Part shown: in pieces, positions 1 to 64,000 of the stretch
Layout of the letters: each line of letters begins with the position of its first letter
Numbering within the stretch: the stretch's first letter is position 1
From: Cryomorphaceae bacterium
Lineage (GTDB): Bacteria; Bacteroidota; Bacteroidia; Flavobacteriales_D; Cryomorphaceae
Reading direction: 5' to 3'
NCBI GenBank assembly: GCA_003565555.1
Contig: PXBH01000054.1
Coordinates: 1-64,000, forward strand
Length of the DNA: 64,000 nt
Notes under the pieces: model-generated
Told to the model about the DNA's origin: nothing
The model's database searches: none
The model's input: the letters and a program-made list of their open reading frames with translations, nothing else
Position numbers and translations under genes: made by a program

Positions 1-1
1 A

Positions 2-1765
2 TACCTCAACGGCGACAATTTTGACAATGCCGAGACCGTACCCGAAGCATGCGGAGAAGACGACGGATTCGGCGGGTTCAACCGCGCTTTTGAAATGCCC
101 GAAGAGGATACCGTCCTCGACCTTGTTTGTTTCGGAGCTTGCGGTCCGTGTGAAGTCATCGAGCCGGGAGATCCGGTCGATGTCACCTTTGCCGTTGACG
201 CGTCACTGATTACCACAGATCCTGCGGGAATGCACATCTCGGGCAGCTTTAATGATTTCATCCCGGAGGCTATGGAAGAGCAAGGCGACGGAATTTGGAC
301 TTTCACTGCGGCCATTGCTTCGGGAACGGAAGCCACATGGAAATTTATTAACGGTGACACGCCGGCCGGCGAAGAAGGCGTACCTGCAGAATGCGGGGAG
401 GATGACGGATTCGGCGGATTTAACCGTTCGCTGCTCGTTCCCGCCGAGGATACCGTGCTCGACCCGGTATGTTTCGCATCATGCGGACCGTGCGAGACCG
501 AGCCCGGCGGAAATGTCAATGTGACCTTCTTTGTGGACATGAGTTTGGAAGAAATCGACCCGCTCGGGGTCGGCATTTCGGGATCATTTAACGGCTTCGC
601 TTTTCAGGAAATGATCGATCAGGGTGCGGGACTGTACTCCTTCACGGCCGAATTGGAATCGGGAGTAACGTACGAATACAAGTTTCGCAACGGCGACGAA
701 TTTGAAAATCCGCCTGCGGCATGCGGCCTCGGTGACTTCAACAACCGCGTGGTGACTGTGGGAGAAACGGACATGGTTCTGGACATTGACTGCTACAGCG
801 CCTGCGGCCCCTGTGACGATCCCGTTGAGCAGGTAACCCTCACCCTTCAGGTAGATGCCTCGCAAATCGAGATTGACGCGACGGGTATGCACATTGCCGG
901 AAACTTCAACGGCTTCACACCGGAACCCATGCAATTCGGCGGAAATGACATTTACGTGTTCGAAGCGCAAGTGGACCCGGGCTCCGTGGTACTTTGGAAA
1001 TTCCTCAACGGAGACAATTTCGACGGCGCGGAAACGGTACCCGTGGAATGCGGCGAACCCGACGGTTTCGGCGGTTTCAACCGCGAATTTACCATGCCGG
1101 CGGCTGATTTCGTATTTGACCCCGTTTGTTTCGGAAGCTGCACGGCTTGTGTCAGCGCACCGGAAGATGTAAGCGTGACGTTTAATGTGGATGCCTCCTC
1201 CCTCGTTGCGATTTCGCCGGAAGGTATCCACATTGCCGGGAATTTCAACGGTTTTGCGCCTGAGCCTATGACGGACGCGGGAGACAACGTTTACACCATC
1301 ACCGTGGACGTCGAGCCCGGAACTACGCTCCTTTGGAAATACCTCAACGGAGACGATTTCGAGCTTGCGGAAACGGTTCCCGAGGAATGCGGTGAGGACG
1401 ACGGTTTCGGAGGTTTTAACCGAGTATTTAATGTCCCCGCACTCGATCAGGTGCTCGATTTGGTCTGCTTCAATTTATGCGGTCCCTGCGAGGACGTCTC
1501 TGTCTTCAATACGGAGGCACCGGAGTCATTTCAGGTATTTCCCAATCCGAACAACGGAGAGTTTTCACTGGTTGCCCCGAGAAACGGTGCGGTAGATCTG
1601 CGCATTTACGATTTGAGCGGACGTTTGGTGCACGCCAACCGCTTCCTGACGGTAGAAGGCGATGTGGTCAACTACAATCGTGCAATGCTCGAAAACGGAT
1701 ACTACGTGGCGGAGCTTCGCTACGAGGACCGAATTTACAGCAGTAAAATTTTGGTAAAACGCTAA
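2..1765 (+). CDS. T9SS type A sorting protein with tandem CBM-like repeats (5'-truncated)
   Basis: The frame is open from base 2, so the gene begins before the window and its N-terminus is missing. What remains is the end of one repeat plus four full repeats (about 168-498, 498-820, 823-1155, 1156-1495) of some 110 residues. Each has a beta-rich core (VTFNVDAS, then IHIAGNFNGF, then LLWKYLNGD), a cysteine near ECGEDDGFGGFNR in most copies, and a closing VCFxxCGPC-type motif. The core resembles the early-set/CBM48-CBM20 fold that binds starch-like glycans; that is inference from pattern. The last 85 residues are a type A T9SS sorting domain: VFPNPNNGEF, then IYDLSGRLV, then a final SSKILVKR. 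The protein is therefore expected to cross the outer membrane and be displayed or released. A terminator follows directly. Confidence 0.85.
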   Translation, partial: YLNGDNFDNAETVPEACGEDDGFGGFNRAFEMPEEDTVLDLVCFGACGPCEVIEPGDPVDVTFAVDASLITTDPAGMHISGSFNDFIPEAMEEQGDGIWTFTAAIASGTEATWKFINGDTPAGEEGVPAECGEDDGFGGFNRSLLVPAEDTVLDPVCFASCGPCETEPGGNVNVTFFVDMSLEEIDPLGVGISGSFNGFAFQEMIDQGAGLYSFTAELESGVTYEYKFRNGDEFENPPAACGLGDFNNRVVTVGETDMVLDIDCYSACGPCDDPVEQVTLTLQVDASQIEIDATGMHIAGNFNGFTPEPMQFGGNDIYVFEAQVDPGSVVLWKFLNGDNFDGAETVPVECGEPDGFGGFNREFTMPAADFVFDPVCFGSCTACVSAPEDVSVTFNVDASSLVAISPEGIHIAGNFNGFAPEPMTDAGDNVYTITVDVEPGTTLLWKYLNGDDFELAETVPEECGEDDGFGGFNRVFNVPALDQVLDLVCFNLCGPCEDVSVFNTEAPESFQVFPNPNNGEFSLVAPRNGAVDLRIYDLSGRLVHANRFLTVEGDVVNYNRAMLENGYYVAELRYEDRIYSSKILVKR

Positions 1766-1790
1766 ATTGCTCAATGTAAATCACGTCAAA

Positions 1791-1818
1791 GCCGCTCTCT
1801 CGGGAGCGGCTTTTTTTT
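1791..1818 (+). terminator. Rho-independent terminator
   Basis: GCCGCTCT and GGAGCGGC pair (8 bp including one T-G pair) around a CTCG loop and are followed by eight T residues. It ends the upstream T9SS gene just before the convergent thioesterase gene. Confidence 0.9.
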
Positions 1819-1820
1819 GT

Positions 1821-2225
1821 TCAAAGGTTTGACCCGCCTTTGCTGAGTCGGTCGCGCACATATTCGACTTCTGTTTTGCCGTGGGGTGCGGGCTTCCCGT
1901 CGGGGCCGAGATTAACCATCACGATTCTCTCGATCATCAAGACGTCGGCGCGTGTAATCTTATTGCGCACAACACAGCGGAGGGATATGGAGGAAGTACC
2001 GAAATCGATCACCTCTATACCCAATTCAATCACATCGCCCTGTACCGGTGCAGAGATGAAATTGATCTCTGAAATGAATTTTGTGACGATATGCGGGTTT
2101 TCGAGTTGAACAATGGTGTAAAGCGCTGCCTCTTCATCGATCCAGGCCAAAAGTCGGCCGCCGAAAAGTGTGCCGTTCGGATTGAGGTCTTCGGGTTTTA
2201 CCCATTTTCTTGTGTGGAAATTCAT
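1821..2225 (-). CDS. Acyl-CoA thioesterase, hotdog fold
   Basis: A 134-residue single hotdog domain that probably hydrolyses acyl-CoA to free acid and CoA in the cytoplasm. The diagnostic N-terminal segment NPNGTLFGG (residues 15-23) is followed by the helix LLAWIDEEA, whose D30/E31 lie where the catalytic acid of YciA/ACOT-type thioesterases sits. The central strands ISEINFISAP and GDVIELGIEV fit the family, as does the length. Chain-length preference cannot be read from sequence. It is monocistronic and converges on the upstream terminator. Confidence 0.85.
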   Translation of the reverse strand: MNFHTRKWVKPEDLNPNGTLFGGRLLAWIDEEAALYTIVQLENPHIVTKFISEINFISAPVQGDVIELGIEVIDFGTSSISLRCVVRNKITRADVLMIERIVMVNLGPDGKPAPHGKTEVEYVRDRLSKGGSNL

Positions 2226-2267
2226 GCGCAGCGTTTATGTTCACGAATTTCTATCCGCGAAAAATTC

Positions 2268-2297
2268 TTGACAAAACTATAAAACGCGGTATTTTTG
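2268..2297 (+). promoter_or_regulatory. Bacteroidota-type promoter before endonuclease I
   Basis: TTG at 2268-2270, 19 bases, then TATTTTTG at 2290-2297, matching TTG-N(17-23)-TAnnTTTG. The -7 element ends only four bases before the ATG at 2302, so transcription from here would give a leaderless or nearly leaderless message. Confidence 0.5.
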
Positions 2298-2301
2298 GTA
2301 C

Positions 2302-3423
2302 ATGAAATATGCATTTACCGCTGTTCCGGTCATAGTGTCCTTTATTTCTTCGGGTCAAATCCCATCGTACTACAGCGATACCGATTTGACCCTGAGCGGC
2401 ACAGAACTTCGTGATGCCCTGAGCACAAAGCTGCAGACTTCCGTTTTTATTACCTACACCTCGGGCATTCATTTTGACACTTGGGATGCCTTGCGCATTT
2501 GCGATGAAAATCCCGATAACGAGGCCGAGGTGCTCTTGATCTACGGGTGGGAGGACGGAAGCGACGGCGACGTGACAAACGATCGCAGCCGCGGCAAGTT
2601 TGACAACGGCAATGCGGCGGGGCTCTGGAATCGGGAGCATGTATTCCCGCGCTCAAGAGCTGTTCCGCCGCTGACGACCGAAAATCCCGGGCCCGGCACC
2701 GACATACACAACCTAAGGCCCTGTGACGTGCAGACCAACACCCTGCGCAGCAATTTGAAATTTATTGCCGGCAACGGAAATGCCGGAATTACGGGAGAGG
2801 GGTGGTACCCCGGGGATGAGTGGAAGGGCGACGCAGCACGGATGGTGATGTACATGTACCTTCGCTACAACGGAGACGGAAGCAGCCCCGCCGAAACTTC
2901 CTGTCTTCCGACCGAAACAGGCATCGGAGCGGTGAACGATGTAGACCCGAATATGGTCAACCTCTTTCTGGAGTGGAATGCTGCGGATCCTGTATCCGAG
3001 ACGGAAATTGCACGCAATGCCCTCTCCGAAATCCATCAAAACAACCGCAACCCTTTCATTGACAACCCCGCACTCGCAACCGCCATTTGGGGAGGACCCC
3101 TTGCAGAAGATTTTTGGGAAATTCTCCCTCCCGATCCGAGCACCTTTGAATTTGAGCTTGATGCAATGGTTTTGAACAACGGTGTCATCCTTCAATGGAC
3201 TGCATTGCCGGGATCGGTGGGCTGTCAGGTAAAAGGCGGAATAGCCGGCGGGAGTGATTCTTTCGTAAAAAATATCAATCAGGCAGAAGCATCATCCCTT
3301 TTCGTTCCGGAAGCAAAAATCAAACCCGGAAGAAGTTACCAATGGCGGGTGCGGTGCGCACTGGGCAACAATCCCGTTACGGGCCTCACTCCTTTTTCGG
3401 ATTATCACGTATTCGATTATTAA
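2302..3423 (+). CDS. Secreted endonuclease I family nuclease
   Basis: A 373-residue protein with an N-terminal hydrophobic signal peptide (about residues 1-19) and an endonuclease I (EndA/NucM, beta-beta-alpha metal) domain at about residues 20-275. The active-site motif WNREHVFPRS places the general-base histidine at H113. DIHNLRP (H136) and the N-x-R-S-N segment that follows are the other family hallmarks, with GDAARMVMYMYLRY after them. The last 85 residues look like a fibronectin type III domain (VILQWTALPG ... YQWRVRCA). There is no T9SS sorting domain, so it probably stays periplasmic or leaves by another route. Likely role: non-specific degradation of extracellular DNA or RNA for nutrients. 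The start is set by the signal peptide. Confidence 0.87.
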   Translation: MKYAFTAVPVIVSFISSGQIPSYYSDTDLTLSGTELRDALSTKLQTSVFITYTSGIHFDTWDALRICDENPDNEAEVLLIYGWEDGSDGDVTNDRSRGKFDNGNAAGLWNREHVFPRSRAVPPLTTENPGPGTDIHNLRPCDVQTNTLRSNLKFIAGNGNAGITGEGWYPGDEWKGDAARMVMYMYLRYNGDGSSPAETSCLPTETGIGAVNDVDPNMVNLFLEWNAADPVSETEIARNALSEIHQNNRNPFIDNPALATAIWGGPLAEDFWEILPPDPSTFEFELDAMVLNNGVILQWTALPGSVGCQVKGGIAGGSDSFVKNINQAEASSLFVPEAKIKPGRSYQWRVRCALGNNPVTGLTPFSDYHVFDY

Positions 3424-3744
3424 ATGCCTATTATGCATAGGGTTACAGCGCAGTGACGGCAGGGCCGGTAAACAGGGCCGGAGCTCCTGTTCGAAACAGT
3501 AATCCACTGCGAATGTACCGACTGCGGTTTTTGCAAACTTTTAAATGCAAAAGGCCGAAAAATTTTTTTATCTTTTCCGAAGAGCGGCGAAGTCAAAGCA
3601 ATGTTTGTGATGCTTTTACTTAACTTTGTATCGCACTGCATCTCTTTTACAGTCCGAAGAAAAACGAATGAGACTAAATTCGGTGCAGTGTAAAAGCCGG
3701 TGATTGTGAAAACAGAAAAATTTTAACCCTTAAAACCAAAAACC
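3424..3744. other. Non-coding spacer of 321 bases
   Basis: No convincing gene. The only open frame, on the minus strand, has no family-like pattern. A TAACTTTG element at 3621-3628 could be the -7 box for the YtxH operon, leaving an untranslated leader of roughly 110 bases; no TTG stands at the usual distance upstream. No clear terminator for the nuclease gene was found. Confidence 0.5.
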
Positions 3745-3978
3745 ATGAGCAACGAAAATTCAAGCGGAGCGTCGAAGATTTTACTCGCCTTTTTCGGCGG
3801 AATGGCTGCCGGTGTGGCTGCGGGTCTTTACCTGAACAGTGAGCACGGCAGAAAAATGCGTGACGAAGCGGCGGAAAAGATTTCCGAGTACGAGAAGATG
3901 ATCGAGGAAAAAGTGAAAGAAGCTTTTGAGGCGGCGAAGTCTAAGGCTGAATCTATCACCAAGGAAGTGAAAAAATGA
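3745..3978 (+). CDS. YtxH domain-containing protein
   Basis: A 77-residue protein with one N-terminal membrane helix (LLAFFGGMAAGVAAGLYL), the Y/F-L-x-x-x-x-G-R-K-x-R pattern of YtxH proteins (LNSEHGRKMRD), and a charged amphipathic C-terminal helix (KISEYEKMIEEKVKEAFEAA). YtxH proteins are general-stress or envelope-stress proteins of unknown biochemical role. Its stop overlaps the start of the next gene (ATGA), so the three genes here are probably translated as a coupled unit. Confidence 0.85.
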   Translation: MSNENSSGASKILLAFFGGMAAGVAAGLYLNSEHGRKMRDEAAEKISEYEKMIEEKVKEAFEAAKSKAESITKEVKK

Positions 3979-4322
3979 TCGGGAAAACCGGAAAGGCTTT
4001 AGGAGAAGCGGCGGAAGCCGCTTCTCTTTACACTCGGGCCGAAGCAGACCATTTCAAGTTACGGCTCGCCAAAGCGATCACGGTCTGGTCATCGAATATC
4101 ATCGCGATTTTCGTATTCATGCTCTGCGCGGTGCTTATACTGATTTTCGCCGGGCTGGCCGGGGCGATGTATCTGCAGCGATTCATGAGTCCGGAAGCCG
4201 CTTACCTGAGCATCTGCGGAATATATGCCCTGACGGGACTGCTCATTGCGGCATTCAGAAAAACGCTGATCGAACCCCTCATTTTAAAATCAACGCTGAA
4301 AGAACTCTTCGATGAGCCATAG
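3975..4322 (+). CDS. Phage-holin-family (YqjE-like) membrane protein
   Basis: A 115-residue protein with an amphipathic N-terminus and two predicted membrane helices at about residues 40-66 and 75-95, ending in a cytoplasmic tail (KTLIEPLILKSTLKELF). Size and layout fit the 'phage holin family'/YqjE group, which is chromosomal and usually unrelated to phage lysis. No endolysin or phage gene lies nearby. Its start overlaps the YtxH gene by four bases and its end overlaps the next gene by 11, which argues for co-translation. Confidence 0.75.
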   Translation: MIGKTGKALGEAAEAASLYTRAEADHFKLRLAKAITVWSSNIIAIFVFMLCAVLILIFAGLAGAMYLQRFMSPEAAYLSICGIYALTGLLIAAFRKTLIEPLILKSTLKELFDEP

Positions 4323-4593
4323 GTACAGTCACATTACGAGCATCGAAAAACTCGATGATGAAATGCTCAAACTGAAGCTGAAGAAAGAGATCATCCTGAA
4401 TGATCTGGGCAGCCACGTCAGTGATGTGCGCCGCAGTATTTTTACGGGAAGCAGTATTCTTTCGCTGATCATTGACCTGTTCAGCTCGGACAAGCCCGAA
4501 AATGAGTCCCCGGCCGATACTTTTGATAAAGCCGTAGCGTACACGGGTATGGCAGCGCAAATTCTTTCGGTAATAAATTCTCTTCGGAGATAA
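4312..4593 (+). CDS. Small protein of unknown function in the YtxH/holin operon
   Basis: A 93-residue protein I do not recognise. It has a charged, coiled-coil-prone N-terminus (residues 10-30, rich in K, L and E), a central hydrophobic stretch (SSILSLIIDLF) too short to be certain of a membrane span, and a C-terminal hydrophobic helix (GMAAQILSVINSL). It overlaps the end of the holin-like gene by 11 bases, so it very likely acts with YtxH and the holin-like protein at the inner membrane. Confidence 0.7.
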   Translation: MSHRYSHITSIEKLDDEMLKLKLKKEIILNDLGSHVSDVRRSIFTGSSILSLIIDLFSSDKPENESPADTFDKAVAYTGMAAQILSVINSLRR

Positions 4594-4645
4594 ACTTTAG
4601 CTCCGCCGCGCCCGTTTCTTATCCGCCCGGCGGGAATACTTTTTT

Positions 4646-6184
4646 ATGGAAGAAATAGGTAAGGTTGAATTGAGGCACTTGGTCGACTCAGACTACGATG
4701 CCCTCAAGCAGACCATGATAAAATCTTATGCCAATTGGCCCAACTCCTATTGGACAGAACAACACATCCACAAACTTCTCAAAACCTTTCCCGAAGGACA
4801 GATTGCAGTTTTAATCGACGGTGAAATTGTCGGCTGTGCCCTGTCGATAATTGTCAAGTACGATCTATTCGGCGATACCCACACCTACCGCAAGATTACG
4901 GGAAACTACACTTTTGACACCCATTCCCCGAAGGGTGATGTGCTATACGGTATCGACGTGTTTATCCTGCCTGAGTATCGAGGTTTGAGGCTGGGCAGGA
5001 GACTCTATGATGCGCGCAAGGAACTTGCGGAACAGCGCAATCTCCGCGCCATTCGCTTCGGCGGAAGGATTCCGGATTTTCACAAATACCCCGAGCTCAG
5101 CCCCAAAGAATATATCGACAAAGTCAAGCACAAAGAGATTCACGACCCCATCCTAAACTTTCAGCTGGCCAATGACTTTCATATCGTCAAAGTGCTCAAA
5201 AGTTATATCCAAGACGATGACGAGTCGCGCGGTTATGCCGTGCTTCTCGGGTGGGACAATATATACTACGAGAAGCCTTCGAGTAAAATCAGCGCCGACA
5301 AGTCCATTGTGAGGCTGGGCCTTATTCAATGGCAAATGCGCCTTTACGCGGGCATAGACGAGCTCTTTGATCAGGTTGAGTTCTTCGTAGATGCCGTTTC
5401 GGGTTATAAAAGCGATTTTGCCTTGTTTCCCGAATTCTTTAATGCTCCGCTGATGGCAGACTACAATCACCTTTCCGAGGCCGAAGCCATCCGAAAACTG
5501 GCGGAATATACCGATGAGATTCGTGAGCGTTTTCTGAATTTGGCAGTGTCGTACAACGTCAACATTGTGACGGGAAGCATGCCTGAGCTCAATGAAGACG
5601 GGCGCCTGTTTAACGTGGGATTTCTGTGCCGCAGGAACGGAACTTTTGAAAAGTACACCAAAATTCACGTTACTCCGGACGAATCACGCGCATGGGGACT
5701 CACCGGCGGTGAAACCGTAAAAGTGATCCAAACAGATTGCGGACCGGTAGGGGTGTTAATTTGCTACGACGTAGAATTTCCCGAGCTGCCGCGCCTTCTT
5801 GCGCAAGACGAAATGAAGATTCTTTTTGTCCCCTTTCTGACCGACACCCAAAACGGCTACTCACGTGTGCGCTATTGCGCCCGCGCGCGGGCCATAGAAA
5901 ATGAATGCTATGTGGCCATCGCAGGCAGTGTGGGCAACCTGCCGAAAGTAGAAAACATGGACATTCAATTCGCGCAGAGTGTCGTGTTCACTCCCTGTGA
6001 CTTTTCCTTTCCCACGAACGGGATCAAGGCAGAGGCAACGCCCAATTCAGAAATGATTCTCGTTGCCGATGTGGACTTGGATTTGCTGCGGGAGCTTCAT
6101 GAGTATGGAGCGGTGCGCAACCTGAAAGACCGCCGGGAAGATGTGTACAGTTTGAGCAGGGGGAAACAGAGCGACAAAAATTAA
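4646..6184 (+). CDS. GNAT acetyltransferase-nitrilase superfamily fusion
   Basis: A 512-residue two-domain enzyme. Residues 1-215 form a GNAT fold; the acetyl-CoA loop is YRGLRLGRRL (residues 111-120). Residues 220-490 form a carbon-nitrogen hydrolase (nitrilase/omega-amidase) domain with the Glu-Lys-Cys triad visible as E263 (LFPEFFN), K339 (EKYTKIH) and C373 (LICYDVEFPE). The hydrolase should cleave an amide or nitrile and the GNAT half should acetylate an amine. The arrangement suggests linked acylation and deacylation of a small amine or amide, but no substrate is evident. Such fusions are known in Bacteroidota and other bacteria. The gene stands alone, 52 bases after the previous one. 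Confidence 0.88.
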   Translation: MEEIGKVELRHLVDSDYDALKQTMIKSYANWPNSYWTEQHIHKLLKTFPEGQIAVLIDGEIVGCALSIIVKYDLFGDTHTYRKITGNYTFDTHSPKGDVLYGIDVFILPEYRGLRLGRRLYDARKELAEQRNLRAIRFGGRIPDFHKYPELSPKEYIDKVKHKEIHDPILNFQLANDFHIVKVLKSYIQDDDESRGYAVLLGWDNIYYEKPSSKISADKSIVRLGLIQWQMRLYAGIDELFDQVEFFVDAVSGYKSDFALFPEFFNAPLMADYNHLSEAEAIRKLAEYTDEIRERFLNLAVSYNVNIVTGSMPELNEDGRLFNVGFLCRRNGTFEKYTKIHVTPDESRAWGLTGGETVKVIQTDCGPVGVLICYDVEFPELPRLLAQDEMKILFVPFLTDTQNGYSRVRYCARARAIENECYVAIAGSVGNLPKVENMDIQFAQSVVFTPCDFSFPTNGIKAEATPNSEMILVADVDLDLLRELHEYGAVRNLKDRREDVYSLSRGKQSDKN

Positions 6185-6335
6185 CGGGTTTCCTTACAAC
6201 CTGAGTTCGGTCATTCTTCTGAAAACTCGACTGCTGCGGGCACATGCCGTTCGTTCGGATTAGCCTCGACGCAGCGCATCCCCGTGCTCCGGTACGCCCT
6301 CTGAGAACCGTATGAGCCTTCGCATTTCAGGAAGC

Positions 6336-7721
6336 TCAATCCGTTTTTACAAACTTTGCATTGATCACCTCCGCGCCGGAAGTGAGGACCAGAATGTACA
6401 TGCCCTGCGGAAGGTTGTGAATGTCGACAGTGATGAACTCACCGTAGCCGGCTGTGTGCTGTTCTTCCACTTTGGAGCCCGAAAGATTAAAAATCTCTGC
6501 GCGCACATCGGTAAAGACCCTTCCCGTGGTCTTGACCTGAATCTGATCACGGGCAGGATTGGGGAAGATGACGGCTTCAAGCTCCGGTTCCTCCTTCACA
6601 TTGAGTATGGTTCCGAGGTCGGCCTCCCATCGAAAAATGCCTCCCGAGGAAGCATTGACATTGGCGCCTCCCCACCCCGAGGTCAGCGAAGTAAATGCCA
6701 CGCAATTCATTCCCGGGTTGCCCTCCCATGACTCCCAGGTTTGACCGTGATCAAAAGTTATGGCGATTTCCTGAGAATTGCCTTCGTAGCCGTCGGTGAC
6801 CACGTAAGTCCCTTCCGTTCCCGGGATATACTGCACACATCTGGCAGTAGGCGATTCGGGTGCTGAAATTTGCGTCCATGAGGAACCGCCGTTTACCGTG
6901 ACGGCCGCTTGCTGCGGCTGAAAAGAGACAATCATACCCTGCAGCGCATCGCGAAATGCGACCGATGCCAAGCCGGCCACAGTAGATGATCCGGGCAGGT
7001 CTACGGGAAAACGTTGCCAGGAAGCACCGCGGTCGGGAGTGCGGTAGATATTGTTCTCGGTGGTCACAAACCAAAGGGTATCCGAGACTGCCGCATAGGT
7101 GTCATTGCCCGACAGGAGAAAATAGCTGTCGCCCTGAATCGGCGCGGGTACTTGAGGGTCGAAGAGTTCCTGCCAGGTATCTCCGCCGTCAGCCGTCCTG
7201 AATATTTTGATCATGTCTACAGAAGGTGAGCCGGTGCGCGGGCTGCCGAAAACAATGCCTTCGAGCGCGTTGAAGAAGTGAACATTTTGCACCCCTTTGC
7301 CCTGCTCGTTGAAAGGCCCCGGCACATCGGTCCAAGTTTGTCCGGAATCCGTAGTGTGAAAAAGTTTGGCCCGTCCCGGAGAGGGGTAGCGAAGGGCAAG
7401 GACCCAAGCCTCCGCGTCGCTTACGGCCTCGATTCTCACGGGGAGGTGGTTGCCGTCGGTTTCGGGCAAGGTCAGAATATCCCAGGTATTCCCTCCGTCA
7501 GAAGTGCGTGCCAGTTCTCGCACATCTTGGAAGGTCGGGTGGACAGGTGCCGCCCAAAGCCCTTCTTCCCCGACCGGGGATATGCTGAAGAAATTTCGCG
7601 GAGAATCCGGATTGATGACCATGCCCGGTCCTACATCCGTCCACTGCGCATGAGCGAAACTACCGCTTAGCAATGTGGCGAAAAAAAGAAAAATCGCGGG
7701 CAAATAACTTATTCTAACCAT
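6336..7721 (-). CDS. T9SS type A sorting protein with BNR/Asp-box repeats
   Basis: A 461-residue secreted protein. It has a signal peptide (residues 1-25, ending AHAQ) and a beta-propeller-like body with six Asp-boxes: SDGGNTW (74-80), TDSGQTW (124-130), ADGGDTW (177-183), PDRGASW (229-235), VNGGSSW (276-282) and FDHGQTW (323-329). A type A T9SS sorting domain follows from about residue 383 (VIFPNPARD, IFNLSGSKV, final NAKFVKTD). Asp-box propellers of the sialidase/Ycf48/sortilin type bind ligands or cleave glycans; no sialidase catalytic residues are apparent, so a binding role is likelier. The gene is monocistronic and converges with the nitrilase gene over 151 bases in which I see no strong terminator. 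Confidence 0.87.
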   Translation of the reverse strand: MVRISYLPAIFLFFATLLSGSFAHAQWTDVGPGMVINPDSPRNFFSISPVGEEGLWAAPVHPTFQDVRELARTSDGGNTWDILTLPETDGNHLPVRIEAVSDAEAWVLALRYPSPGRAKLFHTTDSGQTWTDVPGPFNEQGKGVQNVHFFNALEGIVFGSPRTGSPSVDMIKIFRTADGGDTWQELFDPQVPAPIQGDSYFLLSGNDTYAAVSDTLWFVTTENNIYRTPDRGASWQRFPVDLPGSSTVAGLASVAFRDALQGMIVSFQPQQAAVTVNGGSSWTQISAPESPTARCVQYIPGTEGTYVVTDGYEGNSQEIAITFDHGQTWESWEGNPGMNCVAFTSLTSGWGGANVNASSGGIFRWEADLGTILNVKEEPELEAVIFPNPARDQIQVKTTGRVFTDVRAEIFNLSGSKVEEQHTAGYGEFITVDIHNLPQGMYILVLTSGAEVINAKFVKTD

Positions 7722-7887
7722 CTCAAAGAAATTGTTCGCAACAAAAAAATTACGGGAATAGCTTTAGCAAGTTTACGACAAAGGGGGCAATTCCGCCACA
7801 AAGACCGCTGAAAGGCGAAGATTTCCCCGCGGAAATCTTGAGTGGAAAAGATGAATTTAGCTTTAATTCACACAAAATTAAACCGTT

Positions 7888-7921
7888 TTGGTCGGAGCAT
7901 CGAAAATTCGTCTATCTTTGT
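7888..7921 (+). promoter_or_regulatory. Probable promoter of the cold-shock gene
   Basis: TTTG at 7888-7891, 22 bases, then TATCTTTT at 7914-7921 (one base off TAnnTTTG), about 24 bases before the ATG. The 220-base spacer 7722-7944 holds nothing else recognisable. Confidence 0.5.
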
Positions 7922-7944
7922 GGCTCATTATTTACATTTTTACC

Positions 7945-8136
7945 ATGAACAACGGAACAGTTAAGTTCTTCAATGACTCCAAAGGATACGGATTCATTCG
8001 CGAGGACGACACACAGAAAGAGTACTTTGTACACGCAAAAGGACTCATCGATCAAATCAGCGAAAACGACCAAGTAACCTTCGAACTTCAGGAAGGTCGC
8101 AAAGGTCTCAACGCGGTAAACGTGAAGTTGGCATAA
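7945..8136 (+). CDS. Cold-shock domain protein
   Basis: A 63-residue single cold-shock domain (OB fold) with the two RNA-binding motifs KGYGFI (RNP1) and YFVHA (RNP2). Such proteins melt RNA secondary structure and aid translation in cold or growth transitions. I chose the ATG of MNNGTVKFF because the domain starts there; the open frame extends 19 codons further upstream, but only through the promoter region. It is a single-gene unit closed by a strong terminator. Confidence 0.93.
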   Translation: MNNGTVKFFNDSKGYGFIREDDTQKEYFVHAKGLIDQISENDQVTFELQEGRKGLNAVNVKLA

Positions 8137-8163
8137 GCGTTTGCCCTATACGTATTTGAAGAG

Positions 8164-8190
8164 AGAGCGCCCGAAAGGCGCTCTTTTTTT
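8164..8190 (+). terminator. Rho-independent terminator of the cold-shock gene
   Basis: AGAGCGCC pairs with GGCGCTCT around CGAAA, and a run of T residues continues to 8190. Confidence 0.9.
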
Positions 8191-8294
8191 GTTCCGTGTT
8201 TTTTGCTTGAGTTCGGTTGTTCTTCGGGATTCAGAAGGCTTGATGAAAAATTTTTCATGTGAAAGCAGCACGAAGCCTGCTTACCGCTCCCCTC

Positions 8295-9521
8295 CTACTC
8301 ACTGTAAATGGTATATCGGGTACGTATCTTCTCGAATGCTTCAAGGTCATCCTGCCATGAAGCCCTGATTTCTGCGGCTGACTTTCCGGCGATCACATCT
8401 TTGCGCAATCGGTCCGTACCGGCGAGCTTGTCAATAAACCCCGACTTCAGAAAAAACGCGGAAGGATCCTTCGTTTCTGTGTACATCCGAACGAGCCATT
8501 CCATATTCATGCTGTCGGGAGGCGCTGCCGGATCGATGCGGTCACGCAGAAGGTAACCGCGGCATGTCATTCCCTCATGCGGAGGATGGTCCGAAACGCC
8601 GGGAATAGGCTTGGGAACGAATTCAAAGTCCCCGCCGCGGTTTCCCGGTTCTCCGATCATCTGAAAGGGATGCGATGTGCCTCGTCCTACACTCACCACA
8701 GTCCCTTCAAAGAAGCACAAGCTCGGATAGAGATACACGGCAGTCATATCAGGCAAATTCGGAGAGGGCGGAACAGGCAATTCATAAATGACGGATGCAG
8801 TGTAGTTTTCGCAGGGGTACACCTCCAAATCACACTTCACTCCTCCTTTGAGCCAGCCTTCTCCGTTGATCATACCCGCATACTCGCCGATGGTAAGTCC
8901 GTACACCGCGGGCACGGGATGCATGCCCACAAAAGAGGAAAAGTCCGCGCGCAATACGGGCCCGTCCGTGTAGTGCCGATGCGGATTGGGCCGGTCGAGA
9001 ACAACCACGGGAACATCGCTTTCAGCACAGGCTTCCATCACGTAGTGCAGGGAGGAGATATAGGTGTAAAATCGGGCCCCGACATCCTGAATGTCGAATA
9101 CCATCAAGTCCAAGTCCTCCAGATGCTCGGCTGCGGGCTTTTTATTTTTCCCGTAAAGGGATACCACGGGAAGACCCGTTTCACCATCTCGACCGTCGCG
9201 CACGGTGGCACCGTCGGCGAGGTTGCCGCGAAACCCGTGCTCGGGAGCAAATATTCTCCTCACTTCCGCACCGGAGGCGATCAAGGTGTCTACCAAGTGG
9301 GTGCTGCCGATCACCGCAGTATGGTTGGCAGTAATTCCGATCCGCTTCCCTGTGAAGGCTTCTGCATTTGCCGTAAAGGCATGAATGCCGGGCAATACAG
9401 CAATCGGCTCCTGAGGCTCTTCGGCAGCAACTGCTCCGCCTGTCCGACGCTCTGACACGGGCTGAGCGCAGGAAGAAGCGAGAGAAACGTGAATGAGGGC
9501 GAGGTAGCAAGCGATTTTCAT
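8295..9521 (-). CDS. DUF1343 protein, NamZ-like exo-beta-N-acetylmuramidase
   Basis: A 408-residue DUF1343 protein. Family marks are GKRIGITANHTAV, the APEHGFRG loop, VFDIQDVGARFYTYIS and VLDRPNPH. Characterised members (NamZ) release N-acetylmuramic acid from the non-reducing end of peptidoglycan fragments, so a role in wall turnover and recycling is expected. The N-terminus chosen here (MKIACYLALIHV) gives a short export signal ending LASSC, which could be a weak lipobox. The open frame could start 21 codons earlier but would then overlap the divergent permease gene. Confidence 0.85.
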   Translation of the reverse strand: MKIACYLALIHVSLASSCAQPVSERRTGGAVAAEEPQEPIAVLPGIHAFTANAEAFTGKRIGITANHTAVIGSTHLVDTLIASGAEVRRIFAPEHGFRGNLADGATVRDGRDGETGLPVVSLYGKNKKPAAEHLEDLDLMVFDIQDVGARFYTYISSLHYVMEACAESDVPVVVLDRPNPHRHYTDGPVLRADFSSFVGMHPVPAVYGLTIGEYAGMINGEGWLKGGVKCDLEVYPCENYTASVIYELPVPPSPNLPDMTAVYLYPSLCFFEGTVVSVGRGTSHPFQMIGEPGNRGGDFEFVPKPIPGVSDHPPHEGMTCRGYLLRDRIDPAAPPDSMNMEWLVRMYTETKDPSAFFLKSGFIDKLAGTDRLRKDVIAGKSAAEIRASWQDDLEAFEKIRTRYTIYSE

Positions 9522-9571
9522 ACTTTTACCCCCGCCCGAGATACGGCGACCGAAACCGGCAAGAAGCAGCA

Positions 9572-11101
9572 TTGAATACCTCATTTTTTATTGCAAAACG
9601 TTTAATTCGGCGTGAAAGTAGCGAAAAGGAACTTTCAAAGCCCATCGTACGGATCGCAACGGCGGGCATCGCCCTGGGAATTACTGTGATGATTCTCAGC
9701 ATCGGTATTGTGACCGGGTTTCAGCACGAGATTCGGGAGAAAGTACTGGGATTCGGCTCCCACATTCAGGTGACGAACTTCAGCAGCAGCGTACGCTACA
9801 ACGATCCTCGTCTGGAGGTGGACCAAGATTTTTATCCCGGATTGAGCTCCCTGAAAGCGGTGCGCCACATCCAGCAATATGCTTTGCTACAGGGCATATT
9901 GGAAACGCCTGAGAATATTCAGGGCATCTTCGCCAAGGGAGTGACCTACGATTTTGATCCGAGCTTCCTGCAGGAAAATCTCACAGAAGGCAAACTGCCC
10001 GTATTCAGCGATACCGCGGTATCCCGAGAAATTGTCATGTCGAAGTACCTTGCCGATCGGATGCAAATCAAAACAGGCGACCGCGTGACGGTGTACTTTC
10101 CGAATCCCTCGCGGAATATGGTACAGCGCAATTTCACCCTGACGGCCGTCTACGACACGGGGCTTGAAGATCTGGATGCACAGTTTGTATTCATTGATCT
10201 GAACCACATTCGCCGAATCAACCAATGGGGCCTGCAGGCGCAAATGCGCTACGAGGGGTGTGAAGCCGAAAGGGTCCGCCTGAAAGCCCTCGGATTCGGC
10301 GGCGACGGCAATCACCGCTTCGAATGGAGTACGGGCGACCATACGGGCGCCGGCCCCCACGATTTTTGCATCAGCGGTGATACGCTGATCTACGTCGTAC
10401 TCACCGACCGCAGCGAAACGATATCCGACACTGCCTTTTTTCATTTCAAAAATTCGGGTCCGGAAGCAACATCGACTTGCCGATGTCCCGATCCCGATGC
10501 TTACACCATTACCACAAGCGGCGGGAGCGAACGCTATTACACGGGCGGATTTGACATCATCCTCGAATCTTACAAGGACCTCGACGCGACGGATCGGTTC
10601 ATCTATGAGCACCTCAATTACGATCTCCGTACAACAACCATCACGCAGCGATCCCCCGAAATTTTCAATTGGCTGGAGATGCTTGACATCAACACACTGA
10701 TCATCATTGTACTCATGATCATTATATCGGTGATCAACATGACCTCTGCCCTGTTGATTCTGATCATGGAACGCACGCAAATGATCGGCATTCTCAAGGC
10801 CATGGGAGCCACCTCGCGCACGATACAGGGCATCTTTCTCACTCAGGCGGCCTATATCATCGGGATCGGATTGGTGATAGGCAATGTACTGGGTTTAGGC
10901 TTAGCATGGATTCAAATTTCCTTCGGCCCGGTGAAGCTCGACCCGCAGCACTACTATGTGTCCGAGGTCCCGATACTTCTTGACCCCGTTCATATTCTCG
11001 TGCTCAACGTGGGGACATTGGTCGTATGCCTTGCCATGCTCCTGTTGCCTGCGCTCGCTGTGAATAATGTAAAGCCCACCACCGCAATTCGGTTTAATTA
11101 G
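9572..11101 (+). CDS. FtsX/LolE-type ABC transporter permease with an inserted domain
   Basis: A 509-residue inner-membrane permease of the MacB/LolCE kind: membrane helix 1 at residues 25-47, a large periplasmic domain, then helices at about 374-399, 420-446 and 473-497. The cytoplasmic coupling segment RTQMIGILKAMGATSRTIQ (401-419) is characteristic. It probably helps release lipoproteins from the inner membrane; the ATPase partner is not adjacent. Relatives are usually near 400-415 residues. The excess is an insertion at about residues 222-322 with four cysteines (C230, C266, C303, C305). The start is TTG: no ATG or GTG lies upstream in frame, and the family-typical FIAKRLIR begins right after it. 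Confidence 0.85.
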   Translation: MNTSFFIAKRLIRRESSEKELSKPIVRIATAGIALGITVMILSIGIVTGFQHEIREKVLGFGSHIQVTNFSSSVRYNDPRLEVDQDFYPGLSSLKAVRHIQQYALLQGILETPENIQGIFAKGVTYDFDPSFLQENLTEGKLPVFSDTAVSREIVMSKYLADRMQIKTGDRVTVYFPNPSRNMVQRNFTLTAVYDTGLEDLDAQFVFIDLNHIRRINQWGLQAQMRYEGCEAERVRLKALGFGGDGNHRFEWSTGDHTGAGPHDFCISGDTLIYVVLTDRSETISDTAFFHFKNSGPEATSTCRCPDPDAYTITTSGGSERYYTGGFDIILESYKDLDATDRFIYEHLNYDLRTTTITQRSPEIFNWLEMLDINTLIIIVLMIIISVINMTSALLILIMERTQMIGILKAMGATSRTIQGIFLTQAAYIIGIGLVIGNVLGLGLAWIQISFGPVKLDPQHYYVSEVPILLDPVHILVLNVGTLVVCLAMLLLPALAVNNVKPTTAIRFN

Positions 11102-11291
11102 CGTCTGTCCATAAAGTACGCCGTCATGCCTTCGGCTCAATCTGAGGGCTTGATCCGACGACTTGCTGTTGAGCAATCTGATCCGGCCGCTTGACTGTAC
11201 TGACGAAGGCTGATTAAGGAAATCGGGAAACCCCGAAGCCCTTGCAGCGTAAATGAGCAGGTCATCCGTAAGCGGGGTAATTCCGCGCTTC

Positions 11292-11326
11292 TTGCCCGAC
11301 ACATCCGACCCGGTTTGGTACCTTTG
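11292..11326 (+). promoter_or_regulatory. Promoter of the cystathionine beta-synthase gene
   Basis: A perfect TACCTTTG at 11319-11326 with TTG at 11292-11294, 24 bases upstream (one more than the usual range). The ATG follows at 11343. The rest of the spacer (11102-11291) holds no gene I can support. Confidence 0.6.
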
Positions 11327-11342
11327 CAAAAAAATTTTTTTT

Positions 11343-12713
11343 ATGGCTTTTCGGAAAGCATACAACAACATTCTCGAAACGATCGGCGATACTCCCCTGA
11401 TCAAGATGAACAAGATTTGCAAGCATATACCGGCACAGGTCTATGCCAAGGTGGAGTACTTCAATCCGGGGCACAGCACCAAAGACCGCATGGCCCTTCA
11501 GATGATTGAAGACGCTGAAAAAGAAGGGAAGCTCAAGCCCGGCGGCACCGTCATTGAATGCACTTCCGGAAATACCGGAATGGGATTGGCGCTGGCCTGC
11601 ATCGTGAAGGGGTACAAGCTGATATGCACACTCAGCGACAAGCAGAGCAAAGAAAAGATGGACATCCTGCGCGCCATGGGAGCCGAAGTACACGTATGCC
11701 CCACGAATGTAGCGCCCGAGCATCCCGACTCTTATTATTCCGTGGCCTCACGGCTCAACAAAGAAATCCCGAATTCATTTTATCCTTACCAGTACGACAA
11801 TTTGGGCAACCGAAAAGCCCATTACCTTACCACAGGACCCGAAATTTGGGAGCAAACGGAAGGGAAAATCACACACTTCGTGGTAGGTGTAGGTACGGGC
11901 GGAACCATCAGCGGTGTGGGAAAATACCTCAAAGAAAAAAATCCCGACATCAAAATATGGGGTGCGGACAGCTACGGGTCTGTATTCAAAAAATACCACG
12001 AAACCGGGATTTTTGACGAAAATGAGATCTACTCCTACATCACGGAGGGCATCGGAGAAGATATTCTTCCTAAAAATGTAGACTTCGATGTGATTGACCG
12101 TTTTGAAAAGGTGACCGATAAGGACGGTGCCCTTTTCGCGCGCGATTTGGCACGAAAAGAAGGTCTCTTTCTGGGATACTCTTGCGGCTCGGCCTATGCG
12201 GTAGTAGAACAGCTCAAGGATGAGCTGACGGAGGACGACGTGGTGGTCGTATTGTTTCACGACCACGGATCGCGCTACGTGGGTAAGGTTTACAACGACG
12301 ATTGGATGCGCGACCGCGGTTTTTTGAACGACCGGAACAAGACCGCACTCGACTTGGTAAACCGCCATGCCGACAAGCCCCTGGTAACCATAGGTGCGGA
12401 GGAACTCGTGATCAATGCCATCGACAAACTCAAAAAATTCGACATTTCCCAGATCCCGGTGATCCGCGACGGAGACTTTGTGGGATCCGTTGATGAGCGG
12501 GCCATCTTCAACGCGATGTGCAACGGAAGCAACACTGCGGGCATGAAAGTGAAAGAAGTGATGGGCAGTCCCTTTCCGATCGTGGAAAGTGATGAAGACC
12601 TCAGGCAGATTGTGAAGCTTGTGGACAAGAGCACACCCGCTGTGATTGTGAAAATAGATGATGCGCGCCACCACATCATCACCCGTCACGACCTGATTTC
12701 GGCGCTGTCCTGA
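11343..12713 (+). CDS. Cystathionine beta-synthase (PLP enzyme with CBS domain pair)
   Basis: A 456-residue enzyme. The N-terminal fold-type II PLP domain has the Schiff-base lysine K47 in HSTKDRMA, the phosphate loop SGNTG (75-79) and the GVGTGGTISG loop. A C-terminal pair of CBS (Bateman) motifs follows from about residue 340. It should condense serine (or O-acetylserine) with homocysteine or sulfide in the cytoplasm; the Bateman pair marks it as cystathionine beta-synthase-like rather than a simple cysteine synthase, although the two cannot be fully separated by eye. The ATG at 11343 fits the promoter and family start; upstream in-frame codons are promoter DNA. Its TGA overlaps the next ATG by one base. 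Confidence 0.9.
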   Translation: MAFRKAYNNILETIGDTPLIKMNKICKHIPAQVYAKVEYFNPGHSTKDRMALQMIEDAEKEGKLKPGGTVIECTSGNTGMGLALACIVKGYKLICTLSDKQSKEKMDILRAMGAEVHVCPTNVAPEHPDSYYSVASRLNKEIPNSFYPYQYDNLGNRKAHYLTTGPEIWEQTEGKITHFVVGVGTGGTISGVGKYLKEKNPDIKIWGADSYGSVFKKYHETGIFDENEIYSYITEGIGEDILPKNVDFDVIDRFEKVTDKDGALFARDLARKEGLFLGYSCGSAYAVVEQLKDELTEDDVVVVLFHDHGSRYVGKVYNDDWMRDRGFLNDRNKTALDLVNRHADKPLVTIGAEELVINAIDKLKKFDISQIPVIRDGDFVGSVDERAIFNAMCNGSNTAGMKVKEVMGSPFPIVESDEDLRQIVKLVDKSTPAVIVKIDDARHHIITRHDLISALS

Positions 12714-13522
12714 TGCCTGTATTTCGGGATCAAATCGGAAGACGTACGGAAGTACCGGATGAGATACGCAGTATCGTATCCCTCGTTCCTTCCCAGACCG
12801 AACTGATCTGCGATTTGGGCTGTGAAGAGGCGCTCACCGGTATCACCTCTTTTTGCGTACACCCCAACCACGTGTACCGATCACGGCGGCGCGTAGGCGG
12901 AACCAAAAACTTCGATAGCGCGCGTATTGCCGCACTTCGACCGGACCTCATTGTATGCAACAAAGAGGAAAATCCAAAGGCCCCCACGGAGGCACTTGCA
13001 GAGCAATGGCCCGTGTGGGTGAGCGATGTGAGCGATTTTCGATCGGCTGCAGAAATGATTGAAATGCTCGGCGCAGTGCTGGGAAAACAGGCGGAAGCCT
13101 CCGCAATGACAGAAGCCATAGCACGCGGGCGCCTGCTGCGCTCCCCTTTTCGGGAAAAAAAGAAAAAGCCGTCCGTGCTTTACATGATTTGGAAAGATCC
13201 CTATATGGCTGCAGGTACGGATACATTTATCTCCGCGGCGCTGGAAGAAATCGGCGCGGAGAATGTGCTCGCCAGACGCGGGGCCGGCGGTTTGCGATAT
13301 CCCCGCATAGATGAAGACGATCTGGCTGAGCTGAATCCCGACTTCATCTTTCTTTCGTCGGAGCCTTACCCTTTCAAAGAGAAGCACGCTGCTGAATTCG
13401 CCAGATACTGCAAGCGCGGGGCCCTTACCGTAAACGGTGAAGTTTTCTCTTGGTACGGTTCACGCATCATGAAGTCGGAAGATGATTTGCTGCGCACGGC
13501 TGCATACATTCACGGTTCCTGA
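12713..13522 (+). CDS. BtuF/TroA-like helical-backbone metal receptor without signal peptide
   Basis: A 269-residue protein with the two-lobed periplasmic-binding-protein pattern of corrinoid and siderophore receptors: [16 protein letters not shown], then [10 protein letters not shown], then [13 protein letters not shown] in lobe 1, a linking helix, and [19 protein letters not shown] in lobe 2. BtuF-like proteins normally have a signal peptide or lipobox; none is present here, so a cytoplasmic location is implied, as for many Bacteroidota members annotated as helical backbone metal receptors. It overlaps the cystathionine beta-synthase gene by one base (TGATG), so the two are translationally coupled. 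Ligand unknown; cobalamin or haem would be consistent with the family and the neighbour. Confidence 0.8.
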
Positions 13523-13637
13523 GCGATCCCTCACAGGCCCTTTTACTGAGCCGCCACCGATCAGAGCGGACGTCCGCCGGTCACAAAAACTGCTGCAGAA
13601 AATTTTCTTCCGGCGAATTGCGTTAGATTCGCAAGCG

Positions 13638-15944
13638 ATGACTGCTATCCTCCCACGTATGCTTGCGGGAATTTTCCTGTTCGTTGCGGCTGCGTCAATA
13701 CAAGCCCAGCGGACAGGATTGGTGCTGAGCGGCGGCGGGGCAAGCGGACTCGCCCATATCGGCGTTATTCAAGCCCTGGAGGAAGAGGAAATCCCCATTG
13801 ATTATATCACGGGAACTTCCATGGGCGCGCTTGTGGGTGGGCTATACGCGGCAGGCTATACCCCCGAAGAAATGATCCGCTTTGCCGAGTCACCGCAATT
13901 TTTGCGGGCGATAAGCGGTGAGCTGGAGGACCGCGACCTCTATTACTTCACTCGGGATCCCGAAGATGCATCCATCATCCGCTTCAAATTCGACTTTGAA
14001 AATTTTCTTCAAAAAACGCTGCCCGCCAATGTCGTCACCCCAAACCTCATGGAATACCTTTTCATGGATGTCTTGGCTCCCGCGTCGGCAGCTGCGCAAT
14101 ACGATTTTGACCGACTCATGGTCCCCTTTCGATGTGTGGCGGCAGATGTGGTGAACAAAGAGCAGGTGGTATTTTCCGAGGGAAGTTTGCCCGTAGCCAT
14201 GCGCGCATCCTCGACCTACCCTTTCTACTACCGCCCGCTTGTGGTGAACGGCACCATGCTTTTTGACGGCGGGCTTTACAACAATTTTCCTGCCGATGTT
14301 ATGTACGAGGCATTTCTTCCCGATGTAATTCTCGGGAGTAATGTGGCATCGGCAAACGAACCTCCCGACGAAGATGACCTCATATCGCAAATCAGGAACA
14401 TGATTACCATCCGGAGCGATTATACCATACAGTGCGATGAGGGATTGATTATCGAACCTGTTTCCGAAATCGGGGTATTTGATTTCGACAATGTGCGCGC
14501 GGAAGTTGCCAAGGGATATGCGGCGGCAAGGGAAAGAATGGAAGAAATCAAGTCGATGGTTGCACGGAGCGTCCCCCCGGACAGTGTAGCGGAGCGTCGC
14601 AGCGCATTTCGTTCAAAGTTTCCCGAAAAAAACATCGGGGAAATTGAGATCACCGGCGATTTGAACCAAAAACAAATCGAATACGTCCGCTCCATGCTGG
14701 GGCCCTCTTCCGGAGATTCGGTATTCACTTTTGACAAATTCCGGGGGCAGTTTCTGCGCATCGCCCAGGACGATAAAATACGTCACATTCGGCCCGTAGC
14801 GAAATACGACAGCACCGTAAGCAATTTCGGGCTGAGTCTGAAAGTGCGCCGAGAGCGGAACCTCACCGCCTTTTTCGGGGGAAATTTTTCTTCACGCCCC
14901 ATTAACATCGGCTACGTAGGGCTCAAGTACAATGTTTTCGGCAGATCTTCGACCAGCATTATGGCCAACAGCTACTTCGGTCGGTTTTACGGATCCGCTA
15001 TGGTGCGGGCCAAGATTGATTTCGGCGGGAAAAAACGCTGGAGCCTCGAGCCGCATATGGTCTTGAACCGGTGGGATTACTTCAGGAATTTTGCCACATT
15101 TTTTGAACAATCACGCCCGTCTTTCATCGTGAAAAACGAGGTTTACGGAGGATTGGGAGCCACCTCCTCTGCGGGAAACAACGCGGTGTGGCGTGCAGAC
15201 TTTCGGTACGGTGAGACGATTGACAGATACTACCAAACAGAAAATTTTACCGTGGAGGATACCTCCGATGTTACGCGGTTTTCGATGGGGACCTTCGCGG
15301 CGGGCTATGACCGCAATACACTCAACAGGAAAGTGTACGCCAATAAGGGTACCCGACTGCAAATCACTGCACGCGGAATATACGGCAACGAAGTGACGGA
15401 TTACGGTACCACGCGTCCGGTGTTGGACTCTGCTATTACCGCAAATCATCTGTGGGCAGACATACGGCTGAAATACGAAAACTACTTTTTGAAACAAGGA
15501 TTCTTCACCTTGGGCCTTGATGTAGAGGCTGTCTATTCCTCGAAGCCTTTTTTCGCCAATTACACGGCTTCAGTGATTTCCTCTCCGGCCTATGAACCCA
15601 TTCCCGAGAGCCGCACATTTTTTATTGAAGAATTTAGGGCGCACGAATACGCTGCACTCGGACTCCGGTCTGTTTTTGAAATCAGAAAAAACCTTGATGT
15701 CAGACTGGAAGGATATGCGTTTCAGCCGCGGAGATCATTTGTGCGCCTGGAAGATAATTTGGTGGGATTCGGAGAAATACCGGGACAGGCACAATACATT
15801 GCCGCAGGCGCATTGGTATTCAACAGCCCTCTGGGCCCCATAAGCCTGAATCTCAACTACTACAGCAGTCAGATTGAGCAACCGTGGAGCTTTCTCTTCA
15901 ATTTCGGTTACACCTTGTTTAACAAAAGCATTTACGAGCTTTGA
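13638..15944 (+). CDS. Patatin-like phospholipase fused to POTRA and outer-membrane beta-barrel
   Basis: A 768-residue protein: signal peptide (residues 1-23, ending IQAQ); patatin domain at about residues 25-310 with the oxyanion loop GGGASG (32-37), nucleophile S61 in GTSMG and D210 in FDGGLYNN; a POTRA-like segment near 330-410 ([18 protein letters not shown]); and a BamA-type beta-barrel to the C-terminus. This is the layout of PlpD-type (type Vd) autotransported lipases, in which the barrel anchors the phospholipase in the outer membrane. The ATG at 13638 is chosen because the signal peptide starts there; the frame is open further up but overlaps the previous gene. Confidence 0.9.
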
Positions 15945-15980
15945 CCGAGAGGCCGCACCGATTCAAGACCATATGCGGAA

Positions 15981-16322
15981 TCAGGCCTGTGCGGTAGGTC
16001 CGCCGAAACCACCCATAGGGAACGAAGTCCCGCCGTCATGGCTTCCGCCGTCCGCTACGGTGCCGTGCACTGACTCATATTTCTCGATATTGTCAGCCAA
16101 GGCACGCAGAAGACGCTTGGCGTGCTGAGGGGTCAAAACGATGCGCGACTTGACCCGAGCCTTGGGCATTCCGGGCATGACCCGCACGAAATCCAAAACG
16201 AATTCCGCATTGGAATGGGTAATGATCGCAAGGTTTGAATAGATGCCGTCAGCCACCTCCTCATTGAGTTCGATGTTAATTTGGTTCCCTTTTTTCTCCG
16301 GGTTCTTTGTATTGTCTGCCAT
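15981..16322 (-). CDS. DUF3467 protein
   Basis: A 113-residue protein with the DUF3467 core: INIELNEEVADGIYSNLAII, then SNAEFVLDFVRVMPGMPKA, then SRIVLTPQHAKRLLRAL. The tail is glycine-rich (GGSHDGGTSFPMGGFGG). The function of this widespread small family is unknown. It lies directly downstream of rpoC on the same strand but behind a strong hairpin terminator, so it should be expressed mainly by readthrough or from its own promoter. Confidence 0.85.
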   Translation of the reverse strand: MADNTKNPEKKGNQINIELNEEVADGIYSNLAIITHSNAEFVLDFVRVMPGMPKARVKSRIVLTPQHAKRLLRALADNIEKYESVHGTVADGGSHDGGTSFPMGGFGGPTAQA

Positions 16323-16337
16323 GGAAAAATGTGTTTT

Positions 16338-16364
16338 AAAAAAGCCTCCCGAAGTGCGGGAGGC
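16338..16364 (-). terminator. Terminator of the rpoBC transcript
   Basis: GCCTCCC and GGGAGGC pair (16344-16350 with 16358-16364). Reading the minus strand, the stem is followed by six T residues. A T run on the plus side too means it could act in both directions. Confidence 0.88.
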
Positions 16365-16379
16365 TTTTTGTTTGTTTTC

Positions 16380-19300
16380 TTATTTGACTTCGATCTCTTC
16401 GTGTTCAGATTCGCTCGGTTGGCTGAGCATTTTCTCGTAATCCTCTTTCGAGCCTACATTCACTTTTCCGAATTCACGAATTCCCGTTCCCGCAGGGATC
16501 AAGTGACCTACGATTACGTTTTCTATCAGTCCGAGCAGGTCATCACGCTTACCGCTTACCGCAGCCTCATTGAGCACCTTAGTAGTTTCCTGGAAAGAAG
16601 CGGCAGAGATGAAGGACTTGGTCTGCAAGGATGCCCTCGTGATTCCTTGGAGCAGGGGACGCGAGGTAGCAGAGATGGCATCCCTCACCTCAACGGGCTT
16701 TTGGTCTTTTCGCTTCAGCTGAGAATTCTCATCTCTGAGTTGCCTTGCGGAAATGATCATTCCCGGTTTGAGGTTGGCGCTTTCACCGGCGTCCACGACC
16801 ACCTTCATACCGTATATGCGGTCATTTTCAATCATGAAGTCCTGCTTCTCGACACTTTGCTTCTCAAGGAATCGGGTATCACCCTGATCCTCGATTTCCA
16901 CCTTGCGCATCATCTGACGCACAATAATTTCAAAGTGCTTGTCATTGATTTTCACCCCTTGGAGTCGGTACACTTCCTGTACTTCGTTTACAAGGTATTC
17001 TTGGACCTTGGTCGGTCCTTCAATGGCGAGGATATCACTCGGCGTAATGGCACCGTCCGAAAGGGACTGACCCGCGCGCACGAAATCGTTTTCCTGAACG
17101 AGGATGTGCTTCGAAAGGGAAACGAGGTATTTCTTGATTTCGCCGGTTTTGCTTTCGACAATGATCTCGCGGTTACCCCGCTTGATTTTACCGTAAGAAA
17201 CGATTCCGTCAATTTCACTGACCACGGCGGGATTCGACGGATTACGCGCTTCAAAAAGCTCGGTAATACGCGGAAGACCTCCCGTAATGTCGCTTGATTT
17301 ACCGCTCATACGCGGTATTTTGGCGATAATATTTCCTATGGTCACTTCGACCCCTTCTTTCACGCTCACGTGAGCACCTACAGGTAGGTTGTAAGACTTC
17401 ACCACCTCTTTGCTCTTCTTGTCGACAATGTGAATGGCGGGGTTCTTTTTCTTGTCACGGCGTTCGGTAATCACCTTCTCGCGGTATCCTGTTTGCTCAT
17501 CCACCTCTTCTCGATAGGTCACACCGTCTTCGAAGTTTTCGAATTTGATGGTACCGCTCGCCTCAGAGATAAATACAGCGTTGTATGGATCCCATTTACA
17601 AATCACCTGTCCTTTCTTCACTTCCTTTCCGTCTTTCACAAAAAGTTCAGATCCGTAAGGAATATTGCTGGTGGCAATGACGATTCCCGTCTTTTTATCG
17701 ATGAGTTTCATCTCGCCCGAACGCCCTACGACGATGGTCTTCTTCTCACCGTCTGCCATAGTCTGCTCCACATCGCGAATTTCTTCGAACTCAATAATTC
17801 CGTCCGCTTTCGCTTTGATTTCTGACTCGTCAGCAATGTTAGAAGCTGTACCTCCCACGTGGAAGGTACGCAGGGTAAGCTGTGTACCCGGCTCACCGAT
17901 AGACTGAGCGGCAATAACACCGACGGCTTCACCTTTCTGAACCATGCGTCCCGAAGCCAAGTTGCGTCCGTAACACTTCGCACAAACGCCGCGCTCGAGC
18001 TCACAGGTCAGTACCGACCTGATCTCAACTTCCTCGATACCTGCAGAATCAATGGCTATAGCAGCATCCTCTTTGATCTCCTCACCTTCTGCAACAATTA
18101 CCTCGCCCGTTTCCGGGTGAACCACATCATGCAGGGAAGTACGTCCGAGAATACGGTCGTAGAGGGTCTCTACGATTTCTTCATTCTTCTTCAAGGCTGT
18201 AGCGGTAAGTCCGCGGAGGGTACCGCAATCCTCACCGAGAATCACAACATCTTGTGCCACATCTACCAATCGACGTGTGAGGTAACCCGCATCCGCCGTC
18301 TTGAGTGCAGTATCGGCAAGACCTTTACGCGCACCGTGCGTGGAGATGAAGTATTCCAGAATGGAGAGGCCTTCCTTAAAGTTGGAGAGAATCGGGTTTT
18401 CGATGATATCCTGCCCGCCCGTAGCACTCGATTTCTGCGGTTTTGCCATAAGGCCCCGCATTCCTGAGAGCTGGCGGATCTGCTCTTTTGATCCCCTTGC
18501 GCCCGAATCAAACATCATGTAGATCGAATTGAAGCCTTGGTTGTCGCTTTTCAGACGATCCATCAGAATATTGGTGAGCTTGGAGTTCGTATGCGTCCAG
18601 ATATCAATGATCTGATTGTAGCGCTCGTTATTGGTAATAAGCCCCAGTCCGTAGTTGTCCAGCACGGCCTTCACCTCCTCGGTAGCCTTTGCCACGAGGA
18701 TTTCTTTCTCCGGCGGAATGATTACATCATTGAGGTTGAATGAAAGTCCTCCCGAGAATGCCGTGTTGAATCCCAAGGACTTAATGTCATCCAAGAATTG
18801 AGCACAGCGTGCCATCCCGACTACTTTGAGCACTTCACCGATAATGTCTCGAAGCGCCTTTTTGGTGAGCACTTGATTGATAAAACCGGCTTCATTGGGC
18901 ACGTGCTTGTTGAAAAGCACCCGACCCGTAGTGGTCTCAAGAATTTCACTGTTACCGTCGGGATCTGTGAAGCGGAATTTGATATGGGCGTGTAGGTCCA
19001 GCTTGCCTTCATTGTAGGCAATTTCCACTTCTTCAGTGTCGTAGAATGTACCGCCTTCGCCTTTCACAATATGGTCACCCTCGGTCTTACGGCCTTTGGT
19101 GATGTAGTAGAGTCCGAGTACCATATCCTGCGAAGGAACGGCAATCGGGGCTCCGTTGGCCGGGTTGAGAATATTGTGCGAAGCGATCATCAGCATTTGC
19201 GCTTCGAGTATGGCAGCATTGCCCAAAGGAAGGTGCACTGCCATTTGGTCGCCGTCAAAGTCGGCATTAAAAGCCGTACATACGAGCGGGTGAAGCTGGA

Positions 19301-20690
19301 TGGCTTTTCCCTCGATCATTTTGGGCTGAAAAGCCTGAATTCCCATCCTGTGCAGGGTCGGGGCACGGTTGAGGAGCACGGGGTGGCCTTTGAGTACATT
19401 TTCGAGAATATCCCAAACCACCGCCTCTTTGCGGTCTACAATCTTCTTCGCCGATTTCACTGTTTTCACAATACCGCGCTCGATCATTTTGCGAATGATA
19501 AAGGGCTTGTATAGCTCAGCAGCCATATCTTTCGGCAGTCCGCACTCGTGGAGTTTCAGGTCCGGACCTACAACGATCACCGAACGGGCGGAATAATCCA
19601 CACGCTTTCCGAGCAGGTTTTGTCGGAAACGTCCCTGTTTTCCTTTCAGGCTGTCTGAAAGTGATTTCAAGGGTCGGTTTGATTCGGTTTTTACAGCACT
19701 GGATTTGCGCGAGTTGTCAAACAGAGAATCCACGGACTCCTGAAGCATGCGCTTTTCATTCCTGAGGATGACTTCAGGGGCCTTGATTTCGATCAACCTT
19801 TTCAATCGGTTGTTTCGGATGATCACTCTTCGATAGAGGTCATTGAGGTCACTGGTGGCAAATCGACCGCCGTCGAGCGGAACCAAGGGGCGCAACTCGG
19901 GCGGAATTACGGGAACTACCTTGATAATCATCCACTCGGGACGGTTCTCAATGCGTGAGTTGGCGTCTCGGAGTGCCTCAACCACCTGAAGACGTTTCAA
20001 CGCCTCATTCTTTCGTTGCTGCGAAGTTTCCGTATCTGCCTTGTGGCGGAGTTCGTATGAAAGTCCGTCGAGGTCTGTACTTTTCAACAGGTCGTAAAGT
20101 GCATCTGCACCCATTTTGGCCACGAAGCGGTTAGGGTCTGCCTCATCGAGATATTGGTTTTCCTTGGGAAGGGTCTCGAGGATGTCGATGTACTCTTCTT
20201 CCGTGAGGAAATCCATCCGCTGCAGCGGCTCTCCCTCAATATTCACCGCCGGCCCCGGATTGATAACGACGTAGCGCTCGTAGTAAATGATCTGATCGAG
20301 CTTTTTGGTCGGCAGTCCCAGCAGGTATCCGATTTTATTGGGCAGTGATTTGAAGTACCAGATGTGGGCCACGGGCACTACCAGAGAAATGTGTCCCATG
20401 CGCTCGCGCCGCACTTTCTTCTCCGTCACTTCCACACCGCAACGGTCACATACGATGCCTTTGTAGCGAATTCTCTTGTACTTACCGCAGTGGCACTCGT
20501 AATCTTTTACCGGACCGAAGATGCGCTCGCAGAAAAGTCCGTCGCGCTCGGGCTTATAGGTTCGGTAATTGATCGTTTCGGGTTTCAGCACCTCTCCGTG
20601 GCTGCGCTCCAAAATCTGTTCGGGCGAAGACAGGCTGATGGTGATGCTGTTAAAATTCGCGTTGAGTTTATTTTCTTTTCTTAAGGCCAT
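16380..20690 (-). CDS. rpoC: DNA-directed RNA polymerase subunit beta'
   Basis: A 1,436-residue beta' subunit, the clamp and half of the active site of RNA polymerase. Visible marks are the N-terminal zinc ribbon ([19 protein letters not shown], about residues 68-86), the catalytic magnesium loop NADFDGD near residue 473, and the second zinc site ([16 protein letters not shown], near 900). Full length for Bacteroidota. It follows rpoB by 42 bases in the conserved rplKAJL-rpoBC order and ends at a terminator. Confidence 0.98.
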
Positions 20691-20732
20691 CCTTGATTGT
20701 CTTTAAATGCGTTAAATCAGTCCTTCACCCTC

Positions 20733-23700
20733 TTAGTCGAGTGATACGCTCAGTCCGAGACCGGCGAGCTCGTTCAGCAATACATTGAACGACTCGGGAA
20801 TTCCGGGTTCGGGCATGTTTTCACCTTTCACGATCGCCTCGTAAGCCTTGGCACGGCCTACCACGTCGTCAGATTTTACGGTCAACACCTCACGGAGTAT
20901 GTTCGATGCGCCGAAAGCTTCGAGCGCCCAAACTTCCATCTCTCCGAAGCGCTGGCCTCCGAACTGCGCCTTACCTCCCAGCGGTTGCTGTGTGATGAGC
21001 GAGTACGGTCCGATGGATCGCGCGTGCATCTTGTCGTCTACCATGTGCGCCAGCTTCAGCATGTAAATCACGCCTACGGTAGCCGTTTGGTCAAAGTAGG
21101 TACCCGTACCTCCGTCTCGGAGTTTGGTCACACCGTAGCGCGGCACTCCGGCCTTGTCGGTGTACTCGTTGATTTGGTCGATGGTGGCACCGTCAAAAAT
21201 CGGGGTGGCAAACTTCAGTCCGAGCTTCTGTCCGGCCCAGCCGAGAACGGTCTCATAAATCTGGCCGAGGTTCATTCGGGAAGGTACACCGAGCGGGTTC
21301 AATACGATGTCAACCTGCGTTCCGTCGTCGAGGAAAGGCATGTCTTCTTTTCGCACAATTTTGGCCACGATACCTTTGTTACCGTGGCGTCCCGCCATCT
21401 TATCCCCTACCTTCAGCTTACGCTTTTTGGCGATATAGACCTTGGCCAACTTGAGGATTCCGCTGGGGAGTTCATCCCCGATGGTAATCTGGAATTTCTC
21501 ACGTTTGTAAGCTCCCGCGTAATCGTTGTACTTGATGTTGTAGTTGTGAATGAGGTTTTTTATCAGACTGTTGATGTGGTCATCAGTGGTCCACCTGCCG
21601 GGATTCACAATACTGTAATCAATGGCTGCCAAAGCTTTTTGGGTAAACTTCACCCCTTTTTTGATCAGCTCTTCTTTGAAGTTATTGAAAACGCCTTGAG
21701 AGGTTTTTCCGCTGACCAACTTGGAGAGTTTTTCGATCAACAAGTTTTTCAACTCCGCAGTCTCGCGGGCGAACTTCTTGTCGAGCTCTTCCACGATCAC
21801 CTTCTCCTCTGACTTTTTCTTGGGCGATTTCACTGCTTTCGCAAAAAGTTTCTTGTCGATGACCACACCGCGCAATGAAGGCGGCGCTTTCATGGACGCA
21901 TCTTTTACGTCACCTGCCTTGTCGCCGAAGATGGCGCGAAGGAGCTTCTCCTCAGGCGAGGGGTCGGTTTCTCCCTTCGGCGTGATTTTTCCGATCAGGA
22001 TATCACCCTCCTTGATCTCCGCACCGATGCGGATCATTCCGTTCTCGTCGAGGTCTTTGGTAGCCTCTTCGCTTACGTTGGGAATATCAGGGGTGAGTTC
22101 TTCCTGACCGCGCTTGGTGTCGCGCACTTCGAGGATGTACTCGTCAATGTGGATCGAAGTAAAGATATCTTCGCGCACCACTTCTTCGGAAATCACAATG
22201 GCATCCTCGAAGTTGTATCCTTTCCAGGGCATGAAGGCTACTTTCAAGTTTCGACCGATAGCCAGCTCTCCCGCTTCGGTGGCATAGCCTTCGCTCAGCA
22301 CTTGTCCTTTATGAACCTTCTGGCCTTTGCGAACAATGGGCCTGAGGTTGGCGGAAGTACCTTGGTTCGTTTTTTGAAACTTGATGAGCGAATATTCCTT
22401 GAGGTCATCATCGAAGCTTACCAATTTTTCTTCCTCATCGCGGTTGTAGCGCACCACGATCGTCTTTGCATCCACAGACTCTACCACACCGTCGCCCTCG
22501 GCAGTCACAAGCACGCGAGAGTCGCGTGCCACGAGCGGTTCAAGACCTGTGCCCACGACAGGAGCTTCCGGCCGAAGCAGCGGTACTGCCTGACGCATCA
22601 TGTTGGACCCCATGAGCGCACGGTTGGCATCGTCATGCTCGAGGAAGGGAATAAGTGAGGCTGCAATAGAGGCAATTTGGTTGGGTGCCACATCGATCAA
22701 GTCGATTTTCTGCGGCGCCACCACCGGGAAGTCTCCCTCTTTTCGGGCCTTGACAGTTTCTGTCTCAAATTCTCCTTTCGGGTTCACTTGGGCATTGGCC
22801 TGTGCGATCATTTTCTGATCTTCCTCTTCGGCACTGAGGAAGAGAGGCTCCTCTTTCAGGTTCACCTTTCCGTCCTTCACATTTCTGTAAGGGGTTTCAA
22901 TGAATCCAAGCCTGTTAATCTTGGCAAATACGCAAAGCGAAGAAATCAGACCGATATTCGGTCCTTCAGGCGTTTCGATGGTACAGAGGCGACCGTAGTG
23001 GGTGTAGTGTACGTCACGAACCTCAAACCCGGCACGCTCGCGGGAGAGACCTCCCGGTCCGAGCGCTGACATGCGGCGTTTATGCGTTACCTCTGCCAGC
23101 GGATTGGTCTGGTCCATGAACTGGGACAGCTGATTGGTCCCGAAAAAGCTGTTGATCACCGACGAGAGTGTCTTGGCGTTGATCAGGTCGGTAGGTGTAA
23201 ACACCTCGTTGTCGCGGACATTCATTCGCTCGCGAATGGTACGGGCCATACGGGCCAGACCTACGCCGAATTGATTGTGCAGCTGCTCTCCGACGGTACG
23301 AACGCGGCGGTTGCTCAAGTGGTCAATGTCGTCGACATCGGTATTTGAGTTCACCAAGTCGATCAGATACTTGATGATTTTAATGATGTCCTCACGTGTC
23401 AGTGTGCGCTCTTCGAAGCCGGTATCCACACCGAGTTTCTTGTTAATTCTGAAGCGGCCTACCTCTCCGAGGTCGTAACGCGTTTCGGAAAAGAAGAGTT
23501 TGTCAATCACGCCCCTTGCCGTATCCAGATCCGGCGGCTCCGCATTTCTCAGCTGGCGGTAGATGTGCTCCACCGCTTCTTTCTCCGAGTTGGAAGTGTC
23601 TTTCTGAAGCGTATTATAAATGATCGAGAAGTCAGCTGCATTGATATTCTCTTTGTGCAGGATCACTGTTTTGGCGCCCGATTCGAGAATCTGCTCAATA

Positions 23701-24548
23701 TGCGTTTCTTCGATGATGGTTTCGCGGTCGATGATCACTTCGTTACGCTCGATCGATACCACCTCTCCCGTGTCTTCATCCACAAAATCTTCGATCCAAG
23801 ATTTGAGAACACGTGCGGCAAGCTTTCTGCCGATCAGTTTTTTCGCACCCGTTTTTGTCACCTTCACCTCATCGGCGAGGTCAAATATTTCGAGGATGTC
23901 CTTGTCACTCTCGAAACCGATGGCCCGAAGCAAGGTTGTTACGGGCAATTTCTTTTTTCGGTCAATGTACGCGTACATCACTGCATTGATATCCGTCGCG
24001 AATTCAATCCATGAACCTTTGAAAGGGATGACACGGGCCGAGTACAGTTTGGTACCGTTTGCGTGTCGGCTCTGGCCGAAAAACACACCCGGAGAGCGGT
24101 GCAGCTGAGATACGATGACCCTTTCGGCACCGTTGATCACGAAAGAACCCCTGGGCGTCATGTAGGGAATAGTCCCCAAGTAGACATCCTGAACAATCGT
24201 TTCAAAATCCTCGTGTTCGGGGTCGGTACAGTAAAGCTTCAATTTTGCCTTAAGCGGCACAGCGTAGGTCAATCCGCGCTCAACACATTCTTGTATGCTG
24301 TATCGCGGCGGGTCGATAAAGTAGTCGAGGAACTCAAGCACGAACTGATTTCTGGTATCAGTGATGGGGAAGTTTTCGCTGAAAACTTTGTACAACCCTT
24401 CATGCTCCCTGTCTTCCGGGTTGGTGTCGAGCTGGAAAAATTCTTGAAACGACTTTAACTGAACTTCGAGGAAATCAGGATAATCGATCAGGTGACGACT
24501 CGAAGCAAAATTGATGCGTTCGCCGGTGGATTTCGTTAGTGTGGCCAA
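20733..24548 (-). CDS. rpoB: DNA-directed RNA polymerase subunit beta
   Basis: A 1,271-residue beta subunit. The rifampicin region is recognisable ([20 protein letters not shown], then [20 protein letters not shown]), as are GRHGNKGIV and the C-terminal [20 protein letters not shown]. Residues in the rifampicin pocket look wild type, including the D of MDQTNP, the H of THKRR and the S of RMSALG. The best start is a TTG codon (reading [17 protein letters not shown]): the in-frame upstream region reaches a stop without ATG or GTG. A strong hairpin sits in the 131-base spacer after rplL. Confidence 0.98.
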
Positions 24549-24605
24549 GACAATGAGATTTATGGTTTAATTAGAACGCGGTGACAATACAAGCGGACTT
24601 GTCAT

Positions 24606-24644
24606 AAAAAGGTTTAGCCCACCACGCCGGAGCGTGGTGAGCTA
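24606..24644 (-). promoter_or_regulatory. Hairpin between rplL and rpoB (attenuator or processing site)
   Basis: CACCACGC pairs with GCGTGGTG around CGGA, and the stem extends past one mismatch by TAGC/GCTA. On the transcribed strand a five-T run follows a few bases after the stem. The site matches the place where E. coli has an attenuator and RNase III site that lower rpoBC relative to rplJL. Function here is inferred from position. Confidence 0.6.
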
Positions 24645-24679
24645 CACCTTAACAATTGATGTGCAAAGTGTTGAGTTTC

Positions 24680-25060
24680 TTACTTGAGCTCAACTTCTGC
24701 ACCGGCTTCTTCGAGTTGTGATTTAAGCGACTCTGCTTCCTCTTTGGAAACACCCTCCTTAACAGGAGCGGGAGCGCTGTCAACCACAGCTTTGGCTTCT
24801 TTCAAGCCAAGGCCGGTGAGTTCTTTCACGAGTTTTACAACCCCGAGCTTAGATCCGCCCGGCGCTTTCAGGATTACGTCGAAAGAAGACTGTGCTTCTT
24901 CAGCAGCACCATCGCCGCCGCCCGCACCGGGACCTGCTACTACCGCAGCTGCTGCCGCGGGCTCGATGCCGTGCTCTTCTTTCAGGTAGGTTGCCAATTC
25001 GTTTACTTCTTTTACCGTTAGGCCAACGAGTTGGTCGCCTAGTGTTTTAACGTCTGCCAT
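24680..25060 (-). CDS. rplL: 50S ribosomal protein L7/L12
   Basis: A 126-residue L7/L12 stalk protein: N-terminal dimerisation helices ([20 protein letters not shown]), an alanine/glycine-rich hinge (residues 32-55) and the C-terminal factor-binding domain with [15 protein letters not shown]-like residues ([20 protein letters not shown]). It recruits and activates translational GTPases such as the EF-Tu encoded upstream. It lies 49 bases after rplJ. Confidence 0.98.
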
Positions 25061-25109
25061 TTTATTTGATTTTAAGTTTGTAGGTCAGTTGTTGTTGTTT
25101 GAAAAAAAT

Positions 25110-25628
25110 TTAACGCTCTGAAAGTGTCTTCACGAGACCTGCTACGGTATTTCCTCCTGACTTCAGTGCGCCGACCACGTTTTGGATCGGAGATTGGAGC
25201 AGGGTAATTACCTCGCCGATGAGCTCTTCTCGCGACTTGATTTCCGTCAGCGTTTGGAGTTGGTCATCGCCTGTGAAGCACATTTCTTCAACGTAAGCCC
25301 CTTTCAATAAGGGCTTGGGATGTTTCTTTCTGAACTCTTTGATCAGTTTGGCCGGTGCGTTTCCGGTGTCTGACAGCATTACGGCCGTCGGACCGGCGAG
25401 CACGTCGTACAATCCTGAAAAGTCTTTGCCTTCAACACGTTCAAAAGCCTTTTTCAACAGGGTATTTTTCACCACGTTGAGCTTTATTCCTTTGTCGAAG
25501 CAAGTCCTTCTCAAGCTTGAGGTTGCCTCTGCATCGAGCTCTGAAGTATCGGCCAGATACACAACGTCGTTTTCAGCGAGTGTCAAGGCCAAGTCTTCAA
25601 TGAGTTGATTCTTTTCAGCTTTTGTCAT
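25110..25628 (-). CDS. rplJ: 50S ribosomal protein L10
   Basis: A 172-residue L10, the base of the ribosomal stalk that carries the L7/L12 dimers. Family segments include VVKNTLLKKAFE and LLKGAYVEEMCF. In other bacteria L10-L12 represses its own operon by binding the leader before rplJ. Here only 18 bases separate rplA and rplJ, so any such leader would lie inside rplA. Confidence 0.96.
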   Translation of the reverse strand: MTKAEKNQLIEDLALTLAENDVVYLADTSELDAEATSSLRRTCFDKGIKLNVVKNTLLKKAFERVEGKDFSGLYDVLAGPTAVMLSDTGNAPAKLIKEFRKKHPKPLLKGAYVEEMCFTGDDQLQTLTEIKSREELIGEVITLLQSPIQNVVGALKSGGNTVAGLVKTLSER

Positions 25629-25646
25629 TTTTTACTTGTTAAACCG

Positions 25647-26339
25647 TTAAGCACTTGCCGCTTTCGTTTCGACTTTGATTCCGGGCGACATCGTAGCGCT
25701 CATAGAAATGCTCTTGATGTAGGTTCCTTTCGCTGCGGAAGGCTTGAGCTTCATCAACGTAGAGATTACCTCAGAGGCATTTTCTTTGATTTTTTGCGCG
25801 TCAAATGATGTCTTTCCGACGGTAGCGTGAATGATTCCGTATTTATCCACTTTAAAGTCGATTTTACCGGCTTTCACATCTTGTACCGCTTTGGCCACAT
25901 CCATAGTCACCGTTCCCGTTTTGGGGTTGGGCATAAGACCGCGCGGACCGAGAATTCGGCCGAGGGCTCCTACCTTTCCCATCACGTTCGGAGTAGTGAT
26001 GATTACATCTACATCGGTCCAGCCGCCCTTGATCTTCTCAACGTACTCATCCAATCCCACAAAGTCAGCACCGGCCTCGGTGGCTTCGGCTTCTTTATCG
26101 GGAGTGCAGAGTACAAGAACACGAACGTCCTTTCCGGTACCGTGTGGCAAAGAGACACTGCCCCTCACCATCTGGTTTGCTTTTCTCGGGTCAACACCGA
26201 GGCGCACAGCGATATCCACGGAAGCGTCGAATTTGGTACCGGAAATTTCTTTCACGATTCCTGATGCTTCTTCAAGTGTATATGCTTTGGCCGCGTCGTA
26301 TTTTCCCAACGCTTCTTTTCGTTTTTTTGAAACTCGCAT
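25647..26339 (-). CDS. rplA: 50S ribosomal protein L1
   Basis: A 230-residue L1 with typical [19 protein letters not shown] and [18 protein letters not shown] segments. L1 forms the mobile stalk at the ribosomal E site and in many bacteria represses the rplKA operon. It lies 18 bases after rplK. Confidence 0.98.
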
Positions 26340-26357
26340 AGAAAACAGTTTTTACCG

Positions 26358-26795
26358 TTAAAAGGGTTTTTGGCCCTTTATATTTAGTCCCATACTACGT
26401 GCGGTCCCCGCAACCATCTTCATTGCAGATTCGACTGTAAAGGCATTGAGGTCAGACATCTTATCTTCGGCAATTGCTTTCACCTGATCCCAGGTTACAC
26501 TGCCGACTTTCAGCCTGTTCGACTCCGCCGAACCTGATTTGATTTTGGCCGCTTCCTTGAGCTGTACAGCCGCCGGAGGGGTTTTCACGATAAAGTCAAA
26601 AGACTTATCGCCGTACACGGTAATTACTACGGGCAAAACTTTTCCAGCTTGTTCTTGTGTACGGGCATTGAACTGCTTGCAGAACTCCATGATATTCACG
26701 CCTTTCGCGCCCAATGCGGGCCCTACGGGAGGTGAAGGATTGGCAGCGCCGCCTTTCACTTGCAGTTTAATCATGCCGGTTACTTCTCTAGCCAT
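26358..26795 (-). CDS. rplK: 50S ribosomal protein L11
   Basis: A 145-residue L11, part of the GTPase-associated centre and needed for RelA-type stringent signalling. It shows the proline-rich [20 protein letters not shown] motif and the C-terminal rRNA-binding domain ending [12 protein letters not shown]. It follows nusG by 99 bases with no gene between. Confidence 0.98.
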
Positions 26796-26894
26796 TTAAG
26801 TTTTCGTTTAGTATATATTGATTCGGTCTTGAGCTTGGAAGCATTCCGCATCTCACATGTTGCGAAAAGCAGACCGTTGAATCCGTATTGTTTT

Positions 26895-27476
26895 TCAGCT
26901 TTCTTTCTCCACTTGCATGTAGCCGAGTTCGAGCGGCGTTTTTCTTCCGAAAATCTTCACCATCACTTTCAGCTTTTTCTTCTCTTCGTTCACCTCTTCG
27001 ATTACGCCGTTAAAGTTATTGAAAGGCCCGTCGATGACCTTCACGCTTTCGCCCACGGTATAAGGGATATTGATCTCCTCTTCGCTGTCGGCAAGTTCGT
27101 CTACCTTGCCGAGAATTCGGTTGATCTCGGAGGTGCGCAAGGGAACGGGGTCTCCTCCCTTTTCCGCTCCGAGAAATCCGATCACATTATTAACGCCCCT
27201 GATCAGGTGAGGAACCTCGCCTACCAGTTCGGCTTCGATGATCACATAACCCGGAAAAAAGTTTCGCTCCTTGCTGACTTTCTTTCCGTTGCGGATTTGA
27301 AATACCTTTTCTGTCGGGATAAGTACCTGCGATACATGGTCCTGAAGGTTGGCACGACTTACTTCGAGCTCGATAAGCTCTTTCGCACGTTTTTCCTTGC
27401 CGCTCACGGCGCGGACCACATACCACTTTTTACCCGTTGATTCTGTCATAACTGCTGCGTTTGATGTCGATGTCAT
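26895..27476 (-). CDS. nusG: Transcription termination/antitermination protein NusG
   Basis: A NusG with the NGN domain ([20 protein letters not shown], then [12 protein letters not shown], then [19 protein letters not shown]) and a C-terminal KOW domain ([20 protein letters not shown]). It binds RNA polymerase and couples it to ribosomes or Rho. The ATG at 27476 overlaps the secE stop (TGATG), giving 193 residues; an alternative ATG at 27449 gives 184 residues, closer to the common family start. The frame extends further upstream only through secE. Confidence 0.95.
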
Positions 27477-27706
27477 CAGCCCAGTGCCTGATAGATATAC
27501 CCGAGGATTCCCCTCCAGGTAAATCCGTCGCCCGTGGCTACGTTGAAACCGAAGATGTAATCCATAAGGAATATGATGAGCGCTATGATCACGGAAGCAA
27601 TCAAGACGAGGATGCTGCTGCTTTGGAGCTGTTTCCAAGAAGGCCAGGTCACTTTGTGCACCAGCTCATCGTATGATTCTCTGAAGGTTGTCTTTAAGCT
27701 TGCCAC
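27476..27706 (-). CDS. secE: Preprotein translocase subunit SecE
   Basis: A short SecE, about 76 residues, with the conserved amphipathic segment [19 protein letters not shown] followed by one membrane helix ([23 protein letters not shown]). It clamps SecY in the translocon. No ATG is available near the family start. I chose the GTG at 27706 because longer readings (to 27751) run into tRNA-Trp. A one-base overlap couples it to nusG. Confidence 0.92.
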
Positions 27707-27718
27707 TTTGTCTAGGTT

Positions 27719-27794
27719 TGGCACGGGTGGAGAGACTCGAACTCCCGACACCTGGTTTTGGAGACCAGTGCTCTGCCAACTGAGCTACACCCGT
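27719..27794 (-). tRNA. tRNA-Trp (anticodon CCA)
   Basis: A full cloverleaf on the minus strand: acceptor ACGGGTG/CACCCGT, anticodon stem CTGGT/ACCAG with loop CTCCAAA, and a T-arm with GTTCGAGTC. The 3' CCA appears to be encoded (27719-27721). It sits between tuf and secE, the usual Bacteroidota position. Confidence 0.96.
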
Positions 27795-27807
27795 TTATTG
27801 ACAGGGA

Positions 27808-27837
27808 AAGGTGAACACCCTGCCGGGCGTTCACCTT
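27808..27837 (-). other. Hairpin between tuf and tRNA-Trp
   Basis: AAGGTGAAC (27808-27816) pairs with GTTCACCTT (27829-27837) around a 12-base GC-rich loop. No T run follows on the transcribed strand, so it is more likely an RNA-processing or stability element than a terminator. Confidence 0.55.
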
Positions 27838-27859
27838 CACCGTCAAAGGTTATTTCAAA

Positions 27860-29047
27860 TTACTCTACAATCTCGGTAACCTGACCTGCGCCTACCGTAC
27901 GACCGCCTTCGCGGATCGCAAATCGGAGGCCCTTGTCCATGGCCACGGGAACGATGAGTTCTACATCAATCGTTACGTTGTCACCGGGCATTACCATTTC
28001 GCGACCTTCGGGGAGGTTGATCTCACCTGTCACGTCCGTAGTACGGAAGTAGAACTGGGGACGGTACTTGTTGTGGAAGGGAGTGTGGCGTCCGCCTTCT
28101 TCTTTCTTCAACACGTAAATCTCTCCCTTAAACTTGGTGTGAGGAGTGATCGATCCCGGCTTGGCGATTACCATACCGCGCTTGATGGCTTTTTTCTCAA
28201 TTCCGCGGAGGAGAAGACCTACGTTGTCTCCGGCTTCACCTCTGTTGAGAATTTTGCGGAACATCTCAACACCTGTTACTACAGACTTGAGTTTTTCCAC
28301 TTGCATACCTATGATCTCAACTTCCTCGCCTGAGTTCACAACGCCGGTTTCGATACGGCCGGTAGCTACGGTTCCGCGACCTGTGATTGAGAATACATCC
28401 TCAACCGGCATCAGGAAGGGCTTGTCGATGTCACGAGGAGGCATTTCGATCCAAGTGTCAACGGCATCCATCAGCTCTTCAACAGTTTTGGTCCACTTGT
28501 CGTTGCCTTCGAGTGCGCCGAGGGCAGAACCCAAAATTACGGGAGTGTTGTCACCGTCGTAGTCATAGAAAGAAAGGAGCTCACGCACTTCCATTTCTAC
28601 GAGCTCGAGGAGCTCTTCGTCATCAACGAGGTCTACTTTGTTCAGGAAGACTACAATGCGGGGCACACCCACCTGACGTCCGAGAAGAATGTGCTCGCGC
28701 GTCTGGGGCATCGGTCCGTCCGTAGCAGCTACTACGAGGATAGCGCCGTCCATCTGGGCAGCACCTGTTACCATATTCTTTACGTAGTCGGCGTGACCGG
28801 GACAGTCTACGTGAGCGTAGTGACGGTTTGCCGTAGTGTATTCTACGTGTGAAGTGTTAATGGTGATACCGCGCTCTTTTTCTTCGGGAGCGTTGTCAAT
28901 GGCATCGAAGCTTTTCAGCTCTGACAAGCCTTTAGAGGCAAGAACGGTTGTAATCGCTGCCGTCAGGGTCGTTTTACCGTGGTCAACGTGTCCGATGGTA
29001 CCTATGTTAAGGTGCGGCTTGGAGCGATCAAATGTTTCTTTAGCCAT
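27860..29047 (-). CDS. tuf: Elongation factor Tu
   Basis: A 395-residue EF-Tu, which delivers aminoacyl-tRNA to the ribosome. The G-domain motifs are [10 protein letters not shown] (P-loop), [12 protein letters not shown] (switch I), [12 protein letters not shown] (switch II) and NKVD. Domains 2 and 3 follow ([13 protein letters not shown] ... [18 protein letters not shown]). It stands between tRNA-Thr(GGT) and tRNA-Trp and is probably co-transcribed with both. Confidence 0.99.
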
Positions 29048-29109
29048 AGTTGGGAATTTTAAGTGGTTATTTGGTTCTGTATATCAAAAGTGCAATAGTG
29101 CCGTACGTG

Positions 29110-29181
29110 AGCCAATGACGGGAATTGAACCCGTGACCTCTTCCTTACCAAGGAAGCGCTCTACCCCTGAGCTACATCGGC
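29110..29181 (-). tRNA. tRNA-Thr (anticodon GGT)
   Basis: Acceptor GCCGATG/CATTGGC (with one G-T pair), anticodon stem CTTCC/GGAAG with loop TTGGTAA, T-arm with GTTCAATTC. CCA is not encoded. It lies 62 bases before tuf, the place thrT holds in E. coli. Confidence 0.96.
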
Positions 29182-29188
29182 TTAAATA

Positions 29189-29262
<74 letters not shown>

Positions 29263-29286
29263 TTCTGAAGCCTGAAAATTAAAGAG

Positions 29287-29368
29287 TGGGGAGAGCAGGA
29301 TTCGAACCTACGAAGCCGTTGGCAACAGATTTACAGTCTGTCCTCGTTGACCGCTTGAGTATCTCCCC
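29287..29368 (-). tRNA. tRNA-Tyr (anticodon GTA)
   Basis: Acceptor GGGGAGA/TCTCCCC, anticodon stem ACAGA/TCTGT with loop CTGTAAA, and the long variable arm expected of a class II tRNA. CCA is not encoded. Confidence 0.96.
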
Positions 29369-29398
29369 AATTCTAATCATTTTTAATATAAAACAGAG

Positions 29399-29472
29399 AG
29401 CCGATGGAGGGACTCGAACCCACGACCTGCTGATTACAAATCAGCTGCTCTAGCCAGCTGAGCTACATCGGC
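29399..29472 (-). tRNA. tRNA-Thr (anticodon TGT)
   Basis: Acceptor GCCGATG/CATCGGC, anticodon stem GCTGA/TCAGC with loop TTTGTAA, T-arm GTTCGAGTC. First gene of the tRNA-tuf-secE transcript. Confidence 0.96.
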
Positions 29473-29868
29473 ATCTTTAATTTCTTTCGCTGTAAAGAAC
29501 GTTTGGGCATAAGCCCGTAACCTTTCGCAAAAAGGTCTGCAAATGTATGAAAGTTTTTTGCAGAAAAAGAAGGATTTTGAAATTTTCTTGGCAAAGGTAT
29601 TCAAGGCTCTCGGAAGACGCCGGAGGCACACACCTTACCTCCTGCCGACAAACGCTTTACAGAAGGACCGCATCCCACTCCCTAAAGACCGTAAGGAGCA
29701 AAAATACCGAACATTTGTCCCGATTGAGCAGGCGCGGCCGGAAGGAAATTGAAGTTAAGGCCTTTTTAGTGCTTTACTTCGGTTGAAATCGGCTGAATAC
29801 CGACATACCTTGCCGGCCGTTCGGCATACCTGAACTGATCCTGCGGGGAGGGGAAAAATCCGCTTACA
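29473..29868. other. Non-coding spacer with the tRNA-tuf operon promoter
   Basis: About 395 bases without a supportable gene; short open frames on both strands have no family pattern and one runs into tRNA-Thr. On the minus strand TACATTTG (plus-strand 29540-29547) is a perfect -7 element about 70 bases before the first tRNA, although no TTG stands at the standard distance. It is the best candidate promoter for this strongly expressed operon. Confidence 0.5.
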
Positions 29869-29895
29869 AAAAAACGCCGTCTCTCGACGGCGTTC
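29869..29895 (-). terminator. Terminator of hpf
   Basis: AACGCCGTC and GACGGCGTT pair around TCTC (29874-29882 with 29887-29895). Reading the minus strand, T residues follow the stem. It lies just after the hpf stop codon. Confidence 0.9.
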
Positions 29896-29914
29896 ACTAA
29901 TCGTTTGATAATAT

Positions 29915-30217
29915 TCAGGCGGCTTCCGCGCGCTTGCCTTTGGTTTTGCGCACTTGCCTGCGCAATGCCTCCACCACACGGTCGGTGGCTTGCTCAAAGG
30001 AGGGTGATTGTCTCTTTGCAAACAACTCTTTTCCCGGCATGGTCACCTTGATCTCGGCAATCTTATTACCTTCTTCATTATTTTTATCCAGTTTGAGAAA
30101 AACTTCGGCGCTGATGAGTCGGTCGTGGAACTGCTCCAATTTAGCGAGTTTTTCTTCGATAAAGTTGATAAGCTTTCGATCCGCCTTAAAGCGAATGGAG
30201 TGAACACTAATTTGCAT
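29915..30217 (-). CDS. hpf: Ribosome hibernation-promoting factor, short form
   Basis: A 100-residue HPF/YfiA-type protein (MQISVHSIRFKADRKLINFI, then AEIKVTMPGKELFAKRQSPS, then a basic tail QVRKTKGKR). It binds the 30S decoding channel in stationary phase. The short form needs no C-terminal dimerisation domain, which is absent here. It lies 32 bases after xerC with a terminator beyond it; hpf beside xerC and rpsU is a recurrent Bacteroidota arrangement. Confidence 0.92.
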   Translation of the reverse strand: MQISVHSIRFKADRKLINFIEEKLAKLEQFHDRLISAEVFLKLDKNNEEGNKIAEIKVTMPGKELFAKRQSPSFEQATDRVVEALRRQVRKTKGKRAEAA

Positions 30218-30249
30218 AGTCGTTCGGTTTACGGGTTAATAAAAAACGC

Positions 30250-31131
30250 TCAACCCTTGGGGTGGGCCTTGCGGTGAATCTCTTTAAGCTTCTCAATGCT
30301 GTTGTGGGTGTAAACCTGCGTTGCAGCGAGAGAAGCATGCCCCAGGATTTCTTTGATCGCATTCAAATCAGCGCCCCGGTTGAGCATGTGCGTGGCAAAA
30401 GTATGCCTGAGCACGTGGGGGCTTTTTTTCTGCAGCGAACTCACGCTTCCAAGGTAGTGATTTACCCTTCTGTAAACAAATTTCGGATAGAGTTTTGCGC
30501 CGTTTTCGGTAAGAAAAAAACAGGCTTGATCTTTGATGGACGGGAGTAAATTGCGCGCTTGTTCGTAGCTCATCAGCAGGTTGCTCAGGCTTTTTCCTAC
30601 GGGTATAATTCGCTCCTTGTTGCGCTTTCCGAGTACACGAAGCGTACCTTGCTCGGGATCAAATGCATTCTTTTTTAACCCTGTCAATTCAGCCAGACGC
30701 ATGCCGGTGTGGTATAGCAATTCGATCAGGGTCCGATCCAAAATTCCGGCGTAGCCTTCGGGGTAGACCCTTTCGGGAAAAAGCGCCTCCATCTGTGCTT
30801 CTTCCGCGTATACGGGCAGTCTTTTCGGGATTTTCGGCAGGGCGAGGGTAGCTGCCGGATTGTGCACCGCCCCGTAGTATTTCATCAACCATTTAAAAAA
30901 GGTGCGTACGGTACTGACCCTTCTTCGGATACTTTTTGCGGTGAGCCCCTCCTCCATCATAGATGCCACCCAAGAACGCAGCACAGCTTCATCTGCATCA
31001 GCGATGTGATCGATCGCAAAATTTTCTGAAAGAAAGGCCTCAAAAGAGGTGAGATCGGAGTCGTAGGCTTTCAGCGTATGGATGCTGTAGCCTTTCTCGA
31101 ACCGAAGGTAGTCTGTGAATTTTTCGCGCAT
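30250..31131 (-). CDS. xerC: Tyrosine recombinase XerC/XerD family
   Basis: A 293-residue tyrosine recombinase with an N-terminal SAM-like core-binding domain (residues 1-88) and a catalytic domain containing R145 (TGMRLAEL), K169, H239 and R242 (HVLRH), H265 (LGHAS) and the nucleophile Y274 (VYTHNS). Length, intact catalytic set and housekeeping context point to the chromosome-dimer-resolving Xer enzyme rather than a mobile-element integrase. Whether it is the C or D paralogue cannot be decided here. The rpsU terminator abuts its start codon. Confidence 0.88.
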   Translation of the reverse strand: MREKFTDYLRFEKGYSIHTLKAYDSDLTSFEAFLSENFAIDHIADADEAVLRSWVASMMEEGLTAKSIRRRVSTVRTFFKWLMKYYGAVHNPAATLALPKIPKRLPVYAEEAQMEALFPERVYPEGYAGILDRTLIELLYHTGMRLAELTGLKKNAFDPEQGTLRVLGKRNKERIIPVGKSLSNLLMSYEQARNLLPSIKDQACFFLTENGAKLYPKFVYRRVNHYLGSVSSLQKKSPHVLRHTFATHMLNRGADLNAIKEILGHASLAATQVYTHNSIEKLKEIHRKAHPKG

Positions 31132-31158
31132 AAAAAAAGCAGGACCGAAATCCTGCTT
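31132..31158 (-). terminator. Terminator of rpsU, touching the xerC start
   Basis: AAGCAGGA and TCCTGCTT pair around CCGAAA. On the minus strand the stem is followed by a seven-T run that ends at the xerC initiation codon. Confidence 0.88.
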
Positions 31159-31182
31159 CTAATATGGTGAATTCGCACGGAA

Positions 31183-31374
31183 TTAATCGAGTTCCCTGCG
31201 GATTTTATTTGCATATACTGCTTTGAGACGTTGCTGACGCTTCACTACAGAAGGTTTAGTAAATTGCTGACGCGAACGCAACTCTTTGATTACGCCGGTA
31301 CGGTCGAATTTTTTCTTAAACTTCTTCAGGGCTCTTTCGATGTTTTCGCCCTCTTTAACGGGAACAATCAGCAT
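31183..31374 (-). CDS. rpsU: 30S ribosomal protein S21
   Basis: A 63-residue S21 (MLIVPVKEGENIERALKKFK, then a long basic helix to KIRRELD). In Bacteroidota S21, with S18 and S6, forms the site that hides the 16S anti-Shine-Dalgarno tail, which matches the lack of clear Shine-Dalgarno sites across this window. It has its own terminator and a nearby -7 element. Confidence 0.95.
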   Translation of the reverse strand: MLIVPVKEGENIERALKKFKKKFDRTGVIKELRSRQQFTKPSVVKRQQRLKAVYANKIRRELD

Positions 31375-31405
31375 AATAAGTGGTCTCCTTTAATTTTCGA
31401 GAGCG

Positions 31406-31413
31406 CAAATATA
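31406..31413 (-). promoter_or_regulatory. -7 promoter element before rpsU
   Basis: TATATTTG on the minus strand, 32 bases before the rpsU start. No TTG lies at the standard distance, so the -33 element is weak or absent. Confidence 0.45.
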
Positions 31414-31434
31414 ACACTTTCCTGCGAGAAATGA

Positions 31435-32577
31435 CTACTCGGAAAGAATTTTCCGGGAAATCACCAATTTCTGAATCTCACTGGTGCCCTCGCCTATAGT
31501 GCAGAGCTTGCTGTCGCGGTAAAATTTCTCGACGGGAAAGTCTTTCGTATAGCCGTAACCGCCGAAAATCTGAACAGCTTCCGTCGCGGCGCGCACGCAA
31601 ACCTCACTTGCATAGTACTTGGCCATAGCCGATTGCTTGGTCACTTCTTTCTTTTTGTTTTTGAGGTCTGCGGCCTGAAGGGTCAGTAATTCGGCAGCCT
31701 CAATCTCCGTTGCCATATCGGCCAGCTTGAAGGAAATGGCCTGAAAGTCGGCAATAGGCTTGCCGAACTGCTCGCGCTCTTTGCTGTATTTTACTGCCGC
31801 GTCATAGGCCCCTTTGGCTATGCCCAGTGATAGGGCTGCGATGGAAATACGGCCGCCGTCCAGTATTTTCATGGCTTGAATGAAGCCTTCCCCTACTTCG
31901 CCCAAAACATTTTCGGCAGGCACACGGCAATCTTCAAATATCATCTCAGCGGTCTCGCTGGCGCGCATGCCGAGCTTGTTTTCTTTTTTTCCGGCTTTGA
32001 ATCCGGGAGTACCGCGCTCCACCACGATGGCCGTAATGCCTCGAGAGTCGAGAAGCTCTCCGGTTCTGACCAGAACCACAGCCACATCACCGCTGATGCC
32101 GTGGGTGATCCAGTTCTTGGCACCATTGAGCACATAGTGATCTCCGTCTTTTACGGCCGTGGTCTTCATGCGCAAGGCATCTGATCCGGTATTGCTCTCC
32201 GTAAGGCCCCAAGCGCCGATCCATTCTCCGGAGGCCAGTTTGGGAAGCCATTTTTTCTTCTGCTCCTCGGTACCGAAAGACATGATGTGACCGGTACAAA
32301 GGGAGTTATGGGCGGCCACGCTGAGCCCGATCGAGCCGCAAATCCGTCCTGTTTCTGATACGGCGGTGTAGTACTCGTAGTATCCGAATCCGCTTCCGCC
32401 GTATTCTTCGGGCACCAGAACTCCGAGCAAGCCGAGCTCGCCCATCTTCTTCATGGTTTCTAAAGGGAAAGTCTGATTTTCGTCCCAATCCATAAAATTG
32501 GGGCGTATCTCCTTTTCTCCGAAGTCGCGCACCATTTGCGCGATCATTTTTTGATTTTCTGTGAGTTCACTGTGCAT
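31435..32577 (-). CDS. Acyl-CoA dehydrogenase
   Basis: A 380-residue FAD-dependent acyl-CoA dehydrogenase that introduces the alpha-beta double bond in fatty-acid or branched-chain acyl-CoA oxidation. The flavin-contact segments [12 protein letters not shown] and NWITHG are present, and the catalytic base is probably E363 in GEGTSEIQ, the position used by short- and medium-chain enzymes. C-terminal helices ([18 protein letters not shown]) fit. It lies 29 bases after apt; chain preference is not determinable. Confidence 0.93.
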
Positions 32578-32606
32578 TGGTGTGTATTTTCAGTTGATGG
32601 TGTGGT

Positions 32607-33143
32607 TTAGGCATACTTCAGGAGGCTGAGGTTGGGCCTGTTGTAATCTGCGAGCTTTTCCCTGCCCTTGAGCATTTCGAGTTCGATGATAAAGGAGAAG
32701 CCTGCCAACGAGCCCCCTTCGGTTTTTACCAATTCTGCTGCGGCGCAAGCGGTACCTCCGGTAGCGAGTAAGTCGTCGTGCACGAGCACATTCATACCCG
32801 GCTTCACGGCGCCTTTGTGTACTTCGATTTCCGCAGTGCCGTATTCTAACGCGTAACTGTAGGAAACTGTTTTGGCCGGCAGCTTGCCCTTTTTTCGCAT
32901 GACGATGAACGGCACATTCAGCTCCATAGCCAGGGGCAATCCGTATAAAAAACCCCTGCTCTCTATACCGGCCACGGCATCTACCTGTACCCCTTCAAAA
33001 AGTTTAACAAATTCAGCTACCACTGCCCGGCTGAGCACGGGCGACTCCAAAATGGGTGTAATGTCTTTGAATTGAATGCCCGGCTTGGGAAAGTCGGGCA
33101 CGTTACGGATGGTCTTTTCGAGGGTCTCTCGCAGGTTTTTCAT
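32607..33143 (-). CDS. apt: Adenine phosphoribosyltransferase
   Basis: A 178-residue purine-salvage enzyme that makes AMP from adenine and PRPP. The PRPP loop VHDDLLATGGTA (residues 121-132) and the family N-terminus (FPKPGIQFKDITPIL) are clear, as is AGIESRGFLYGLPLA. Its start overlaps the stop of the preceding HhH gene by four bases, indicating co-translation. Together with purM and pyrF nearby it marks a nucleotide-metabolism flavour to this region. Confidence 0.96.
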   Translation of the reverse strand: MKNLRETLEKTIRNVPDFPKPGIQFKDITPILESPVLSRAVVAEFVKLFEGVQVDAVAGIESRGFLYGLPLAMELNVPFIVMRKKGKLPAKTVSYSYALEYGTAEIEVHKGAVKPGMNVLVHDDLLATGGTACAAAELVKTEGGSLAGFSFIIELEMLKGREKLADYNRPNLSLLKYA

Positions 33144-34060
33144 CGGAAATCGAGATAAGCTGCAAGTTTAATTCTTAATTCGTCATTTAACAAACCCGCA
33201 GCCTGCATGTGATCGATGTCTTCAAAGCGACCGTTCTCCTCACGGTAGATTACAATCTTATTGGCCAGACCGAAATAGATATAAGGATGGCGGGAAAGGG
33301 CCTGCGCTGTAGCACGGTTTACGTCAATTTTTTTGATCTCGGAAGTGTCGATGCGCACCTGCTCCGCGATGCGGTCCACATTTTCCTCGCTCATTTTCCA
33401 AATTTCCATGAGCTGGGCGATGGTGAAAAAACCCCCGAGCTCATCGCGGTAATCGGAAATCTGCCGGGCGTAAAAAGATCCCACTCCTCTGATTTTCAAT
33501 AATTCATTTGTATCAGCCGTGTTCAGTTCTGCCACGGCGGGATTGTGTTTGTACAGGTCATAGTCAGCGGTATCAGACCATTTGACACGCTCCTCTTTCG
33601 GCTCTTTCCGGTCAGTTTTGTTCAAACGGGTTCCCGGCGCCTTGTCGGGCAAAAGCAGATATGGCTTCAGGCTGTCGAGACGCGCCTCATCTACAAAGTA
33701 GAGCCGGCCGAAATCATTTTTTTCACGAAAGTGCCCTCCGGCGGCCATGTACTTTCGCAGCACAGACACCTCCCTTTCGGAAAATCCCAATGCGAAGAAT
33801 CCCGAATCGGAAAGCGTGTTGGGATCGAATCGAAACAGCTCGTATGCGGTCTGTCCACGCTCCGCGGGATCGCTCTGCCCGCGCTGCGCTTCCGGATTAA
33901 TTGCAGCAAGGTGTTCCGAAGGCTCCGGCGGGTCGGGGGCCACCATGCGCGGATATACCGCAGCAGACCCCACGACAAGTACACAAAGTATCAGAACGGC
34001 TACGGTGCCGCGGCGCTCAGCACGGTGATGAATGAGGTATGAACGAAAGTTTCGAAGCAT
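33140..34060 (-). CDS. ComEA-like helix-hairpin-helix protein
   Basis: A 306-residue protein with an N-terminal membrane helix (GTVAVLILCVLVVGSAAVYP, about residues 18-37) and a body of ComEA-type helix-hairpin-helix repeats: ELNTADTNELLKIRGVGSFY, then IDVNRATAQALSRHPYIYFG, with further degenerate copies. HhH motifs bind DNA backbone non-specifically; a membrane-anchored set like this is usually linked to DNA uptake. The HhH units alternate with segments on bending around RQISDYRDELGGFF. Overlaps apt by four bases. Confidence 0.85.
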   Translation of the reverse strand: MLRNFRSYLIHHRAERRGTVAVLILCVLVVGSAAVYPRMVAPDPPEPSEHLAAINPEAQRGQSDPAERGQTAYELFRFDPNTLSDSGFFALGFSEREVSVLRKYMAAGGHFREKNDFGRLYFVDEARLDSLKPYLLLPDKAPGTRLNKTDRKEPKEERVKWSDTADYDLYKHNPAVAELNTADTNELLKIRGVGSFYARQISDYRDELGGFFTIAQLMEIWKMSEENVDRIAEQVRIDTSEIKKIDVNRATAQALSRHPYIYFGLANKIVIYREENGRFEDIDHMQAAGLLNDELRIKLAAYLDFR

Positions 34061-34088
34061 GCCGTCCGCTTATAACGGGCGGCATCGG

Positions 34089-36155
34089 CTACTTAAACCG
34101 CTTTATTTCACCCGTCTTTATTCTGTGAAAATACGATTTTAGATCTTTTTTCACCTCACCCGAGAGAATAACCAATCCGAAAATATTCGGGAAGGCCATA
34201 CCGAGAATCATGAGATCGGAGAAATCCAGCACGCTCCCGAGACCCACGGAAGAACCGACCACCACAAAAACGAGGAAGATCGCCTTGTAGCTCACTTCAG
34301 CCGCCCGCGATTGCCCAAACAAGTATGCCCAAGCTTTGAGCCCGTAATAAGACCACGAAATCATGGTGGAGAAGGCAAAGAGCACGATAGCGATCAGGAG
34401 CACCCAGTCAAACCATCCGAAAACACTGCTGAACGCCGCAGATGTGAGTTCAGACCCGTTCAGTTCGCCGGGAGTGTCTGCGAATCCGGTAAAAATAAGT
34501 ACCAAAGCCGTCATGGTGCAGACCACAACCGTGTCGACAAAAGGCTCTAAGAGTGCTACCAAGCCCTCACTGATCGGATGTTTGGTTTTGGAGGCTGCAT
34601 GCGCAATGGAAGCCGAGCCCACGCCCGCTTCGTTTGAAAATGCCGCACGTTGAAACCCGACAATCAATACACCGATCACGCCTCCCTTCAGTGCAGAAGG
34701 TGAAAAAGCGCCGCTCACAATCGCTTCGAATGCCCCGCCGATATTACTGAAATGCAAAAGAATGATGATCAAGGCAAAGCCTACATAGACCCCAACCATG
34801 ACAGGTACAATTTTGTCCGTCACCTTGGCAATACTTTTGATTCCGCCCAAAATGACCAGACCGACCAAAATGGCCAAAATCACTCCGAAGAGGGCCCCGT
34901 TGTTCTGGAAAAAATCCACCTTGGACGCGACCTGGGCAAAGGCCTGATTGGATTGAAACATATTTCCTCCTCCGAAGGAGCCCCCCACGCAAAGTATGGC
35001 AAACAGACCTGCCAGGACCTTACCCAGGGTCTTCATATTGCGTTTTTCCAATCCGCGGCTCAGGTAGTACATCGGGCCTCCCGACACCTCTCCGTTTTCG
35101 TCGATCAATCTGTACTTCAGACCGAGGGTACATTCGGTAAACTTGCTCGCCATTCCGAGAAGTCCGGCAATAATGATCCAAAAAGTAGCTCCCGGACCGC
35201 CGATCACAATGGCCACGGCCACCCCTGCAATATTTCCGAGGCCCACGGTGGCAGACAGCGCCGTGGTCAAGGCTTGGAAGTGTGAAACCTCTCCGTCATC
35301 TTTGGGATCGTCAAATTTTCCGGCCACCAGCAAGAGGGACTGCTTAATCCCCCTGAAATTGATGAAGCCCATTTTTATCGTGAAGAAGAGGGCACCCAGT
35401 ACCAACCACACCACGATGAAAGGAATATTCTTCTTCTGCGGATCACCGTTGGGGTGCAAGACGGGCCTCTCCTCTCCGTAGACGATTCTGCCGATTACCC
35501 CCGTATTGGGTTTTGCCAGCATATCGGGATCATCCGAATCATACACCAAGTCGCCCGGGCTGTTCCACCACTCGATGGTCCCCGGCTCGGCGGCAAATAC
35601 CGTCAAGGTATCGTTGATATTTCGCTTGATAAGGGCCAGTTTGTCTCCGCGCTTCACTTCCTCACCTTCCTGCTTATACCGCTGCATAAGAATCACCTTT
35701 CGCAAGTTTGTCTGCTCGGGCTTTACGGTATACAGCCTTCGCTCATCTGCATAAACCACAGGGTCATAAATCCCTACAAACTCGAAGGGATCCCAAAACA
35801 GCACGGAGCTGATCGCATTGACAAGGGGCAGGAATACCGAATTTATTCTTTCTTCTGTGGATCCCACGGGCACCCTTCCGGTCAATTCCGCAGTTTCTCC
35901 GGCGGAGTCGCGCACGATCACAGAAAAAGTTACGCCTTCGGTAAGGCCGCTTGACATTTTGGAGTTTTGCGGAGTACCGATATTGCTCCATTTGTAAGTG
36001 TACGGCGGGGTCCCCGATATCACCCTAACCTCGGCACGTCCGTCGTCGATCTGCTCACTGTCGTTGTAGATAATCAGCTCCGCTTCGAGCTGGGCAAGGC
36101 AGGTAAACGGGGCTAAAAAGAGGAATACAGCGAAAAGCAGGCGAGATTTTCCCAT
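34089..36155 (-). CDS. AGCS alanine/glycine:cation symporter with N-terminal periplasmic domain
   Basis: A sodium- or proton-coupled amino-acid symporter of the AGCS family. The core from about residue 240 has [20 protein letters not shown], the signature [15 protein letters not shown], and the [14 protein letters not shown] motif. What is odd is the front: a signal peptide ([16 protein letters not shown] ... CLAQ), a SprB/PKD-like beta domain ([10 protein letters not shown]), a segment resembling the family's usual N-terminal helix ([13 protein letters not shown]), then about 120 soluble residues with a biotinyl-lipoyl-like pattern ([13 protein letters not shown], then [17 protein letters not shown]) before the first core helix. 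The chosen ATG (36155) gives a clean signal peptide; an ATG eight codons upstream is possible. Confidence 0.88.
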
Positions 36156-36240
36156 GGATGAAGTTGTCTTAAAAACCAATCAAGCCGCTAAAAAACACAT
36201 TTCCGGGCATCGGGCAAAATAAGCAGAGAGCTGAGGGGGG

Positions 36241-36474
36241 CTATAAATCCCACACCGTTCTGCCCGGACGGGGGCGTATGAGGGTTCTGTGCTCTTTCCA
36301 AAACGCCATAAATAGGTAGAGGATGAGCGGTGATCCCAAAGTGATAAAAGAGATGTAAATAAAATACAGCCTGATGCGCGATGAGGAAATGCCCAACACA
36401 TCACCCCACCAAGCGCAGACACCGTAGGCCTGTTTTTCAAAAAAATCGTAGATGAACTTAACGGGTCCTCTCAT
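36241..36474 (-). CDS. PspC domain-containing protein
   Basis: A 77-residue protein with one PspC domain: YGVCAWWGDVLGISSSRIRL followed by a membrane helix (YFIYISFITLGSPLILYLF). PspC proteins sense or dampen envelope stress; stand-alone short forms are common in Bacteroidota. Its start lies 17 bases inside the DUF2851 gene, implying coupled translation. An alternative frame over 36180-36440 has no family pattern. Confidence 0.85.
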   Translation of the reverse strand: MRGPVKFIYDFFEKQAYGVCAWWGDVLGISSSRIRLYFIYISFITLGSPLILYLFMAFWKEHRTLIRPRPGRTVWDL

Positions 36475-37750
36475 ATCGTTCTAAAGTGTAAGTTCCGGTT
36501 TTACAAGTTAAACATTTTCCCGCGTCACAACCAAATTTTTTCAGTTGCAAAATCCCTTGTGTATCCATCGCATTATCAGCACGAAATCCGAGGGATCGGA
36601 ATTGGCGAACAACCTTGTTGTCTTCGGGCGGGAGCATTTCCGTGATTTCTGCGGCCCTTTGCAGGAGACTTTCGTCCTTTCCGTACCTGCCCAAAGCGAA
36701 AAGAAAGGGCACCACCGCGTTGATAAGAATGAGATTTCGGGTCGTCGCTCCGACTTTCTTTACGGCGGGCTTTCCCGCTTTGCCGAGGGTGTAATGTCTG
36801 TTCCAGAAATCGCCGGACAGCGCGATATCAAAAAGCTTGAAAAGCTCCTCAGGCTTCTCCGTTTCCGTGATCTTCCGTGCTACGGCGCGATGGCGGTGGT
36901 AAAATTCCGCCACCTGTGCCAGCCGAACCGCAGGGAAGTTTTGCGGTCTCAGTCGAAAAAGCTTCCAGGCGGTGGGCGGCATGGGTTCGAGCGCGAATTT
37001 GTTTTTCAGAAAGGCATACCGCTTTGCCAAGTCAAGTGCGTATTCAGCCTCAAGAGAATCTTCCTCCAAAAAACCGGCCTGCCCCAGAAAGAGGGCCTCG
37101 GTATCGGCAAGATCTTCCCAAACCTTGCGCAAGAGAGCAAAGGGCAGAATCCTCGAGAGCTGTTCGAAAGGCATGGCATTGACCTTAAGACCGAATGCAC
37201 GCATCAGCATGCGATAAAAGGCAGCCTCGGTATCACCGCGGGTCTCATTGAGATGGTCAAAGCACAGGGCGGACTTATCCCTCAAGCGGTCGGAAAAGGC
37301 TGCCTCTACCGTGGATATCTTCACGATATCAGGCACCGCATCGACCAATTTTTCACACGGGATAAACGCGGAATTCTTCAGCCAAGACTGATAATAGCGC
37401 CACGATTGATAGTCTATCAGATCTTTGATGCAAAGGGTGGGAACCGTCTGACCGCCGGGTGAAAGGATATCCTTGTCGGCCGTATATACCACATGCAGTA
37501 TGACATTGTCATAAGCCCGGTCTTCATGGTGGCGGTGTCGGAACCAATCGGAAGCCCGAATGTGGACCTCTACATTGCCGGCCCACTCGGTACCGCCGAT
37601 TCTCAACCTTGCATTGAGAAAGTCAGGGCCTGCATCAAAATTCTGCACGCCCGGCGCCGCCACAGTCAGCTCCTCTCCGGACACAGTGCGCAGCGCGTAA
37701 TCGGTAAATTTTTGGAACCTCCAGATGTATTGCAGAAAGTCTTCGTTCAT
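36458..37750 (-). CDS. DUF2851 family protein
   Basis: A 430-residue cytoplasmic protein of the Bacteroidota family DUF2851. Recognisable parts are the N-terminal MNEDFLQYIWRFQKF, PGVQNFDAGPDFLNARLRIG, the WAGNVEVHIRASDW segment, and a C-terminal cysteine cluster (FGCDAGKCLTCKTGTY) that could bind a metal. Function unknown. It sits 20 bases after pyrF and overlaps the PspC gene. Confidence 0.88.
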   Translation of the reverse strand: MNEDFLQYIWRFQKFTDYALRTVSGEELTVAAPGVQNFDAGPDFLNARLRIGGTEWAGNVEVHIRASDWFRHRHHEDRAYDNVILHVVYTADKDILSPGGQTVPTLCIKDLIDYQSWRYYQSWLKNSAFIPCEKLVDAVPDIVKISTVEAAFSDRLRDKSALCFDHLNETRGDTEAAFYRMLMRAFGLKVNAMPFEQLSRILPFALLRKVWEDLADTEALFLGQAGFLEEDSLEAEYALDLAKRYAFLKNKFALEPMPPTAWKLFRLRPQNFPAVRLAQVAEFYHRHRAVARKITETEKPEELFKLFDIALSGDFWNRHYTLGKAGKPAVKKVGATTRNLILINAVVPFLFALGRYGKDESLLQRAAEITEMLPPEDNKVVRQFRSLGFRADNAMDTQGILQLKKFGCDAGKCLTCKTGTYTLERYERTR

Positions 37751-37770
37751 CTCCCGGGGGAATTGATGAA

Positions 37771-38589
37771 CTAAAGTAATGATTTTCGGCGAAGTATCGA
37801 TTTCATTTCTTCCGCGATGCGCGCGGCCTCGGCTGCTGCGGCTTCTGCGAAATCTTTTTCGCGGGAAGCGTAGAGGATCCCGCGCGAGCTGTTGACCAAG
37901 AGACCCACATCTTCATTGAGCCCGTATCGGCATACTTGGGCAAGTGAGCCTCCCTGCGCTCCCACTCCAGGAACCAGGAAGAAATGCTCGGGCGCGCGCT
38001 CACGAAGGGCGCCGAACATCTCGGGGCGGGTAGCACCCGCTACGAACATCAGGTTCTCGGGACTACCCCATGCCGCGGCTTCAGTAATGACCCGGGCGTA
38101 CAGGGGTACCCCGTGTGAATTCTCGCAGAGTTGGAAATCATCTGCCCCCGCATTGGAAGTGAGCGCCAGAACCACCGCCCATTTTTCCGGAAAGGAAAGA
38201 AAAGGCCCTACACTGTCGCTGCCCATGTAGGGAGCCACGGTGACCGCGTCGAATTGATACGTCTCGAAAAAAGTACGCGCATACATCCGGGAAGTGTTGC
38301 CGATATCGCCGCGCTTGGCATCGGCGATGGTGAAGTGTTCAGGGCCGATGTATTCGAGGGTTTCTCCGAGAATTTCCCACCCGGCTGCACCCATCGCCTC
38401 GTAAAATGCAGTATTGGGCTTGAAAGCCGCAGCATAGGGGCGCACGGCGTCAATGATCGCCTTGTTGAACTTTAGAATACCCTCGGGACCGCTGTGCCCC
38501 GGCGGCAGCTTCTCAGGGTCGGGGTCGAGCCCTACGCAGAGAAAGCTGCCCTTGTCACGAATCGTTTTGATAAGTTGATCCCTGTTCAT
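37771..38589 (-). CDS. pyrF: Orotidine 5'-phosphate decarboxylase
   Basis: A 272-residue enzyme of the longer class of OMP decarboxylases; it makes UMP in the last step of pyrimidine synthesis. The catalytic motif DAKRGDIGNT starts near residue 88, and CVGLDPDPEKLP and AFKPNTAFYEA match the family. It starts one base after the prfA stop, so the two are in one transcript. Confidence 0.95.
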   Translation of the reverse strand: MNRDQLIKTIRDKGSFLCVGLDPDPEKLPPGHSGPEGILKFNKAIIDAVRPYAAAFKPNTAFYEAMGAAGWEILGETLEYIGPEHFTIADAKRGDIGNTSRMYARTFFETYQFDAVTVAPYMGSDSVGPFLSFPEKWAVVLALTSNAGADDFQLCENSHGVPLYARVITEAAAWGSPENLMFVAGATRPEMFGALRERAPEHFFLVPGVGAQGGSLAQVCRYGLNEDVGLLVNSSRGILYASREKDFAEAAAAEAARIAEEMKSILRRKSLL

Positions 38590-38590
38590 T

Positions 38591-39676
38591 TCAGCCTTGT
38601 GTTTCCTGAAGTTTTTCTGCGTGATCTGCCATGCGAAGTGCTTCTGATACTTCTGACAAGTCGCCTTCCAGGATGGACTGCAGATTGTACAATGTCAGGT
38701 TAATGCGGTGATCGGTCAGGCGGCCTTGGGGATAGTTGTAGGTACGAATTTTTGCCGATCGGTCACCGGAGGCCACCATGGATTTACGCTTTTCCTGATC
38801 TGCAGCGAGTTTTTTCTCGAGTTCCATTTCGTAGATACGGGTTCGAAGCACGGCCAGGGCTTTCTCATGGTTGCGCAGTTTCGATTTTTGATCTTGGCAC
38901 TGCGCCACGATGCCGGTAGGAATGTGGGTGAGCCGGATCGCGGAATAGGTCGTATTCACCGACTGCCCGCCCGGACCGCTGGCACAATAACTGTCTACCC
39001 GGATGTCAGATTCTTTCACATCCACATCAAAGGCCTCCGCTTCGGGCAGCACAATCACCGTGGCGGCCGAGGTGTGTACCCTCCCCTGGGTTTCTGTTTG
39101 CGGTACGCGCTGCACCCGGTGCACCCCCGCCTCGTATTTGAGTGTGCCGTAAACAGCATCACCCGTCACGTTAAAAATGATTTCCTTAAAGCCGCCCACG
39201 GAACCGTAGTTCGTATCGAGCAGCTCTACCTTCCAGCCTTTCTGCTCGGCGTACCGCGTATACATGCGGTGAAGGTCTCCCGCAAAGAGACAGGCTTCAT
39301 CGCCGCCGGTCCCCGCACGGATCTCCATAATGGCGTTCTTGCCGTCCTCTGGATCTTTGGGCACCAAGAGAAATTTAATCTCATCTTCGAGGCGCAATTT
39401 CTCCTCCTCCAAGGTCTCCGCTTCCGCTTTGGCCATATCGCGAAATTCACCGTCCTTTTCCGTCCGAATAATCTCGCGGGAGCTTTCGAGATTTTCTAAA
39501 ATAAGCCGGTAGGCCTCATAAGCCTTCACCACCGGCTCCAGATCTTTAAACTCTTTGGAAATGGCTACATAGTGTTTCATATCGGCCATCACCTCAGGGT
39601 CCGCGAGCTGCTTGCTCAACTCCGAGTAGTGGTCTTTGACGGCACCGAGCCTGTCGAGAATTTCCTGTTCATCCAT
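38591..39676 (-). CDS. prfA: Peptide chain release factor 1
   Basis: A 361-residue class I release factor for UAA and UAG stops. The GGQ catalytic motif (ASGPGGQSVNTTYSAIRL, near residue 235) and the HRVQRVPQTETQGRVHTSA segment identify it as RF1 rather than RF2; there is no frameshift. It follows purM by four bases and precedes pyrF by one. Confidence 0.97.
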   Translation of the reverse strand: MDEQEILDRLGAVKDHYSELSKQLADPEVMADMKHYVAISKEFKDLEPVVKAYEAYRLILENLESSREIIRTEKDGEFRDMAKAEAETLEEEKLRLEDEIKFLLVPKDPEDGKNAIMEIRAGTGGDEACLFAGDLHRMYTRYAEQKGWKVELLDTNYGSVGGFKEIIFNVTGDAVYGTLKYEAGVHRVQRVPQTETQGRVHTSAATVIVLPEAEAFDVDVKESDIRVDSYCASGPGGQSVNTTYSAIRLTHIPTGIVAQCQDQKSKLRNHEKALAVLRTRIYEMELEKKLAADQEKRKSMVASGDRSAKIRTYNYPQGRLTDHRINLTLYNLQSILEGDLSEVSEALRMADHAEKLQETQG

Positions 39677-39680
39677 GATC

Positions 39681-40853
39681 TCAGCTGTACACGTAAGTTC
39701 CGTAGGGGCCGTCTACGGTGAGTCTTTTTCCGTCGGCAGCTTCCACCCTTCCGATCACCGCCGCATCTATTTCGAATCCGGCCGCGATTTCGCAAATGCG
39801 CTGCGCCGTGCCTGAGTCTGTATAAATCTCCAAGCGATGGCCCATATTGAATACTTTGTACATCTCTTGCCAGGGGGTGCCCGATACCCGCTGAATATGC
39901 CTGAACAAGGGGGGCACCGGCATCATGGCGTCTTTGATCACGTGGACGCCCGCTGCAAAGTGCAGAATTTTGGTCTGACCTCCCCCGCTGCAGTGCACCA
40001 TTCCGCATACGGCATCGCGGTGGGTTTCGAGAATTTTTTTGACCACCGGCGCATAGGTGCGTGTGGGCGAGAGCACCATTTCTCCCAGGGTGCCGGGCAT
40101 GTCATCCGCCCGGTCTGTGAGGGAAAAAGGGCCGCTGTAGGCAAGGCTTTCGGGGATGGCGCTGTCGAAGGTTTCGGGGTATTTCACCCCCGTTTCCTTC
40201 CGGAAAATGTCATGTCGGGCAGAGGTGAGCCCATTGCTTCCGATGCCCGAATTGTAGGCGTTTTCGTAGGTGGCTTTACCGTGAGAAGCAAGGCCTACGA
40301 TGACCTGCCCCGGGGCTATTTTGGCATTGTCAATCACCTCATCGCGCCGAATACGCGCCGTAACGGTGCTGTCTACGATAATGGTGCGAACAAGGTCGCC
40401 CACATCTGCGGTTTCTCCGCCAGTGCTGTATATCCCGATCCCGAGTCCGCGAAGATCTTCCAGCAATTCTTCGGTACCGTTGATGACGGCTGAGATGACC
40501 TCGCCCGGAATGCAAGACTTATTGCGTCCGATGGTAGAGCTGAGCATAATCCCGTCGGTGATTCCTACACAGAGGAGGTCATCGATATTCATGACTACCG
40601 CGTCTTGGGCTATGCCTTTCCATACGCTCAGGTCGCCCGTTTCTTTCCAATAGGCGTAAGCAAGGGAAGACTTCGTACCGGCGCCGTCGGCATGCATGGC
40701 AATGCAATGTTCCTCACTACCGGTGAGACGATCGGGCACAATCTTACAAAAAGCCTTCGGAAACAGCCCTTTGTCTGCGTGTTTTATGGCTGCGTGTACA
40801 TCTTCTTTGCCCGCACTTACCCCACGGGCGCTGTATCTTTTTTCCTCGGTCAT
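39681..40853 (-). CDS. purM: Phosphoribosylformylglycinamidine cyclo-ligase (AIR synthetase)
   Basis: A 390-residue PurM, which closes the imidazole ring in purine synthesis using ATP. Family motifs include HADGAGTKSSLAY, DAVVMNIDDLLCVG, GLASHGKATYENAYNSGIGS and CGMVHCSGGGQTKILHF. It is longer than the E. coli enzyme (about 345 residues), as is common in Bacteroidota. First gene of the purM-prfA-pyrF-DUF2851 run. Confidence 0.93.
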   Translation of the reverse strand: MTEEKRYSARGVSAGKEDVHAAIKHADKGLFPKAFCKIVPDRLTGSEEHCIAMHADGAGTKSSLAYAYWKETGDLSVWKGIAQDAVVMNIDDLLCVGITDGIMLSSTIGRNKSCIPGEVISAVINGTEELLEDLRGLGIGIYSTGGETADVGDLVRTIIVDSTVTARIRRDEVIDNAKIAPGQVIVGLASHGKATYENAYNSGIGSNGLTSARHDIFRKETGVKYPETFDSAIPESLAYSGPFSLTDRADDMPGTLGEMVLSPTRTYAPVVKKILETHRDAVCGMVHCSGGGQTKILHFAAGVHVIKDAMMPVPPLFRHIQRVSGTPWQEMYKVFNMGHRLEIYTDSGTAQRICEIAAGFEIDAAVIGRVEAADGKRLTVDGPYGTYVYS

Positions 40854-40920
40854 CGGAATGGTTTTACGGTTTCACACCGTGGAATGTAATTCCCCTGCGT
40901 AACCGCAAAGGTCTGAAAAT

Positions 40921-40953
40921 AAAAAAGCATCTCCGCCAAGAAAGCAGAGATGC
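40921..40953 (-). terminator. Terminator after the PorE-like gene
   Basis: GCATCTC and GAGATGC pair (40927-40933 with 40947-40953); on the minus strand T residues follow. It separates the OmpA gene from purM. Confidence 0.85.
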
Positions 40954-40973
40954 CTGAATACTGTGCGAAGTCA

Positions 40974-42980
40974 CTAATTGTCTGCCGGTTCCTCAGGAAT
41001 ATAGTCGAAGCTGAGTACGGTAAACTCTGTGCGCCTGTTCTTCTGGTGGGCGGCTTCGCGCTCCTCCTCTGATGACATGGCTGCGATTTGCGCATCGCTG
41101 ATACGCGGCTTCCGCTTTCCGTACCCTTTCGCCTGCATACGTTCACGCGGTACACCTTTGGAAATTAAGTAGTCTACACAACTTTGTGCCCGTCTTTGGC
41201 TGAGATCCAAGTTGTAGGCATCTCCACCTCTGGTATCTGTGTGTGCTTGGAGCTCGATAATGATGGTGGGGTTGTCCGTCAATGTATTGTAAAGAAAGTC
41301 GAGTGAGTCCAGAGAATTCACATCTTCATTGACCTGCAGCTCTGCGCGGTTATACGCGTAGCGTACTTCCGGAAACTCGATGGCCTTATCCGGAGCGGTG
41401 AAGGTGATGAAATACTCCTTGAGGAAAGTGGTAGATTCCGTGAGTCCGACGGTACTGATTTGGTCCTTGGCCACGAGGTACTCGGGTTTTGATACCTCGA
41501 TGGAATAATTGGTTTCCGGCAGGATGTATCGCTCCTCTCCCTTCTTTTCGAAAGTGAATGCGCCCGAACCGTCCGTAGAAGCTTCGAAAGAGGATCCGTC
41601 GCTGCCCACCACTTTGACTTCGGCCTCGGGCACGGGGTTTTGGGTGTCTTTATCGTACACTACTCCTTCGAGTGCAAATACCAGGGGCGGCAAAGAGAAG
41701 GAGTAAATGTCGTCTTTCCCGCTTCCGCCGGGACGGTCAGAGCTGAGAAATCCGCGCTCGCTGTCGCCTTCCCAAATCATTCCGAAATCGTGTCCCACGG
41801 AGTTGATCGGCGCGCCGAAGTTTTGCGGATTGCTCCATTCGCGCTCACCGGAGGGCTCAGCCATGAAGAGATCCAACCCGCCCATGCCGAGGTGTCCGTC
41901 AGATGCGAAAATGAGGACACCGTCGTCGCGCAGGAAAGGGAACATTTCGTCGCCGGGTGTATTGATCGCCGAGCCCAAATTTACCGCGGGGCCGGCGGTG
42001 CGGGAGGCTTTGTCAAAAGGAGCCATCCAAAGGTCACGACCTCCGAAGCCTCCGGGCATATCGCTGGCGAAAATGATATAGGTTTCGCCCTTATTGAAAG
42101 CAGGGTGACCTACGGTAGTATTGTCAGAGCTTCGGTCATTCTTCAGGGGCACACGCTGCGCGGTAGACCAAGACTTTTCCGTTTTTCTGGCCATAAAGAT
42201 GTCACAGCCCTTGTTCTCATCACTGGTATGTTCACAACGGGTAAAGAACAAAAGATTTCCGTCCCGTGTCACGTAAGGGGTGGCTTCACTGTGAATGGTA
42301 TTGACGCGGTATGTGAGCCTTTCGGGCTCGCTCCACTTTCCTTTTTTGTCGCGGGTAGCCATGAAGATGTCCTGAAAACTCTCCCCGGTGCGCTCATCGA
42401 CTTCGCTGCCCTGGGTACCCTGACGGGAAGATCCGAACAGGATGGTATTGTACTCCCCTTCATCCGGGTACCACCCCGGACCGAAGTCGAATTCGGGAGA
42501 ATTGAGCAAAACCTCGTTTTGAACCTGGTACCGACCGGGATTTTTACGGGCATCTCGAGCGAATTCCGCTCTGGCGATACCGATATCCGCACGCGTATCA
42601 TCCGGCTTTTTAGCTTGGTATTTTTCGTAAAACTCTATGGCTTGATTAAAATCACCTTCTCTGTGGTAGGCCTCGGCCAGGTACAAAAATGCCTCGGGCC
42701 CGTCGTACTGGGCTTTCAATGCCTTGTTGTACCATATAACCTGCTGCCTGTAATCCAGCACCATGCGGTAGCTTTCGGCAATTTGAAAGAGCAGGCGTGC
42801 CTTTTCATCAGGGGCAGATACCTTGGCATAAGCTTTTTTGTACTTGTCAATGGCACCGAAGTACGCCTCGTTTTGAAAAGCGTTGTCGGCCTCCTTTACA
42901 AGCCTCTCAGGTTGAGCGAAAACTGCGGAAAATACCATGAAGGCAGCCGTCGTAAGAAATAGGGTTTTTTTAAATTGCAT
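40974..42980 (-). CDS. PorE-like OmpA protein (TPR, propeller, regulatory-like and OmpA domains)
   Basis: A 668-residue protein with signal peptide (MQFKKTLFLTTAAFMVFSA) and four parts in order: TPR repeats (about 20-150), a PD40/WD40-like beta-propeller with repeated PxxNKGETYIIFASD-like blades (about 180-420), a carboxypeptidase-regulatory-like domain (VVYDKDTQNPVPEAEVKVVG), and a C-terminal OmpA peptidoglycan-binding domain (LQAHTDTRGG, then LSQRRAQSCVDYLISKG). This is the architecture of PorE of the type IX system, which links the secretion machinery to peptidoglycan. The ATG at 42980 is chosen for the signal peptide. Paralogues with this layout exist, so a strict PorE assignment is likely but not certain. 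Confidence 0.82.
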   Translation of the reverse strand: MQFKKTLFLTTAAFMVFSAVFAQPERLVKEADNAFQNEAYFGAIDKYKKAYAKVSAPDEKARLLFQIAESYRMVLDYRQQVIWYNKALKAQYDGPEAFLYLAEAYHREGDFNQAIEFYEKYQAKKPDDTRADIGIARAEFARDARKNPGRYQVQNEVLLNSPEFDFGPGWYPDEGEYNTILFGSSRQGTQGSEVDERTGESFQDIFMATRDKKGKWSEPERLTYRVNTIHSEATPYVTRDGNLLFFTRCEHTSDENKGCDIFMARKTEKSWSTAQRVPLKNDRSSDNTTVGHPAFNKGETYIIFASDMPGGFGGRDLWMAPFDKASRTAGPAVNLGSAINTPGDEMFPFLRDDGVLIFASDGHLGMGGLDLFMAEPSGEREWSNPQNFGAPINSVGHDFGMIWEGDSERGFLSSDRPGGSGKDDIYSFSLPPLVFALEGVVYDKDTQNPVPEAEVKVVGSDGSSFEASTDGSGAFTFEKKGEERYILPETNYSIEVSKPEYLVAKDQISTVGLTESTTFLKEYFITFTAPDKAIEFPEVRYAYNRAELQVNEDVNSLDSLDFLYNTLTDNPTIIIELQAHTDTRGGDAYNLDLSQRRAQSCVDYLISKGVPRERMQAKGYGKRKPRISDAQIAAMSSEEEREAAHQKNRRTEFTVLSFDYIPEEPADN

Positions 42981-43192
42981 GGGTAGCTTGTAGGTTAATG
43001 CAGGGGCAAAATAAGCCCGAAAATAAACAATACTTTCCGAAACGGCCAAAAAAGGCGAGGCCCGAAAGCTTTTCCGCTTGGTCGAAAATAAAAAACACGG
43101 CGGACCATACCCGTTTAAAAAGAGGACTAAACTCATGCCGGTCGGTACGCAAAGGTTTGATTCAACCGGTCCGAAAGTTCAATCTTTATGCC

Positions 43193-43229
43193 AAAAAAAC
43201 TGCGGCCCCCTTTACCGGAGGGCCGCAGT
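43193..43229 (-). terminator. Terminator of glnN
   Basis: ACTGCGGCCC and GGGCCGCAGT pair (43199-43208 with 43220-43229); on the minus strand T residues follow. The rest of the spacer to 42981 shows no gene. Confidence 0.9.
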
Positions 43230-43261
43230 CGGTTCATCAGCGGATACCGTTTTTGTACTCC

Positions 43262-45451
43262 TCAGCTTGTGAACAGAAGTTCGCGGAGTTTCGGCATAGG
43301 CCAGAGTTCATCATCTACAATGAGCTCGAGCTTATCTGCGTGATACCTGATCTCATCCATGAAAGGCTTAACCTTGTCACAATAAGCGACGGCCATTTCA
43401 TAGGCATCTTCTGTTTTATTTGCTTTTTTTCTGGCTTCGATCATCTCGTACACCTTGGTACGGATCGTTTCCGTGCGTTCTGAAATCTCCTCAATGATGG
43501 AGACTTGGGTGGCAGAAGCTTTTTCAGCCTTGGTCTTCGGAAGGATATCCTGTAGTCCTTTCACATTCTGAATCAAAAGATTTTGATAACGCAGAGCGGT
43601 GGGGATGATATGGTTCATCGCCAGGTCGCCGCATTTTCTGGACTCGATTTGTATCTGCATTCGGTACTTTTCGAGTTCAATTTCCACGCGGGCCTCCAGC
43701 TCTCTATCGCTCAGTACATTGTGGCGCCCGTAAATATCGACAACCTCCTTTTTACGGAGCAGTGCCAGGGCACGCGGAGTGTCACGCACATTGCTCAATC
43801 CGCGCTTTGCCGCCTCTTTCACCCACGCTTCTCCGTAACCGTTACCTTCAAAACGTATTGCCTTGGAAGCAGTTATGGCTGATTGAAGTTCTTTGAGAAT
43901 GGCCTCATCACGCTTCATTCCCTTAGCGATGGCTGCATCAACGGCATCTGCAAATTTACCGAGCTGCTCCGCCATGATGGTATTCAGGGCAGTCATGGGC
44001 ACGGCGCAGTTCGCCGCAGATCCCGCAGCGCGGAATTCAAATTTATTTCCCGTAAAGGCAAAGGGAGAAGTGCGGTTTCGGTCGGTATTGTCGAGCAAGA
44101 TTTCCGGAATCTTACCGATGTTCAGTTTCAGTCTGGTTTTGTCGGCCGGGGTCATCTTTCCCGCTTTGATGCTCTTCTCGAGGTCGTCGAGCATGGCACT
44201 GAGTTGTGAGCCGATAAATACGGAAATGATGGCCGGGGGCGCTTCATTGGCACCGAGGCGGTGGTCGTTGCCGGCAGATGCGATACTTGCGCGCAGCAGG
44301 TCGGCATTGTCATGAATGGCCTTTATGGTGTTGATGAAAAAAGTGAGAAACTGAAGGTTAGACTTCGGATTCTTGCCCGGTGAAAGCAGGTTCACTCCCG
44401 TATCGGTAGCCAGAGACCAGTTATTGTGTTTTCCGCTTCCGTTCAGGCCCGCGAAAGGCTTTTCGTGGAGCAGAAGGCGGAAATGATGCTTGCGCGCCGT
44501 CTTTTCGAGCAAGTCCATAAAAAGGAGGTTATGGTCATTGCTGAGGTTGGCCTCTTCATAGAGGGGCGCAGCTTCAAACTGGTTAGGAGCCACCTCATTG
44601 TGACGGGTAGTGACGGGAATACCGAGCAGGTGAGATTCGTACTCGAAGTCTCGCATAAAGGCGTGAACACGCTCGGGGATAGATCCGAAATAGTGGTCAT
44701 CAAGCTGCTGTCCTTTCGAGGGATTGTGCCCGAAGAGTACCCTTCCGGCAAATTGCAAATCGGGACGGGCATTAAAAAGGGCGGAATCCACAAGGAAGTA
44801 CTCCTGTTCCCAGCCCAAGGTCGAATGCACCTTGGTCACATTTTTATCAAAATAGCGGCACACGCGCGTCGCTGCTTTATCCACTGCGTGGAGTGCTTTG
44901 AGCAAAGGCATTTTATTGTCGAGGGCCTCGCCCGTGTAGGAAATAAAAATGGTCGGGATGCAGAGCGTATTACCGATGACAAAAGCGGGAGAAGAGGGAT
45001 CCCAAGCAGTGTATCCGCGGGCCTCGAAGGTATTGCGCAGTCCGCCGCTGGGAAAAGAGGACGCATCCGGCTCCTGCTGTACCAGATTGGCACCTTCAAA
45101 GCGCTCGATGGACTGCCCGTTGCCCACGGGAGTAAAGAAAGAATCGTGCTTCTCTGCAGTTGCTCCTGTGAGAGGCTGGAACCAGTGGGTATAGTGGGTT
45201 GCTCCCTTTCTGGCGGCCCAATCTTTCATCGATGATGCCACTTGGTCTGCCACACCTCTCGGTATGCGTGTGCCGTTGGTCATGGCATCGGTTACTGATT
45301 TTAAAGCCTCCTCGGAAAGATATTCACGCATTTGACCCATGTCAAAAACGTTGTCGGAAAAATAATCGGAAATTCTGGACGAGGGCGGTGAAGTCTTGAG
45401 CGGCTGCCTGCCCAATACTTCTTCCAAAGCCCTGAAACGAAAAGTTGCCAT
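43262..45451 (-). CDS. glnN: Glutamine synthetase type III
   Basis: A 729-residue GSIII, which assimilates ammonium into glutamine with ATP. The type III size, the ATP/glutamate-binding NGSGKHNNWS motif near residue 336, and QPLTGATAEKHDSFF, LGWEQEYFLVD and TTRHNEVAPNQFE all fit. A Bacteroidota-type promoter lies upstream and a strong terminator downstream, so it is monocistronic. Confidence 0.97.
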   Translation of the reverse strand: MATFRFRALEEVLGRQPLKTSPPSSRISDYFSDNVFDMGQMREYLSEEALKSVTDAMTNGTRIPRGVADQVASSMKDWAARKGATHYTHWFQPLTGATAEKHDSFFTPVGNGQSIERFEGANLVQQEPDASSFPSGGLRNTFEARGYTAWDPSSPAFVIGNTLCIPTIFISYTGEALDNKMPLLKALHAVDKAATRVCRYFDKNVTKVHSTLGWEQEYFLVDSALFNARPDLQFAGRVLFGHNPSKGQQLDDHYFGSIPERVHAFMRDFEYESHLLGIPVTTRHNEVAPNQFEAAPLYEEANLSNDHNLLFMDLLEKTARKHHFRLLLHEKPFAGLNGSGKHNNWSLATDTGVNLLSPGKNPKSNLQFLTFFINTIKAIHDNADLLRASIASAGNDHRLGANEAPPAIISVFIGSQLSAMLDDLEKSIKAGKMTPADKTRLKLNIGKIPEILLDNTDRNRTSPFAFTGNKFEFRAAGSAANCAVPMTALNTIMAEQLGKFADAVDAAIAKGMKRDEAILKELQSAITASKAIRFEGNGYGEAWVKEAAKRGLSNVRDTPRALALLRKKEVVDIYGRHNVLSDRELEARVEIELEKYRMQIQIESRKCGDLAMNHIIPTALRYQNLLIQNVKGLQDILPKTKAEKASATQVSIIEEISERTETIRTKVYEMIEARKKANKTEDAYEMAVAYCDKVKPFMDEIRYHADKLELIVDDELWPMPKLRELLFTS

Positions 45452-45473
45452 TGTTTGGTGGTTTATTTTGCTG

Positions 45474-45506
45474 CAAATGTACAGCAGACACGGTCAACAC
45501 CACCAA
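45474..45506 (-). promoter_or_regulatory. Promoter of glnN
   Basis: On the minus strand, TTG (45504-45506), 22 bases, then a perfect TACATTTG (45474-45481), about 23 bases before the ATG. Confidence 0.65.
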
Positions 45507-45586
45507 AAAATAACGTAAAATTACAAACATCCTATCAACATTTAGGGGCATTCAACGAAAAGTACAGCTTTTTAGCCGTTCACCCC

Positions 45587-46540
45587 CTAAAAAAACGGGG
45601 GCAACTTCAAGACAACGGCAATATATGCGAGGTAAGCCCCGAAAAGCAAGATGCCCCCCACCCTTCCGATCCGCATCCCGATCAATCCGATGGGCAGAAT
45701 GGCAAAAGAAGTGCCGAGCAGCCACCACATATCGATTTGCATGACCTTGTCGGCAACGGCAATCGGCTTAATGATCGCGGTTATGCCCAGTACGGCCAGA
45801 ATATTGTAGAGATTAGAACCGATCAGGTTCCCCAACGAAAGGTCTTTCTCACCCTTCAGTGCGGCGATCACGGAGGCTGCGAGCTCAGGCACACTCGTGC
45901 CGAAGGCCACGAGGGTAATGGCAATAACGCGGTCGGAGACACCGAAATTGACAGCGACAATTTCTGCGCCGCTCACCAACCACTCTGCACCGAATACCAG
46001 GCCTACGCTGCCTATGGCCACGAATATCAAGAGAAGGATCAAGGGTTTTTGCCTGACCGTCGGATCAATTTCGCCTGCGGCAAATTCAGGTGCATCTGAG
46101 CGGTACTCGCGCACATAGCTGAATACAATGTACGAGATGAGCAAGACCAAAAATATTATCCCGTCCGTACGGGAAATCAATCCGGTGAGCCCCGTGATAA
46201 AAAAGAGGATACTTGCCCCCATCATTACTGCGAAATCGAAACCCAAGGTGCGCTTTTTCACGGCGATCGGAAAAATCATAGCCGTTACCCCCAGAATGAG
46301 TCCGATGTTGGCAATATTGGAGCCCACCACATTGCCCACCACAATATCAGGCATACCACGCAAGGCAGCGCTGATGCTGACCAACAATTCCGGTGCGGAA
46401 GTACCGAGGGCGACCACGGTAATGCCCACCAACATGGGAGACACATTGAATTTGAGCGCGAGGCCCGCAGCGCCTTTTACCAGATAATTGCCGCCCAGCA
46501 CGAGCAGGGCAAAACCACCGAAAATATAAAGGTATTCCAT
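45587..46540 (-). CDS. Calcium/sodium antiporter (CaCA family, YrbG-like)
   Basis: A 317-residue membrane protein with about ten hydrophobic segments and the two inverted alpha repeats of the CaCA superfamily: VVALGTSAPELLVS (about 43-56) and LVAFGTSVPELAAS in the second half. It exports calcium in exchange for sodium or protons. I start it at the ATG (MEYLYIFGG); a TTG one codon upstream is possible. It follows tatA by three bases, so the two are co-transcribed. Confidence 0.92.
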   Translation of the reverse strand: MEYLYIFGGFALLVLGGNYLVKGAAGLALKFNVSPMLVGITVVALGTSAPELLVSISAALRGMPDIVVGNVVGSNIANIGLILGVTAMIFPIAVKKRTLGFDFAVMMGASILFFITGLTGLISRTDGIIFLVLLISYIVFSYVREYRSDAPEFAAGEIDPTVRQKPLILLLIFVAIGSVGLVFGAEWLVSGAEIVAVNFGVSDRVIAITLVAFGTSVPELAASVIAALKGEKDLSLGNLIGSNLYNILAVLGITAIIKPIAVADKVMQIDMWWLLGTSFAILPIGLIGMRIGRVGGILLFGAYLAYIAVVLKLPPFF

Positions 46541-46543
46541 CAA

Positions 46544-46780
46544 TCAGGAATCTCGGGGAGGCCCGTCCTTGTGCCTTTCACTGTCCAAATCCCGCTTGAC
46601 GTCATCGACCGAATTTTGAATATCGCGCTGAATCTCTCCGGTGGCCTCTTTTACTTGCCTTATGGTGCGGCCCAGACCGCGTGCAAAGCCGGGTATCTTA
46701 TCGGCACCGAAGAAAATAAGAACGAAGAGAACAACGATTACGATCTCCCCGCCGCTGATACTGAAAAACAGGAATGTCAA
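46544..46780 (-). CDS. tatA: Twin-arginine translocase subunit TatA/TatE
   Basis: A 78-residue TatA-type protein with a short N-terminal membrane helix (GGEIVIVVLFVLIFFGADKI, about residues 9-28), the hinge PGFARGLG, an amphipathic helix and a charged tail (RDLDSERHKDGPPRDS). It forms the pore for folded Tat substrates. The only plausible start is TTG; no ATG or GTG lies in frame upstream. tatC is not in the window. Confidence 0.88.
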   Translation of the reverse strand: MTFLFFSISGGEIVIVVLFVLIFFGADKIPGFARGLGRTIRQVKEATGEIQRDIQNSVDDVKRDLDSERHKDGPPRDS

Positions 46781-46803
46781 GGCGACGAATTTTATGCAAA
46801 GTT

Positions 46804-46830
46804 AAAAAGCCTTTCCGAACGGAAAGGCTT
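46804..46830 (-). terminator. Terminator of secDF
   Basis: AAGCCTTTCC and GGAAAGGCTT pair as ten perfect base pairs around GAAC. On the minus strand T residues follow, just after the secDF stop. Confidence 0.9.
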
Positions 46831-46857
46831 TTATCAAAGGTTAGCGTGTCGTGCAGG

Positions 46858-49800
46858 CTATATTTCGTCGTCTTCCGATTCTTCCAAAGAAGTACCCGTG
46901 CGGGCCGTAAGGTCAGAAACAATTGGTGCGGCGATGAAAAGAGAAGAATACGTACCCACGATAACACCGAGCATCAAAGCGAAGATGAAACCTCGGATCG
47001 ACTCACCGCCGAAAACAAAGATGATGAGCAATACGACGAAGGTCGTCATAGAGGTATTCACGGTACGGCTCAAGGTGCTGTTCAGTGCCTTATTGATCAC
47101 GCTCGGGTGTCCTTCTTTTCGGTGATCCGCAACATACTCCCGTATACGGTCGAAGACCACCACAGTGTCATTGATCGAGTAACCGACCACCGTAAGGATG
47201 GCCGCGATAAATGCCTGATCGATCTCCAGGGAGAAGGGTAAAAACCCGTGGAACAAAGCGTAGATACCGAGCACAACAATCACATCGTGGAACATGGCCG
47301 CGATGGCACCCACACCGTACTGCCACTTCTTGAATCGGAATACAATGTAGGCGAAGATGATGAGAAGAGAGAAAATTACAGCAGACGTGGAAGATGTCCT
47401 GAAGTCGTCGGAAATAGAAGGATCCACCTTTCTGGACTCCATGATTTCGTAGGGCATATTCAAGCCGTCCAAACCTGCTGCCAGTGCGTCTTCCACCCGC
47501 TTATCCGCATCGCGGCTGTCATCGTCCACCAAAAATTTGGTGGTGATTTTTACTTGGTTTGCACTCCCGAAGGTTTTCACTTCAGGGGGAGCCGAGGTGC
47601 CGTCCTCGTAAACAAAAGTATTCCCGAGGGTGCCCCTGACCTCATCGAGCTCGGCGGGTTGGTCAAATTTTACCGTATAGGTGCGTCCCCCCGTAAAGTC
47701 TACGCCGAAATTGAGTCCGCGCATAAAAAGTGCGGAAACCCCGATAAGAATAACCACGGTCGAAACCCCGTAAAATGTTTTTCGTCTGGGGATGAAACGC
47801 ACCTTGGCATTGACCAAGATGTTTTTGGACCACTCCATGAAAAAGGAAATCGATTTTCCTTTGTCGAGACGCGCTTCGAAAATAAGCCGTGTAATGAAAA
47901 TGGCCGAGAAAAGCGAAGTAAAAATACCGATTATCAAGGTAGTAGCAAACCCTTTAATGGGTCCCGAACCGAAGGATACGAGTACAATTGCCGTCAGCAA
48001 TGTGGTGAGGTTGGCATCGACAATGGCTGAATAGGCCTTATTATAACCTTCCTTTAAGGCTGCTTTCACTCCCTTTCCGCGCCGGAGCTCTTCCCGGACG
48101 CGTTCAAAGATCAGCACATTGGCATCTACAGCCATACCGATGGTAAGAACGATACCTGCAATACCCGGCAGGGTCAGCGCCGCCTGAATAGACGCCAGCG
48201 CTCCGATCAGGAAAAAGAGGTTTGCCAAAAGGGCAATGTCAGAGACGATACCCGCGCCTTTGTAGTAGAATATCATGTAAAACAGTACAACAACCAAGGC
48301 AATAATGAACGACATCAAGCCGTCATTGATGTTTTGCTGTCCGAGTGACGGCCCGACTACTGATTCGTCAACGATGTTTGCCGGTGCGGGAAGGGCCCCT
48401 GCTTTCAAAAGATTGGCCAAATCGAGGGCTTCCTGAATCTGCTCATTACGGTTGCCCTGCCCCATGGATATGACAGATTGACCTGTGGCAATCTCACTCT
48501 GCACGACCGGCGCGGAGTATACATAATTGTCCAGTACAATGGCCACAACCCGCTTCGGTGTCTGGCTCGACGCTGCGGCCGTCATTTCCTTCCACTTCCT
48601 GGCGCCTTCACTGTTCATCGACATGGCGGCCTGCACCTGTCCGTTGATATCGTACTGCTGAGAGGCATCGGTAATTACAGAACCGTCGAGCGGGGCTCGG
48701 CCGTCTCTCGTATCTACTTTGATGGCATACAGCCGCATGACATTGTCATTGCGCTCATCGGGTTCAGCTGCCCAGAGCAGGCGAAGATCTTTGGGGAGGA
48801 TATCCCGCACCACCTTTTCGTTGAGCATCTTATTTACTTCGGCGGTGTCAGTGAGGAGTGCATACCCCACCACGGGGCCCTGGAAAGGCTGCCCGGATTG
48901 ATCCACGGAAGGAGCCAATTTTGTGAACAAGGGCAACCTTTTATTGCGCTCCTCTTCGGTCAAGTCACTGTCAAACTCATCATCGTCGAGCGACAAGAGA
49001 TCATCGTCCTCAACATCCGAGGTGTCTTCTCCCGCCAACAAATCATCTATGTCAAGGTCTCCGGCATCGTCGGTAATTTCCGCATCTTCGTCCTCAACCT
49101 CAACCTCATCTTCAACCTCTCCGTCGGGGTCAAAATCGGGAAAATACTTTTCGCTCAGGAGTGTATTGGCCTGATCGAGGTATGGGAGAATTTCGGAATT
49201 TTCAAATGTATTCCAGAATTCAAGGTTGGCCGTACTGCGAAGCTGTCGGCGCACGCGCTCTTTGTCTTTCACACCGGGAAGCTCCACCAAAATGCGCCCC
49301 GTAAACTGCTGCTTTTGAATGGTGGGTTGGGTCACGCCGAATTTATCGATTCGCGTACGCAGAATTTTCTCCGTATTGTTGATGGCAACGCGAGATTCCT
49401 CCCTGAGTTTTTCGATCACTTCGGCATTGGTCGCCTCGCGGGGAAAGCGGTCTTTATTGTCACGGCTGTGAAAAACCGTAGCCATCTTCGTCTCCGGCAT
49501 ACGCTGATCCCAAGCACGTGCGAAAAGGGTAACAAAATCTTCCTGACTCGCTTTGCGCATTTCTTTGGCATCTGCCACTACTTTGAGGAGGTCCTCATTT
49601 CGCGCATTGTTGCTCAGGTTGACGATCAAATCGGGTATAGAGACTTCCAAGGTCACGCTCATCCCGCCCGCGAGGTCGAGTCCCAAGTTAATCTGCTTGG
49701 CCTTAGACTCCTGATAGGTGTACCCGAAAAGCGGATAAATGGGTTCGGAAGCGTTCTTTGTCAGGAACTCCGTTTTAAATTCTTCCAGAAGCAGAGCTTC

Positions 49801-49971
49801 TTCCAGCATGTCGAGCTCACCGTCTGCGGCGCGTACCGAATCGAGTTGATTCAGTGCAAAGTTCTCAGCTTTTTTCTCGAAAGAGGAGGTAACAAAAGAA
49901 AATGAGATTTGAAACAAGCAGGCCAGGGTCAACAAAATGGTGAATAGCCGGATAGCGCCTTTATTCTGCAT
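46858..49971 (-). CDS. secDF: Protein translocase subunit SecDF (fused)
   Basis: A 1,037-residue fusion of SecD and SecF that uses the proton gradient to pull proteins through SecYEG. SecD motifs: LGLDLAGGMSVTLEV (near residue 96) and ALTLPGIAGIVLTIGMAVDA. SecF motifs: LNFGVDFTGGRTYTVKF and VGYSINDTVVVFDRIRE. About 12 membrane helices. An aspartate/glutamate-rich segment of some 60 residues lies at about 281-345 in the first periplasmic domain. Full length; monocistronic with its own promoter and terminator. Confidence 0.96.
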   Translation of the reverse strand: MQNKGAIRLFTILLTLACLFQISFSFVTSSFEKKAENFALNQLDSVRAADGELDMLEEALLLEEFKTEFLTKNASEPIYPLFGYTYQESKAKQINLGLDLAGGMSVTLEVSIPDLIVNLSNNARNEDLLKVVADAKEMRKASQEDFVTLFARAWDQRMPETKMATVFHSRDNKDRFPREATNAEVIEKLREESRVAINNTEKILRTRIDKFGVTQPTIQKQQFTGRILVELPGVKDKERVRRQLRSTANLEFWNTFENSEILPYLDQANTLLSEKYFPDFDPDGEVEDEVEVEDEDAEITDDAGDLDIDDLLAGEDTSDVEDDDLLSLDDDEFDSDLTEEERNKRLPLFTKLAPSVDQSGQPFQGPVVGYALLTDTAEVNKMLNEKVVRDILPKDLRLLWAAEPDERNDNVMRLYAIKVDTRDGRAPLDGSVITDASQQYDINGQVQAAMSMNSEGARKWKEMTAAASSQTPKRVVAIVLDNYVYSAPVVQSEIATGQSVISMGQGNRNEQIQEALDLANLLKAGALPAPANIVDESVVGPSLGQQNINDGLMSFIIALVVVLFYMIFYYKGAGIVSDIALLANLFFLIGALASIQAALTLPGIAGIVLTIGMAVDANVLIFERVREELRRGKGVKAALKEGYNKAYSAIVDANLTTLLTAIVLVSFGSGPIKGFATTLIIGIFTSLFSAIFITRLIFEARLDKGKSISFFMEWSKNILVNAKVRFIPRRKTFYGVSTVVILIGVSALFMRGLNFGVDFTGGRTYTVKFDQPAELDEVRGTLGNTFVYEDGTSAPPEVKTFGSANQVKITTKFLVDDDSRDADKRVEDALAAGLDGLNMPYEIMESRKVDPSISDDFRTSSTSAVIFSLLIIFAYIVFRFKKWQYGVGAIAAMFHDVIVVLGIYALFHGFLPFSLEIDQAFIAAILTVVGYSINDTVVVFDRIREYVADHRKEGHPSVINKALNSTLSRTVNTSMTTFVVLLIIFVFGGESIRGFIFALMLGVIVGTYSSLFIAAPIVSDLTARTGTSLEESEDDEI

Positions 49972-49998
49972 GCGTTATTGCAATTTTTTATCGAGCCG

Positions 49999-50029
49999 CA
50001 AATATAGACCTAAACAGGTAATTTCCCAA
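49999..50029 (-). promoter_or_regulatory. Promoter of secDF
   Basis: On the minus strand, TTG (50027-50029), exactly 20 bases, then TATATTTG (49999-50006), about 28 bases before the ATG. One of the best consensus matches in the window. Confidence 0.7.
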
Positions 50030-50122
50030 TGAATGGAAACTTAAGAACCAATTTACTGAATATGCGACGAATACCCCATACGTAATTTCCCGTTTTTGGA
50101 TTCAAAGAATGTTCAAATCGGG

Positions 50123-50156
50123 TTGATTTCACCTTGGAGAATACTTCCTACCTTTG
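50123..50156 (+). promoter_or_regulatory. Promoter of the FG-GAP T9SS gene
   Basis: TTG (50123-50125), 23 bases, then TACCTTTG (50149-50156), 25 bases before the ATG; divergent from the secDF promoter. Confidence 0.65.
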
Positions 50157-50180
50157 AAGACACACTGCAGATAAGATTTT

Positions 50181-52409
50181 ATGGTAAGGCCTGTTGCATT
50201 CCTCCTGTTTCTCTCTTTCGGCCTGTCGGCAAATGCACAATTATTTTTTGAGCAGTCGACCGATATTCCTGTTTTTTCGGGTGACGGAACACCACTGCGC
50301 AGCGCATGGGCAGGCGGACTCAATGCCGTGCAGCTCTCGATGCTTGATGCGGATCTGGACGGAAATGAGGACGACATCTTTATTTTTGACCGAAGCGGCA
50401 ACCGCGTGCTGATCTTTATCGGTGAAGAGGAAAACGGGCTGCGTACCTACCGCTACGCGCCGGAATACGCGGAGGCCTTTCCGTACATGGAGCGCTGGGC
50501 TTTGCTACGCGATCTGAATTGTGACGGACAGCGCGACATATTCACATACAGCCCCATCGGCGGGGGCTTCGCATCTTTTGTCAATACTTCCGGCACGGAG
50601 GGCGAACTCGCTTTTGAATCGGACAATGAATTTATCATGAGTCGCTTTCAATTCAGTCCGACAAATTCATTTGAGACCAATATATATGTCAGTTCGCTCG
50701 ACATACCCGCCGTGACGGATTTCGACGGAGACGGCGATCTCGATATTTTTACCTTTTCGGTAACGGGCGTGCAGCTTGAGTACCACGAGAACCTCACCGT
50801 CGACTCGCTGGGCGAATGCGGTACCGGGCTCTACCGTGCGGCCAATCTCTGCTACGGACAATTTCGTGAAGGCTCCGAAAGTAACCAAGTATTTCTCGGG
50901 CAGCCGTGCTCCTTTAATGTCACAGATCCCAGAAGCGCAAATGCCGACGGTGCACGACATGTGGGCACCACCGTTACATCTTTTGATGCTACCGGCGACG
51001 GACTTCCCGACCTCCTGCTGGGCGGAGTGGGGTTTAACAACATTACCTTTTTGGAAAACAGTGTGGGCGTATCCGGATTGGACAGCATCATTGATTACCA
51101 ACCGGATTTCCCGACAAGTTTCGGCGCGCCGGCCGTGAATATTGACAATTTTGCCGCAACTTTTTACGAAGACATTACGGGCAACGGCATCCGCGACCTG
51201 GTGGTAGGTGTAAACGAACCCAATACAGCTGTAAACACACGTTCCGTATGGCTCTATGAAAACTTGGGCGCCGACAACGAACCGATTTTTTCTCCGGCTA
51301 CCGACAGCTTTCTCCAGTCTGACATGATCGATCACGGAGAGACGGCGGCACCGGCCTTTGCCGACATCAACGGTGACGGCCTGCCCGATATGGTCATCGG
51401 GTCTCGCGGTACCTTTGTGCAAGATGCCCAATTCAAGCCTGCGCTGTCCCTTTACCTCAACACGGGAACTTTGGAGAACCCGGCCTTCACTTTAGAAGAT
51501 CCCGATTGGCTTCAAGTATCGGAAATAGGCTTCGGCCAATACGTACACCCGAGTTTCGGTGACATCGACGGAGACGGTGATGTCGATTTGGTGATCGGTG
51601 ACTTTTCGGGACGCGTATTTCTTCTGCTCAATACCGCGGGGCCCGGCGCAGCTCCGACCTACGAGCTGGCGGGTGCACTCACGGCCGACGGAAGCGCCAT
51701 CGATGTGGGCCAAATTGCAACACCCCAGCTCTTTGACCTCGACGGCGACGGCAAGCAGGATCTTATCATCGGTGAACGCAACGGCAGTATCAAGTTTTTT
51801 CGCAATACAGGCGGCCCGGGAGGCTTCTCCTTCACCCTTGAAAATGACACCCTCGGAGGTATTTCAACAGTCGAATTCGGATTTTTTATCGGCAGCAGCA
51901 GCCCCCACTTCTTCAGGCATCAGGGCATCACCCACCTCCTTGTGGGGGTAGAGCGGGGTCGGGTCAGACTTTACGGGGATATCGACGGAAATGAGAACGG
52001 GACTTATACGCTGATTGATGACAATGCATTCGGCATTGAAGCGGGGCAAAAAGCGCGTCCCTTTGTTGTCGATATCAACCACGACGGTGCGCCCGACCTG
52101 TTTTGCGGAAGCATAGGCGGCGGAGTGCTCTGCTATGCGGGGGCCGCTTCGGTATCGGTTCGCAATTCAGATATCCGCCCTCCCCTGCTTCTCTACCCGA
52201 ATCCCGCAAGCGATATGTTGTACACAGACGGGAACCGCTTAGGCGAAGATGCCCCTTACATCGTATATGACCTTTCCGGAAAGGCGGTGAAAAACGGCCG
52301 CCTCAGGGGCGCAGGGCTGTCCGTAAGCGATCTTCCGAGCGGAGCGTACATCCTGTCCGTGACAGACCTCTCCGGCAATATGCACCGCGGACTTTGGATC
52401 CGGCAGTAA
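50181..52409 (+). CDS. FG-GAP/VCBS repeat protein with T9SS type A sorting domain
   Basis: A 742-residue secreted protein: signal peptide (MVRPVAFLLFLSFGLSANAQ), then a beta-propeller of FG-GAP/VCBS repeats with calcium-binding loops such as DADLDGNED, DLNCDGQRD, DFDGDGDLD, DATGDGLPD, DINGDGLPD, DIDGDGDVD, DLDGDGKQD and DINHDGAPD, and a type A sorting domain from about residue 670 (LLYPNPASDM, VYDLSGKAV, LPSGAYILSVTD). An integrin-like calcium-dependent propeller suggests adhesion or ligand binding on the cell surface; no enzymatic motif is seen. Monocistronic. Confidence 0.9.
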   Translation: MVRPVAFLLFLSFGLSANAQLFFEQSTDIPVFSGDGTPLRSAWAGGLNAVQLSMLDADLDGNEDDIFIFDRSGNRVLIFIGEEENGLRTYRYAPEYAEAFPYMERWALLRDLNCDGQRDIFTYSPIGGGFASFVNTSGTEGELAFESDNEFIMSRFQFSPTNSFETNIYVSSLDIPAVTDFDGDGDLDIFTFSVTGVQLEYHENLTVDSLGECGTGLYRAANLCYGQFREGSESNQVFLGQPCSFNVTDPRSANADGARHVGTTVTSFDATGDGLPDLLLGGVGFNNITFLENSVGVSGLDSIIDYQPDFPTSFGAPAVNIDNFAATFYEDITGNGIRDLVVGVNEPNTAVNTRSVWLYENLGADNEPIFSPATDSFLQSDMIDHGETAAPAFADINGDGLPDMVIGSRGTFVQDAQFKPALSLYLNTGTLENPAFTLEDPDWLQVSEIGFGQYVHPSFGDIDGDGDVDLVIGDFSGRVFLLLNTAGPGAAPTYELAGALTADGSAIDVGQIATPQLFDLDGDGKQDLIIGERNGSIKFFRNTGGPGGFSFTLENDTLGGISTVEFGFFIGSSSPHFFRHQGITHLLVGVERGRVRLYGDIDGNENGTYTLIDDNAFGIEAGQKARPFVVDINHDGAPDLFCGSIGGGVLCYAGAASVSVRNSDIRPPLLLYPNPASDMLYTDGNRLGEDAPYIVYDLSGKAVKNGRLRGAGLSVSDLPSGAYILSVTDLSGNMHRGLWIRQ

Positions 52410-52431
52410 ACACTGTCCCCGTTGCACAAGA

Positions 52432-52457
52432 AAGCCCGACACAAGTGCGTCGGGCTT
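52432..52457. terminator. Hairpin between convergent genes
   Basis: AAGCCCGAC and GTCGGGCTT pair around eight bases. Neither side has a good T run, so termination strength is doubtful. Confidence 0.55.
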
Positions 52458-52484
52458 CAGAATAATATGCGGGGTGCGCCGGTG

Positions 52485-53426
52485 TCAGGCGGTGATCACA
52501 CCCATATTGTCGAGTACGTCCATTACCTCCTTCACCGAATTGGCAGAGGTGTACAGCGCCTCTTTCTCCTGCTCATTTAGTTTGAGCTCGATGATTTCCT
52601 CGATACCGGCTTTACCGAGCTTGGTCGGAACACCCAGATAAATGTCTTTCAAGCCGTACTCACCTTGCAGCCAAGCGCATGAAGGGAAAATGCGTTTTTG
52701 GTCGCGAACCACAGCTTCTACCATTTGAGCGGCAGCGGCTCCCGGCGCATACCAAGCAGAAGTTCCGAGGAGGTTTACGATTTCTCCGCCGCCTTTCTTG
52801 GTGCGCTCAATGATGGCATCGAGCTTGCCTTCTTCAATCATCTCCGTCACGGGAATACCGGCTACGGTAGTGTACCGGGGGAGAGGCACCATAGTATCGC
52901 CGTGGCCGCCCATAAGCACCGCTTGGATGTCTTTTGGTGAAACGTTGAGCTCCATGGCGAGGAAAGAGCGGTAACGGGCCGTATCCAGTACGCCCGCCAT
53001 TCCGAATACCCGACGCGAATCGACATTTGCCGTAAGGTAAGCAGCGTAGGTCATCACATCAAGCGGGTTGCTCACGATAATGATTTTCGCATTCGGTGAA
53101 TACTTTACCGCATTTTCAGTTACGCTTTTTACAATGCCTGCATTGGTGGCGATCAAGTCGTCGCGGCTCATACCCGGCTTGCGGGGCAATCCCGAAGTAA
53201 TCACCACCACTTCGGAATCTTTGGTGCGCTCGTAGTCATTGGTTGAACCGACCACACGTGAGTCGTAGAGATTGATGGGAGAGGTTTCCCAGATATCGAG
53301 CGCCTTGCCTTCCGCAAAACCTTCCTTGATATCGAGGAGCACTACTTCGTTAGCAAGTTCTTTGTGGGCAATGACATTTGCGCAAGTGGCACCAACGTTG
53401 CCGGCACCTACTACAGTTACTTTCAT
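52485..53426 (-). CDS. mdh: Malate dehydrogenase
   Basis: A 313-residue NAD-dependent dehydrogenase of the lactate/malate family that interconverts malate and oxaloacetate in the TCA cycle. The nucleotide-binding loop GAGNVGATCA (residues 7-16) begins right after the start; the substrate-binding segment VITSGLPRKPGMSRDDL and the catalytic histidine in MGGHGDTMVP are present. The R-K-P-G-M-S-R loop favours malate over lactate. MKVTVVG (53426) is the family start; an ATG two codons upstream is possible and the longer open frame is not supported. Confidence 0.96.
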   Translation of the reverse strand: MKVTVVGAGNVGATCANVIAHKELANEVVLLDIKEGFAEGKALDIWETSPINLYDSRVVGSTNDYERTKDSEVVVITSGLPRKPGMSRDDLIATNAGIVKSVTENAVKYSPNAKIIIVSNPLDVMTYAAYLTANVDSRRVFGMAGVLDTARYRSFLAMELNVSPKDIQAVLMGGHGDTMVPLPRYTTVAGIPVTEMIEEGKLDAIIERTKKGGGEIVNLLGTSAWYAPGAAAAQMVEAVVRDQKRIFPSCAWLQGEYGLKDIYLGVPTKLGKAGIEEIIELKLNEQEKEALYTSANSVKEVMDVLDNMGVITA

Positions 53427-53462
53427 GGACATGGAGGGGTTAAATTCATTTATTAAGTCCCA

Positions 53463-53470
53463 CAAATATA
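53463..53470 (-). promoter_or_regulatory. -7 promoter element before mdh
   Basis: TATATTTG on the minus strand, about 37 bases before the chosen start. A second identical box lies at 53614-53621 on the same strand. Neither has a TTG at the standard spacing. Confidence 0.45.
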
Positions 53471-53657
53471 AGCGGAAGTAAACAATTAAGGTCCATGCCC
53501 GGCTGTGAATATTCCTTAAAGCGTTCTCAGGCGGGCATAACTGCTGTTCGGGAATAAGTGTATATTTAGCCGCTTTTACGCGCCCCCTTCCTGTCCCCAA
53601 AAAACGCCGGCTGCAAATATAAAGCCGGACGGGGCAACCCTCATTAATTAGAGCGTC

Positions 53658-54266
53658 TTGAAAGTGACAGATGTAAACAGTTTATCCGAAGATCAACTCA
53701 AGCAGTTGATAGAAGGATGCATAAAGAACCATCGGAAGAGCCAGGAAACAGTCTACAAGATGTTTTTCGGCAAGATGGCGGCCGTTTGCAGACGCTACAC
53801 CAACAATGATGATCGTGCAAAAGACATTTTGCAAGACGGCTTCATCAAGGTGTTTAAAAGTATGGAAAAATTCAATTTTGACGGATCTTTCGAAGGATGG
53901 GTCCGCAGGATTGTTGTGAATACGGCAATCGATCACGTTCGAAAGTCGAAAAAAGATTTCTTGCTTGCGAATGAAAGCAAAGACGTGGAAGCTTTTCGCG
54001 ATACGCTCTACGACGAGGAAGAACCCGAAACGCCCGTGGCGCTGACCTTAGAAGTAAGTGATGTGCGCAGGGGAATGGAGAAACTGTCCACCGCGTACCG
54101 CACCGTGTTTAACCTCTACGTTTTTGAGAATTATTCGCACCAAGAAATTGCAGATGCCCTCGATGTGACGGTGGGTACGAGTAAATCAAATTTGGCCAAG
54201 GCCAGGGCCAACCTTAAGAAAATACTGACCGAAGAACTTGAAAAACGCGATGGAACAAAGGTTTAA
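53658..54266 (+). CDS. ECF-type RNA polymerase sigma factor
   Basis: A 202-residue sigma-70 group 4 (ECF) factor. Region 2 spans about residues 25-97 (AKDILQDGFIKVFKSMEKF, then GWVRRIVVNTAIDHVRKSKK); region 4 spans about 130-192 with its helix-turn-helix (HQEIADALDVTVGTSKSNLA). The only start codons are TTG (53658) or GTG (53664), since an in-frame stop lies at 53649. A TATATTTA box at 53561-53568 is a near-consensus -7 element. It overlaps the following membrane PKD gene by 17 bases, the arrangement of a sigma factor with its regulator. Confidence 0.92.
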   Translation: MKVTDVNSLSEDQLKQLIEGCIKNHRKSQETVYKMFFGKMAAVCRRYTNNDDRAKDILQDGFIKVFKSMEKFNFDGSFEGWVRRIVVNTAIDHVRKSKKDFLLANESKDVEAFRDTLYDEEEPETPVALTLEVSDVRRGMEKLSTAYRTVFNLYVFENYSHQEIADALDVTVGTSKSNLAKARANLKKILTEELEKRDGTKV

Positions 54267-55551
54267 CTCTTTTGATCAGCAGGTAAAGCAAGCCTACGAA
54301 GGCCATGAATTGCCCTACGACCCGGATTCGTGGGATAAGCTTTCCTCCGAACTCGATAAAGCGGCTCCCGCTTCTTCTTCCTATTTTGCAGCCCTTACCG
54401 CAGGCGTTGCCGCAGTAGGACTTGTGTTTCTTTCCCTGCTCTTTATCCTTTACGGAAATAATGACCCTGCAGACACTGTTCAAGAAACCGAGCAGGTCAA
54501 AGGTGAGCAGCCGCATGAACAAATAACCGCAAGCTCCGAAGAGAGCGCCGGATATGCCGAAGAAGCCGACGGCACTACATCGGACACCCCCGAGGGTGAA
54601 GGAAAAGAAGGTTTCCGTGCGGACGAAACTTCTGCTGATTACGCCGACGCAAATACTGCAGCATCTGCTGCCTCCGAAACATCTTCGACGGCCCTTCAAA
54701 AAGAAGACGTCCCCGGCAGCGCATCACCGACAGACCCTTCAGTCCGCGGTGTTGCTGACGAGTCGAATGAGACCGTAGAAGGCGATTCGGAAAATGACAT
54801 GATCTCCTCTTCTGATGTTATCCGCGGATCGGAATCACTTAACCGTAAAACCGTGCGCACGAGTTGCACCGGTGCTACCATTCAATTTGATGCAGCGCAA
54901 GACTACGGGGAGGATGCCAAGTACCTCTGGAATTTCGGGGACGGTTTCTTCAGCAATGAAGCCCGCCCCTCGCACACCTTCAATAAATCGGGAACTTTTG
55001 ACGTATCGCTTTCCGTGACCTCTCCCGCCTCGGGCCAAATTACCTCCAATGTGGTCCAAGCCATGATCCGGGTGCTGGAAGGTCCGCGTGCACGCATGGG
55101 CGCCTACCCGACTTCCCCGAACACGGTTGAAATTGAAAACCTGAGTTCGGGTGAGAACCGCACCGAATGGTTAATCAGCGGCACTGCAGCAGAAAAAGAC
55201 GGCTCAGTGGTGCTGGACTTTGTCCCCGGAACTTCTCAGAAAATCCGACTCACCGCATCCGACAAAGCGGGCTGCGCAGACACCCTGTCAAAAGTAGTTC
55301 GATTTGCCCAAACCCAAAAGGCGGTAACTTTTACTCCGGATAAGCCTCTGGACTTCTCCGCAGTCCTGGAAGAGACACCCTCGCGGGTGCACATCTTCGA
55401 CGCGGTATCGGGTGAGCACGCCGCAGATATTGAAGGTACGGTTTGGCATGCACCTGAAGAGGCCCGCGGTCAAAAATATGTCTTCATGGCTGTGAGCAAA
55501 GGAAAAGGCTCTCCGATCGTGATTCGCGGTGACCTTACGGGGAAACCCTGA
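54250..55551 (+). CDS. Membrane-anchored PKD-domain protein, possible sigma regulator
   Basis: A 433-residue protein: a cytoplasmic N-terminus of about 43 residues (MEQRFNSFDQQVKQAYEGHE), one membrane helix (about 44-68, YFAALTAGVAAVGLVFLSLL), a long acidic, serine/threonine-rich and probably disordered linker (70-195), then a PKD domain near 205-262 with the canonical WNFGDG core and a second beta-rich domain to the end. One-helix topology, a short cytoplasmic head and overlap with an ECF sigma gene are what an anti-sigma or sensor protein would show, but I recognise no classical anti-sigma or FecR domain. ATG at 54250 preferred over a TTG four codons upstream. Confidence 0.8.
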   Translation: MEQRFNSFDQQVKQAYEGHELPYDPDSWDKLSSELDKAAPASSSYFAALTAGVAAVGLVFLSLLFILYGNNDPADTVQETEQVKGEQPHEQITASSEESAGYAEEADGTTSDTPEGEGKEGFRADETSADYADANTAASAASETSSTALQKEDVPGSASPTDPSVRGVADESNETVEGDSENDMISSSDVIRGSESLNRKTVRTSCTGATIQFDAAQDYGEDAKYLWNFGDGFFSNEARPSHTFNKSGTFDVSLSVTSPASGQITSNVVQAMIRVLEGPRARMGAYPTSPNTVEIENLSSGENRTEWLISGTAAEKDGSVVLDFVPGTSQKIRLTASDKAGCADTLSKVVRFAQTQKAVTFTPDKPLDFSAVLEETPSRVHIFDAVSGEHAADIEGTVWHAPEEARGQKYVFMAVSKGKGSPIVIRGDLTGKP

Positions 55552-55583
55552 AAACGCCTACCCGGCAATAAATTATTTCTCCG

Positions 55584-55612
55584 AGCGCACAGCCGAGCTG
55601 TGCGCTTTTTTT
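55584..55612 (+). terminator. Terminator after the sigma-PKD operon
   Basis: AGCGCACAGC and GCTGTGCGCT pair as ten base pairs around CGA, with a T run to 55612. It separates the sigma-PKD pair from the giant surface gene. Confidence 0.92.
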
Positions 55613-55738
55613 ATTTGTTCTCCCCGGTTCGCGGTTGATTGAAAAATAAGGCCGTCAACGGTACAACTTTCCCGAAAAACCTGCGTCAATTGAGCAAGTA
55701 TCGCCTCATCATCCTGCCGATAACTGACGCGGGTTTTG

Positions 55739-55746
55739 TATCTTTG
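55739..55746 (+). promoter_or_regulatory. -7 promoter element of the giant surface-protein gene
   Basis: A perfect TATCTTTG, 35 bases before the ATG. No TTG stands 17-23 bases upstream, so an alternative sigma factor or activator may provide the upstream contact. Confidence 0.5.
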
Positions 55747-55781
55747 TAGTTCAGGCAGCAACGCTGATTTCCATCCCATCT

Positions 55782-58700
55782 ATGAAAAGATTTTTACCGA
55801 ACTTTTTCCTGTTTTCCCTACTGGTAGTTACCTCAGTCGTTAACGGGCAAAACGACCCCGGTGATATTTCCAACTGCTACAACAGCAACATCACCTTTGC
55901 ATTTGATCCCGAGCCCGTTGACGGCGCTTTTGAACCGGATACAGATGTTGAGCTCTGCGTGACTTTTACGTATGTCCAAACCGCGGGGAATTGGATCCAC
56001 GGAGTTCAAATCCACCTGCCGGACGGATGGGACGAGAGCTCAATCAATCCCGCCAGCTTCAGCACCTCTTGCACAGGCGGCGCAGGCAGCTGGACTTGGC
56101 AAGGTTCGGGCACCTTTTACGGGAACAATTTCGGTATCGGATTTTACTACTTGGGAGGCGCCCTCAATTGGGGGCAATCTTGCCCCAACGGTACCTTCAC
56201 CATCTGCATCGATGTGACGGTGGATCCCGAATGCGGCGGACCCGGCAGCCCGCTCAACGGCGAGCTCATCCTTCCCGGCTTCTCGACCACGGGCGACAAC
56301 AACAGCACCGGCTCGGGCGGATGGAGCGGCCCTCCGGCTGTCTGCGACGGTGTGATCATCGACGCCACCGTGAATATTCCCACCGTGACCATCGACTGCT
56401 GTGACGCCGAAGCGGGAACCTCACCCGGCACCTTACCGATTTGCAACAACGGCCCCTTCGACCTTTTCGGCGAATTGGGCGCCCCCGTGGATGACGACGG
56501 ATTCTGGACCGAGCCCGACGGCACCGAACTACTGACTGCAGGCAACAGCTACATCTTCGATCCGCTTACGAGTGATCCCGGAGACTATATCTATACCGTT
56601 GAAGGTGACGACGGCTGCTTAAATACGAGCATCATCACCATGGAGTTCATTGAGCTGCCGCAAGCCGGTTTGATCAGCTGGTGTTCTTCTGCCCCGTTCA
56701 CGATTCAAGGTGAATTTACAGGCCTGGGCCTCCCCTTTCCCGACCCCACATGGAACGGTACGTGGACGGACCCGGCAGGAACGATTTTGCCCGACGGCTC
56801 GGGACCTATTGTGCCGGGCACCAATCCGCCCGGCATCTACACTTATGAATATCTGGACGGAAACAATTGTCCTACCACGACGACCGTCAATGTCAACATA
56901 GTACTCACAGATACAGACTCCGAGCCCGCCGCGAGTGCGGATATCTGTACTTCTGACGACCCCTTCAGCCCTTATGACCTTTTGGCGGGCAGCCCCGTAC
57001 CCTCGGCCTCTGCAAGCTGGATTTATGAACCTGCTTCGGGTGGGGTAGTCAACATACCCGGCGGTGCCAACGCCGTGATCAACCCGGCAAATTATTCGGG
57101 AGCGACCCCGGCCCAACCGCTGGAATCGGGATTTATGTGGTATTTCTTTGTCGATTTGACAGCAGGATGTTTCAGTATTGATACCGTCTTTATTGACGTA
57201 TTTGACCCGGTAAATACGGGAACCTTTACGGAAGTGAATCTTTGTATTTCGGATCCTCCGGTAAATTTGACGGACCTTTTGGAAGGGACACCCGACACGG
57301 GACTCACTTGGGAAGACGTGACTGCGGGAAGTGTAATTCCCGAAATACTGGATCCCGCGGATTACGACGAGAACGAAGTACTCCTGCTCAGCTACAGCGG
57401 AGGTCTGGAAGGCACTTCCTGTTTCTCCCTGACCAACATGGTCATCACCATCCTGCCTGATGACGCGGATGCGGGTGAATTTGCCTCCGTTGAGGTGTGT
57501 GAGACAGATGACGTGATCTGTTTGACAGACCTCTTGGGAGGAGATCCGCAAGTTACGGGGTCTTGGACCTCGCCGTCAGGGGTCGAGCAAAACTGTATTT
57601 TCATACCCGGTACTTCGGAACCGGGTATTTGGACCTACACAGTGATCACCAGCTGCGATACGGATACGCAAACCCTCGAAGTCAATGTGATCGACCAAGC
57701 CGATGCGGGGACAGACGGTGTTTTGACCGTTTGCACGAATGATACCGATGTACCCCTGATTAACGGCCTCGGCGGTACGCCCGATACGGGCGGAGAATGG
57801 TCCCTCGGGGGTACTCCGGTCGGAGATACGGTAAACGGCAACAGCGCAACCGACGGAGCGGTGTATACCTACACGGTGGGCACCGGATCGTGTCAAGACG
57901 TTTCCACCGTCACCATCGATCTGCAGGAGTCACCTTACGCCGGGCAAGCTCCGGCAGGTCAGGTGATTTTTTGCGATGATGCCGCGGCCGTCGATTTAAT
58001 CAACCTATGGACCGATGCCCCTGCGGGCGGCACCCAGACTTGGTCAGGTCCCGGCGGATTCACGGGATCAACACTGAATCCCGCCACCGCAGAATCGGGC
58101 ACCTACAGCCTGACGGTAACTTCTGCTCAATGCGGAATTACAACGGAAACAGTCGATATTTTAATCGAATCTGCCCCGAATGCAGGAACGAGCACCACAG
58201 TGACTGCCTGCCCCAATGCTACTGCAGATATTGACCTTCTGGCCGCCCTCGGCGGAACTCCGGGAGGCACATGGACGGCACCGCCGGGCGGCCCCGATAC
58301 GGGAATCTATTCACCCGGAGATCCCGCGGGAGACTACGTGTACAGCACAGCATCACCCTCGGGGCAATGCACCGACCTTGCAACAGTTACCGTAAATGTC
58401 ACGGCACTGCCCGACCCCGGAACGGACGGAGCGATTACCGTTTGCGAAGGCGACCCCTCCTTTCCTTTATTTGGTGAGCTCGGGGGAACGCCTGAAAACA
58501 CCGGTGGATGGACAGATCCGAACGGTGACTTGATCGGTGCTTGGGACGCGGAATTCGTTCCGGGAACTGATGACGCCGGGGTATACACCTACACGGTGGG
58601 AGACGGTGTCTGTCCCAACCTGACTGCGGAAGTCACCGTGACCGTGATACCCGATGCAAATGCGGGCAATAACAATACGGTAACCGCCTGCGAATCGCTC

Positions 58701-61700
58701 GGCTCCGTAGATCTCATCGGCTTTCTCGGCGGCACGCCCGATCCGGGAGGTACCTGGTCAGTGCCCAACCCCTACTTCCTGTCCGGGCAGTGCGGAACGA
58801 CCCAAAATATTTCATACACCGTCGACAACGGAACCTGTCAGGACGTGGCCATACTCACACTCACGGTAGAGTGCTTGCCGAATGCGGGGGGCGACGGAAC
58901 CCTTGATCTGTGTTCAAATGACCCCTGTTTTGATCTGGAAACGGGACTGACGGGCCCCTTCGATGCGGGCGGTACTTGGACCGACAGCGCGGGGGACACC
59001 GTCGGAGACAACCAATGTCCGAACACACTCGGCACAGGCGATACCTTCACCTATACGGTAGACGCAGTGAGCTGCAACGCAGATCAGGCAGAAGTGACGG
59101 TCAATGTGACCCCGTCCATGACAGCAGTCAACGTTGACGCCGTATGCGAAGCCAGCCAACTGACCTACGTGGTCAGCTTTGAAATCAACGGCGGTGCGGG
59201 ACCCTACGAAATCTCAGGGACGGAAATCACAGGGACGGAAACCACAACGGGCGTCTACACCTCCAACCCCGTTCCCGTCGGCACGAACTACAGCTTCACT
59301 GTGACCGACAACAGCACCTGTGCCGACCTCACCGTAAACGGTACTTCTCCTGCCTGTGCATGCCCTGCTGCAGTGACCTTCCTCAACGGTGACCAAACCG
59401 TCTGCGCGGGCAGTCCTGCCCAGCTAGAATTTGATGTGACCGGTGCTGCGCCCTTTGAAATCATCGTCAATGACGGAACCGACGACCTTGTTTTTTCCGG
59501 TTACAATCCCGGCGAAACCGTTGCCGTTACCCCGGCCGCGACGACAATCTACACACTGGTGTCTGCAAGCGATGCCAACTGTGCGGGAACGGCGGACGGT
59601 TCGGTCACCGTGAGTGTTGAGGACTTGCCCGATGCAGGCCCCGATGTTACGGAAACACTCTGCGCACAAGGCGGAAACCTGAACCTGAGCACTTTGGTGC
59701 CCGCGGGAACAGATCCGGGAGTTTTCAGCGGTCCGGGCGGTGATGTCACCACGGTTCCGAACAATCCGGCTTCTTCCGCTGTATACACCTACACTGTATC
59801 GGGAACGGTATGTCCGGACGACGTTGCCTCTTACGATATTACCATCCTGCCCGAGCTTTCCGTAACGAACATTGCCTCCGAGTGTAACCCCGCTCAAACG
59901 CAGTACACGGTTACTTTTGACATCGACGGGGGCACCGGCAATTACACCGTGACAGGAACCGTTGACGGAACTATAACGGGCAATACCTTCACCTCCGATC
60001 CACTGGATCCTGCCGCTGATTTAACTTACGGGTTCACCGTATCAGACGGCGGGACTTGTCCGGATGCCAATGTCAGCGGCGACGCACCGAACTGTGCCTG
60101 CCCGGCTACGGCTGCTCTCACGGGCGGTTCGCAAACCATTTGTGCAGGTGAGACCGCATCCCTTTCGGTAAACCTTGCGGGCGACGGCCCTTGGACGCTC
60201 ACCTATGATGCGGGCGGAACTACCGAAGGCCCCATCACCCTGAACGCCGGCGAAACCATCGATGTGACTCCTGCCGCGACGACGGTGTACTCCCTGATTT
60301 CCGTGAGTGATCAGAATTGTGACGGATCCGTTTCGGGCAATGTTACCGTCAACGTAGACACGCCGCCGAATGCGGGTCCCGATGTTGAGGCATTCCTTTG
60401 CGAACAAGGGGGAAACCTCAATCTCAACACCCTTCTTGACGGCGGCGCAGACGGCGGAGGAACTTTTGCGGGGCCGGGAGGCGGAAATGTCACCTCAGTT
60501 CCTTACACACCGGCTTCATCGGGAATTTACACCTATACCCCACCCGGAAATGCCTGCCCGAACGACGATGCGGAATATGATATCACCATTTACGAGGAAA
60601 TCAACGTATTTGATGTTTCGGCGACTTGTAATGCCGCGCAAACGGATTACACGGTAGTTTTCACCATTGAGGGCGGAACGGGCAACTATAACGTAACAGG
60701 TGAGGGCACCCTGACGGGAAATACCTTCACTTCCGACCCCATTGCCGTAGGAACCAACTATGGCTTTACCGTTGCGGATGACGGACCTTGCGACGAAACG
60801 GGTGTGATGGGAGTCGCGCCGAACTGCGCCTGCCCGGCAAGTGCCACCCTCACCGGCAGCAACCAAACCATCTGTCAGGGAGAAACCGCTTCACTTTCCT
60901 TAACCCTCGCGGGCGACGGGCCCTGGACCCTCACCTACGATGCGGGCGGAACTACAGAAGGCCCCATCATCCTGAACGCGGGGGAAACCATTGATGTGAC
61001 GCCGGCCGCGACCACCACGTATTCGCTTACATCCGTGAGCGATCAAAACTGCGACGGATCCGTTTCGGGGAGCATTACCGTCAATGTAGACAGCCCGCCG
61101 AATGCCGGACCGGATGTAACCGTACCCCCGCTTTGCGGAGGTCCGGGCGATTTGGATTTGGAAACTTTGCTTGACGGTGCCGCAGACGGCAACGGCGATT
61201 TCAGCATCGGAGGGAATGTGGTCACCACAGTACCGCTGACCTCAGCTTCTACGGGCGTGTACACCTACACCACGCAGGCAAACGCATGTCCCGCAGACGA
61301 TGCAACCTACGACATAACCATATACGATCCTATCGCGGTGACCAACCTCTCGGTAGAATGTAATCTGGCGCAAACCGAATACACGGTCAGCTTTATTATC
61401 ACGGGGGGTACGGGGAATTATACCCTGACCGGAGAAACGGAAGGAACCTTGGTCGGCAATACCTTCACTTCAGACCTGATCGACGGGGATGACCCTTACG
61501 AGATCATCATCTCAGATGACGGTCCTTGCGAGGAGGTAACCGTAGCCGATGCCAATCCGGACTGCGACTGCCTCGCAACGGGAAGTCTCTCGGGCAGCAC
61601 CGCAATTTGCGCGGGATCAAGTGCAGATATCACGGTCACTTTGGTCGGTGTGCCCCCATTCAGCATCACCTACGAAAACAGCAATGATCCCGGCAATCCG

Positions 61701-64000
61701 ACTACCCTGAACAATATCTTCAACGGACACACCATCACAGTAAATCCCGGGTCAAGTGCCACTTATACGCTTCTGAGCGTATCCGACGCAAACTGCACAG
61801 GCAGTGTCGAGGGCGATGCTGTGGACATTACCGTCGACAGTCCCATCAATGCGGGCAACGAGACCATCACCTGCGATTCGACGGGCGATACCTACACTGT
61901 AGTCTTCACCGCAACGGGAGGAACAGGAACACTCGAGGTGACCAATGCCACGGGAACGGGCCCTGTATACACCGGCGGCCCCTTCAATTCAGGTCAGGGC
62001 TATTCCATTACCGTGAGTGATCAGGGAAGCTGCCCTGATGTGGTACTCACGGGCGATCCTTTCACCTGTCCCTGCACCACCGAAGCGGGCAGCCTGATCG
62101 GTGACGGCTTCGAAGTTTGCACCAACGAGACTGTAACAGTAACCGGAGACGGAAATGAATTTTTGGACGGAAATGACACCTTCCAATTTGCCCTCCACGA
62201 CGGTGATGCAGACAACCTGGGAAATATTCTGTTGCTTTCTGACAACGGTACCTTCGGCTACGACGCCGCCCTTGAGACGGGAACGGTGTATTTCATCTCC
62301 GCCCTTGCGGGAAATGAGAACCCCCAAGGCAATGTGGACACGAACGATCCCTGCCTCTCGGTGAGCAACGGGCTCCCGATCCTATTCTATGACCTCCCGA
62401 CCGCCACATTTGTAGCAGATGTAACCGTATGCGAAGGCAGCGAAGCGGAACTCATTGTCAACTTCACGGGCCAAGGTCCGTGGACTTTCGATTACGAACT
62501 GAACGGAACTGAAGCAGAAACAGGTGTTGAAAGCGCGGGCAGCTCGGTTGTAATCAGTGTAACCGAACCGGGCACCTACGCCATTACCAATATTTCCGAT
62601 GCCAATTGCTCTGATGTTTCCGGCAGCACGGCTGAGGTAAACAATTTTGCCGTACCCACGGCCGTACTCGGAGGCGAACCCGAAGTATGTGAGAACAGCG
62701 GCGACGGACCGGAGGTTACTTTTACCGGAAACGGGCCCTGGACTTTCTCCTACAGCATCAACGGTGAAGAACAAGACCAGCAAATCACCACAACGCAAAA
62801 TCCCTACACCATAGCAGCGACCGATGCGGGAATTTATGCCCTCACTTCGCTGAACGATGTAAACTGTGCGGGTACGGTAAGCGGAACACTGAACGTGGTA
62901 CTGATTCCCCTGCCGGCAGCTACGCTCACGGGGGGTGGCTCCGTTTGTGCCGGGGACGAAGCGACTTTCAACGTGCAGGTAACGGGAACGGGGCCGTGGA
63001 CGGTCCAGTACGCGGTAGACGGTGTGGCACAGCCTGCCCTGACCTCGGATGTTCCCAATTTCAGCTTCCAATCGGGTATGAGCGGTACCTACACCGTGAC
63101 CTCTGTAACAGATGCCGTTTGTCAAGGCCTGAGCCATGACAACAACGCGGCACTGATAGTAAATCAACTTCCCGTCGGTGAACTGAGTACTTCCTCATCG
63201 CTCTTGTGCATCGGCGAAGAATTGGAACTGCAGTTTTCACTGGAAGGTACACCGCCCTTTGACGTGACTTACACCCTTAATGCCGACACTTTTCAGCTCA
63301 ACGGACTGACTGCCTCCCACACGGTAACACTCAATCCCGAAGTAGCCTTGATGGCCGAACTGGTCTTTATCGAAGACGGCTCGAATCCGTCCTGCTCCGC
63401 GGCCCAAAATGAATCGATTTTTGTGCAGGTTACCGAACTTCCGAATGCCCCCGTACTGACGGATGACACCATTTGCTCAGGTCAGGGGCCTGTACCGATC
63501 GGTACGGTATCGGGACCGGGATTGTCCTATGAGTGGACGCCCACCACGGGCCTCAGCGACCCTAAGGTGCCCAACCCCACGGTGACCCTGACGCATACCG
63601 GAATTTCTCCGCGCGTATTCACCTACGTGCTTACGGCGAGCAATGAAAACTGCTCGGCATCAGATACCGTAAACATCACCGTAGACCCGGGACCTCAAGC
63701 CCGCTTCCGATTCTCTCCCGATCCTGTATCGTCGGAAGATCCGCGGATTTTCTTCAACAATACCAGCGTCGCCTCAGAAACCACCACTTTCTTCTGGGAT
63801 TTCAGCGGCCTCGGCACATCAACGAGCCGCAACCCGGATTTCAGATTTCCGGAAGGAACGGCCGGAGACTATGCAGTAACGCTCAACGCCACGGACCAAC
63901 TGACAGGCTGCTCGGATTCCTACTCCGCCAATGTGCGTGTGCGGAATCAAATGCTTGTATACGTACCCAATGCATTTACGCCCGACGGAGACGGTAAGAA
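55782..64000 (+). CDS. Giant modular T9SS type B surface protein (3'-truncated)
   Basis: The frame opens at ATG 55782 and stays open to the last base: more than 2,739 residues, with the stop beyond the window. Order of parts: signal peptide (MKRFLPNFFLFSLLVVTSVV ... NGQ); an N-terminal Cys-containing domain to about 56400; a run of about 11 Ig-like modules of 75-95 residues; a compound array (59358-62070); an unrelated domain (62075-62400); four GxGPW-type modules; a PKD-like domain (63690-63935, FFWDFSG); then MLVYVPNAFTPDGDGK, the opening of the gliding-motility/CHU C-terminal type B sorting domain. It should be exported by Sec then T9SS and attached to the surface, like SprB-class adhesins. 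No enzyme motif is seen. Confidence 0.93.
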   Translation, partial: MKRFLPNFFLFSLLVVTSVVNGQNDPGDISNCYNSNITFAFDPEPVDGAFEPDTDVELCVTFTYVQTAGNWIHGVQIHLPDGWDESSINPASFSTSCTGGAGSWTWQGSGTFYGNNFGIGFYYLGGALNWGQSCPNGTFTICIDVTVDPECGGPGSPLNGELILPGFSTTGDNNSTGSGGWSGPPAVCDGVIIDATVNIPTVTIDCCDAEAGTSPGTLPICNNGPFDLFGELGAPVDDDGFWTEPDGTELLTAGNSYIFDPLTSDPGDYIYTVEGDDGCLNTSIITMEFIELPQAGLISWCSSAPFTIQGEFTGLGLPFPDPTWNGTWTDPAGTILPDGSGPIVPGTNPPGIYTYEYLDGNNCPTTTTVNVNIVLTDTDSEPAASADICTSDDPFSPYDLLAGSPVPSASASWIYEPASGGVVNIPGGANAVINPANYSGATPAQPLESGFMWYFFVDLTAGCFSIDTVFIDVFDPVNTGTFTEVNLCISDPPVNLTDLLEGTPDTGLTWEDVTAGSVIPEILDPADYDENEVLLLSYSGGLEGTSCFSLTNMVITILPDDADAGEFASVEVCETDDVICLTDLLGGDPQVTGSWTSPSGVEQNCIFIPGTSEPGIWTYTVITSCDTDTQTLEVNVIDQADAGTDGVLTVCTNDTDVPLINGLGGTPDTGGEWSLGGTPVGDTVNGNSATDGAVYTYTVGTGSCQDVSTVTIDLQESPYAGQAPAGQVIFCDDAAAVDLINLWTDAPAGGTQTWSGPGGFTGSTLNPATAESGTYSLTVTSAQCGITTETVDILIESAPNAGTSTTVTACPNATADIDLLAALGGTPGGTWTAPPGGPDTGIYSPGDPAGDYVYSTASPSGQCTDLATVTVNVTALPDPGTDGAITVCEGDPSFPLFGELGGTPENTGGWTDPNGDLIGAWDAEFVPGTDDAGVYTYTVGDGVCPNLTAEVTVTVIPDANAGNNNTVTACESLGSVDLIGFLGGTPDPGGTWSVPNPYFLSGQCGTTQNISYTVDNGTCQDVAILTLTVECLPNAGGDGTLDLCSNDPCFDLETGLTGPFDAGGTWTDSAGDTVGDNQCPNTLGTGDTFTYTVDAVSCNADQAEVTVNVTPSMTAVNVDAVCEASQLTYVVSFEINGGAGPYEISGTEITGTETTTGVYTSNPVPVGTNYSFTVTDNSTCADLTVNGTSPACACPAAVTFLNGDQTVCAGSPAQLEFDVTGAAPFEIIVNDGTDDLVFSGYNPGETVAVTPAATTIYTLVSASDANCAGTADGSVTVSVEDLPDAGPDVTETLCAQGGNLNLSTLVPAGTDPGVFSGPGGDVTTVPNNPASSAVYTYTVSGTVCPDDVASYDITILPELSVTNIASECNPAQTQYTVTFDIDGGTGNYTVTGTVDGTITGNTFTSDPLDPAADLTYGFTVSDGGTCPDANVSGDAPNCACPATAALTGGSQTICAGETASLSVNLAGDGPWTLTYDAGGTTEGPITLNAGETIDVTPAATTVYSLISVSDQNCDGSVSGNVTVNVDTPPNAGPDVEAFLCEQGGNLNLNTLLDGGADGGGTFAGPGGGNVTSVPYTPASSGIYTYTPPGNACPNDDAEYDITIYEEINVFDVSATCNAAQTDYTVVFTIEGGTGNYNVTGEGTLTGNTFTSDPIAVGTNYGFTVADDGPCDETGVMGVAPNCACPASATLTGSNQTICQGETASLSLTLAGDGPWTLTYDAGGTTEGPIILNAGETIDVTPAATTTYSLTSVSDQNCDGSVSGSITVNVDSPPNAGPDVTVPPLCGGPGDLDLETLLDGAADGNGDFSIGGNVVTTVPLTSASTGVYTYTTQANACPADDATYDITIYDPIAVTNLSVECNLAQTEYTVSFIITGGTGNYTLTGETEGTLVGNTFTSDLIDGDDPYEIIISDDGPCEEVTVADANPDCDCLATGSLSGSTAICAGSSADITVTLVGVPPFSITYENSNDPGNPTTLNNIFNGHTITVNPGSSATYTLLSVSDANCTGSVEGDAVDITVDSPINAGNETITCDSTGDTYTVVFTATGGTGTLEVTNATGTGPVYTGGPFNSGQGYSITVSDQGSCPDVVLTGDPFTCPCTTEAGSLIGDGFEVCTNETVTVTGDGNEFLDGNDTFQFALHDGDADNLGNILLLSDNGTFGYDAALETGTVYFISALAGNENPQGNVDTNDPCLSVSNGLPILFYDLPTATFVADVTVCEGSEAELIVNFTGQGPWTFDYELNGTEAETGVESAGSSVVISVTEPGTYAITNISDANCSDVSGSTAEVNNFAVPTAVLGGEPEVCENSGDGPEVTFTGNGPWTFSYSINGEEQDQQITTTQNPYTIAATDAGIYALTSLNDVNCAGTVSGTLNVVLIPLPAATLTGGGSVCAGDEATFNVQVTGTGPWTVQYAVDGVAQPALTSDVPNFSFQSGMSGTYTVTSVTDAVCQGLSHDNNAALIVNQLPVGELSTSSSLLCIGEELELQFSLEGTPPFDVTYTLNADTFQLNGLTASHTVTLNPEVALMAELVFIEDGSNPSCSAAQNESIFVQVTELPNAPVLTDDTICSGQGPVPIGTVSGPGLSYEWTPTTGLSDPKVPNPTVTLTHTGISPRVFTYVLTASNENCSASDTVNITVDPGPQARFRFSPDPVSSEDPRIFFNNTSVASETTTFFWDFSGLGTSTSRNPDFRFPEGTAGDYAVTLNATDQLTGCSDSYSANVRVRNQMLVYVPNAFTPDGDGK
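57465..59120 (+). repeat. Tandem Ig-like module array (type A modules)
   Basis: Protein-coding repeats aligned on a conserved cysteine codon at 57498, 57732, 57972, 58209, 58443, 58689 and 58911, giving spacings of 234, 240, 237, 234, 246 and 222 bases. Each unit reads xAGxxxxxxxC ... DLxxxLGGTPxxGGxW ... GxYTYTVxxxxC. More diverged copies precede, with the aligned cysteine near 56443, 56685, 56949 and 57244. Confidence 0.88.
59358..62070 (+). repeat. Compound super-repeat of three module types
   Basis: Units begin at an (A/D)CxCxA motif at 59358, 60096, 60828 and 61566, with lengths 738, 732, 738 and 504 bases. Full units contain a GxxPWT-like Ig module, a type A module and a SprB-like GGTGNYTVTG module. 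The last unit lacks the type A module. Units two and three are very similar at DNA level around 60181-60295 and 60913-61027. Confidence 0.88.
62400..63470 (+). repeat. Four Ig-like GxGPW modules
   Basis: Modules centred on GQGPWTF (about 62470), GNGPWTF (about 62732), GTGPWTV (about 62984) and GTPPFDV (about 63244), each with an upstream cysteine (VCEGSEAEL, VCENSG, VCAGDEATF, LCIGEELEL) and a downstream SDANC-like motif; period about 250-262 bases. Confidence 0.82.

Follow-up and report, generated by a model that had tools for sequence, protein, structure and literature searches.

How do bacteria match the production of a very large secreted adhesin to their capacity to export it? For the T9SS adhesins of Bacteroidota, we found no account of this in the open-access literature. 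The question is raised by a locus of a Cryomorphaceae bacterium (contig PXBH01000054.1), in which genes for an ECF sigma factor, a PKD-domain membrane protein, and a giant T9SS adhesin follow one another on the forward strand of the 64,000 nucleotides analyzed here (the window). The analysis suggests that cells tune adhesin synthesis to the condition of the export machinery, and the locus is probably a switch for T9SS type B adhesins, made up of a sigma/anti-sigma pair that regulates itself and whose anti-sigma is connected to the T9SS.

The sigma factor and its overlapping partner

The sigma factor gene (53658 to 54266, + strand) is recognized by sigma-70 models in both Pfam and NCBIfam. With Pfam matches to Sigma70_r2 (1.4e-15) and Sigma70_r4_2 (9.9e-14), its product has the sigma-70 regions 2 and 4 and the small size of an ECF sigma factor; against TIGR02985, the nearest Bacteroidetes model in NCBIfam, it scores 92 bits, where the model cut-off is 126. 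Translation probably begins at GTG 53664, since TTG 53658 abuts the predicted -10 element at 53654-53657. The sigma genes of relatives also have their start codon closely 3' of the predicted -10, and the sigma mRNA is probably leaderless. The next gene (54250 to 55551, + strand), which has an ATG start and encodes a membrane anti-sigma candidate of 433 residues, overlaps the sigma gene by exactly 17 bp and is itself followed by the giant gene, whose product has 2818 residues; this arrangement is the one given in a preliminary description of this DNA.

The same description pictured the partner as a one-helix protein with a cytoplasmic head and an extracytoplasmic PKD domain, and AlphaFold prediction of the 433-residue protein bears out the helix and the head. 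The head (residues 1-38; 54250 to 54363, + strand), which is captured by profile A3 and contains a near-invariant F8 and W28, forms two helices at residues 7-17 and 25-38. It is followed by a single transmembrane helix (residues 45-69; 54382 to 54456, + strand), predicted by AlphaFold and matched by hydrophobicity in homologues, and then by a disordered tether (residues 70-200; 54457 to 54849, + strand), in which pLDDT is below 50 over residues 69-181; in homologues, the tether has a median length of 137 residues from the transmembrane helix to the WNFGDG motif of the PKD domain. The PKD domain (residues 202-262; 54853 to 55035, + strand; Pfam PKD_4, 6.5e-13) is indeed present, but it does not stand alone: it is joined by a second Ig-like domain (about residues 279-354; 55084 to 55311, + strand), seen as AlphaFold strands of high pLDDT, and by a T9SS type B CTD-like domain (about residues 358-433; 55321 to 55548, + strand) that is strongly diverged in the window copy. 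The ectodomain as a whole (about residues 200-433) is confidently predicted, with block means mostly at pLDDT 86-97. An N-terminal Sec signal peptide is absent, a 44-residue hydrophilic head preceding the membrane helix, as is a C-terminal outer-membrane beta-barrel, the Pfam matches being PKD and, in relatives, CHU_C, and the AlphaFold domains being Ig-like.

From its gene neighborhood, the PKD protein very probably functions as an anti-sigma. A sigma gene lies directly upstream in 86/86 distinct full-length homologues within the class Bacteroidia, and most of these gene pairs overlap; rarity of the pair in other genomes had been named beforehand as a possible refutation, and the pair is not rare. 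(One locus, L088, was listed as the sole exception to the pairing; on inspection, the upstream sigma gene is present.) For all 20 sampled Bacteroidia proteins that match the head profile, the gene likewise comes immediately after a sigma gene, irrespective of what follows the head, and the window's genome has a second pair, consisting of a sigma factor and a head-TM-PKD-CHU_C protein. It is very improbable that the PKD protein simply shares an operon with sigma, as a surface or inner-membrane protein with no regulatory effect on it. In favor of this reading, no curated anti-sigma model in Pfam or NCBIfam (for example of the RskA, zinc-finger, or FecR type) was matched up to E = 1, either by the full-length protein or by its head in isolation; the universal pairing, and a head that is always behind a sigma gene while the rest of the protein varies, argue against it. 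Comparison of the head with solved structures gave only coincidental matches (designed TIM barrels and Sec63).

An ectodomain that reproduces the tail of T9SS cargo

As judged by profile comparison, the PKD, Ig, and C-terminal domains of the anti-sigma candidate are built like the C-terminal end of type B cargo of the T9SS. The second Ig-like domain has a profile similar to that of the penultimate domain of such cargo. The C-terminal domain is recognized as CHU_C in 18/24 relatives (best 2.3e-16, Pfam) and as TIGR04131 in 11/24, and the family-level CTD profile matches cargo CTDs with 97-98% probability (hhalign). The domain of the window copy taken alone reaches E 0.008 only, and copies from the window's genus (E 0.008-0.02) go unrecognized singly. 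In Flavobacterium johnsoniae, a type B CTD contains five motifs, each of which is required for secretion (PMC12618676). Motifs such as FTPNGDG are missing from the diverged domain in the window's genus, where it may therefore no longer be a working signal. A Foldseek search with the ectodomain returned generic Ig-domain chains, the nearest bacterial matches being the grappling-hook protein GhpA of Aureispira; these matches do not identify the CTD.

The same head is also found with the other half of a T9SS recognition pair. Type B CTDs are bound by PorP/SprF proteins (PMC9143113, PMC12618676), of which the window's genome encodes 14. One family includes six genomes in which the head is joined to a PorP/SprF barrel and the next gene encodes a CTD lipoprotein. 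(The best sigma tree suggests that this form is nested within the CTD form, a placement for which the AU test is unsupportive, p 0.207.) CTD- or receptor-ended anti-sigma candidates are spread over at least a dozen families of Bacteroidia.

The preliminary description proposed that the PKD protein senses an envelope or extracellular cue. The sensing role is retained; the generic cue is not, as the cargo-tail module had been missed. Given this module, the secretion system is the likeliest thing sensed, and we consider it somewhat better than an even chance that the T9SS is what is sensed. (It should be noted that SprA is present in 288/296 sampled genomes, a near-universal distribution, so that co-occurrence with the T9SS cannot discriminate.) An ordinary sensor would instead have borrowed its ectodomain from cargo as a sturdy fold, would bind glycan, cell wall, or a surface ligand, and would signal through RseA/RsiV-like regulated proteolysis with no T9SS role. 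PKD domains are generic, and the CTD-like domain is most diverged in the window's genus with its fold nevertheless kept, both of which fit such a sensor; however, the CTD is full-length and recognizable across many families, the PorP/SprF version of the head with its CTD lipoprotein retains both halves of the recognition pair, and the predicted targets, considered next, are T9SS type B genes. We regard an ordinary envelope or ligand sensor as unlikely.

A promoter-like motif shared with type B cargo genes

The sigma gene and the giant adhesin gene are both preceded by a promoter-like motif, which also stands before a few more type B cargo genes. The predicted ECF promoter of the sigma/anti-sigma operon (53634 to 53657, + strand) consists of GCAACC (-35), 14 nt, and CGTC (-10); that of the giant gene (55663 to 55687, + strand) reads ACAACTT-N14-CGTC. 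When the regions upstream of the sigma gene in 82 homologous loci are searched for [AG]CAAC-N15..17-CGTC, the motif with a spacer of 15 or 16 is present in 49, where 0.24 are expected. The spacer is 15 in 13 loci and 16 in 36; any other spacer is found in 0-4. The giant-gene motif is present in 7/7 loci of the window's family that have this interval, although these loci share descent and motif counts are not fully independent. Within the window's genome, two type B cargo genes other than the giant gene have the same motif in front of them; counted over all cargo promoters, the motif precedes 4/39 type B cargo genes (0.09 expected) and 0/20 type A cargo genes, and it precedes none of the nine other ECF sigma genes (0/9). 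Genome-wide, the motif count is not above that of a reversed control (12 vs 15); what is informative is where the sites are located.

The giant gene (55782 to 64000 and on to contig position 64238, + strand) encodes an adhesin with a C-terminal PKD domain and a type B CTD, and the downstream gene is a long CTD-ended cargo gene in 15/17 complete homologous loci. Beyond the window's family, only 7/61 cargo genes have their own motif, perhaps because they are co-transcribed. Two features in the interval of the window were read directly from the DNA: a terminator-like hairpin and T-run after the anti-sigma gene (55584 to 55613, + strand), and, upstream of the giant gene, a sigma-A-like -10 box, TATCTTTG (55739 to 55746, + strand), which fits the flavobacterial sigma-A consensus TAnnTTTG (PMC9723704). 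Similar hairpins were noticed by eye in several relatives.

Taken together, it is very likely that sigma controls its own operon and the giant gene. The preliminary idea of a sigma factor and membrane anti-sigma controlling surface-protein genes thus gains contextual support from the universal pairing and the shared predicted promoter motif.

A model for sensing export

In the proposed mechanism, the head would keep sigma at the inner membrane, and the tether would span the periplasm. The CTD-like end would dock, in the manner of genuine type B cargo, on an outer-membrane component of the T9SS, either the SprA translocon or a shuttle of the PorP/SprF type. Vacant docking sites would allow the CTD to engage, and strain or tether cleavage would then release sigma, leading to more adhesin; when the sites are filled by adhesin, the CTD would be displaced and sigma held. 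This direction of the signal, in which docking frees sigma and displacement holds it, is offered only as a speculative choice.

Alternatively, the CTD-like end might be fixed in the outer membrane as a passive trans-envelope anchor, through which the protein would sense envelope geometry or tension, as a Dma barrel might, and not the secretion state. Its plan of head, helix, and disordered tether is that of Dma (PMC13088901), and several head proteins of Bacteroidia end in outer-membrane barrels. However, the genes predicted to be regulated are type B cargo genes, and the anchor is a cargo signal or its receptor, not just any barrel; we judge a passive anchor to be improbable.

In its strongest form, our T9SS-sensing model holds that the anti-sigma is a T9SS substrate that stalls while tethered to the membrane, that export capacity sets adhesin expression, and that in the sister form the anti-sigma bears PorP/SprF and the lipoprotein bears the signal. 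We put this forward tentatively, at slightly under an even chance; if true, it would represent a FlgM-like checkpoint for the T9SS, built on trans-envelope anti-sigmas.

Comparison with known systems

In the open-access literature, our searches turned up no anti-sigma that carries a T9SS CTD or a PorP/SprF domain; of circuits connecting a CTD protein with a sigma factor, they turned up only PorA-PorXY-SigP of Porphyromonas. In Porphyromonas gingivalis, as in the scheme proposed here, a CTD-bearing protein is placed upstream of an ECF sigma factor with a link to T9SS genes; however, PorA is a surface protein that acts via a two-component system, is restricted to Porphyromonas, and involves no anti-sigma (PMC7712824). 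The SM6 sigma-ECF regulon of Flavobacterium psychrophilum resembles this locus in having CGT-box ECF promoters at T9SS genes and at a sigma/anti-sigma operon, but its anti-sigma architecture is not described, and its listed targets are T9SS machinery rather than giant cargo (PMC9723704).

With T9SS type B cargo itself (SprB-like; TIGR04131/PF13585), the window protein shares PKD/Ig domains and, after them, a C-terminal domain that resembles a type B sorting domain at the level of the family profile; it differs in having a cytoplasmic head and membrane anchor in place of a Sec signal peptide, and in a CTD that is diverged in the window's genus. FlgM is a soluble anti-sigma that is exported whole by a type III system as a flagellar secretion checkpoint. 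The parallel lies in the idea of an anti-sigma tied to a secretion apparatus, timing the production of exported parts; in sequence and topology, FlgM is unrelated to the window protein.

Close in plan are the Dma ("dual membrane-spanning") anti-sigmas of Bacteroides thetaiotaomicron, which have ECF21 partners and end in an outer-membrane barrel (PMC13088901, which cites Pardue et al. 2024 PNAS for the family). By the published description (PMC13088901), an N-terminal head, one inner-membrane helix, a long disordered tether, an adjacent ECF sigma factor, and a host among the Bacteroidota are common to both, and among the related head proteins identified in this analysis, some terminate in OMP-type barrels. 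The window protein has the predicted head-helix-tether plan of Dma-type trans-envelope anti-sigmas, but a cargo-type PKD-Ig-CTD module stands at its outer end in place of a C-terminal beta-barrel, and its predicted targets are type B adhesins, whereas those of Dma are vesiculation or polysaccharide genes. The suggestion in the preliminary description that the head marks an undescribed type of regulator is not supported, as this head recurs throughout Bacteroidia in Dma-like proteins, and every occurrence checked is next to a sigma gene. What is new is the outer end of the anti-sigma candidate, whether cargo tail or PorP/SprF receptor; the head is already widespread. An anti-sigma that ends in a cargo signal or its receptor would connect secretion with transcription directly and in a testable way, and it broadens the recent concept, introduced with Dma, of anti-sigmas stretching from the cytoplasm to the outer membrane.

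Conservation and architecture of the pair

The ECF sigma gene of the window (53658-54266, forward strand) encodes a protein containing Regions 2 and 4 (Pfam), which matches no curated sigma subfamily above that subfamily's cut-off. It overlaps by 17 bp the ORF of the PKD protein, a candidate anti-sigma of 433 aa (ATG 54250-55551, forward strand). AlphaFold predicts a 44-aa N-terminal head with two helices, a hydrophobic helix (aa 45-69), a disordered stretch (~70-181), and a confidently predicted ectodomain (~200-433), in which a PKD domain (Pfam, 6.5e-13) is followed by a second Ig-like domain and a C-terminal domain.

Among 60 related genomes searched, full-length homologues of the PKD protein turned up both in the window's family, whose group includes Cryomorpha ignava, and elsewhere in the order; profile searching across the class (296 genomes of Bacteroidia) added further families. 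Judged by these relatives, the window's organism belongs to Flavobacteriales and probably to Cryomorphaceae or a neighbouring group. In the neighbourhood maps from the 60-genome search, a sigma gene lies directly upstream of the homologue, mdh and secDF are often near, and a gene for a cargo protein ending in a T9SS sorting domain (CTD) is often downstream. Over all loci, many of which are MAG contigs and among which members of one family are not independent, an automatic test places a sigma gene directly upstream of 85 of 86 distinct homologues; the exception (L088) has one on inspection. The downstream ORF encodes a long CTD-ended protein in 15/17 loci where it is complete. (The Flavobacteriales locus is also found on contigs titled Salinisphaeraceae and Euryarchaeota, L078 and L079, which are probably mis-binned or mis-titled MAG contigs.)

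In the window, the downstream gene is a giant gene of 2818 aa that continues beyond the window as far as position 64238 of the contig; its product terminates in PKD and type B sorting domains. Upstream of the pair (46861-53426) lie SecDF, a type A CTD/FG-GAP protein, and malate dehydrogenase, a gene order that is repeated in several relatives.

The outer end and possible type B recognition

Among 24 aligned homologues, the CHU_C 'Type IX secretion signal domain' is matched in 18 (best 2.3e-16), the TIGR04131 type B sorting domain in 11, and a cargo-CTD profile in 21 (E 1e-33 to 1e-6); the window copy and two same-genus relatives match this profile weakly (E 0.008-0.02). Because the family-level profile of the C-terminal domain matches cargo CTDs (hhalign, 97-98% probability) and its fold in the window protein is predicted with high confidence (AlphaFold), this domain is a descendant of a type B CTD; within the window's genus its signal function is only putative. 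The window's own genome carries a second pair (contig C165, L039 5025-6729), in whose protein the head is combined with PKD and with a CHU_C domain that is still recognisable.

A sister form is present in one family (f24), where in 6/6 genomes looked at (L324, L325, L326, L327, L328, L329) the operon consists of the sigma gene, an anti-sigma candidate in which tandem heads are joined to a PorP/SprF barrel at the C-terminus (E 1.7e-12 to 5.7e-24 in five scanned together; 2.8e-23 in the sixth), and a ~215-aa protein with a lipoprotein-like start and a type B CTD (scanned by Pfam in five of the six genomes and by the cargo-CTD profile in all six). Proteins of the PorP/SprF type bind the CTDs of type B cargo and act as shuttles or anchors for them (PMC9143113, PMC12618676). 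Since one form puts the signal on the anti-sigma and the other puts the receptor there, this arrangement is the strongest hint that the switch reads T9SS type B recognition. The two forms are close together in sigma trees; nesting of one inside the other is not supported by the AU test (p 0.207).

The head module

Profile A3, which covers the N-terminal 70 residues, matches in 196/296 genomes of the class, and a sigma gene is directly upstream in all 20 matches whose surroundings were fetched. The outer parts of the sampled head proteins include PKD/CHU_C, CHU_C alone, OMP-type barrels, PorP/SprF barrels, and short tails, and several have tandem heads. Judged from these sequences, the head is an anti-sigma-like module of Bacteroidota. 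Two to four tandem heads precede the membrane helix at L228, L235, L237, L238, and L045; such proteins might bind several sigma molecules.

Promoter-like motifs

GGCAACC-N14/15-CGTC is found upstream of the sigma gene in 8/8 loci of the window's family, and [AG]CAACTT-N14-CGTC upstream of the giant gene in 7/7 testable loci. Over all loci, [AG]CAAC-N15..17-CGTC precedes 49 of 82 sigma genes (0.24 expected from shuffles; background rate 0.018 per 300 bp), with a spacer of 15 in 13 loci and of 16 in 36; any other spacer tried gave 0-4 and the reverse strand 0-1. The predicted -10 element of the window's sigma gene abuts the first possible start codon (53654-53670). Because start codons in relatives sit a few bases past this element, a leaderless sigma mRNA is suggested.

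Within the window's own genome, the genome-wide motif count is not enriched (12 vs 15 in a reversed control), and the motif is absent upstream of 9/9 other ECF sigma genes. All three ACAACTT-N14-CGTC sites lie directly upstream of type B cargo genes: the giant gene, a 1288-aa gene (C207:9217-9241, 22 bp upstream), and a 1089-aa gene (C149:3081-3105, 43 bp upstream), the latter two being probable further regulon members. The strict motif is near the start of 4/39 CHU_C genes (0.09 expected; one site, on C188, is doubtful as it overlaps the assigned ORF start) vs 0/20 type A genes. A terminator-like hairpin, read by eye, follows the candidate anti-sigma gene, so that transcription of the giant gene probably has to start from promoters of its own.

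A proposed mechanism and its relation to Dma anti-sigmas

Sequence comparison shows the co-inheritance of the pair, its architecture, and the promoter-like motifs. We propose that the head would bind the sigma, the tether would cross the periplasm, and the CTD would dock on the T9SS, so that docking state would govern sigma release. The loop that we favour is homeostatic, with release of the sigma when the dock is free; the opposite direction fits the data equally well. The main rivals are that the PKD protein is a generic envelope sensor or a passive outer-membrane anchor.

The published "dual membrane-spanning" anti-sigmas (Dma) have an N-terminal sigma-binding domain, a TM helix, a long disordered tether, and a C-terminal barrel, and adjoin ECF21 sigma genes (PMC13088901). 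A third sigma/head-protein pair of the window's genome (C157, L183 1259-3297) has a Dma-like plan: its 501-aa head protein matches nothing in Pfam and ends in a barrel-like part. In the available literature we found no description of a T9SS-cargo end or a PorP/SprF form on an anti-sigma. By the published description of Dma, the barrel form of the head proteins has the same plan. The head-helix-tether plan is already known from Dma; what differs is the outer end, a T9SS-cargo tail in the window-type proteins and a PorP/SprF barrel in the sister form.
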